Assembly: GCA_011526285.1 (NCBI GenBank)
Contig: WTJU01000021.1
Location: forward strand, 59,113-95,632
Source of the DNA: Candidatus Arcticimaribacter sp.
Lineage (GTDB): Bacteria; Bacteroidota; Bacteroidia; Flavobacteriales; Flavobacteriaceae
Direction: 5' to 3'
Length of the DNA: 36,520 bases
The translations under genes were made by a program, and so were the position numbers. The notes below the pieces were generated by a model. That model had not been told where the DNA came from. It made no database searches and saw only the letters and a program-made list of their open reading frames with translations. Below are positions 1 through 36,520 of this stretch, piece after piece; position 1 is the first letter of the stretch; every line of letters begins with the position of its first letter.

Positions 1-2204
1 TTTCCTTTTCCATCGTTTAGGTAGATACGATCGGTTAGATAGGGATCATTTTGTTCCATATCGTTCCCTCCACTAACGATGTAAAGGTCACGATCACCAT
101 CTAAATCAATATCAATGGTTGCGGCGTCTACGTCTTCAAAGTTTCGATCGCCTAACAGGTCTGGGTTGTTTTGCTTTTCGAAAGCACCATTGGCTTGTGC
201 CATCCAAATCTCTGCAGGTTGCATGCGTGCGCCACCAACAAAGATGTCTTTTAAGCCGTCACCATTAAAGTCTTCTAGCAAAAAGGCTGGCCCTTCTTCG
301 GATAATTTTTCAGGCATTAAGCCTTCGCGTTCGTAGTCGAGGTAATAGTTCTCTTCGTATTTGAATGGAAGTACCGATAGTTTAAATGGTGGGGTAGTTT
401 CTTCTTCTAGAAGTGATGCTTTGTTGGGTGCATAAGCTAGTGTTAATTGAGTGGACGAAAGGTTTTCTGCCCAGCGTTGTGTTTCGCCATCTGGCCAGAC
501 AATTAACAATGAATCTACAACAGTAGTGGCAGGAAGGCCAAAATGTACTTTATGGGTTGAACCTGATTGAAAACCACGTGTTGTACTTTTGGTTTGTACA
601 TAGGCTTTTCCTTGTGCGTAAAGGTGAAGGGTGGTTCCATTGAGATTTTTATTCTCAGGGTGACTTAATGAAATGGTTAAACCTCCCTGATTGTATTTAT
701 TTTCATAAAGGGAAGCTTTTTCATTAATGTTGTTCACCACCAAGTCTAAATCACCATCGTTATCTAGATCGCTAAAAGCAGCTCCGTTTGAGAAACTAGG
801 TTCACCTAAGAAGGAATCTTCTAGGGCTGAGAATTTTAAATTTCCTTTGTTTTTGAATAGAACATTTGGAATTTTTAAGGTTGGCATCTCTGCAATGATT
901 TCCTTTCGCAATTCATTTTGCTCTTCGCGTGCATAGCTTGCAAACTTTATATCGCTTATGTAGTTGATGTAGTCTAAATCATTTGGGCGTTTGACAATTC
1001 CATTAGATATAAAAATATCATTGTTCCAATCGTTATCAAAATCAGCCAAGAGAACGGACCAGCTCCAGTCGGTAGCATAAACATCTGCCATCAAACTCAC
1101 TTCAGAGAAGCTTCCATTTGTATTTTGCAGTTGCAGGTTGTTGTGGGCTAGCTGTGGCTCAAAGCCAAAATCTTTTTTAATGCGATCAACCTTATCGGTA
1201 TCTTCTCCCCCTGATTTCAGGAAAATCTCTGCTTGGTTGGGCATCATATCTGTTGAAAAGATATCAAGTAGCCCATCGTTGTTTAGGTCTGCTATGTCGA
1301 CCCCCATGGTGAAACGACTACTGTGACTAATGGTTTCTTTTACCGCTTCTTTAAAGGTTTTGTCTTTTTGGTTGAGGTAGACAAAATCATTTTCATGAAA
1401 GTCATTCCCGACATAAAGATCGGGCCAACCGTCGCGATTGATGTCAGCTACTCTAACAGCTAAACCGTAGCCCAAGGGACTAGAATAAATTCCAGAAGTC
1501 TCTGTAACATCAACAAAGCTTCCTTCTGCTTCGTTCAGGCGGTTTTCATAAAAACGATCTCCACTTAACGGGGCTTCTTCAAGGCGTTTCTTGGTTGTGC
1601 CATAGCTTCGTACTGTATGCACTGCATGATTGAGCAAATAGAGGTCTAGGTCACCGTCGCGGTCATAGTCTATAAATGCAGGTTGGGTAGATAGGCCTGA
1701 GAAATCGAGTCCTAATTGGCGTGAACTTTCTGTGAAGGTACCGTTACCGTTATTGAGGTAAAGAATATTGTGTGCTTGTAGTCCTTTGTGATTGCCAACT
1801 TTTGCTACAAAAATATCAAGATAACCGTCGTTGTTTACGTCTTCCATAGCGACTCCACTAGACCAGCTATTGTCGGTGTAGATATTTGCCTCGGTGGTAA
1901 TGTCTTTGAACGTTAGATTGCCTTGGTTAAGGTATAGTTTGTCTGATCCTTGATTGGCAGTAAAAAAAATATCTTCAAGCCCATCGTTGTTTATATCGCC
2001 AATGGCTACTCCACCACCATTGTAATAATAGAGGTATTCTAGAATATTGATATTGTCTTTGTATACCAAGTTATTTTCAAAGGTAATTCCGGTTTGTTCT
2101 GCAGGGAGTGCTGTTAAAGGAATTTGATGGGGTTTTGCTTGTGGTGAACGGTCACAGTTCAATACAACAAATGCAGCACACAAGAGAAAAAGAGCTCTTT
2201 TCAT
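1..2204 (-). CDS. FG-GAP/VCBS repeat ASPIC/UnbV lipoprotein, C-terminus cut by window edge
   Basis: This open frame begins at an ATG at 2204 and runs off the left end with no stop, so about 733 residues are visible. It starts with a lipoprotein signal peptide with lipobox VVLNC (lipidated Cys17). Seven FG-GAP calcium-loop motifs of the form DxNxDGxxD follow (for example DINNDGLED, DVNNDGYLD, DYDRDGDLD, DLDNDGDLD). Next is an ASPIC/UnbV domain at about residues 505-590 (TTRGFQSG, VHFGL, VWPDG), then the start of a second FG-GAP set (DFNGDGLKD, DIDLDGDRD). FG-GAP repeats form beta-propellers in this family. It is a paralogue of the genes at 2208-5474 and 6027-9257 and lies 3 nt after the stop of the former, so it is probably co-transcribed and translationally coupled. 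Its partner or substrate is unknown. The outer-membrane location is inferred from the lipobox and the SusCD neighbours. Confidence 0.88.
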   Translation of the reverse strand, partial: MKRALFLLCAAFVVLNCDRSPQAKPHQIPLTALPAEQTGITFENNLVYKDNINILEYLYYYNGGGVAIGDINNDGLEDIFFTANQGSDKLYLNQGNLTFKDITTEANIYTDNSWSSGVAMEDVNNDGYLDIFVAKVGNHKGLQAHNILYLNNGNGTFTESSRQLGLDFSGLSTQPAFIDYDRDGDLDLYLLNHAVHTVRSYGTTKKRLEEAPLSGDRFYENRLNEAEGSFVDVTETSGIYSSPLGYGLAVRVADINRDGWPDLYVGNDFHENDFVYLNQKDKTFKEAVKETISHSSRFTMGVDIADLNNDGLLDIFSTDMMPNQAEIFLKSGGEDTDKVDRIKKDFGFEPQLAHNNLQLQNTNGSFSEVSLMADVYATDWSWSVLLADFDNDWNNDIFISNGIVKRPNDLDYINYISDIKFASYAREEQNELRKEIIAEMPTLKIPNVLFKNKGNLKFSALEDSFLGEPSFSNGAAFSDLDNDGDLDLVVNNINEKASLYENKYNQGGLTISLSHPENKNLNGTTLHLYAQGKAYVQTKSTTRGFQSGSTHKVHFGLPATTVVDSLLIVWPDGETQRWAENLSSTQLTLAYAPNKASLLEEETTPPFKLSVLPFKYEENYYLDYEREGLMPEKLSEEGPAFLLEDFNGDGLKDIFVGGARMQPAEIWMAQANGAFEKQNNPDLLGDRNFEDVDAATIDIDLDGDRDLYIVSGGNDMEQNDPYLTDRIYLNDGKG

Positions 2205-2207
2205 GGT

Positions 2208-5200
2208 CTAAAATTTAAATGTGGCTATGGAGTCATTGTTTCTAAACACAAACAAGGTGTTGTTAATCGCTTTAATATCACGCACCTCACCTTTTACAGA
2301 GAATCCTTTCCCGTCTTTAAAGCTCTGGAATGTTCCATTTCCAGTGTTTTCGAGGTAGGTACCGTAAGAGGCATCATATATTCCTACTTCAGGTTTAGCT
2401 TTAAATAGGTTACCTCCTAAGAAAAGGTCTAGGTCTCCATCTTGGTCTACGTCAACAGATTCTATTGCATAAACAGGACTAAGCTGGGCTTCTTGTGGCA
2501 ATTCACTCCAAGCAAAGTTGAAGTTTCCTTGGTTTATTAAGATGCCAGATGCAAAGTTGTTCGCTGTTTGAATCAATGCTGATGCGCGTTGTTGTTCATC
2601 AAAAATTGCGGTGATATCTGCATCACGGAAGGAAGCATAGTCTGGAAACTTCTTTTTTAGAATCTTCATTTGATCAATAAGATCATGGCGTAATGCATAG
2701 GGGAAATCTCGTCCATCATCTGCGGTAAAGGTCAAAACACCTTCAACAGATCCATTTTGATCAAAGTCATTTAGATACATTTTAACGGGTCTTTCTTTGG
2801 AAGTGCGAAAACGACTGTTTTTCCCATGATTCCCCAATACTATGTCTAAGTCACCGTCTTGGTCTACATCAACAGTATGCGCTCTAAGCCACCACCCTCT
2901 TTCTTCCATAAGGGGGTGTTCTTTTTTGATAAAACTTCCATTTTGATTTTCAAAGAGGTTGATACCGGTAAACTCTCCCACAACAATTAAGTCTGGGTCT
3001 TTGTCATTATCCATATCAATAAATTGTGCATCGGTAATCATACCCAAATTGATAAAACTCTCGGCTTGCTGTGGGGTTTGGTCGCTAAAATTCCCTTTCC
3101 CGTCGTTAATGAGTAGGTATCCAGAACCCGGAAGTCCATAGGCACTGTATTTCAAACGCTCACCCACAAATAAATCAAGATCACCGTCTAAATCAACATC
3201 TGCAGCTCTTACCGCTCCAGAGCTGATGCGATGGTTAGGATTGGGAAGTTTTTGTTCTGAGAGGGTGAAGTTTCCTTTACCATCATTGAATAGTAAACGG
3301 TCATAGACCATTTCAGAATAGGGCGTTACTTCTATCCCACCACTCACCAAATACAAATCAAGGTCATTGTCGTTGTCTGCATCAAACAAAAGGGTTTCGG
3401 TATGCTCTGCCCCTTTAATTTGATCAAACACTTCTTGAGATAAATTGCTATTGATCCAGCCTTGGGCTGACCCAAGCAATAGTTGAACAGGACTATTTTT
3501 CGCTCCTGGAATGACCAGATCGGTGTATCCATCGTTGTTGATGTCTCCTTGGCTGCTCACAGGACCTTCATTACTACACATGTGATAGGTCAACCGTTCA
3601 CGATGGAAGTCAACAAAGTTATTTTCTTTGTGTGTGTAGGCGGGTTTTTTTGCGGCAGCAAATTGTTGGTTTTCTTTTGAAAAATCAAAGTTTAGGGTTT
3701 CTCCTTGCTTGGTTTCTTCTTTTATTGTTATTGGATTGTCAAGTGAGATATTCTCTATACGACTTGTTCCACCCGTTGGCCAAATCACATCAATTGTAGC
3801 GGTCTCAGCCTCTCCTAAACCAACATGAAGTTTAGGATCCATACTCGATTGAAAACCACGAATTGGATAGTGCTCGGCAAAATAGATTTGTTCATTTGCT
3901 TCAATGCGTATTTTGGCCCCCAAGGCTTGGGTGTTTTTCCCTGCACCTACCAGTTGCAGTTGTAAGGCATTTGAAGTGGTTGGGTCTAATTTGTTTTCAT
4001 AGACAAAAGCTGGCATATTGACATTGTTCACTACAAGGTCTAAATCGCCATCATTATCTAAATCTCCATAAGCGGAACCGTTGGAAAAGCTGGCTTGATT
4101 TAAGCCAGATTCTGTGTAAAAGTCAAAACTGAAATCTCCTTGGTTTAAGTAGGAGTGATTGGGCACTTTCTCACTCGGAATTATATCGATTAGTCGTTTA
4201 AAATCAACTTTTTTTCCACTTACTACTGATTGAATAACTTCTTCGCTCGAAACGTATTGTAGGTAATCTTGGTCGGTTAAATCTTGATAAATACCGTTGG
4301 CTACAAATAGGTCGCGAAGACCGTCATTATTCATATCAAAAAAGAGGGCTCCCCAGCTCCAGTCTGAAGCTTCTACACCTGCTAGACGACCAACTTCACT
4401 AAATGTTCCGTTGGTGTTGTTGCGATGCAACATGTTGCGGGTAAATTGATGCCCATAACCGTTTTTAACGTTGTATTGGTATTTATTCCAATCTTCGAAG
4501 GTGGTTACGGTTTTTAGACGATTATAGTTGCTGGGCAACATTTCGGTTACAAAAAGATCGTGGAAACCGTCGTTATCGAGATCGGCTAAGTCAGCCCCCA
4601 TTGAGGCTCCACTAATGGAGCGCATTTGTTCTGGGAGTACTTCTTTAAAGGTTCCGTCTTGTTGATTTATGTAGAGGTAGTCACGCTCAAAAAAGTCGTT
4701 CGAAATAAATAGATCATCCCAACCATCACGATTAATGTCTCCTACGGTTACCCCTAGACCAAAACCAATAACACTTCCGTAAATTCCTGCTTCTTCACTA
4801 ACGTCGTAAAATTTTCCATCGCGGTTTTCCATTAGTTTATCCCCCCCAAGGAGGTCGCGTTTTGGGCGTTCGTTACGACGTAAATCAAAGCTCCCAATGG
4901 CTTGATAGGAGTTGTTTAAGATATATACATCTAGATCACCATCTTTATCATAATCAAAAAAGGTAGCGTGGGTAGAAAAGCCTTTGTCTGCAAGGTTGTA
5001 GTCTTCTGCACTTTCTACAAAGGTTCCATTTCCTTGGTTAATGAATAGTTCGTTTTCCTTTTTATCTCCGGCAATGTCTCCAGAGTTACAAACATAAATG
5101 TCCAACCAACCGTCGGCATTAATGTCTACCATAGCAACCCCTGTAGACCATGCACGTTGCCCTGCAACTCCTGCTGTAGCTGTAATGTCTTTAAAGGTAA

Positions 5201-5474
5201 AGTCACCTTGGTTTAGATAAAGTTTATTCTCACTTTGGTTTGCAGTAAAGTATACATCAACCCAACCATCGTTATTAATGTCTCCCAATGCTACTCCTCC
5301 TCCGTTGTAATAGTTACGATACTTATAAACATTGAAATCATCAGAATAGCTTAGATTATTTTCAAAGGCAATTCCAATTTGAGCATTTTCTTTTAGTTCA
5401 AATTGTGATTTGTTGTTGGCATCGGAACAAGCGATGAGTAGTCCGATAAGGAGGCCTCCCAGTAGCTTTTTCAT
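2208..5474 (-). CDS. Giant FG-GAP/VCBS repeat ASPIC/UnbV lipoprotein (1088 aa)
   Basis: The protein opens with a lipoprotein signal peptide (LLIAC, Cys16). Seven FG-GAP calcium loops lie between about residues 65 and 480 (DINNDGWVD, DINADGWLD, DYDKDGDLD, DINRDGWDD, DLDNDGFHD, DMNNDGLRD, DLDNDGDLD). An ASPIC/UnbV domain follows at about 505-585 (RGFQSSMDPKLHVGLG, VIWPTGG). A second set of seven loops runs from about 644 to 1055 (DINNDGYTD, DADNDNDLD, DVDLDGDLD, DMDNDKDPD, DVDQDGDLD, a degenerate DFDQNGSVE, DVDQDGDLD). I read this as two seven-bladed propellers joined by the UnbV domain. No catalytic motif is recognisable. Proteins of this type are often annotated as VCBS repeat or CRTAC1-family proteins; CRTAC1 is an animal extracellular-matrix protein. 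The start is 2 nt past the stop of the small lipoprotein gene. A surface-exposed binding role beside SusCD is inference. Confidence 0.92.
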   Translation of the reverse strand: MKKLLGGLLIGLLIACSDANNKSQFELKENAQIGIAFENNLSYSDDFNVYKYRNYYNGGGVALGDINNDGWVDVYFTANQSENKLYLNQGDFTFKDITATAGVAGQRAWSTGVAMVDINADGWLDIYVCNSGDIAGDKKENELFINQGNGTFVESAEDYNLADKGFSTHATFFDYDKDGDLDVYILNNSYQAIGSFDLRRNERPKRDLLGGDKLMENRDGKFYDVSEEAGIYGSVIGFGLGVTVGDINRDGWDDLFISNDFFERDYLYINQQDGTFKEVLPEQMRSISGASMGADLADLDNDGFHDLFVTEMLPSNYNRLKTVTTFEDWNKYQYNVKNGYGHQFTRNMLHRNNTNGTFSEVGRLAGVEASDWSWGALFFDMNNDGLRDLFVANGIYQDLTDQDYLQYVSSEEVIQSVVSGKKVDFKRLIDIIPSEKVPNHSYLNQGDFSFDFYTESGLNQASFSNGSAYGDLDNDGDLDLVVNNVNMPAFVYENKLDPTTSNALQLQLVGAGKNTQALGAKIRIEANEQIYFAEHYPIRGFQSSMDPKLHVGLGEAETATIDVIWPTGGTSRIENISLDNPITIKEETKQGETLNFDFSKENQQFAAAKKPAYTHKENNFVDFHRERLTYHMCSNEGPVSSQGDINNDGYTDLVIPGAKNSPVQLLLGSAQGWINSNLSQEVFDQIKGAEHTETLLFDADNDNDLDLYLVSGGIEVTPYSEMVYDRLLFNDGKGNFTLSEQKLPNPNHRISSGAVRAADVDLDGDLDLFVGERLKYSAYGLPGSGYLLINDGKGNFSDQTPQQAESFINLGMITDAQFIDMDNDKDPDLIVVGEFTGINLFENQNGSFIKKEHPLMEERGWWLRAHTVDVDQDGDLDIVLGNHGKNSRFRTSKERPVKMYLNDFDQNGSVEGVLTFTADDGRDFPYALRHDLIDQMKILKKKFPDYASFRDADITAIFDEQQRASALIQTANNFASGILINQGNFNFAWSELPQEAQLSPVYAIESVDVDQDGDLDLFLGGNLFKAKPEVGIYDASYGTYLENTGNGTFQSFKDGKGFSVKGEVRDIKAINNTLFVFRNNDSIATFKF

Positions 5475-5476
5475 AA

Positions 5477-6034
5477 TTATGGAGCGGTTATATCTTCAAT
5501 GCGAACGGCAATTTGGCGATCGTCAATTTTGATGAGTTTAAATTCTAAGTTTCCTTCAATTTTATAGGAGGCAAACATGTCGTCTATTTTTAAGTCTACA
5601 TCCATAAAATCGTTTCCTGGATACCACTTAACTAGGGTGTCCTCAATGGCTTCTTTTAGGTCGTCGGCTTGATATCCTTCCGCCCATGGGGACCAACCGG
5701 TGTACGAAAATCGCATTCTAAAACCGGTCATTTTATCTTCTTCATCGAATATCCCATAAAAGAGCATGTCTATGCGCTTTCCATTTTCTTCTTTTGGCTC
5801 TAAATAATGACGCGCAAATTCATTCCCTGGCCCTGCCATGATTTCACCTGTCTTATTTAGTTCCCAGCACTTGGCATAAAAATCTTTTTTTGAATCGCCT
5901 AGTTTTAATCCAAAGGGCATGGAGTCTATTGTAATTCCTCTTGCAAGTTCTTTCTCTTTTAATCGTTTATAGGGCGATGTTTCACAGGCTGCTATACACA
6001 GGAGTATAAGCCCCAAATAGATTAGTTTATTCAT
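5477..6034 (-). CDS. Small lipoprotein of unknown function between two UnbV giants
   Basis: I do not recognise this 185-residue protein. An upstream TTG at 6040 is in frame, but the ATG at 6034 gives a cleaner signal peptide (MNKLIYLGLILLCIAAC) with lipobox CIAAC and lipidated Cys17. The mature part is mixed alpha/beta in character and rich in charged and aromatic residues (MPFGLKLGDSKKDF, FRMRFSYTGWSPW, VKWYPGNDF), with one further cysteine (AKCWEL) and no repeats or transmembrane segments. The start overlaps the stop of the upstream giant lipoprotein by 8 nt, and its own stop lies 2 nt before the next giant's ATG. It is therefore likely translated with both and may be an accessory or chaperone-like partner. 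That role is inferred from context alone. Confidence 0.85.
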   Translation of the reverse strand: MNKLIYLGLILLCIAACETSPYKRLKEKELARGITIDSMPFGLKLGDSKKDFYAKCWELNKTGEIMAGPGNEFARHYLEPKEENGKRIDMLFYGIFDEEDKMTGFRMRFSYTGWSPWAEGYQADDLKEAIEDTLVKWYPGNDFMDVDLKIDDMFASYKIEGNLEFKLIKIDDRQIAVRIEDITAP

Positions 6035-9000
6035 TCTCAAAATAGATTATGGGTTCATTGTTTCGTGCAAAGATAAGTCCTTTTTTATTGCTATTGTTTA
6101 GGGTAGAAATGTCACGGATTTGACCTTCTATATTGAGGTGTTTAAATGTGTTTAAACGATATTCCCCATCAATTTTTTCACCATATATTACCCCTCCTTT
6201 TGATGCGTCTTGTCGCCCAAATTGTGGTTTTATTTTGTATTGATTTCCTCCTAGTACGATATCTGTAATACCATCTTGATTGATGTCACTTTCTCGCATA
6301 CTGTAGATAGAGGTGTACTGTGCTTCTTGCGGCAAATCCATTGGGGTAAAACTTCCATTTTTATTCAAGAATACGGTTGTTTCTAAACGATCTATTTCAT
6401 AGATCAATGCTTTCGCTAGTTGTTGGGAATCAAAAAGATCTTCTATGCTCATCTTAGCGTAATCTTTGTAATAAAGTATCTGCTTTTTTACACTTGGAAG
6501 TTGTGCAATTAGTTCGTCTTTGTCGAGTATGGGGTAATATTTTTCTCCTCGCTTAAAGGTTGTAATCTGATCGAGGTATCCGTTACGGTCAAAATCTGCA
6601 ATATAAAGACGCATGCCCGGTTCAAAAAAGTTATTCTGTCCCATGTTTCCCGCAAGGACTTCAGGAAAGCCATCTCCGTTTAAATCAGCCACACGAATAC
6701 TGTTCCAATTCCCTCGGCTATTTTCAAGCCCCGGTAGTTTTTGGGGGATTAATTTACCCTGATTGTTAATGTAGGTAACAATTCCCATCCAGTCACCCAG
6801 TAGAATAAGATCGAGCCATCCGTCTTGGTTCAAATCGGCAAATTGGGCATCGGTAATCATTCCTAAATTTCTAAAGTCTTCTTCTTGTTCTAGGGTAAAC
6901 TTTGTCCCATTTCCTTTAAACAAGAAGCCATCGCCAGGTAAACCAAAATCAAGGTTTTTTAGGTATTCTCCCACAAAAACATCCGGATATCCATCTTTAT
7001 CTATATCGCCTATGGCCAGTGCGCCTGAAGATATTGCACGTGGAAAGGGATTTGCTTCTGGACGGTAGATCAATTCTCCTTTAACATTTTCGTAGTAATG
7101 ATCGTTTAGTTCTTGGCTATATGGGGTGTATGCCCTCCCGCCATTGGCCACCCACAAATCAAGGTCACCATCTTGGTCTGCATCAAAAAATTGGGCTTTT
7201 ACAGCTTCTGATTTTTGTTGTGCATCGAAGTAGTTATTTCTTGGTTTTATTTCCCCACTCAATAGTAATTGATTGGTTTGGTTTTTTCCACCTCCAAGAA
7301 ATATATCATCTTCACCGTCTTGGTTAATATCAGCCACGGCTAGTGCTGGCCCACGATTACTACACATTATGGGTAATAATCGGTCACGATTAAAGTCTAT
7401 AAATGTATTTTCTTTATGGGTTAGGGCTGCTAGTTCTATGGCTTTTTCCTCTTGCTTTACTGTGGCGGTACTGGGTACACGTTTTTCTGTTGGAGTGAGG
7501 GTAATTAATTGGTTGGTTGCTAGGTTGTAAAAGGTTTCTTTTGTGCCATCGGGCCAAAAGACGTCTAGGCTGTCTACTGTTTTGGTGTTGCCAAGACCGA
7601 AGTGTAAACGATGTGGAACAGAGGATTCAAATCCTTTAGAAGGATATAGTTCACTTATAACTGGAGCTATTCCTTGTGCATAGGCAATGGCTTTTGTTCC
7701 AATTTGTGAGGTGTTTTTGCCTTCTGCTTTAGGTCGTATTTGTAAGCTGCGATGGGTTAAAGTATCACTATTGTTACGATAAACCAAAGCGGGCATGTTT
7801 ACGTTATTGATGACCAAATCTAAATCGCCATCGTTGTCTAAATCGCCATAAGCGCTTCCATTACTAAAGGTAGGTTGTTCAAAACCCCAAGCTGTATTGG
7901 CAGATGTAAAGCCAAAATCGCCTTGGTTTCTAAAGGCTTGGTTTGGTACTGCCTGTGAGGGCATGGCATCAATTAGTTTGGTAATTACATCGTTCCCTTC
8001 TTGGATCATGGAACGAATGTTGGTTTCATTGGCCATAAAAGCCAAATAATCTCTGTCGAGGAGGTCTTTGTATATCCCGTTAGAGATAAAGATGTCTTTT
8101 AACCCATCATTATCCATATCAAACAGTAGGGAAGCCCAACTCCATTCTGTTCCTGCAAGTTCACTCATACGGCTCACTTCAAAAAATCCGTTTTTGGTAT
8201 TGCGCTGTACTGCATTCCGCGGGAATTGGTGCGCATAGCCCTTTTTTACTGCAAGTTGATATTTATCCCACGACTCGTAGGTAGCTTTTGTTTTTTTTCG
8301 GGAGAGGGATTGGGGGAGCATTTCTGTGACTACTAGGTCTGGACGTAAATCATTGTCAAGGTCGGCGGCATCTGCTCCCATAGAGCCCATGGAAAGGGAA
8401 GAAAAGATGGTTTCTCCCTGTTCTTCAAAACCGCCTTTTGTGTTGTTTAGGTAATAATAGTCGCGCTCAAAAAAATCGTTAGAAATAAAAAGATCTGGCC
8501 AATGGTCATTGTTAAAGTCACTGAGGGTGATCCCTAAGCCAAAGCCTATTGCGCTGGTATATATCCCTGCTTTTTTACTGCTGTCTACAAAATGGCTTCC
8601 GGTATTCTCAAGGTATTTATTCCCATTGTCATTGGGATCTGGTATGTCGCGTTGGCCTTCAATAAGGTCATAGCCTCCTACCGAACGTATGGAGTTGTTT
8701 AGTAAATAGGCGTCTAAATCGCCATCGCGATCTGCGTCAAAAAATGCTGCGTGTACAGAGAGACCTGTAATATCTAAACCATACGCCTTAGATTGCTCTG
8801 AAAATGTAAGGTCTTTATTATTTATGAATAGTTCATTATAGCGGCGTTCTCCCTCGGGTTTTCCAGATTTACACACGTAAAGGTCTAAATAACCATCGTG
8901 GTTAATGTCTACAAATGTTGCTCCAGCAGACCAAACGTCTGTACAAGCAACTCCTGCTTCTGCGGTAATGTCTTTGAACTTAAAGTTACCTAGGTTTAAG

Positions 9001-9257
9001 TAGAGTTTGTTTTCTACTATGTTCCCGCTAAAGAAAATATCAATTAAACCGTCGTTGTTAATATCACCTAAGGCAACTCCCCCACCATTGTAGAAGTTTC
9101 TATAGGTATAGGGATTAAACTCTTCTGTATAGCTTAGCGCATTGTTAAAGTCAATACCTGAACTAGCTGCCGGAATGGCTGTAAATAGGCTATCCTCTGA
9201 TTTTGTACAACTCAAAATGAGGAAGAAATACAGTAAGAAAGATGCTTTTTTTATCAA
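6027..9257 (-). CDS. Giant FG-GAP/VCBS repeat ASPIC/UnbV lipoprotein (1076 aa, TTG start)
   Basis: This is a paralogue of the gene at 2208-5474 with the same layout. It has lipobox LILSC (Cys17, followed by TKSED), seven FG-GAP loops (DINNDGLID, DINHDGYLD, DADRDGDLD, DFNNDHWPD, DLDNDLRPD, DMDNDGLKD, DLDNDGDLD), an ASPIC/UnbV segment (SKGFESSVPHRLHFGLG, VFWPDG), then seven more loops (DINQDGEDD, DADQDGDLD, DIDKDGYPD, DLNQDGWLD, DLNGDGFPE, DFDRNGYLD, DINQDGITD). The start codon appears to be TTG at 9257. No in-frame ATG lies between the upstream stop at 9321-9323 and the signal peptide, and a later start would lose the lipoprotein signal. It is the first gene after the terminator hairpin that follows susD, so its expression may depend on read-through. 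Function is unknown; surface ligand binding is inferred. Confidence 0.9.
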   Translation of the reverse strand: MIKKASFLLYFFLILSCTKSEDSLFTAIPAASSGIDFNNALSYTEEFNPYTYRNFYNGGGVALGDINNDGLIDIFFSGNIVENKLYLNLGNFKFKDITAEAGVACTDVWSAGATFVDINHDGYLDLYVCKSGKPEGERRYNELFINNKDLTFSEQSKAYGLDITGLSVHAAFFDADRDGDLDAYLLNNSIRSVGGYDLIEGQRDIPDPNDNGNKYLENTGSHFVDSSKKAGIYTSAIGFGLGITLSDFNNDHWPDLFISNDFFERDYYYLNNTKGGFEEQGETIFSSLSMGSMGADAADLDNDLRPDLVVTEMLPQSLSRKKTKATYESWDKYQLAVKKGYAHQFPRNAVQRNTKNGFFEVSRMSELAGTEWSWASLLFDMDNDGLKDIFISNGIYKDLLDRDYLAFMANETNIRSMIQEGNDVITKLIDAMPSQAVPNQAFRNQGDFGFTSANTAWGFEQPTFSNGSAYGDLDNDGDLDLVINNVNMPALVYRNNSDTLTHRSLQIRPKAEGKNTSQIGTKAIAYAQGIAPVISELYPSKGFESSVPHRLHFGLGNTKTVDSLDVFWPDGTKETFYNLATNQLITLTPTEKRVPSTATVKQEEKAIELAALTHKENTFIDFNRDRLLPIMCSNRGPALAVADINQDGEDDIFLGGGKNQTNQLLLSGEIKPRNNYFDAQQKSEAVKAQFFDADQDGDLDLWVANGGRAYTPYSQELNDHYYENVKGELIYRPEANPFPRAISSGALAIGDIDKDGYPDVFVGEYLKNLDFGLPGDGFLFKGNGTKFTLEQEEDFRNLGMITDAQFADLNQDGWLDLILLGDWMGIVTYINNQGKLIPQKLPGLENSRGNWNSIRVADLNGDGFPEVLAGNMGQNNFFEPGMRLYIADFDRNGYLDQITTFKRGEKYYPILDKDELIAQLPSVKKQILYYKDYAKMSIEDLFDSQQLAKALIYEIDRLETTVFLNKNGSFTPMDLPQEAQYTSIYSMRESDINQDGITDIVLGGNQYKIKPQFGRQDASKGGVIYGEKIDGEYRLNTFKHLNIEGQIRDISTLNNSNKKGLIFARNNEPIIYFENE

Positions 9258-9282
9258 CGAAAAAAATTTGACTGAATGTAAT

Positions 9283-9314
9283 AAAAAAAGGTTACACCAT
9301 TGGTGTAACCTTTT
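9283..9314 (-). terminator. Intrinsic terminator after susD
   Basis: A near-perfect inverted repeat AAAAGGTTACACCA / TGGTGTAACCTTTT has arms at 9286-9299 and 9301-9314. Read on the minus strand it is followed by a run of seven T (complement of 9283-9289), which is the form of a Rho-independent terminator for the susC-susD transcript. It ends only about 25 nt before the TTG start of the next gene, which leaves little room for a separate promoter. It may therefore act as a partial terminator that lowers expression of the downstream lipoproteins. On the plus strand the downstream T-tract is interrupted and weaker. Confidence 0.75.
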
Positions 9315-9335
9315 CTTGTTTTATAAACGTTTGGC

Positions 9336-11018
9336 TTAGTAGCCTTGGTTCTGCGTTAATGTTCCTCCAGAAGCATTGATTGCATCTAGTGGGATAGGCA
9401 TTACGTTTTTGAAGGCTGGTGAATTGGTAGTTCCTTTTCCAGAATCAGATCCAGCAACGTAACGATCAAAACGAATTTGATCGGCACGGCGTGTAGACTC
9501 TTGGAACATTTCACGTCCTCTTTCAGCTAAGAATCCGTCTGCATCGATAGACGTTAATGCAGCAGCTCCAGAACGCGCACGGATGATATTCACATCAGGA
9601 AGCGCTAAGCTCCAGTTTCCAGCAGCACGAGCTCTTCCTTCAGCACGGATAAGGAACATTTCCCCTAAACGGATGATTGGATAGTCGTTGTCCATATCTG
9701 GACGACCAAATTGCTTCATACTGAATTTTCCTAAACGAGCTCCCGCCTGACGTAAACCGTTAGGGAAGATACCACCTGTGTTAGAAGGAGTAAAGTCTAG
9801 AGCAGAATCTGAATCTTCTGGCTCTTTAGCGTAGTCACGAACGATACCACCGTTGAAAGTTTTTTGGATACCTGCAATGTGGTTGTTTTCTTGACGACGG
9901 TCGCCAGCGCTATAATCATTATAGAAATCTGAAAGTGTCGCATAACCATTCCAAGGCTGCGCTTCAAAGTTCCAAGTGAACTGAGAACCGTAGTGTAAGG
10001 TCATTTTTGCGAAGTTCATTCCTCCAGCGTTTACTTCATCATACTCGATACTCCAGATAAATTCTGGATTCCCTTCGTTGTTTGCTGCAAAGATTGCTGC
10101 ATACCCTTCAAGGTTATCATAAGTGTAGATGTTTCCTTCTTCACGAGAAACTTGGTTAGAGTTTAAACGACCCAAGTTAGTCACAGAATAAGCAGTACCG
10201 TATCCTCCTGTATTACCAGAATAAGACGCAGTAGCTAAACGGTATTGCGTTCCGTTTTCAATTACGTGATCAGCAGCAGCAGCAGCTTCTGCATACATAG
10301 CAGTACCTGTGTACACCTCAGCATTTAAGTACAACTTAGCCAATAGACCAAGTGCAGCATATTCATTTGCACGATATGCATTGTTATCTGGACCAAATCC
10401 GGTTGGAGCTGTACCAGCCAATACTTGTGCACGGGTCAACCCTAATACGTCTAGCAATTCTGTCTCAACAAATGCAAATACATCTGCACGTGAAGATTGA
10501 GCTGCATCAACACCAGATTGGGTGATGATTTTTACACGTCCGTAAAGGTCTAATAATCTGTAGTAGAAAAATGCACGTACCGTACGCAATTGCTTTGTCC
10601 CGTCAGCATCAGCTGATGGTAAAGCGTCATTTACTGCGTTAATCCCTCCATACATCTGGTTCCACGTATTACCAATGATACCGTTGTTTGCAAGGAAGTT
10701 GTGCTTATGTAAATCAATTAGGATTCCTCCATCATACCAGTCCCCTCCTTTTGTTGCAATCCAAGCTTCATCAGAAGGTAAGGTTTGTGCAGAGAAGTGT
10801 CCAAAGTGACCAGCAGAACCGTCACGTAGTTTTGAGTAAGGCCCACCTAAAAGGTCTCCTCCTCCTCCTCCTGAACCTGCATTTAAGAAAGGTGCAGCAG
10901 GATTGGCTTCAGAATAGCTTTCGGTAAATTCTCCAGCTAATTCTTCTTCAAGATCTGTACATGAGTAGAAGGCTACACATGTCCCTAAGATCAATGATAG
11001 TGTTTTTAAACTTTTCAT
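9336..11018 (-). CDS. SusD/RagB-family outer-membrane nutrient-binding lipoprotein
   Basis: SusD-like proteins form the surface lid over a SusC-type TonB-dependent transporter and capture oligosaccharides or other oligomers. The frame could open at a TTG at 11024, but the ATG at 11018 is preferred (560 aa, MKSLKTLSLILG). The lipobox is FYSC, followed by the typical acidic stretch TDLEEEL. Family features seen are the TPR-like segment with FFYYRLLDLYGRV and the C-terminal hallmark IRLGEMFLIRAEGRAR followed by LPDVNIIRARSGAA. The gene lies 19 nt after the susC stop and is followed by a strong terminator. The substrate cannot be read from the sequence. No glycoside hydrolase, lyase or sulfatase is seen nearby to suggest one. 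Confidence 0.95.
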   Translation of the reverse strand: MKSLKTLSLILGTCVAFYSCTDLEEELAGEFTESYSEANPAAPFLNAGSGGGGGDLLGGPYSKLRDGSAGHFGHFSAQTLPSDEAWIATKGGDWYDGGILIDLHKHNFLANNGIIGNTWNQMYGGINAVNDALPSADADGTKQLRTVRAFFYYRLLDLYGRVKIITQSGVDAAQSSRADVFAFVETELLDVLGLTRAQVLAGTAPTGFGPDNNAYRANEYAALGLLAKLYLNAEVYTGTAMYAEAAAAADHVIENGTQYRLATASYSGNTGGYGTAYSVTNLGRLNSNQVSREEGNIYTYDNLEGYAAIFAANNEGNPEFIWSIEYDEVNAGGMNFAKMTLHYGSQFTWNFEAQPWNGYATLSDFYNDYSAGDRRQENNHIAGIQKTFNGGIVRDYAKEPEDSDSALDFTPSNTGGIFPNGLRQAGARLGKFSMKQFGRPDMDNDYPIIRLGEMFLIRAEGRARAAGNWSLALPDVNIIRARSGAAALTSIDADGFLAERGREMFQESTRRADQIRFDRYVAGSDSGKGTTNSPAFKNVMPIPLDAINASGGTLTQNQGY

Positions 11019-11037
11019 ATTCAATACTCTTTATTCA

Positions 11038-14013
11038 TTAAAATTTAATATTTACACCAAGTGTAAAGGTTCTAGAGAAGAAGTAGTTGTTTCTTCGGTC
11101 TATACCAGGTGCTAATACATCTGATCCAGATGTTGGATCTCCATTCGCTCCTGCTCCTGAGTCAACTAGTGCAGGCTCTGGATCTGTTCCTGTATAATCA
11201 GAGATTACAAATAGGTTCTGACCAGACAATGAGAGTGTCAACGCATCAATACCTGAGATGTTGGTATCAATTTTTCTAGATACAGTTAAGTTATCAAGTT
11301 TGATAAAGTCTGCTTTCTCAACATATAATGAACTAAACTGTGGTTGTGCCAAGTCATTGATCGCCAATGACGTGTTCACCAAGTTATACGATCCTTGTGT
11401 CGCAACACGTGGCTCGTAGAACGCACGGAATGAGTTCACTAAGCTGTGACCAAAGGCACCACGGAAGAACGCGTTGATGTTCCAGTCACCAATGGTGATG
11501 TTGTTGCTCCATCCTAATTCTAGATCAGGAATACCGTTACCTAGTACTTCAAAATCAGCATCTGGGTTCTGACCTTGGTCTCCTCCAGTTACTAATTGAC
11601 CGTCACCATTTACGTCAACTAGGTCTTGTGTACCATTTGAAACTGTTCCAGCATATACTGGTCCCCAAATGTCTCCAATAGGATCACCCACTCTTACTTT
11701 AATCAAGTTGGTTGAGTTTTGTCCTGGAGCACCTAGGTTCGCACGTGTAGTTAAACCGTCAAAGATGTACTCTGTTAATTTTGATTGGTTGTTTGACAAT
11801 ACGATTCCTGTAGTATAAGACGTATCGTCGTTGCTAATCACGTCATAATTTACCGCTAATTCGATACCGCTCGTCTCTAAGCTACCAGCATTGGTTGTAA
11901 TCGATGGGAAACCTGTAACAGCTACATCAGCAGGTACGTTTAAGATAAAGTCTTTGATGTCACGTGTATAGTAATCTAACGTTACATCTAACTTTCCTTT
12001 ACGGTACTCAATTCCAATGTTTGTCTCAGCTTTCTCTTCCCACTTTAAGTCTGGGTTTCCAGCACGTGCAGGTGTAGAGTTAAAGTTACCCAATGCATCG
12101 CTGCTGATGTTGTAAACATCTTGGGTTAAACCTGATTGACCTGGAAGGGCTCCAGTTACCCCGTATCCAACACGGAATTTTAACTTATCAGCACCTACAT
12201 TTAAGTACTTGTTTAAGTCAACTCCTAAACCAAATGATGGGAAGATACCCCACTGGTTGTTCTCTCCCAATTTAGTAGAACCTTCGCGACGAATCGAAGC
12301 GTTGATAAAGATCGCATCATCAATTGTAACGTTTGCACGTCCAAACATCGCGATAATTTTCTCGTCTGGAGAAGCGTTAGAGTTAGCAGAGATAAATCCA
12401 GCATTCTGTAAATCCTGTGATGTCTCAATTGCGTTTAAGAAGTTAAACCCATTGGATGGGAAATCTCCAAGAGAGAAGAACTTGTCAGAGTAGTTGTTCT
12501 GTTGATAAGAGTAACCTCCTGTAACAGCTAAGTTAACATTACCAAACTCATTGTTGTAACGTCCGTAAACTTCGTATAGTTTGAATTCGTTCTTGTTGTC
12601 AAAGAAACGTGCCTCCCCTTTACGAACCGGGCTAGTTGCATTCCCTCTAAATAAAGAAGTTGGTGCATAGTACTCACGGTTAGAATAAGATGAAGATTGG
12701 TTTGCAATGTTTACTGTAGCAGAGAAGTTCTCTGTAAAGTCATAGTCTAAGTTTAAACCATAGTTAAACTCAGTACGCTCTCCTTCGTTGATGTTCTGCA
12801 TCAAGATAGATACTGGGTTGAAGCTATCAAATAATCCTTCTGCTTCAAAGTATCCTCCATAAAGGGTTTCACTTACAGAAAGCTCAGATGGAGCGTCTGC
12901 GGCGAATACTGGTGCAGATGGGTTATAAAGCAATGCATAACGGAAGGCTTCGTTGAAACCATTTTGCTGCTCACGCTTAGTATAAGACGTGTTGAATGAC
13001 ACGCGTAACTTGTCGTTTAATGCAGTGGTTTGGATGCTTGCACGAGTGTTGAACTGATCGAAACCAGAACTCAGCATAACTCCTTCTACTTCACGTAAGT
13101 TAGCAGATAAACGGTAAGTAGTGTTACCTTCACCACCCGCTACTGAGAAGTTGTGGATTTTTGAGTTAGCGTTACGCGATACAGCGTCTAGCCAGTCAGT
13201 ATCGTTTTGAGCATCAAATCCTTGTAAACCAAAGTTTCCGCTAGTGAACTGATCTGCTGTAAGTACTTCAATCGTATCTGCAATGGTTGACATCGCAAAT
13301 TGACCGTTGTACTCAAACTGTGCTTTTCCTGATGCACCACGCTTAGTTGTTACTAAGATTACCCCAGCAGAACCACGTGAACCGTAGATCGCAGCAGCAG
13401 ATCCATCTTTCAATACGTTGATGCTCTCAATATCAGCAGGGTCAACGTTGTCTAAAGATGCACCAATGATACCGTCTACAACTACTAAAGGAGAAACGTT
13501 TGCTCCTACAGTTGAGATACCACGTAAACGAACAACACCTGCAGAGTTTGGATCTCCACCTCTGTTGTAGATAGAAAGTCCAGCAACTTTACCTTGTAAT
13601 AGTTGGTTGGCGTTGTTAATGGTACCACGGTTAAACTCTTCTTGGTCTACCTTTACTACTGCAGAGGTAATTTCTTTTGAGCGTTGTGATCCATATCCTG
13701 TTACAACTACTTCTTCTAGCTCATTGTCGGCTGCTAAAGTAACTGCAATTTGGTCTTGGCCACCAACAGCAACTTCCTGTGTTGCGAAACCAACGAAAGA
13801 AACGACTAAAACATCGTCAGCGCCAGCTGAGATACTAAAGTTTCCGTCAAAGTCGGTTGTTGTACCATTGCTGGTACCTTTAACAACAACAGTCGCCCCA
13901 GGAAGGGGTCCATCTTCACTCGACACAGTACCTGATACTGATTGAGCATACACTCCCATACTTACTACAAAAAGTAGCGCAGACAGGAATGCCTTGAATT
14001 GAATTGTTTTCAT
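11038..14013 (-). CDS. SusC/RagA-family TonB-dependent outer-membrane transporter
   Basis: This 991-residue protein imports SusD-captured ligand across the outer membrane using TonB energy. Order of parts: Sec signal peptide ending in VYAQS at about residue 25; a carboxypeptidase-regulatory-like beta-sandwich (VSGTVSSEDGPLPGATVVVKG to about residue 95); a TonB-box region LEEVVVTGYG; a plug domain with LLQGKVAGLSI, VRLRGIST, VVDGIIG and the SusC signature GSRGSAGVILVTTKRG; then a 22-strand-type barrel ending in the aromatic residue of GVNIKF. Length is normal for the family. It is the first gene of the operon, divergent from the LacI-type regulator, with a 163 bp shared promoter region that holds an operator-like palindrome. 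Confidence 0.96.
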   Translation of the reverse strand: MKTIQFKAFLSALLFVVSMGVYAQSVSGTVSSEDGPLPGATVVVKGTSNGTTTDFDGNFSISAGADDVLVVSFVGFATQEVAVGGQDQIAVTLAADNELEEVVVTGYGSQRSKEITSAVVKVDQEEFNRGTINNANQLLQGKVAGLSIYNRGGDPNSAGVVRLRGISTVGANVSPLVVVDGIIGASLDNVDPADIESINVLKDGSAAAIYGSRGSAGVILVTTKRGASGKAQFEYNGQFAMSTIADTIEVLTADQFTSGNFGLQGFDAQNDTDWLDAVSRNANSKIHNFSVAGGEGNTTYRLSANLREVEGVMLSSGFDQFNTRASIQTTALNDKLRVSFNTSYTKREQQNGFNEAFRYALLYNPSAPVFAADAPSELSVSETLYGGYFEAEGLFDSFNPVSILMQNINEGERTEFNYGLNLDYDFTENFSATVNIANQSSSYSNREYYAPTSLFRGNATSPVRKGEARFFDNKNEFKLYEVYGRYNNEFGNVNLAVTGGYSYQQNNYSDKFFSLGDFPSNGFNFLNAIETSQDLQNAGFISANSNASPDEKIIAMFGRANVTIDDAIFINASIRREGSTKLGENNQWGIFPSFGLGVDLNKYLNVGADKLKFRVGYGVTGALPGQSGLTQDVYNISSDALGNFNSTPARAGNPDLKWEEKAETNIGIEYRKGKLDVTLDYYTRDIKDFILNVPADVAVTGFPSITTNAGSLETSGIELAVNYDVISNDDTSYTTGIVLSNNQSKLTEYIFDGLTTRANLGAPGQNSTNLIKVRVGDPIGDIWGPVYAGTVSNGTQDLVDVNGDGQLVTGGDQGQNPDADFEVLGNGIPDLELGWSNNITIGDWNINAFFRGAFGHSLVNSFRAFYEPRVATQGSYNLVNTSLAINDLAQPQFSSLYVEKADFIKLDNLTVSRKIDTNISGIDALTLSLSGQNLFVISDYTGTDPEPALVDSGAGANGDPTSGSDVLAPGIDRRNNYFFSRTFTLGVNIKF

Positions 14014-14123
14014 TCTTGTTTGTTTAAATTAATTGAGTTGATTGTAATTCCTACAGCCTCTAAAATAGTTTAATGATATATATATACAGTGAGTAAATGT
14101 TAAAATTTTTAACAGTTTCTTTC

Positions 14124-14137
14124 GAAATCGTTTTCGT
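14124..14137. promoter_or_regulatory. LacI-family operator-like palindrome
   Basis: The 14-mer CGAAATCGTTTTCG is a near-palindrome (12 of 14 positions match its reverse complement) centred on a CG step. LacI/GalR-family dimers typically recognise such sites through their hinge helix. It lies 40 bp upstream of the LacI-type gene and 110 bp upstream of susC on the other strand. It could serve autoregulation, susCD control, or both. Only one clear copy is seen. Confidence 0.5.
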
Positions 14138-14176
14138 GTTGAAAAATTCTTCTTTAATTTTACACCAAAATGGAGT

Positions 14177-15193
14177 ATGAGTAACCTGACGCTGAAAGAC
14201 ATTGCTAAAACCTTAAACCTTTCAATAACTACTGTATCTAAGGCTTTAAAAGATTACCCTGATGTAAGTGCTAAGACAAAAGAAAGGGTAAGGGCATATG
14301 CCGAAGAAGTCAACTTTACACCTAACGCATACGCTGCTTTTTTACGCACACAAGAATCAAAAATTATTGGGGTAATCATTCCGCGTTTAAATCATTATTT
14401 CTTTAGCAACGTGCTCAAAGGAATTATGAAGGCTGCAGAAGAACACAGCTACATGGTGATTGTTTTAAATTCAGAGGAATCTTATGAATTAGAACAGAAG
14501 CAAGTTGATCGATTACTACGACAAAATGTAGATGGTATTCTCATGTCTATAGCCGATTCTACGCATGATCTTGAACACATCAATAAAATAACAAAGCAAA
14601 ATATTCCTTTGGTCTTTTTTGATAAGTACTCTAAGCTTAGTAATTGTTCGAGTGTTATTATTAATGATCAAAATGCGGCTTTTGCAGCTGTTGAACATTT
14701 AATCAAACAAGGCAAGAAAAATATCGCTCATTTTCGAGGGCCACTTTTACCCCAAAATTCTATTGATCGCTTTTTAGGCTACCGGAAAGCCCTTGATCAT
14801 TACGGCATCGAATATCGAAAAGAATGGGTGTTTCGCTGTGATGACATTTCTAGTGACGAGGGGTATGCTTACACTCAATCTATTGTTGAGGAACACCCTG
14901 AAATTGATGCAATATTTGCAGTTGCTGATATGCCTGCTATTGGAGCGATTAAATACCTTAATGAGCAAAAGATTGAAATCCCAAATCAAATTGCTGTGAT
15001 GGGGTTCAGCAATTGGAAAATCGCCAATTTAATTACTCCTGGCTTAAGTACTATTAATCAACCCGGTGAGTTAATGGGCAAAAAAGCTTTTGAACTATTT
15101 TATACTGAATTACAAAATATCAAAAAGGGTGTGATCGCCGAAAAGCAAATTGTTGAGTTAGAAACTGATTTGATTATTCGAAATTCAACCTGA
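14177..15193 (+). CDS. LacI/GalR-family transcriptional regulator
   Basis: This 338-residue protein is a likely sugar-responsive repressor or activator of the adjacent susCD operon. The N-terminus is a classic LacI helix-turn-helix (LTLKDIAKTLNLSITTVSKALKDYP, residues 4-28), followed by the hinge region NFTPNAYAAFLR and a periplasmic-binding-protein-like effector domain from about residue 60 (IIGVIIPRLNHYFFSNVLKGI; later IAVMGFSNWKIANLITPGLSTINQP). Start: ATG at 14177; an ATG at 14170 runs into a stop after four codons. It is divergent from susC across 163 bp containing an operator-like palindrome. LacI-type control of a SusCD locus is less usual than SusR/HTCS or ECF-sigma control. The effector cannot be told from the sequence. 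Confidence 0.95.
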   Translation: MSNLTLKDIAKTLNLSITTVSKALKDYPDVSAKTKERVRAYAEEVNFTPNAYAAFLRTQESKIIGVIIPRLNHYFFSNVLKGIMKAAEEHSYMVIVLNSEESYELEQKQVDRLLRQNVDGILMSIADSTHDLEHINKITKQNIPLVFFDKYSKLSNCSSVIINDQNAAFAAVEHLIKQGKKNIAHFRGPLLPQNSIDRFLGYRKALDHYGIEYRKEWVFRCDDISSDEGYAYTQSIVEEHPEIDAIFAVADMPAIGAIKYLNEQKIEIPNQIAVMGFSNWKIANLITPGLSTINQPGELMGKKAFELFYTELQNIKKGVIAEKQIVELETDLIIRNST

Positions 15194-15195
15194 TT

Positions 15196-16122
15196 TTATT
15201 GATTCAAAAAACGAATATTTCTGGTTAAACCAGAATACTTGGTTCGTTTCACCGCAGATTTTTTAAAAACCCGTTTAAAAGTTTCTTCTGTTAGTTCTTC
15301 CCAGTCACTTTTTTTAAGTTCTAATAGCTCTTGGTTAGGATGAAATGCGGGTTCACTGTGGGGTGTTGAAAAACGATTCCAAGGACAAACGGTTTGACAC
15401 ACATCACAACCAAACATCCATCCATCCATTTTACCTTTAAAATGATCTGGAATGGCATTTTTCAATTCAATGGTGGCGTAAGAAATGCATTTGCTCGCAT
15501 CAATTTCATAGGGTGCGGTAAGTGCTTCGGTTGGGCAAGCATCAATACATGCAGTACACGAACCGCAGTGATCAGCAACAGGAAGATCATACGCAAGGTC
15601 GAGATCGAGAATCATTTCGGCAATGAAAAAGAAAGAACCTACTTGCTTGGCAATTAGATTGGTGTTTTTCCCTACCCAGCCTAAGCCAGCTTTGGCTGCC
15701 CATGCCTTGTCCATAACTGGAGCAGAATCTACAAATACACGACCCTCTACCTCTCCAATGTGCTCACGTATTCTACTTAATAGTTCATAGAGTTTCTCTT
15801 TTATGACGCTATGGTAGTCCTGACCAAAGGCATAGCTTGAAATTTTTGGTGCAGAAGAATCAGATTGTACGTTATCTGTGTGATAGTTTAATAGAAGGGA
15901 AACAACACTTTTTGCACCGGGTACAAGTTTGGTAGGGTCTAGGCGTTTGTCAAAATGATGCTCCATGTAGCGCATTTCACCTTGTCTACCTTCACGCAAC
16001 CATTGCTCTAGTCGTGGGGCTTCTTCTTCTAAAAATCCTGCTTTAGCTATTCCACAAGACAGAAAACCTAATACTTTTGCTTCTTCTTTAATGAATTTTG
16101 AATAGGCCTCCTTTTGCTTCAT
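15196..16122 (-). CDS. queG: Epoxyqueuosine reductase
   Basis: QueG is the cobalamin- and Fe-S-dependent enzyme that reduces epoxyqueuosine to queuosine in the wobble position of GUN-anticodon tRNAs, acting in the cytosol. The 308-residue protein carries the two 4Fe-4S ferredoxin motifs of the family: [12 protein letters not shown] at about residues 187-198, with a further Cys in ASKCISY, and [11 protein letters not shown] at about 239-249. The conserved [22 protein letters not shown] segment is present as [12 protein letters not shown] and GLGWVGKN. It is the short QueG form without a long C-terminal HEAT-repeat extension. The gene lies 14 nt downstream of the ruvB stop, so the two are probably co-transcribed. 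Its stop is 2 nt from that of the convergent lacI-type gene, with no terminator between them. Confidence 0.95.
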
Positions 16123-16136
16123 TTCTTTATGGAAGC

Positions 16137-17156
16137 TTAAAATAATCCGCCTTGATTTCCTTTAATTCGGCCAAGATGCTTGTAGGCTAGCTCTGTAACT
16201 TCTCTTCCTCTCGGGGTACGAACAATAAATCCTTGTTGAATGAGAAAGGGTTCGTATACTTCTTCAATTGTTTCGCCATTTTCTGATACTGCAGTTGCCA
16301 AGGTTGTTATACCCACAGGACCCCCTTTGAATTTGTCAATCAGGGTGGTTAGAATTTTATTGTCCATTTCATCTAAACCATGTGCATCAACCTGCAGTGC
16401 GTTTAACCCAAATTTGGTGATTTCTAAATCTATTCTACCGTTTCCTTTAATTTGAGCAAAATCGCGAATACGACGTAAAAGACCATTGGCTATTCGTGGG
16501 GTACCTCGACTGCGGCCTGCGATTTCTATAGCAGCATCATTATCAATGGGAACGTTTAAAATTTGCGCACTACGTTCAATGATAGTGGAGAGTAACTCTG
16601 TAGAATAATATTGTAATCGGCTACTGATACCAAAACGAGCGCGCATGGGAGCTGTGAGTAAGCCTGAGCGCGTTGTTGCTCCTACCAGAGTAAAGGGATT
16701 TAGTGTGATTTGAACTGTTCTTGCGTTTGGACCAGATTCAATCATTATATCAATTTTATAGTCCTCCATTGCTGAATACAGATATTCTTCTACTATAGGA
16801 CTTAAACGATGGATCTCATCAATGAAAAGTATGTCTCTAGGCTCCAAATTTGTTAGCAAACCCGCAAGGTCTCCGGGTTTATCAAGTACTGGTCCAGAGG
16901 TCATTTTTATACCTACTTCTAGTTCGTTGGCTAATATATGGGCGAGGGTAGTTTTCCCTAAACCGGGAGGACCATGAAAGAGGGTATGATCCAAGGCTTC
17001 CTCGCGTTGATTTGCAGCTGCTACAAATACTTTTAAGTTTTCAAGTATTCCCTCCTGACCAGCAAAATCATCGAAACTCAAAGGCCTTAGGGCGCGATCA
17101 ATGTCTTGTTCTTCGGGAGAATAATGGGCGTTGGTTGGATCCAAATGTTCGTTCAT
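16137..17156 (-). CDS. ruvB: Holliday junction branch-migration ATPase RuvB
   Basis: RuvB is the hexameric AAA+ motor that works with RuvA to migrate Holliday junctions. I chose the ATG at 17156 ([13 protein letters not shown], 339 aa), the usual start in Flavobacteriia, instead of 17183. The longer frame would read through the T-run of the preceding terminator. Visible motifs are Walker A GPPGLGKT (residues 62-69), Walker B FIDEIHR (about 111-117), sensor/arginine-finger region [17 protein letters not shown], and the winged-helix C-terminal domain ([18 protein letters not shown]). Length is normal. A TATATTTG box sits only 5 nt upstream of this ATG, after the cox-operon terminator. ruvB therefore either has its own near-leaderless promoter or relies on read-through. 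Confidence 0.97.
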
Positions 17157-17161
17157 CATTA

Positions 17162-17169
17162 CAAATATA
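17162..17169 (-). promoter_or_regulatory. Possible -7 promoter box for ruvB-queG
   Basis: On the minus strand the octamer TATATTTG matches the Bacteroidota -7 consensus TAnnTTTG exactly. It lies 5 nt before the ruvB ATG at 17156 and 12 nt after the T-run of the cox terminator. A start point at the usual distance would fall at or next to the ATG, giving a leaderless or almost leaderless mRNA. No convincing TTG -33 element is seen at the normal spacing, so the call is tentative. Confidence 0.3.
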
Positions 17170-17181
17170 GCCGATGCAAAC

Positions 17182-17205
17182 AAAAAAGAGGCCCAAAGGC
17201 CTCTT
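17182..17205 (-). terminator. Intrinsic terminator of the act-cox operon
   Basis: The inverted repeat AAGAGGCC-(CAAA)-GGCCTCTT (arms 17186-17193 and 17198-17205) is GC-rich at its core and reads on the minus strand into a run of six T. It lies 24 nt past the coxA stop, so it terminates the long actA-to-coxA transcript just before ruvB. Confidence 0.85.
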
Positions 17206-17228
17206 CTCTTGTATCAAATTTCTTGAAG

Positions 17229-19016
17229 TTAATGTTGTAACTCTTCTTCTCCTTCTTTGAGCGGAACAATTTGAGATACCCAATCTTCTTCTTGACCTGG
17301 CTTTGAATAATCATAAGCCCAACGGTGTACGTGTGGAATTTCACCTGGCCAGTTCCCATGCATGTGCTCAACAGGGGCTGTCCATTCTAAAGTGTTAGAT
17401 TTCCATGGGTTTTGCTCAGCTTTCTTTCCGTAGAAAATACTGGAGATAAAGTTGTAAAGGAATACCAACTGTGCCGCACCTGCAGTAAAGGCAAAGATGG
17501 ATATTACTACATTGATGTCTGCAATGTCATCAAAATATGGGAAAGCTGTGTTTGTGTAGTAACGTCTTGGTAAACCAGCCATTCCAATAAAGTGCATTGG
17601 GAAGAATACTCCGTAAGCACATACAGCAGTTACCCAAAAGTGAACGTATCCCATGTTCTTGTTCATCATTCTTCCGAACATTTTAGGGAACCAATGGTAG
17701 ACTCCTGCAAATAATCCGTAAAGGGCAGAGATTCCCATTACCAAATGGAAGTGTGCAACAACGAAATAGGTGTCGTGAACGTTAATATCTAAGGTACTGT
17801 CCCCTAGAATAATTCCTGTTAAACCTCCCGAAATAAATGTTGAAACCAAACCAATTGAAAATAGCATGGCTGGATTTAATTGAAGGTTCCCCTTCCAGAG
17901 GGTGGTTATGTAGTTGAATGCTTTTACTGCCGATGGGATTGCAATTAAAAGGGTAGTAAATGTAAATACCGACCCTAAAAATGGATTCATCCCCGAGATA
18001 AACATATGATGCCCCCAAACAATGGTAGAAAGGAAAGCAATCGCTAATATAGAGGCTACCATAGCACGGTAACCAAAGATAGGTTTACGTGCATTTGTTG
18101 CAATAATTTCTGATGTAATCCCTAAAGCAGGTAGTAATACAATATATACCTCTGGGTGTCCTAAGAACCAGAATAAGTGCTCATAGAGTACTGGAGATCC
18201 GCCTTGGTAGTGTAACACTTCTCCTTGGATAAAAATATCGGATAGGAAGAAGGATGTTCCAAAGCTTCTGTCCATGATTAAAAGTAACGCTGCAGATAAC
18301 AGTACTGGGAAAGAAACTACCCCAATAATAGCGGTTACAAAGAAAGCCCAGATGGTCAACGGTAAACGTGACATCGTCATCCCTTTGGTGCGTAGGTTCA
18401 ATACTGTTACTATATAGTTCAATGACCCTAAAAGGGAAGAGGCAATAAATATAGCCATTGAGACTAACCATAAGGTCATTCCCATTCCTGAACCTGGTTG
18501 GGCTTGTGGTAACGCAGAAAGGGGTGGATAAATGGTCCAACCCGCAGCGGCTGGTCCTGCTTCAACAAATAATGAGGCTACCATGATGGCTGAAGACAAA
18601 AAGAACAGCCAAAAAGAAATCATGTTAAGTAAACCTGAAGCCATATCACGGGCTCCAATTTGCAATGGAATTAAGAGGTTACTAAACGTACCACTCAATC
18701 CTGCAGTCAATACAAAGAATACCATAATGGTTCCGTGTATAGTCACTAATGCTAGGTAAACGTTAGGATCCATAACACCTTCTGGTGCCCATTTTCCTAA
18801 CAATACATCAAATATTGCGAAAGACTGTTCTGGCCAAGCCAATTGAATTCTAAATAAAAGGGACATGGCAATACCAATAATTCCCATGAATAAACCAGTA
18901 ATTAAATACTGCTTTGCAATCATCTTGTGGTCCTGACTGAAGATGTACTTCGTCATGAACGTTTCTTTGTGATGATGCTCGTGCTCTTCTACATGTGCGT
19001 GCGCTACTGCTGACAT
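17229..19016 (-). CDS. coxA: Cytochrome c oxidase subunit I (aa3 type, A1 family)
   Basis: This is the catalytic subunit of the proton-pumping heme-copper oxidase in the inner membrane. The start is the ATG at 19016 (595 aa), preceded by an A-rich stretch. The longer in-frame TTG at 19079 would overlap coxB by 43 nt. All key residues are present: heme a ligands H94 and H424, heme a3 ligand H422, CuB ligands H287, H336 and H337, Tyr291 of HPEVY, the D-channel residues N113, D124 and N131 (Rhodobacter N121/D132/N139), E289, and K-channel K365. These make it an A1-type pump. The N-terminus (residues 6-16) holds six His. It follows coxB with a 20 nt gap and is the last gene of the operon. Confidence 0.97.
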   Translation of the reverse strand: MSAVAHAHVEEHEHHHKETFMTKYIFSQDHKMIAKQYLITGLFMGIIGIAMSLLFRIQLAWPEQSFAIFDVLLGKWAPEGVMDPNVYLALVTIHGTIMVFFVLTAGLSGTFSNLLIPLQIGARDMASGLLNMISFWLFFLSSAIMVASLFVEAGPAAAGWTIYPPLSALPQAQPGSGMGMTLWLVSMAIFIASSLLGSLNYIVTVLNLRTKGMTMSRLPLTIWAFFVTAIIGVVSFPVLLSAALLLIMDRSFGTSFFLSDIFIQGEVLHYQGGSPVLYEHLFWFLGHPEVYIVLLPALGITSEIIATNARKPIFGYRAMVASILAIAFLSTIVWGHHMFISGMNPFLGSVFTFTTLLIAIPSAVKAFNYITTLWKGNLQLNPAMLFSIGLVSTFISGGLTGIILGDSTLDINVHDTYFVVAHFHLVMGISALYGLFAGVYHWFPKMFGRMMNKNMGYVHFWVTAVCAYGVFFPMHFIGMAGLPRRYYTNTAFPYFDDIADINVVISIFAFTAGAAQLVFLYNFISSIFYGKKAEQNPWKSNTLEWTAPVEHMHGNWPGEIPHVHRWAYDYSKPGQEEDWVSQIVPLKEGEEELQH

Positions 19017-19036
19017 ACTCTTTTTCTTTTTTTTAA

Positions 19037-20101
19037 TTACTGAATGACTTGTGCAAAGGTTTGCTGCTGTGTCATCCACTGTTCATACTCCTCCTCGGTC
19101 TCTACTACAATTTTCATTTGCATGTTGTAGTGAGACGCTCCACAAATTTTGTTACACAACAAAACATAATCAAAGATATAAGGTTCTAGGGCTTCTTCAC
19201 CATTTGCAACCAATTCTTTGCTGTTTTCTTGACGAATTTTATTGATTTTTTTCACTTTGGCAATCATGTCTGGGTTCTGACGCATTTCTTCCGTAGTCGT
19301 AATCGGTGTAAATGCAAATTCAGTAATCATCCCAGGAACACAGTTCATTTGTGCTCTAAAGTGAGGCATGTAGGCCGAGTGTAATACGTCTTGTGAACGC
19401 ATTTTGAAAATAACTTCACGACCAACAGGCAAATGTAATTCTTGAACTACTACATCGTCTAATCCGTTGGGATCTGTAGCATCAATACCGACAAGGTTTT
19501 TACCATCAAAATCTTGAAGGAAACGCACGTTAGCATCTCCTAGCACACCGTCCTGACCAGCATAACGGGCTTTCCAGTTAAATTGCTGTGCATAGAGTTC
19601 TACCACAAGGGCATCTTCGTTTTCTTCTACCGCCATAATGTTGGTCCAAGTGTATAATCCGTACAAGATTAATCCAGCAAGTGTGATTACTGGTATAATG
19701 GTCCAAATGGCTTCTAAACGGTCATTATCGGCATAGAAGAGGGCTTTTTTGCCTTTTTCACCACGATACTTGTAAGCAAAGTAATGGAGTAAGGCTTGTG
19801 TGATGGTTTGCACAAAAAATATCAATGCAAAGGATATCCACATTAGGTTATCATAATCGCTACCGTGTTCTGATGCTGCCTCGGGGAGTAAAACATCGCC
19901 CCAAGCGTAGAATGAATACAGGGTTAATATGTAAATGAACGCTAAGAAAGCAAACATCAATTTACCTTGGGTATTGTTGTCTTGGTCGTTGGCAACTTCT
20001 GTGGTGTTACGGTTGGTTTGAGATAATTCAAACATCTTGGAAATTTGCCAGATGGAAATTCCGATTAAAACAAGTACCGTAAGGGTTAATATAGTCGTCA
20101 T
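19037..20101 (-). CDS. coxB: Cytochrome c oxidase subunit II with extra N-terminal membrane segments
   Basis: Subunit II receives electrons at the binuclear CuA centre and passes them to subunit I. The CuA ligands are intact: H241 (DVLHSAYMPH), C316 and C320 with H324 and M327 (CNKICGASHYNM). The aromatic electron-entry patch is QQFNWKARY. It differs from textbook subunit II in two ways. There are four hydrophobic segments (about residues 3-20, 48-67, 86-106 and 131-151) instead of two, and a 40-residue charged insertion (about 267-308) sits just before the CuA loop. There is no fused cytochrome c domain, so electrons must come from a partner, presumably the adjacent complex III cytochromes. 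The gene lies 18 nt after actF. Confidence 0.95.
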   Translation of the reverse strand: MTTILTLTVLVLIGISIWQISKMFELSQTNRNTTEVANDQDNNTQGKLMFAFLAFIYILTLYSFYAWGDVLLPEAASEHGSDYDNLMWISFALIFFVQTITQALLHYFAYKYRGEKGKKALFYADNDRLEAIWTIIPVITLAGLILYGLYTWTNIMAVEENEDALVVELYAQQFNWKARYAGQDGVLGDANVRFLQDFDGKNLVGIDATDPNGLDDVVVQELHLPVGREVIFKMRSQDVLHSAYMPHFRAQMNCVPGMITEFAFTPITTTEEMRQNPDMIAKVKKINKIRQENSKELVANGEEALEPYIFDYVLLCNKICGASHYNMQMKIVVETEEEYEQWMTQQQTFAQVIQ

Positions 20102-20119
20102 CTATCTCTACTAATTATT

Positions 20120-21469
20120 TTAATAATGAAAACGTTCACTCTCACCCATATATGGATCTCCTTTTGCCAGTAGGGGAGCTTTCGTTAAGGCTGTAAATAC
20201 AATAAAAATGAATAATCCTAAGAAGAATAAAAATCCTCCAACTTCAGGAATTCCTATGAACCATTGATCACCAACTGCAGATGGCATAATCATATTGAAT
20301 ACATCTAGGTAGTGTCCTAAAACAATCACAATTCCCGCCATTACTACAAAGTAATTGGTGCGTTTATAATCGCTGTTCATTAAGATTAATAATGGAAATA
20401 GGAAGTTCATAGCAATCATACCAAAGAAGGGTAGATTGTAATCTTCTATACGTGTGATGAAATAGGTTACTTCTTCAGGAATATTTGAATACCAAATTAA
20501 CATGAATTGAGAGAACCATAAATAGGTCCAGAAAACACTAACTCCAAACATGAATTTACCGAGATCATGAATGTGTGAATCATTTACAAATTCTAAATAT
20601 CCTTTTGATTTTAGGTAAATTGAGATTAATGCAATTACTGTTATTCCTGTTACAAACATGCTGGCAAAAACATACCATCCGAAAAGTGTACTAAACCAGT
20701 GTGGGTCGATGGACATAATCCAATCCCACGACATAATTGACTCTGTTACGATAAAGAAAACTAGGAAACCTGCAGACCAACGGAAGTTTTTTACGTGGTT
20801 GCTGTCATCCCCAGCCTCGTCTTGTGCCAGTGAATATTTTCTAGAAATGAAACGGTATAGGGTCCATCCTGCAAGGAAAAACACTGCTCGCCCTAGAAAG
20901 AAAGGTACATTTAAGAAACCTACTTTACCGGCAATAAGTTTGTCATGCGCCACTACTTCTGGGTCCATCCAAATGAATAGGTGATTCAAGTGGAAACCTG
21001 AAAGTGCGAGTATTATTACTACAATTATTCCACCAGGTAAAAGGTAGGCGGTAATTCCTTCCATTACTCTAAAGAGTACTGGTGACCAACCGGCTTGTGC
21101 TGCACGGTTTATGGCATAAAAGGCCAATACCCCGAGTGATATCATAAAGAAGAAAAACGCAGCCACATAGAGTGCGGCCCACGGCTTATTCTGCAATTGG
21201 TGGAACACATGTTCGTCGTGTGAAGCGTCGTGCCCTTCTTCTGCATGGCCAGCAGCTCCGTGCTCGCTTCCATGTGCGGCTTCATCAGCATGGGTAGTAG
21301 TTGTTGCGTGATCTTCACCGTGACCTGCGTCGTGATGTGATGCAGCAACCATGGCTTTGGCTTCTTCAATTGTTTTTGGTGCGCTTAGAAAACCATAGAC
21401 TAGACCGGCTAATCCAATCACCATAAAGGTAAAGGCTAAATTTCTGAGTTTATTTGAAAACGTGTACAT
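20120..21469 (-). CDS. actF: Alternative complex III membrane subunit ActF
   Basis: ActF is a multi-pass inner-membrane subunit related to ActC and to NrfD/PsrC quinone-interacting proteins. In alternative complex III it sits beside ActC and is thought to help proton movement. This 449-residue copy has a first membrane helix at about residues 10-29, then a His/Asp/Glu-rich loop at about 44-92 (twelve His), then about nine further hydrophobic segments. Its place between actE and coxB matches the conserved order actABCDEF-cox. The His-rich loop is low complexity and may bind metal or simply vary between species. The name rests on position and membrane pattern more than on any single motif. Confidence 0.9.
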   Translation of the reverse strand: MYTFSNKLRNLAFTFMVIGLAGLVYGFLSAPKTIEEAKAMVAASHHDAGHGEDHATTTTHADEAAHGSEHGAAGHAEEGHDASHDEHVFHQLQNKPWAALYVAAFFFFMISLGVLAFYAINRAAQAGWSPVLFRVMEGITAYLLPGGIIVVIILALSGFHLNHLFIWMDPEVVAHDKLIAGKVGFLNVPFFLGRAVFFLAGWTLYRFISRKYSLAQDEAGDDSNHVKNFRWSAGFLVFFIVTESIMSWDWIMSIDPHWFSTLFGWYVFASMFVTGITVIALISIYLKSKGYLEFVNDSHIHDLGKFMFGVSVFWTYLWFSQFMLIWYSNIPEEVTYFITRIEDYNLPFFGMIAMNFLFPLLILMNSDYKRTNYFVVMAGIVIVLGHYLDVFNMIMPSAVGDQWFIGIPEVGGFLFFLGLFIFIVFTALTKAPLLAKGDPYMGESERFHY

Positions 21470-21481
21470 AAACCTTTTATA

Positions 21482-22033
21482 TTATTTAAGAAGTGAGCTT
21501 CTCAGTTCCATAACGTGCTGTGCAATTTGCCAGCGTTCTGTTGCATTAACTTGACCTGCGTGCGATCCCATGGCGTTTTTACCATACATTAAAACATGGT
21601 AAATACTACCTTCTGTAATTTCACGATCAGCGTAACTAGGTACTCCCAAGAATTTTTCGCGGGTCATAAGGATCCCTTGTCCGTCACCTTTATTTCCGTG
21701 ACATACTGCGCAGTAAAGACCATACAGTTCTTTCCCTTCTGCAAGGTTGTCTGGGGTCGTTGCAATAGGTGAAATTAGTTCAGCTTTGGCAGCCTCATAC
21801 CCTTCATTCGTGTCAGGATATTCATAGGGTTGCCAGCCACGTGCAATTGAACCCTCTGCTGGTAGTTGTGCTTCTATTCCGTTGGCAAATGCGTCGGAGT
21901 CTGCATAGGTTTCATAACCCACAGGCTCATACATGTTGGGGAAGTATTGATAGTTGGGTTTTGAAGGGTCTTGGCATGCTCCAAGTCCGAGGGCCACAAC
22001 GATACTAAATGATAAGCTAAGCAGTTGTTTCAT
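21482..22033 (-). CDS. actE: Alternative complex III monoheme cytochrome c subunit ActE
   Basis: ActE is a membrane-anchored monoheme cytochrome c that carries electrons out of alternative complex III. The 183-residue protein has a lipoprotein signal peptide with lipobox LGAC (Cys20), a conserved N-terminal segment NYQYFPNMYEPVGYETY, and one CxxCH heme site (CAVCH, residues 108-112). Met149 or Met155 (LMYGKNAMGSH) is the likely sixth ligand. The ATG overlaps the actD stop by 1 nt (TAATG), so translation is probably coupled. The actF start follows after 12 nt. Confidence 0.94.
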   Translation of the reverse strand: MKQLLSLSFSIVVALGLGACQDPSKPNYQYFPNMYEPVGYETYADSDAFANGIEAQLPAEGSIARGWQPYEYPDTNEGYEAAKAELISPIATTPDNLAEGKELYGLYCAVCHGNKGDGQGILMTREKFLGVPSYADREITEGSIYHVLMYGKNAMGSHAGQVNATERWQIAQHVMELRSSLLK

Positions 22034-22563
22034 TATTCTTCCGTGTTTTCTGGGATGCTGATTTCTACAGCTCCTGTTTTTTTCAATAAGGCAGTTAACT
22101 CCTTTTCATTATCGTGAAGTTCCACCTCCATCAAGAACATATCATCAGTTGTTAATGGATTTGGATTTTCAGCTTCTTTAAATGGCCAAAGACGACTACG
22201 CAAGTAGAAGGTAATTACCATTAAGTGCGCCGCAAAGAAAACCGTCATTTCAAACATAACTGGAACGAAGGCAGGCATGTTTTCTAAAAAGCTAAAGCTT
22301 GGTTTTCCTCCAATATTTTGTGGCCAATCTACAATCATAATGTAGTTGATCATGGTAACGGCTACAGTAAAACCAATGCAACCGTATATAAAGGCCATGA
22401 TAGCAATTCGCGTTTCATTTAATCCCATGGCTTTATCTAGACCGTGAACAGGGAAAGGCGTATAAACTTCTTCGATGTGGTGCTTGTTTGCACGTACTTC
22501 TTTGACTGCGCTTAATAGCGTGTCATCGTCATCGTATAATGCGTGGATTACTTGATTACTCAT
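22033..22563 (-). CDS. actD: Alternative complex III subunit ActD (DUF3341)
   Basis: This is a small inner-membrane subunit of alternative complex III. The 176-residue protein has a short soluble N-terminal part (HALYDDDDTLLSAVKEVRANKHHIEEVYTPFPVHGLD as a ferredoxin-like fold region), two membrane helices (about residues 50-75 and 100-122), and an acidic cytoplasmic tail. PFPVHGLD is the recognisable DUF3341 hallmark. It overlaps actC by 8 nt and actE by 1 nt, so the three are tightly coupled. It holds no redox cofactor motif and probably has a structural role. Confidence 0.92.
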   Translation of the reverse strand: MSNQVIHALYDDDDTLLSAVKEVRANKHHIEEVYTPFPVHGLDKAMGLNETRIAIMAFIYGCIGFTVAVTMINYIMIVDWPQNIGGKPSFSFLENMPAFVPVMFEMTVFFAAHLMVITFYLRSRLWPFKEAENPNPLTTDDMFLMEVELHDNEKELTALLKKTGAVEISIPENTEE

Positions 22564-23944
22564 TTCCGTCTCTTAATTTTTTATAATTCTCTCCAGAAGA
22601 TTTCAAAATGGTTTTCACCTCTGCCTGTGCAATTACTGGGAAGGTTCTTGCATACAAAAGGAAAAGGACAAAGAAGAAGCCAATGGTTCCTATGAAGATT
22701 CCAATATCTACAAAAGTTGGTGAGAACATTGTCCAAGAAGAGGGTAGGTAATCGCGGTGCAATGAAGTCACAATGATTACAAAACGCTCAAACCACATTC
22801 CGACATTTACTACAATTGAAATGATAAAGGAGAACATTATGCTTGTTCTAAGTTTTTTAAACCACATGAACTGTGGTGAAAATACATTACAGGTCATCAT
22901 GGCCCAATACGCCCACCAGTAAGGTCCTGTTGCGCGGTTAAGGAAGGCGTACTGTTCGTACTCCACACCAGAATACCATGCAATAAATAGCTCAGTTATA
23001 TAAGCCACACCAACAATTGAACCTGTAATCATAATGACTATGTTCATTAATTCAATGTGTTGTATGGTGATATAGTCTTCTAAATTTGACACCTTTCTCA
23101 TGATAATTAAGAGGGTGTTTACCATAGCAAAACCAGAGAATATCGCTCCAGCAACGAAATAGGGTGGGAAGATCGTTGTGTGCCATCCTGGTATTACCGA
23201 GGTTGCAAAGTCAAAAGATACAATAGTGTGTACAGAAAGTACAAGAGGGGTAGCCAATCCTGCAAGAACTAGCGATACCTCTTCAAAGCGTTGCCAATCT
23301 TTCGCTCTTCCCGACCAGCCAAAGCTCAATAATGAGTAAATTTTCTTTTGGAAAGGTCGCACAGCACGATCACGAATCATCGCAAAATCAGGCAGAAGAC
23401 CCGTCCACCAGAAAACAAGTGATACGGATAAATAGGTTGAGATTGCGAATACATCCCAAAGAAGTGGAGAGTTAAAGTTCACCCAAAGTGAACCAAAACC
23501 GTTTGGAATTGGAAGAACCCAGTAGGCTAACCATGGGCGACCCATGTGAATAATTGGGAATAAACCTGCTTGAATCACCGAGAAAATTGTCATGGCTTCC
23601 GCAGAACGGTTGATGGCCATGCGCCATTTTTGACGGAATAATAATAATACGGCAGAGATTAAGGTTCCGGCGTGTCCGATACCTACCCACCAAACAAAGT
23701 TGGTGATGTCCCATGCCCAACCAACGGTTTTATTTAGTCCCCATGTTCCAATCCCGGTTGAGATGGTATAGATAATACATCCAAGACCCCAGAGGAAGGC
23801 GGTTAGTGCGATGCCAAAAACGATCCACCATTGGCGGTTGGCAATTCCTTCTACAGGGGCAGCAACATCAACGGTAATATCGTGATACGATTTATCGCCA
23901 GTTACTAGGGGTTTTCGAATCGGTGCTTCGTAATGCGAGGCCAT
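22556..23944 (-). CDS. actC: Alternative complex III quinol-site subunit ActC (NrfD/PsrC family)
   Basis: ActC is the polytopic NrfD-like inner-membrane subunit holding the quinol oxidation site. It passes electrons to the iron-sulfur subunit ActB. The 462-residue protein has about ten hydrophobic segments and typical family patches (WWVGIGHAGTLISAVLLL, HMGRPWLAYWVLP, GWHTTIFPPYFVAGA). The conserved GHAGT and HMGRPW regions are where the quinone pocket is placed in NrfD relatives. It lies 25 nt after actB. Length and context fit the family well. Confidence 0.95.
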   Translation of the reverse strand: MASHYEAPIRKPLVTGDKSYHDITVDVAAPVEGIANRQWWIVFGIALTAFLWGLGCIIYTISTGIGTWGLNKTVGWAWDITNFVWWVGIGHAGTLISAVLLLFRQKWRMAINRSAEAMTIFSVIQAGLFPIIHMGRPWLAYWVLPIPNGFGSLWVNFNSPLLWDVFAISTYLSVSLVFWWTGLLPDFAMIRDRAVRPFQKKIYSLLSFGWSGRAKDWQRFEEVSLVLAGLATPLVLSVHTIVSFDFATSVIPGWHTTIFPPYFVAGAIFSGFAMVNTLLIIMRKVSNLEDYITIQHIELMNIVIMITGSIVGVAYITELFIAWYSGVEYEQYAFLNRATGPYWWAYWAMMTCNVFSPQFMWFKKLRTSIMFSFIISIVVNVGMWFERFVIIVTSLHRDYLPSSWTMFSPTFVDIGIFIGTIGFFFVLFLLYARTFPVIAQAEVKTILKSSGENYKKLRDGNE

Positions 23945-23969
23945 ATGCGATTGCTTTTTCTAAGTTATA

Positions 23970-26900
23970 TTATACGTTTCTCACTTTTGTTTGATACATC
24001 ACGTTAGGTTTAGTTCCTACGTGCTCTAACAAGTGATACATACGATCGTTTTCTTTTAATTCGGAAACTTTGCTTTCCTTGTCATTGATGTCTCCAAACG
24101 TCATGGCACCACTAGTACATGCTGCAGAACAGGCTGTTTGGAATTCACCATCTTTAATTTCACGTCCTTCAAGTTTAGCATCAAGAATTGTTTTTTGTGT
24201 CATTTGAATACACATAGAACATTTCTCCATTACTCCACGAGAACGCACAACTACATCTGGGTTCAATACCATGCGACCAAGATCATTGTTCATGTGGTAA
24301 TCGAACTCATCATTTTTGTTGTACAAGAACCAGTTGAAACGACGAACTTTGTAAGGACAGTTGTTTGCACAGTAACGTGTTCCCACACAACGGTTGTAGG
24401 CCATATGATTTTGACCTTGACGCCCGTGTGAAGATGCAGCTACTGGACAAACGGTCTCACAAGGAGCGTGGTTACAGTGCTGGCACATTACTGGCTGGAA
24501 GGTTACCTGCGGATTTTCTGCGGCTTGTTCCATACGGCCAAATGTGGTCAATGAGTCGCCTAAGCCAGCAATATTTTCTTTGGTTTCTACATCACCTTCG
24601 AAAGTGTCGTCAGAAGAGTAGTAACGATCGATACGCAACCAGTGCATGTCGCGTGATTTACGCACTTCTTCTTTCCCAACAACAGGTACGTTGTTTTCAG
24701 CATGACAAGCGATAACACATGCCCCACAACCTGTACATGCGTTCAGGTCGATGGAAAGGTTAAAGTGATGACCAATGGAACGGTCAAAGGCTTGCCACAT
24801 ATCTACTTCTGGGGAAGTAACTTGTTCTTCAATATGGTTTTTAGACACTACAGGAATCGCATTCCAATAGGCTTTGTCTTTTGTATTAAATACCTCAAGG
24901 GTGGTTTCTTTTACGATATCTCCACGCCCCATTAGGGTATTGTGCAACTGCGTACATGCAAACTCATGGTACCCATCAGCTAAGCTAACGCTTACTTCTT
25001 GAACCGTATTTGCGTTATTGTAGAAAGCATACGCATTTACCCCCACTTGCATTTCGTCTTGAAGCCCTTTGCGCTCTCCATAACCAAGTGCAAGTCCTAC
25101 AGAACCTTTTGCTTGACCGGGTTGAATGACAACCGGTAGGGTAAGGGTTTTATCTCCTACTGTTACTTTAGCGTAACTTCCATTTAATGCTCCGTTTGCA
25201 ACATTGACGTTTTTCAAGCCTAAGGCAGATGCATCAGCAGCAGCAACAGTTAAGTAGTTGTCCCACGCAACACGTGTTATTGGGTCTGGGAATTCCTGCA
25301 ACCATGGGTTGTTGGCTTGTTGTCCGTCTCCCATTCCTGTTTTGGTGTAGAGGGTCAATTCTAGACCGCTGGCTTGTGCACTTGCCAATGCAGCAGCGGC
25401 AGCACTCAAATCTGATGCGGTATAGCTCGCTTCACTAGCAGTATTTTTGCTGTAGTACCCATCGTGAAGCACAGTGTTCCATGAGGTTCCCTCAAGAATA
25501 TTTGAATTCCAGTTGTTTTGAATGGCTTCATAGTAAGAGGTCTCACTACCGGTCCACTTCAACAATGCATCTTGAAACTGGAGTGTGTCAAACAAGGGTC
25601 TAATGGTTGGCTGTGCCAATGCAAAATGACCCGCTTTAAATTCATAGTCTCCCCACGCCTCTAGGTAGTGAGGTACTGCAGCAATGTATTGCGCAGCACT
25701 TGCCGTTTCATCTTCTTTCATGGAGAAAGCAACAGAAAGGTCAAGTTTTTTCATTCCTTCTGCAAAAGCTTCACCTTCCGGTAAAGTAAATGCAGGGTTA
25801 ATTCCTACTGTAATCAATCCGCCCAAGTCGCCAGAAATAACTTTTTCTATCACTGGTTTTACTTCGTTCCCGTTTTCGGAACGGGTGAGGCGTGGATTTG
25901 CTGCATCCATAACAACACTTCCAAGTGCATTATTGATGGCGAGCACAAGTGCTTGAGCTCCCTTGTCTTGTATACCAGAAACAACAACTGCCTTGTCTCC
26001 TGCAGCTTTAAGTGCCGCCACAGCAGCATCAACTTTTGCTTGATGTGCTTGACTCAATTTTCCACTTACAGCGGTTCCTGTAATTGCAGCATAAATGTGG
26101 GCTAAAATATTTTTTTGCGCTGATGGTGTGGCAGGTATACGAATATCTGCGTTTGCTCCACTCAACGTCATGTTTGCTTCAAATTGAAAGTGCTTTGACA
26201 TGGTTGCCTTCCCGTGGTGTTTGTTTGGAACACGGGTTTTAGCATAACCGCTGTCGTATCCGCCTCCTTGCCAATCGCCAAGGAAATCTGCTCCTATCGA
26301 AACAATGGCTTCTGCTTTGCTGAAATCATAGTCAGCAAGTGCACGCACACCATAAGCAGCTTCAAAAGCATCAATTGCAGGTGCAGCAGCTACGGTATCA
26401 AAAGCGACGTGTTTTATGTTGGGGTATTTCGCAGTAAAATCTGCAATAACTTTTGCTGTTGTAGGACTAGCGAACGTTTGCGTGAGTAGAACAACTTCTT
26501 TCCCAGTAGCCGCTAATGCAGCTAATTTTGCCCCAACTTGGGTGTGTAAATCATCCCAGCTTACGTCTTCACCATTGGCTTTTGGTCCTTGTAAACGTTG
26601 TGTGTCGTACATAGAAAGTACTGATGCATGCACACGGGCATTTGCGCCGCCAAGAGCAGGAGCGTCAGTATTACTTTCTACTTTGATTGGACGGCCTTCT
26701 CTTGTTTTTATTAAAATACTTGCAAAATCAAAACCGTCTGCAATTGCAGTGGCATAGTAATTTGCAACCCCAGGACGGATCTGTTCAGGCTGAACAACAT
26801 AAGGAACAGACTTAATTACTGGACCTTCACATGCAGCCAATGATGCTGCAGCTGTACTGAAGCCAACGTACTTTAAGAAGTCTCGTCGCGAAGTACTACT

Positions 26901-27041
26901 ATCTTCTAAGGCTTCTTTATCTTCTAAAAATTCGTTTACTGGAATATATTCGGCAAATTCTTTTTGCTCTAACTGGTCTACAATGGGAGATTTCTCATTG
27001 AGTTGCTCAGTATTTTTCCAATATGTTTTATTTGCTGCCAT
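23970..27041 (-). CDS. actB: Alternative complex III iron-sulfur / molybdopterin-like subunit ActB
   Basis: ActB is the large periplasmic electron-transfer subunit, a fusion of a molybdopterin-oxidoreductase-like domain without a bound Mo cofactor and a four-cluster ferredoxin domain. In this 1023-residue protein a Tat motif (RRDFLK, R52-R53) follows a 50-residue leader and is followed by a lipobox-like LAAC (Cys71), suggesting Tat export and lipid anchoring. The C-terminal third carries the cluster motifs CTGCGACVIAC, CQHCNHAPCETVC, CVGTRYCANNC and CSMC with CSAAC. The third has only three Cys in the C-x5-C-x3-C form, as expected for a 3Fe-4S site, and the others suit 4Fe-4S. It lies 26 nt after actA. 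Confidence 0.96.
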   Translation of the reverse strand: MAANKTYWKNTEQLNEKSPIVDQLEQKEFAEYIPVNEFLEDKEALEDSSTSRRDFLKYVGFSTAAASLAACEGPVIKSVPYVVQPEQIRPGVANYYATAIADGFDFASILIKTREGRPIKVESNTDAPALGGANARVHASVLSMYDTQRLQGPKANGEDVSWDDLHTQVGAKLAALAATGKEVVLLTQTFASPTTAKVIADFTAKYPNIKHVAFDTVAAAPAIDAFEAAYGVRALADYDFSKAEAIVSIGADFLGDWQGGGYDSGYAKTRVPNKHHGKATMSKHFQFEANMTLSGANADIRIPATPSAQKNILAHIYAAITGTAVSGKLSQAHQAKVDAAVAALKAAGDKAVVVSGIQDKGAQALVLAINNALGSVVMDAANPRLTRSENGNEVKPVIEKVISGDLGGLITVGINPAFTLPEGEAFAEGMKKLDLSVAFSMKEDETASAAQYIAAVPHYLEAWGDYEFKAGHFALAQPTIRPLFDTLQFQDALLKWTGSETSYYEAIQNNWNSNILEGTSWNTVLHDGYYSKNTASEASYTASDLSAAAAALASAQASGLELTLYTKTGMGDGQQANNPWLQEFPDPITRVAWDNYLTVAAADASALGLKNVNVANGALNGSYAKVTVGDKTLTLPVVIQPGQAKGSVGLALGYGERKGLQDEMQVGVNAYAFYNNANTVQEVSVSLADGYHEFACTQLHNTLMGRGDIVKETTLEVFNTKDKAYWNAIPVVSKNHIEEQVTSPEVDMWQAFDRSIGHHFNLSIDLNACTGCGACVIACHAENNVPVVGKEEVRKSRDMHWLRIDRYYSSDDTFEGDVETKENIAGLGDSLTTFGRMEQAAENPQVTFQPVMCQHCNHAPCETVCPVAASSHGRQGQNHMAYNRCVGTRYCANNCPYKVRRFNWFLYNKNDEFDYHMNNDLGRMVLNPDVVVRSRGVMEKCSMCIQMTQKTILDAKLEGREIKDGEFQTACSAACTSGAMTFGDINDKESKVSELKENDRMYHLLEHVGTKPNVMYQTKVRNV

Positions 27042-27067
27042 AGGACATTCTTCTATTTAAGCTCTTA

Positions 27068-28351
27068 TTAATAGTGACACTTTCCACACTCTAAACCTCC
27101 CATTTGAGCGGCAGTGAGTTTTTCAACTCCATACTTTTTAGAGAGTGCTTCGTGTATTTTAGCATAGTACTCGTTGTTCTCTACTTTAACATTGGTCTCA
27201 CGGTGACAATTGATACACCATCCCATTGTAAGCGGAGAGTACTGATACATGATTTCCATTTCTTCCACTGGTCCGTGGCAGGTTTGACATTCAATCTGCC
27301 CTACTTGAACGTGCTGGGCGTGATTGAAGTAAACGAAATCGGGTAGGTTGTGAATTCGCACCCATTTAACCGGCTCTGTTTTACCAGTATATTGTTGGTT
27401 CTCTTCGTCCCAACCTACTGCTGCATAGAGTTTTTTGATTTCTTTGGTGTAGAATTCTTTGGTGTATCCATTTTCTAAATCTTCTTCGCCATTGTACTCT
27501 GCAATGTTTTTATGGCAGTTCATACAAACGTTTAAAGAAGGGATTCCTGAGTGTTTAGAAACACGTGCAGAGGAGTGACAATATTTACACTCGATTTGGT
27601 TTGCTCCAGCGTGAATTTTGTGCGAGTAATGGATGGGTTGTACAGGCATGTACCCTTGATCAACCCCTACTTGCATAAGGTACCCGTAAGCAAAATATGC
27701 GCTTGACAGTAGTAAGAACACTACCGAAAGTATCACCAAGAACTGGTTCTGAGCAAACGCTTGCCAAAGTGGGCGACGCGCTTCTCTTTCTTCGGTTTTA
27801 GGCTCTAGCTCGATGCCTTGTGCTGCAGCAATTTTTTTCAGGGTTTTGTTGACCAAAATCAACATCACAACTAAAATTGCAAAGACAAGTGCCAATGCGC
27901 CAAGAATTATATCATTTGAAATGGAATCACCTGCAGGTGCGGCTGCTACTGGCCCTGCGGCTGTTGCAGCTGGTGCAGGGGGAGTATAGTCAGTGTAGGC
28001 AATTATGTTATCAATGTCCTGATCTGAAAGCTGTGGGAAAGCAGTCATTGCTGTTCTATTATACTCTTCCCAGATGGCTACTGCTTGTGCATCGCCCGCT
28101 TTAATCATGGCAGAACTATTTTTGATCCAGCTATACAACCATTCTTTGTCATATTTTGCCGAAACACCTTTCAAGGCTGGACCTACTGCTTTTTTCTTGA
28201 GTTTGTGACAGGCTGCACAATTGGCATTGAATAATTTCTTACCTGCGATTGGGTCGGCTTCCTGCGCACTCACAGTGAAAGACAGTCCTAATACAAGAAC
28301 TACAAATAGGTTTTTCACTACGTGTACAGCGCCAAGGTTACTCTTCCTCAT
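27068..28351 (-). CDS. actA: Alternative complex III multiheme cytochrome c subunit ActA with extra N-terminal cytochrome domain
   Basis: ActA carries the multiheme wire of alternative complex III. This 427-residue protein has a signal peptide (to about residue 30, VSAQ), a class-I-like monoheme domain (CAACH at 45-49; likely Met ligand in TAMTAFP), and an Ala/Pro linker. Two membrane helices follow (about 147-167 and 203-226), then a pentaheme region with CKYCH (255), CMNCH (276), CQTCH, CINCH and the terminal CGKCH. That makes six CxxCH sites in one chain. It is the first gene of the actABCDEF-coxBA operon, with a promoter-like box upstream. The extra monoheme domain could shuttle electrons to the CuA site of the adjacent oxidase, since CoxB has no cytochrome domain; this is inference. 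Confidence 0.94.
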   Translation of the reverse strand: MRKSNLGAVHVVKNLFVVLVLGLSFTVSAQEADPIAGKKLFNANCAACHKLKKKAVGPALKGVSAKYDKEWLYSWIKNSSAMIKAGDAQAVAIWEEYNRTAMTAFPQLSDQDIDNIIAYTDYTPPAPAATAAGPVAAAPAGDSISNDIILGALALVFAILVVMLILVNKTLKKIAAAQGIELEPKTEEREARRPLWQAFAQNQFLVILSVVFLLLSSAYFAYGYLMQVGVDQGYMPVQPIHYSHKIHAGANQIECKYCHSSARVSKHSGIPSLNVCMNCHKNIAEYNGEEDLENGYTKEFYTKEIKKLYAAVGWDEENQQYTGKTEPVKWVRIHNLPDFVYFNHAQHVQVGQIECQTCHGPVEEMEIMYQYSPLTMGWCINCHRETNVKVENNEYYAKIHEALSKKYGVEKLTAAQMGGLECGKCHY

Positions 28352-28404
28352 GCTATGAATAAATATTAATGTAGATCATCAAATTGATGGGCTAAAATCC
28401 AGCA

Positions 28405-28441
28405 CAAATTTACGACATAGACCCCGTTTGGAAAAGCAAAA
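28405..28441 (-). promoter_or_regulatory. Possible promoter of the act-cox operon
   Basis: On the minus strand TAAATTTG (28405-28412) matches the Bacteroidota -7 consensus TAnnTTTG exactly. A TTTTG (28437-28441) lies 24 nt upstream, slightly longer than the usual -33 to -7 spacing. A start about 5 nt downstream would give a leader of roughly 50 nt to the actA ATG at 28351. The rest of the 28352-28509 gap shows no other clear element. Confidence 0.4.
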
Positions 28442-28509
28442 CAGACTAATTGTGCAATTTATAACCAGTCTAAATAAGCAATAAATTCCGTTTAAATTTT
28501 TCGTGTACA

Positions 28510-28926
28510 GTGAAAAAAATCACTTTCTTTGTTCACATGAAAGCAGGCTTAATGTTTAGTGGATTTTTGGTTGCATTTTTTCTCTTTGCACCAACGAAAA
28601 TGATTGGACAAAACACCCAATCTAACATCAATATCACCCAAGAGGTGGCTGATTTGGTTGACCGAAAAGTCGAAATTAACAAAGAAGTTTTTGCTTCTCA
28701 GTATTATGCTATTCAGTTGTATTACGGGAATTATACCGCTGCCCAAAACATACTAAATGCATTTAAGGCATCATTTCCAGATTGGGAAACAGAACTAAGT
28801 TTTGAGACGCCTAACTACAAGGTGCGTGTAGGACGATTTAAAAATCTCATAGTGGCCAACCAGAAGCTGGAAGAAATTAGAAAGACCTATCCTTCTGCTT
28901 TCTTATTAGAACCCAATAACTTATAG
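28510..28926 (+). CDS. Secreted SPOR-domain protein
   Basis: This 138-residue protein has an N-terminal signal peptide (hydrophobic core [14 protein letters not shown], cleavage near MIGQNTQ) and a C-terminal SPOR-like domain at about residues 62-135 ([42 protein letters not shown]). SPOR domains bind denuded peptidoglycan glycan strands, so a cell-wall or division-site role is plausible. The frame starts with GTG at 28510; an ATG at 28537 also keeps the signal peptide, so the start is uncertain. The gene is divergent from actA. Its stop overlaps the infB stop region by 6 nt tail to tail, leaving no room for a terminator between them. Confidence 0.85.
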
Positions 28927-31602
28927 GGTTTTCTTCACCGCTACTTCTTGGAAGAATTCAATGGTATCTTCTACCTTAATGTCGTTGTAGTTTTTGATTT
29001 GAAGACCACAGTCATAGCCTTTCGCAACTTCTTTGACATCGTCTTTAAAGCGTTTTAAAGAAGCCAATACTCCAGTGTAAACTACAATTCCTTCACGAAT
29101 TATACGCACCCCACTGTTGCGATAGATTTTTCCTGAGGTTACCATACAACCTGCAATTGTTCCAACTTTAGAGATCTTATAGGTCTCACGAATTTCAGCA
29201 GTACCGGTAACTTCTTCTTTCATCTCTGGAGACAGCATCCCTTCCATTGCATCTTTCACGTCATTGATGGCGTCATAAATAATAGAGTAAGATCTGATGT
29301 CGATTTCTTCTTTCTCGGCCACTGCACGGGCATTCCCCATTGGACGTACATTAAAACCAATGACAATTGCATCAGAAGCGGAGGCTAAAAGAACGTCTGA
29401 TTCTGTTATGGCTCCTACTCCTTTGTGAATGATGTTTACTTGAATTTCTTCGGTAGAAAGTTTTTGAAGTGAATCTGTCAATGCTTCAACAGATCCGTCT
29501 ACATCTCCTTTTAGAATAATGTTGAGCTCTTGGAAATCGCCAAGTGCAATTCTACGTCCAATCTCGTCAAGGGTGATGTGACGTTGCGTACGCACGTTTT
29601 GCTCACGCAATAGTTGTGTTCGCTTTGCAGCAATTTGCTTGGCTTCACGCTCGTCTTCTAACACGTTAAAGTTATCCCCTGCTTGAGGAGCTCCATCTAA
29701 TCCAAGTATAGAAATTGGCGTAGAAGGTGGTGCTTCGTCAACGTGATTTCCGCGCTCATCAAACATAGCTTTTACTTTTCCGCTATGTTTACCCGCCAAG
29801 ATGTAATCCCCTATTTTAAGGGTACCTGTTTGAACTAGAATGGTAGAGACATAGCCTCTTCCTTTATCCAAATACGCTTCAACTACTGTTCCTTTAGATT
29901 TTCGATTTGGATTGGCTTTTAGCTCGAGTATTTCGGCTTCAAGCAATACTTTTTCTAGGAGTTCATTGACTCCTGTTCCTTTAAGCGCAGAAATATCTTG
30001 AGATTGAATTTTACCTCCCCATTCTTCTACCATAAGATTCATTGCGGCTAGGCGCTCTTTAATCTTATCTGGATTTGCGGTTTGCTTATCCACTTTATTG
30101 ATAGCAAAAATAATGGGAACTCCCGCTGCTTGGGCGTGACTAATGGCCTCTTTGGTTTGTGGCATGATGTCATCATCTGCAGCAATTACAATAATTGCAA
30201 TATCAGTCACTTGCGCTCCACGAGCACGCATGGCAGTAAAGGCTTCGTGACCAGGTGTATCTAAAAAGGTGATTTTCTGATCATCTTTTAAAGTTACAGA
30301 GTAAGCCCCGATATGTTGTGTAATTCCACCTGACTCTCCCGCAATTACATTTTCTTCTCGAATGTAATCCAACAAAGAGGTTTTTCCGTGATCAACGTGA
30401 CCCATAACGGTTACGATTGGAGCACGATGGCTTAAATTGGTTTCGTCTTCTTCAACTTCTTCTTCAAACGACTCTTCTAGGTCACTCTTTACAAAATCTA
30501 CTTTGTATCCAAATTCATCGGCAACAATACTAAGTGTCTCGGCATCGAGGCGTTGGTTCATGGTAACCATAATTCCTAGACTCATGCAGGCAGAGATTAT
30601 TTCTGTCCCTCCTACTTCCATAAGTGTAGCAATCTCACCAACTGTGATAAACTCTGTTACCTTAAGTACTTTGCTTTCAGCTTCTTGTTGTGCTAGTTCG
30701 TCTTCTGTTTTTTGACGGTGCTGCACTCTTTTGTCACGACGGTATTTTGCTCCTTTTGACTTGTTTGACTTGCCTTGAAGCTTTTCGAGCGTTTCTCTAA
30801 TTTGCTTTTGTACTTCTTCTTCAGTTGGCTCTACTTTAGCTACTGTCTGCGGACGATTGCGTTGTTTCTGCCCTTGTTTGCGGCCAGCATTATTTCCTGA
30901 ACGCCCTGCACCAGGCGTTTCTTTACTAATACGTTTACGCTTTTTCTTTCGCGCTTCCTCTACACTTTTCTCTTTTTCTTTAAATCGATTGAGGTCAATG
31001 GTTTGTCCGGTCTTTTTAGGTCCGGTTAGTTTAGTGTATTGTGTGGTTATTTTCTCGCCTTCTTCTGGTGCTTTTTCTGCTTCTGGGTTTTCAGTTTCAG
31101 CTTGCTTAGTTTCGGCTTTAGGAGCCTCAGCACTAGGCTGTTCTTTCTTTACTTTTGGCTTTGCAACTGTTTTCTCAACTTTAGGAGCAGGTGTTGCTTC
31201 AACCTCAGCATTCGCTTCTTCTTCAGGTTTTGCTTTTTCTGCTTTTGGTGCTAAATCAATTTTACCAACAGCTTTTGGCTTTTGAACAGAAGCACGTGCT
31301 TTTATTACCTCTTGTTTGGCTTTTTCACGTTCTAATTTTTCCTGTTCTAAGCGCTCTTGCTCTAAACGCAGGCTTTCCTTTTCTTTTCGCTTCTCTTCAC
31401 TAATTTCTGCAGAGGCATCTCGTTTTGATTTGTCCGTCTCAAATTCATCCAATAGAATGGTGTAGACCTCTTGCGAGATTTTAGTGGTTGGACGCGCTTC
31501 AATTTCATGGCCCTTTTGCGATAGAAACTCAACAGCTCGATCAAGCGAAATATTGAGCTCGCGAAGAACTTTATTCAGGCGCAATGTTGGTTGGTTTGAC
31601 AT
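28921..31602 (-). CDS. infB: Translation initiation factor IF-2
   Basis: IF-2 is the GTPase that delivers initiator tRNA to the ribosome. The 893-residue protein has an IF2_N domain at residues 5-55 ([19 protein letters not shown]), a long Lys/Glu/Ala/Pro-rich linker (about 60-300) as is usual in this phylum, and a second IF2_N-like domain at about 315-370. Its G domain carries G1 GHVDHGKT (401-408), G3 DTPGHE (448-453) and G4 NKVD (about 502), followed by the beta-barrel and initiator-tRNA-binding domains. It is the last gene of rimP-nusA-infB, 45 nt after nusA. The length is typical of Bacteroidota. Confidence 0.98.
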
Positions 31603-31647
31603 ATATATGTTTATGCGGTATCAAAAATAGAAAAATAATCCTAGTCG

Positions 31648-32880
31648 CTATTCTTCGAATTCTTCTTTCAAAATTTTAACGACTTCTTCAATGGTCTCAT
31701 CTTCCAAGTCAGTTCGTTTAATCAATTCTTGAACGTCTAACTCCAAAACGCTTTTGGCCGTGTCTAGACCAACTTTCTGGAATTCTTCAATTACCCAAGC
31801 TTCGATTTCATCAGAAAACTCTGTCAATTCTACATCTTCTTCCATTCCTTCACGATAAACATCGATTTCAAACCCTGTCAATTGACCGGCTAAGCGGATG
31901 TTGTTTCCACCGCGGCCAATGGCTTTAGAAACTTCTTCTGGGTTTAAAAAGACTTGAACGCGCTTGTTTTCTTCATCGATCTTTAATGAATTGACTTTAG
32001 CGGGAGACAATGCACGTGTAATGAATAACTGAAGGTTGTTGGTGTAATTAATTACATCAATGTTTTCGTTTCCTAGTTCACGAACAATGCCGTGAATACG
32101 AGACCCTTTCATACCAACGCATGCCCCAACAGGATCAATACGATCATCATAAGAGTCTACAGCTACTTTAGCTTTGTCTCCTGGAATTCGCACTGCTTTT
32201 TTAATGTTTATTAAACCATCAAACACCTCAGGTATTTCTTGTTCAAATAATTTTTCAAGGAATTTTGGTGAGGTGCGTGAAAATATGATGCGTGGTTTGT
32301 TTCCTCTCAATTCAACACTCTCAATGATTCCGCGAACGTTATCTCCTTTTCGGTAAAAATCAGATCCAATTTGTCGATCTTTAGGAAGGATCATTTCATT
32401 TCCTTCATCATCAAGTAAAATTACTTCACGTGAGCGGATGTGGTGCACCTCAGCCGTGTAAAGTTCGCCCTCTAGCTCTTTAAATTGTTTAAAAATGTTG
32501 GTTGAGTCATGCTCGTGGATTTTCGCCACCAAATTTTGACGAAGTGTTAAAATAGAGCGACGTCCAAGGTCGACTAATTTTACCTCCTCAGAAACATCTT
32601 CTCCTACCTCAAAGTCGGGCTCAATTTTCTGGGCTTCTGTCAATTCAATTTCTTGGTTGGGATCTTCCACCGCTCCATCGGCTACTACAATACGATTTCG
32701 CCAAATTTCCAAATCTCCCTTGTCTGGGTTAATAATGATGTCAAAATTATCATCAGACCCAAATTTGCGTTTTAGGGTATTGCGGAAGACTTCTTCCAAG
32801 ATGACCATAAGCGTTACACGATCAATGAGTTTTTCATCTTTAAACTCTGAAAATGAATCGATTAATGCTAAATTTTCCAT
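31648..32880 (-). CDS. nusA: Transcription termination/antitermination factor NusA
   Basis: NusA binds RNA polymerase and nascent RNA, stimulating pausing and intrinsic termination and taking part in antitermination. The 410-residue protein has the N-terminal polymerase-binding domain (about 1-130, ending in LRQNLVAKI), an S1 domain (about 135-195, YTAEVHHIRSREVILLDD), and tandem KH domains with GMKGSR and GRGGNNIRLAGQLTG. A short acidic C-terminal helix-hairpin segment ends the protein, which lacks the long C-terminal repeats of Escherichia coli NusA. It lies 10 nt after rimP. Because the operon leader contains an intrinsic terminator, NusA autoregulation through that hairpin is possible. 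Confidence 0.97.
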   Translation of the reverse strand: MENLALIDSFSEFKDEKLIDRVTLMVILEEVFRNTLKRKFGSDDNFDIIINPDKGDLEIWRNRIVVADGAVEDPNQEIELTEAQKIEPDFEVGEDVSEEVKLVDLGRRSILTLRQNLVAKIHEHDSTNIFKQFKELEGELYTAEVHHIRSREVILLDDEGNEMILPKDRQIGSDFYRKGDNVRGIIESVELRGNKPRIIFSRTSPKFLEKLFEQEIPEVFDGLINIKKAVRIPGDKAKVAVDSYDDRIDPVGACVGMKGSRIHGIVRELGNENIDVINYTNNLQLFITRALSPAKVNSLKIDEENKRVQVFLNPEEVSKAIGRGGNNIRLAGQLTGFEIDVYREGMEEDVELTEFSDEIEAWVIEEFQKVGLDTAKSVLELDVQELIKRTDLEDETIEEVVKILKEEFEE

Positions 32881-32890
32881 AACAAAATAC

Positions 32891-33358
32891 TTAAATAGAT
32901 ACGATTACTTTGGCGTTTTTATAATTGCCGTATTTAAATTCTTTGGTTTTGGTAACGGTAACTTTTCCTTTACCAATGGGTTTGGGCTCACGTGCCTTCC
33001 ACTGCAGGGTGAACGAGTCATCGTTGGCCGCTGTCAGGGTTCCTTGAACAAGTTTGTCTTCTTGATCAAGCACTTCTAGTTTGCGATTTACATTTTTTTT
33101 GAATTGACGCGCCATTGTAAGCGGTGAACCTATTCCGCAAGAACTAACCTCAATGGAAAAATCATTTTCCTCACGATCAAGATTATGTTCAACTTTTCTA
33201 CTCACCTGCATACAAGATTCTAGCGAAACCCCTTCATCTCCATCCAATAAAACCCGAATGCTATTGTCTCCACCAACACTCAAGTCTATAAGGAAAAGGC
33301 TAGGATTTTCTTCCAGAGCTTCTTGAACTAATGTTTCAACTTGCGCTTTAAAACTCAT
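32891..33358 (-). CDS. rimP: Ribosome maturation factor RimP
   Basis: RimP assists maturation of the 30S ribosomal subunit. I start it at the ATG at 33358 (MSFKAQVETLVQEAL, 155 aa). The frame can be extended to 33430, but that stretch would translate a terminator T-run (FFFF) and is not conserved-looking. The family hallmark is seen in LIDLSVGGDNSIRVLLDGDEGVSLESCMQVSRKVE and VSSCGIGSPL, the usual EVSSPGLDRPL-type motif in variant form, followed by the C-terminal SH3-like barrel (VQGTLTAANDDSFTL). It is the first gene of the conserved rimP-nusA-infB operon. Its ATG comes 2 nt after a hairpin with a nine-T tract. Confidence 0.95.
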   Translation of the reverse strand: MSFKAQVETLVQEALEENPSLFLIDLSVGGDNSIRVLLDGDEGVSLESCMQVSRKVEHNLDREENDFSIEVSSCGIGSPLTMARQFKKNVNRKLEVLDQEDKLVQGTLTAANDDSFTLQWKAREPKPIGKGKVTVTKTKEFKYGNYKNAKVIVSI

Positions 33359-33361
33359 ATC

Positions 33362-33386
33362 AAAAAAAAAGAAGACCAAAGTCTTC
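33362..33386 (-). terminator. Leader hairpin with T-tract directly before rimP (possible attenuator)
   Basis: The inverted repeat GAAGAC-(CAAA)-GTCTTC (arms 33371-33376 and 33381-33386) is followed on the minus strand by nine T (complement of 33362-33370), then G-A-T and the rimP ATG. This is the form of an intrinsic terminator. No minus-strand gene lies upstream for it to terminate, and a promoter box is present 26 nt upstream of the hairpin, so it sits inside the operon leader. Confidence 0.65.
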
Positions 33387-33411
33387 CAATCGTTTTGTTT
33401 CGAATGTGTTG

Positions 33412-33419
33412 CAAATATA
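33412..33419 (-). promoter_or_regulatory. Probable -7 promoter box of rimP-nusA-infB
   Basis: TATATTTG on the minus strand matches TAnnTTTG exactly. Transcription starting about 5-7 nt downstream gives a leader of roughly 45-50 nt that contains the whole hairpin and T-tract before the rimP ATG. No clear TTG -33 element is visible at the usual distance. Confidence 0.42.
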
Positions 33420-33477
33420 AGGCAATTCATCGGGTTTTTGTTTAATTCTTAAATTTTTTCATCTTTGTTTCACCTTT

Positions 33478-33877
33478 ATCTTACAAATCATAAATTTATT
33501 TATCCGTTGCCTCACGGCATTTTCTCTATTTTTTATTGCGTATTTATGTCTTGCCCAAAACACAGTGTCTGGAATTGTTCTAGATGACGAAGGACTGCCA
33601 ATAAGGTAAGAATTGGTTTGAACTACGACCCAAAGAAGAAATTTGATGCAAGTATAAATTACCAATGGGATGACGGTTTACATCAAACACCCCCACCTTT
33701 CCTGGGACCATACCAGCAAAATCACTAGTGGATGTTTCGCTAGGGTTTAAACTCAGTGATCCTTTGCGATTTGAGGTTGCTGCTATTAACCTTTTTAACA
33801 ATCGATTTAGAGCTTTACCCGGCTTCCCAAGGCTGGGTAGAAAGGTTACAGGGCGCTTGGTGCTAATCCTAAAATAA
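33478..33877 (+). pseudogene. Remnant of a TonB-dependent outer-membrane receptor (large internal deletion plus frameshift)
   Basis: Three short frames on the plus strand read as pieces of one receptor. Frame A (to the stop at 33607-33609) gives a signal peptide and the start of a carboxypeptidase-regulatory-like domain: CLTAFSLFFIAYLCLAQ, then NTVSGIVLDDEGLPIR. Frame B (33609-33728) gives late barrel strands: RIGLNYDPKKKFDASINY, then QWDDG. Frame C (33725-33877) gives the typical barrel end: LVDVSLGFKLSDPLRFEV, then NLFNNRF, LPGFPRLGR and a final VLILK. The middle of the protein (several hundred residues) is missing between A and B, and a +/-1 shift separates B from C near 33720. No ATG precedes frame A. 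Intact relatives would be about 700-1000 residues. This is decayed DNA and not a functional gene; the exact ends are approximate. Confidence 0.8.
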
Positions 33878-33916
33878 GAAGGAAGAAATTCTAAAAAAAC
33901 TGTAATTTTAAGGGCT

Positions 33917-35041
33917 ATGAAATATGAAATCACTTCCCTTGGAATTCGGTTTACAAAAGCGCGTGCAAAAGAACAAACCCCTTTTGAACGCTTGTTTGAG
34001 ATATTTAAAGAACTAATTACCCATACCTCTGGCGACTTTGACGAAGCGATTGATTGGTTGCGGGAGCTCGACAGGGAATATCAACTTACCGATGAGAATT
34101 ATACCATTGATGATTTTGTAGAAGACCTTCTGAAAAAAGCCTACATCCAACCCAAAGGAAATGGAAGTGGATCAGGAGAAGGCATGGCACTTACCCCCAA
34201 AACAGAGAAACTGCTTCGTGAACATGCCTTGAAACAAATTTTTGGGAAGCTAAAACGATCTTCCGCTGGGAATCACAAAACCAAAAAACTAGGTCAAGGA
34301 GAAGACAATACTGGGGAATTTAAGGCCTATCAGTTTGGTGATGCTTTGGAAAAAATTGACATGACACAAAGCATCAAAAACGCTCAAATTCGCTCGGTAG
34401 GACAAGATTTTACCCTACAGCACGATGATCTGGTGGTTGAAGACAGTTTTTTTAAAACCCAAATGAGTACGGTTTTAATGATAGACATTAGCCACAGTAT
34501 GATTCTCTATGGGGAAGACCGCATTACCCCTGCTAAAAAAGTAGCCATGGCGTTGGCTGAACTCATTACCACACGTTATCCAAAAGACACGCTGGATATA
34601 TTGGTTTTTGGAAACGATGCATGGCCTATTTCGCTTAAAGAGGTTCCTTATCTGGAGGTTGGGCCTTACCACACCAATACCGTCGCTGGTCTAGAATTGG
34701 CCATGGACATTCTTCGGCGTAAAAAAAATAGCAACAAACAAATCTTCATGATTACCGACGGGAAACCAAGTTGCCTAAAACTACCCGATGGAACCTACTA
34801 TAAAAACAGTGTTGGTCTTGATGAAACTATTGTGGAAAAATGCTACACCATGGCACGACAAGCCAAAAAATTACATATTCCCATTACTACATTTATGATT
34901 GCGCAAGACCCTTATTTACAGCAGTTTGTGCGCACTTTCACAGAAGCAAATCGCGGAAAAGCCTTTTTTACAGGCTTAAAAGGTTTGGGGGAAATGATTT
35001 TTGAAGATTATGAAAAGAATAGAAAAAAACGCTTAGAATAA
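33917..35041 (+). CDS. VWA-domain protein paired with an AAA+ ATPase
   Basis: This 374-residue protein has an N-terminal helical region (about 1-180; ITHTSGDFDEAIDWLREL) and a C-terminal von Willebrand factor A domain. The metal-ion-dependent adhesion site is intact: DISHS (D190, S192, S194), a Thr in YHTNTVAGLE (about 253-255), and ITDG (D281). It has no signal peptide, so it is probably cytosolic. MoxR-type ATPases and VWA proteins form pairs resembling the ChlI/ChlD and RavA/ViaA systems, in which the ATPase remodels a target recruited by the VWA protein. The target is unknown. The ATPase gene begins 9 nt downstream. The start is ATG 33917, 39 nt after the receptor remnant. Confidence 0.9.
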   Translation: MKYEITSLGIRFTKARAKEQTPFERLFEIFKELITHTSGDFDEAIDWLRELDREYQLTDENYTIDDFVEDLLKKAYIQPKGNGSGSGEGMALTPKTEKLLREHALKQIFGKLKRSSAGNHKTKKLGQGEDNTGEFKAYQFGDALEKIDMTQSIKNAQIRSVGQDFTLQHDDLVVEDSFFKTQMSTVLMIDISHSMILYGEDRITPAKKVAMALAELITTRYPKDTLDILVFGNDAWPISLKEVPYLEVGPYHTNTVAGLELAMDILRRKKNSNKQIFMITDGKPSCLKLPDGTYYKNSVGLDETIVEKCYTMARQAKKLHIPITTFMIAQDPYLQQFVRTFTEANRGKAFFTGLKGLGEMIFEDYEKNRKKRLE

Positions 35042-35050
35042 AGAAAACAG

Positions 35051-36514
35051 ATGAACTCACCAGAAGTAACTACCCTAGGTGCCCTAAAGAAAACAGATTA
35101 TCGCCCGCAAAGCATACAAGAAGAATTGGCCAAAAACCTTCGTCATAGGTTAAAAACGAGTATCCCCACTTTTGATGGACTAATTGGGTATGAAAATACT
35201 GTGATACCAGATGTAGAAAGGGCAATACTTTCAGGTCATAACATTAACCTATTGGGGTTAAGAGGGCAGGCCAAAACACGCTTAGCACGGCAAATGACCC
35301 AGCTGTTAGAAGAGTGGATTCCTGTTGTGGCGGGCTCTGAAATTAATGATGACCCCCTAGCTCCTATTAGTCGTGAAGCAAAAGAAATCATTGCAGAAAA
35401 GGGCGACGACACTCCTATTGAATGGTTGCATCGCAATGATCGTTTCTTTGAAAAACTCGCCACTCCAGATGTTACAGTGGCCGACTTAATTGGTGATGTA
35501 GATCCTATAAAAGCAGCAAACCTTAAGCTGTCTTATGCTGATGAGCGTGTTATTCATTTTGGAATGATTCCGCGTGCACACCGTTGTATTTTTGTGTTAA
35601 ATGAATTGCCAGACTTGCAAGCGAGAATTCAAGTTGCACTATTCTCTATTTTACAGGAAAAAGAAATTCAAATTCGTGGGTTTAAGTTGCGTTTGCCCAT
35701 TGAAACTCAAATCATTTTCACGGCAAATCCCGAAGATTATACCAATCGCGGGAGTATTGTTACCCCACTTAAAGATAGAATCGGTTCACAAATTTTAACC
35801 CACTACCCTCACAATCGAGAAATAGCAAAAGCGATTACTGAGCAGGAGGTAAAGCTAGACAAAGATTTAGAAGAAAAAATTCACATTCCAGAATTGGCAC
35901 GTGAACTGTTAGAACAGATTGGTTTTGAAGCGCGAAAAAGTGAATATGTCGATGCAAAAAGTGGGGTGAGTGCGCGCATGAGTATTACTGCATTTGAAAA
36001 TCTAATCAGTACAGCAGAGCGTCGTCTTTTAGTATCAGGAGAGGAGAACACAAGCCTTAGAATGTCAGATTTTTTAGGTGTAATTCCGGCCATAAACGGA
36101 AAGGTAGAATTGGTTTATGAAGGAGAACAAGAAGGCGCAGAACAAATTTCCTATCACCTAATCTCACAAGCTTGTAAGACCCTATTCCCACTTTATTTCC
36201 CAGAAATTAAAAAACTTGAAAAACAGGATGAAGTTGGCCCTTACGATGAGTTGTTAGGTTGGTTCTTTAGTGACAACGAGCTCTTTTTAGAAGACACCCT
36301 AGATAATGGCTTGTATCAAGACACTTTAGGGAACATCCCAGACATTAAAAATATTCTCAAAAAACACCAACCCGACTGTGCGGCAAAAGACCTTCATTTT
36401 ATGATGGAATTTCTGTTGTGGGGGCTTGAAGCCAACAAACGGTTAAATAAATACCGCACTTTAGAAGGTTTTCAATTTAAAGACGCCTTGGGTAGTTACA
36501 TTAGTGGCTTGTAG
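35051..36514 (+). CDS. MoxR/Mg-chelatase I-like AAA+ ATPase
   Basis: This 487-residue cytosolic ATPase is the partner of the upstream VWA protein. Walker A is GLRGQAKT (residues 69-76). The Walker B region CIFVLNELPDL (179-189) has Asn-Glu instead of the usual Asp-Glu. The sensor-1 Asn is in FTANPEDY (about 226), and an arginine-finger candidate is in LKDRIGS (R243). The ARMSITAFENLISTAERR helix of the lid resembles Mg-chelatase I and sigma-54-activator-like AAA domains, and such proteins are sometimes annotated as sigma-54 interacting. An extra C-terminal region (about 370-487) is family-specific. The complete gene ends 6 nt before the window edge; no terminator can be seen. Confidence 0.9.
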   Translation: MNSPEVTTLGALKKTDYRPQSIQEELAKNLRHRLKTSIPTFDGLIGYENTVIPDVERAILSGHNINLLGLRGQAKTRLARQMTQLLEEWIPVVAGSEINDDPLAPISREAKEIIAEKGDDTPIEWLHRNDRFFEKLATPDVTVADLIGDVDPIKAANLKLSYADERVIHFGMIPRAHRCIFVLNELPDLQARIQVALFSILQEKEIQIRGFKLRLPIETQIIFTANPEDYTNRGSIVTPLKDRIGSQILTHYPHNREIAKAITEQEVKLDKDLEEKIHIPELARELLEQIGFEARKSEYVDAKSGVSARMSITAFENLISTAERRLLVSGEENTSLRMSDFLGVIPAINGKVELVYEGEQEGAEQISYHLISQACKTLFPLYFPEIKKLEKQDEVGPYDELLGWFFSDNELFLEDTLDNGLYQDTLGNIPDIKNILKKHQPDCAAKDLHFMMEFLLWGLEANKRLNKYRTLEGFQFKDALGSYISGL

Positions 36515-36520
36515 AAATTT

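Follow-up and report, generated by a model that had tools for sequence, protein, structure and literature searches.

In the SusCD utilisomes encoded by the polysaccharide utilisation loci (PULs) of Bacteroidota, SusC and SusD are followed by lipoproteins in one operon, and PULs are controlled by hybrid two-component or sigma/anti-sigma systems. UnbV proteins are annotated mostly through their repeats (VCBS, FG-GAP, CRTAC1-like). Here we describe an operon that joins the two, in a 36,520-nucleotide stretch of Candidatus Arcticimaribacter sp. (the window). Like a PUL, it has SusC, SusD and then lipoproteins. It differs in lacking a glycoside hydrolase anywhere from lacI to the symporter gene, in its accessory proteins, which are three UnbV double propellers (U1 to U3) and a small, weakly PsbP/DcrB-like lipoprotein (x), and in having a LacI-type regulator. 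Among the titles and abstracts listed in our searches of the open-licence literature, we found no description of UnbV proteins together with SusCD, and in the portions of PMC3174227 and PMC10818511 available to us UnbV and TonB are both named, in unrelated passages only.

The genes are arranged as a divergent lacI followed by susC-susD-U1-x-U2-U3, a vanadium haloperoxidase gene and a GPH symporter gene (Table 1), the last two lying beyond the window edge, where they were read from the adjoining part of the contig. With SusC beside SusD, the locus encodes a SusCD transporter, and the three UnbV lipoproteins that an earlier note had placed behind this pair are indeed there. The same note saw no hydrolase, which holds for susC through U3; the apparent lack of an enzyme arises because the window edge cuts the operon, which continues into a vanadium-haloperoxidase-like lipoprotein and the symporter. 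In Pfam and NCBIfam profile scans (15 of the window's frames were covered with Pfam), none of the operon genes matched a glycoside hydrolase or a lyase, and the locus thus falls outside PULs as defined by polysaccharide-active enzymes in the same operon. We favor reading it as a LacI-controlled SusCD operon that takes up a small sugar or a glycoside, with U1 to U3 and x as accessory surface subunits, and give this reading somewhat better than even odds (about 0.57).

Table 1. Features of the UnbV-SusCD operon, in window coordinates.
Feature	Position	Strand	Evidence
lacI-family regulator, divergent from susC	14177..15193	+	PF00532, PF00356
Palindromic LacI-type candidate operator CGAAAACGATTTCG, between lacI and susC	14123..14136	-	CG-centred palindrome
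susC, TonB-dependent outer-membrane transporter	11038..14013	-	TIGR04056, 610 bits; PF13715, PF07715, PF00593
susD, predicted surface substrate-binding lipoprotein	9336..11024	-	PF07980, E=1.5e-16
Terminator-like hairpin between susD and U1	9286..9314	-	13-bp stem (pattern scan), 16 pairs (fold)
U1, UnbV double-propeller lipoprotein, position 1	6027..9257	-	domain matches and structure model
UnbV/ASPIC domain of U1	7500..7703	-	PF07593
Loop 13 of U1 (in a propeller 2 insert), DFDRNGYLD	6570..6596	-	alignment and model strands
x, small lipoprotein encoded between U1 and U2	5477..6034	-	homologues in relatives; model pLDDT 94
U2, UnbV double-propeller lipoprotein, position 2	2208..5474	-	domains, loop count
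UnbV/ASPIC domain of U2	3735..3926	-	PF07593
Loop 13 of U2, DFDQNGSVE	2742..2768	-	loop pattern count
U3, UnbV lipoprotein, position 3	3..2204, on to contig position 58266	-	N run inside; cut by window edge
UnbV/ASPIC domain of U3	447..638 (contig 59559-59750)	-	PF07593

The UnbV proteins belong to the UnbV/ASPIC FG-GAP (CRTAC1-like) family, with matches to PF13517, PF01839 and PF07593. Counting the calcium loop pattern D-x-[DN]-x-[DN]-x3-[DE], we obtained exactly 14 loops in each of U1 and U2, where the UnbV domain is flanked by seven on each side, and seven N-terminal of that domain in U3, just as the earlier note had counted. The domain scores of U1 and U2 (FG-GAP_3, E = 2e-78 and 2e-68; UnbV_ASPIC, E = 1e-15 and 1e-18) indicate that this repeat layout is not due to chance. 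U1, the sole UnbV protein modelled (pLDDT 91, pTM 0.90), is predicted to consist of a CRTAC1-like propeller with an ASPIC domain, followed by a second propeller. Residues 21-591 resemble murine CRTAC1 (PDB 9etn; 460 aligned, Z 38.0, rmsd 2.5), which is also the only PDB match of U1 by sequence; unlike CRTAC1, U1 adds a lipobox cysteine and the second propeller with its loop-13 insert. Residues 604-1076, which make up this second propeller, align to propellers that we take to be seven-bladed. The model therefore predicts a double seven-bladed layout, in which the blade borders are our reading of the DSSP strand order.

The thirteenth loop had been described as degenerate, and as marking a conserved special blade; neither description survives. 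Positions 1, 3 and 5 are D, D and N in all 55 aligned sequences, 49 of which fit D-x-[DN]-x-[DN]-G-x-x-[DE], and position 5 is never D, the usual residue there in the other loops. In U1, loop 13 starts 30 residues past loop 12 and 103 ahead of loop 14 and sits between model strands 883-887 and 896-903, and this spacing and placement lead us not to count it as a blade. We therefore rejected a degenerate blade 13: in the model, propeller 2 carries an insert, and this loop is a fixed DxDxN calcium-loop variant within it. Its high conservation, together with the nearly invariant H614, E616 and D621 ahead of the first loop of propeller 2, is what one might expect if that propeller were an enzyme, such as a sugar lyase or dehydratase, and its fold does match aldos-2-ulose dehydratase (4a7k; Z 29.8, rmsd 3.0, 339 aligned). 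However, LGI1 is matched about equally well (Z 30.4, rmsd 2.6, 314 aligned) and many unrelated propellers also reach Z 25-28, so that we regard an enzymatic propeller 2 as highly improbable.

Protein x matched no Pfam or NCBIfam family. Among the folds listed, its model gave only weak matches, to 4ygt (Z 6.2, rmsd 4.4, 112 aligned), 6e8a (Z 5.1, rmsd 4.8, 100 aligned) and 2vu4 (Z 4.7, rmsd 3.6, 90 aligned). It thus weakly resembles the DUF4309/YjgB, DcrB and PsbP folds, at Z < 8 and tied with unrelated chains, and differs from them in having no sequence family that we could find.

The arrangement recurs in relatives; Maribacter polysaccharolyticus D37, for example, carries lacI | susC-susD-U1-x-U2-U3-haloperoxidase. 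Among 84 UnbV chains in 80 named loci, which are the best by similarity and hence non-random, SusD lies directly upstream in 53 of the 70 chains with upstream room, the haloperoxidase is present in 29 of the 69 with downstream room, and x stands between the first and second UnbV genes in 43 of the 48 chains that have x and two or more UnbV genes. In the SusD scoring, two loci of the genus counted as having no SusD upstream proved on inspection to carry it (in L139 a longer frame overlaps susD; in L135 the U1 frame is broken). Sampling 60 genomes evenly across the class gave a different picture: only 3 of 30 long UnbV chains had SusD directly upstream. The linkage to SusCD that the earlier note anticipated is thus seen in the similarity-chosen loci but not across the class; it marks an operon type rather than UnbV proteins generally, and we rejected UnbV as a general SusCD partner. 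The operon type itself varies. Some Flavobacteriaceae have other genes between susD and the UnbV run, a variant that has two UnbV genes and lacks x is found in two genus members, and U1 had no match in 6 of 18 other genus members. Shorter forms, in which SusC-SusD is accompanied by one or two UnbV genes without x, were found at loci whose titles name Gemmatimonadaceae, Gemmatimonadetes and Roseithermus; the first two are from metagenome-assembled genomes, so contamination is possible there.

We also observed that the UnbV genes keep their positions. A tree was built from 177 UnbV proteins of at least 950 aa, a length that the window's U3 does not reach. In it, all 35 position-1 proteins of three-UnbV operons form one clade (support 0.65) that holds no position-2 or position-3 protein of such operons, all 31 position-3 proteins form a separate clade (support 0.997), and 22 of 34 position-2 proteins group together. 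For each of the window's three UnbV proteins, U1 to U3, the highest mean score is against its own position. The SusC proteins linked to UnbV likewise cluster, with 62 of 64 rows (five of them repeated genes) and 4 others grouped at support 0.99. Across four other genomes, the best SusC match reaches 54-56% identity in three; the fourth has a UnbV-linked SusC of just 33% identity. These old, distinct positions, the related SusC set and the shared palindrome described below would be hard to explain if the UnbV proteins were independent FG-GAP/integrin-like adhesins or lectins that bind algae or particles and happen to share an operon. That idea draws on the match of the N-terminal half of U1 to a vertebrate protein, CRTAC1, and on the interpretation of FG-GAP repeats as adhesion domains in marine flavobacteria, given in PMC2668756; we consider it rather unlikely.

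Regulation appears to be local. The best NCBIfam model for the lacI product is RbsR-like, with a score below the model's cut-off. The sequence CGAAAACGNTTTCG has a single exact match in its own genome, at the lacI-susC gap, and occurs at one place in five of six other genomes too, each time between lacI and susC; it is absent from three near relatives (L133, L134 and L136). Between 0 and 4 matches to a reversed control pattern were found in each genome; finding just one copy is thus unremarkable, and it is the location of the palindrome that serves as evidence. CG-centred palindromes were found in 19 of 25 lacI-susC gaps, versus a shuffle mean of 2.2. The divergent lacI gene and this palindrome predict control of the operon by a LacI-family protein at the candidate operator. 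Downstream of susD, a hairpin of at least 8 bp with a T tail is present at 50 of 82 susD-UnbV junctions of at least 25 bases, where shuffled sequence gives 0.04 each. A sigma-70 promoter scan returned 9 sites versus 11.0 expected.

A putative vanadium-haloperoxidase-type enzyme is part of the operon. The gene for this PAP2/vanadium-haloperoxidase lipoprotein overlaps the end of U3 by 4 bases, and the next gene encodes a GPH-type sugar symporter. The enzyme matches the vanadium iodoperoxidase of Zobellia galactanivorans (PDB 4cit, 4usz) over nearly its full length (E=1.2e-151) and aligns with all of K, R, SGH, R and H, presumably the vanadate-binding residues of vanadium haloperoxidases. Haloperoxidase activity is therefore predicted, although the protein may alternatively be a PAP2 phosphatase. 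A gene 98% identical to 4cit directly follows three UnbV genes downstream of lacI-susC-susD, and the UnbV operon thereby gives a genomic context to the crystallised iodoperoxidase.

This association raises the question of whether the UnbV proteins chiefly serve the haloperoxidase, with U3 and its sisters folding, anchoring or feeding a surface iodoperoxidase and SusCD being simply co-regulated. We read 40 loci at steps down a list of 114 haloperoxidase matches within one family, the two best included, and found a UnbV gene directly upstream in 35, at a median gap of 7 bases. In the class sample, the best six haloperoxidase matches all have a UnbV gene within 10 kb (four directly adjoining), whereas the eight weaker matches have none in the stretches read. 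All 43 haloperoxidases compared from UnbV loci retain K, R, H, R and H at the presumed vanadate site, and 42 of them also S and G; a 52-row haloperoxidase tree took in proteins of at least 401 aa from named loci and of 331-599 aa from other loci. UnbV-haloperoxidase pairs also occur without adjoining SusCD in the stretches read at L101, L121 and L122. However, six UnbV-haloperoxidase loci were initially covered by stretches that stopped short of susD or inside it; followed further upstream, every one of them showed susC-susD, and five showed a divergent lacI. In addition, 17 SusC-SusD-UnbV-x-UnbV-UnbV runs have no haloperoxidase within the run, some of them cut at their ends, the window's own included. 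On balance we think it unlikely, at roughly the level of a lesser contender, that serving the haloperoxidase is the main role of UnbV.

The proposal that the UnbV lipoproteins are extra surface subunits of SusCD is favored by the recurring gene order, the position-1 and position-3 clades, the SusC grouping and the palindrome, but has to accommodate a haloperoxidase in the same operon and a SusCD linkage specific to this operon type. Gene order that recurs with the transporter suggests a multi-part sugar-uptake machine. In such an uptake operon, SusC and SusD would form the TonB-dependent transporter, around which U1 to U3 and x would act as distinct, non-interchangeable surface subunits that capture or gate substrate at the cell surface. 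The hairpin after susD could allow SusCD to be made in excess over the UnbV lipoproteins and x, the haloperoxidase-like lipoprotein would work on the cell surface beside U3, and transfer of the sugar through the inner membrane would fall to the GPH symporter. Together with the palindrome, the hairpin and the relatedness of the SusCs, the recurring gene order and the position-1 and position-3 clades turn a repeat-annotated family into a definite, testable machine.

A bolder and rather doubtful version joins SusCD, three double-propeller subunits, the small lipoprotein and a vanadium iodoperoxidase into one calcium-dependent surface machine that couples uptake to hypohalite chemistry. Were it true, the machine might modify, protect or trap substrate, or use peroxide from the imported sugar. 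Iodine uptake by Arenibacter sp. C-21 is reported to depend on glucose, oxygen and calcium (PMC5064120), and the coupled machine could then provide its genetic basis.

Sugar genes near the relatives' operons include GH65 with beta-phosphoglucomutase, cyclomaltodextrinase, scrB-like and PfkB genes, as well as xylA/xylB, a sugar porter, GH97 and GH13; since these catabolic neighbors vary between loci, they do not fix the substrate of the window operon. Acidic residues follow the lipobox cysteine in the SusD family, and this acidic export motif is strong in SusD only, being unclear for U1 to U3, x and the haloperoxidase. The window's own genome has four SusD matches and UnbV domains at the operon locus alone, the stretches around the other three SusD matches containing no UnbV. 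Similarly, Maribacter polysaccharolyticus has 38 SusC-like matched stretches versus three UnbV matches, which lie in one run on one contig.

The UnbV double-propeller lipoproteins U1, U2 and U3, named for operon positions 1, 2 and 3 and all encoded on the minus strand, belong to a recurring operon that combines a SusCD transporter, three distinct double-propeller proteins, a small lipoprotein (x) and often a vanadium-haloperoxidase-like enzyme. They hold all three UnbV domains of their genome (1.98 Mb, 136 contigs, 85% complete). The earlier note had described the operon as lacking a hydrolase, which is how it appears in the window; however, the operon continues past the window edge. The gene after U3, overlapping it by 4 bases, encodes a 446-aa lipoprotein with a PAP2 domain that matches the vanadium iodoperoxidase of Zobellia galactanivorans (PDB 4cit/4usz) at E = 1.2e-151. 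It is followed by a 452-aa MFS protein (NCBIfam GPH_sucrose, 113 bits, under the cut-off of 511), a malic enzyme/phosphotransacetylase fusion and ruvA, while lacI lies on the far side, divergent from susC. A run of N interrupts U3 beside the left window edge. In another Candidatus Arcticimaribacter locus, L083, COX1 and a ruvB-like gene lie on one side and the malic enzyme fusion on the other, and these shared flanks suggest that the operon sits at an old chromosomal place.

Positions of features in and around the operon
Feature	Position	Strand	Remark
Palindrome CGAAAACGATTTCG	14123-14136	minus	lacI-susC gap
Gene for protein x	5477-6034		between U1 and U2
U3, 3' end	contig WTJU01000021.1, 58266	minus	outside the window
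queG-ruvB-COX1	15196-19079		operon flank
Malic enzyme/phosphotransacetylase fusion with ruvA	stretch L004, 12145-15101		other operon flank

Calcium loops of the pattern D-x-[DN]-x-[DN]-x3-[DE] occur 14 times each in U1 and U2, seven on either side of the UnbV domain, in agreement with the 7 + UnbV + 7 layout proposed in the earlier note; the part of U3 within the window has seven before the domain and two after it. A stricter pattern yields 12, 12 and 8 loops in U1, U2 and U3, and Pfam places ten FG-GAP_3 stretches and one UnbV_ASPIC domain in each of U1 and U2. Structure modelling covered U1 and protein x. In the AlphaFold2 model of U1 (55 sequences, mean pLDDT 91.0, pTM 0.90), residues 21-591 match murine CRTAC1 (9etn) with Z 38.0, rmsd 2.5 and 460 aligned in VIA-align 2, and the same structure ranks top in Foldseek (E = 2.3e-27). 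Residues 604-1076 match LGI1 (5y2z; Z 30.4, rmsd 2.6, 314 aligned), aldos-2-ulose dehydratase (4a7k; Z 29.8, rmsd 3.0, 339 aligned) and numerous further propellers at Z 25-28 by VIA-align 2. The propellers matched are ones we take to be seven-bladed. The model of U1 bears out two propellers, but one loop per blade does not seem to hold in propeller 2. Protein x was modelled with a pLDDT of 94, and no family was found for it in Pfam or NCBIfam.

The mismatch centers on the thirteenth loop, which had been proposed to mark a conserved special blade. Conservation is evident from an alignment of 55 sequences (40 from position 1, 7 from position 2 and 8 from position 3, U1 and U2 among them): loop positions 1, 3 and 5 are D, D and N in every sequence, and D-x-[DN]-x-[DN]-G-x-x-[DE] is present in 49, whereas D-x-[DN]-x-D-G-x-x-D is present in none. 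The blade itself fares less well. Loops in U1 are spaced 49-92 residues apart inside a propeller; loop 13 is the exception, at 30 residues from loop 12 and 103 from loop 14. In the model it lies between strands 883-887 and 896-903, with a helical stretch then running to about 948. With blade borders derived from strand order alone, we read loop 13 as part of a predicted insert, ~80 residues long, within blade 5 of propeller 2; the final blade of this propeller (1047-1074, closed by 607-613) would then carry no loop. The equality of seven loops and seven blades in propeller 2 would therefore be partly a numerical coincidence.

The named loci are the best 80 by similarity from a contig search, in which 571 of 596 pattern matches were confirmed. 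Their commonest run is susC-susD-UnbV-x-UnbV-UnbV (17, including the window), followed by the same run with a haloperoxidase (12). Among the 84 UnbV chains in these loci, SusD lies directly upstream by rule in 53 of the 70 with room, a haloperoxidase lies downstream in 29 of the 69 with room on that side, and x falls between UnbV 1 and 2 in 43 of the 48 chains of at least two UnbV that have x. Applied to the window's genus, the rule places SusD upstream in 10 of the 12 chains with room for it, and both misses (L135, L139) show susD on inspection. The complete row from divergent lacI to the MFS gene is found in three genus loci (L133, L138, L139); L140 and L141 have two UnbV genes without x, and L142-L144 have one UnbV gene. 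In L140, L141 and L083, this two-gene variant carries an extra gene of ~290-300 aa ahead of the haloperoxidase, with no Pfam hit for that of L140. U1 is matched in 15 of the 31 genomes searched, its own included, and finds no match in 6 of the 18 other genus members. Across an even class sample, 26 of 60 genomes, again including its own, contain a UnbV domain. The surroundings of every listed match outside its own genome (47 stretches) have SusD directly upstream in 3 of 30 chains of long UnbV/FG-GAP proteins with room upstream; in L090, susC-susD lies a little further up. The proposed association with SusCD thus recurs among the best 80 loci, but it marks a subfamily rather than the whole UnbV family. 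One locus, L132 in genome G050, has a tandem array of four FG-GAP/UnbV proteins, each about 875-896 aa long, without adjoining SusCD.

A FastTree phylogeny of 177 UnbV proteins of at least 950 aa separates the operon positions. In three-UnbV operons, all 35 position 1 proteins fall in one clade (54 members, support 0.65) that contains no position 2 or 3 proteins of such operons, all 31 position 3 proteins fall in another (46 members, support 0.997), and 22 of 34 position 2 proteins fall in a third (32 members, support 0.98), the other 12 lying outside it. U1, U2 and U3 each score highest on average against their own position. Positions 1 and 3 at least therefore look like old, separate subunits, not recent copies. 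From gene order and descent, we infer that the UnbV proteins are most likely subunits of the SusCD transporter.

The UnbV proteins could instead serve the haloperoxidase, which we consider less likely. The class sample holds 14 haloperoxidase matches of at least 89 bits outside the window's own genome; the best six all have a UnbV gene within 10 kb, directly adjoining in four, and the eight weaker ones have no UnbV in the stretches examined. The match in genome G024 contains an internal stop. In the family of Maribacter polysaccharolyticus, a 4cit query gives 114 matches at E <=1e-130 in 109 of 249 genomes. A UnbV gene lies directly upstream in 35 of the 40 loci examined (median gap 7 bases), farther away in two (L160, L161) and is lacking in three (L172, L175, L189). 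The enzyme of genome G097, 98% identical to 4cit, is preceded by three UnbV genes; farther upstream, past some other genes, are lacI and susC-susD (L157, L233). In six loci the first stretch stopped short of susD or inside it; the next one has susC-susD in all six and divergent lacI in five. The presumed vanadate-site residues K, R, H, R and H are kept in all 43 enzymes of UnbV loci, and in 6, 8, 5, 5 and 3, respectively, of eight enzymes without UnbV nearby. In the haloperoxidase tree, the nearest enzymes to 4cit are those of L033 and L009, which both come from UnbV operons. A gene of ~300 aa often follows the haloperoxidase in L079, L162 and other Flavobacteriaceae loci, with a GyrI-like domain in the two scanned.

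Two results, the SusC of genome G094 and the control for the lacI-susC palindrome, shift the balance slightly from the transporter toward the haloperoxidase. Of four other genomes compared, three each contain a single match to the window SusC at 54-56% identity; the other long SusC matches in these three reach about 30-33%, and shorter ones as much as 50%. The exception is G094, whose UnbV-linked SusC shares just 33% identity with that of the window. The palindrome is CG-centered (at least 6 of 7 pairs) and is found in the lacI-susC gap of 19 out of 25 loci; in 100 shuffles the number of gaps with one averaged 2.2 and peaked at 8. The six loci that lack it include L133, L134 and L136, all near relatives. 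The sequence CGAAAACGNTTTCG occurs at a single place in the window's own genome and in five of six others searched, always in the lacI-susC gap, and is absent from the sixth, G061. Its reversed pattern gives 0 to 4 matches per genome, so one copy could arise by chance and the evidence lies in its location. In the SusC tree, a limited test with just 14 other sequences and five linked rows that duplicate a gene, 62 of 64 UnbV-linked rows group with two others (support 0.48) or four others (support 0.99).

Downstream of susD, ahead of the first UnbV gene, a hairpin of at least 8 pairs is present in 64 of 82 junctions of at least 25 bases, 50 with a T tail, these counts coming from related loci that are not independent; shuffled junctions give 0.13 hairpins per sequence, 0.04 with a T tail. 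Elsewhere in the operon the genes are closely packed, with median gaps from -14 to 13 bases, and the 54 gaps of at least 25 bases hold 5 hairpins, one with a T tail. The hairpin after susD resembles a partial terminator, which would yield a surplus of SusCD.

The window operon's own substrate hints are its GPH-like symporter and regulator only. Among relatives, the representatives scanned include GH65 with beta-phosphoglucomutase, cyclomaltodextrinase, xylose isomerase, an SSS symporter, PfkB kinase, glycoside 3-dehydrogenase (BT_2158 family), GH97 and a sugar-porter MFS, with a xylulokinase and a scrB-like protein scoring under cut-off. These neighbors, a set that varies by locus, suggest small sugars and their glycosides as candidate substrates. 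In L006, L008, L012 and L061, GH65 and beta-phosphoglucomutase-like genes (one of each scanned) adjoin lacI on the same strand.
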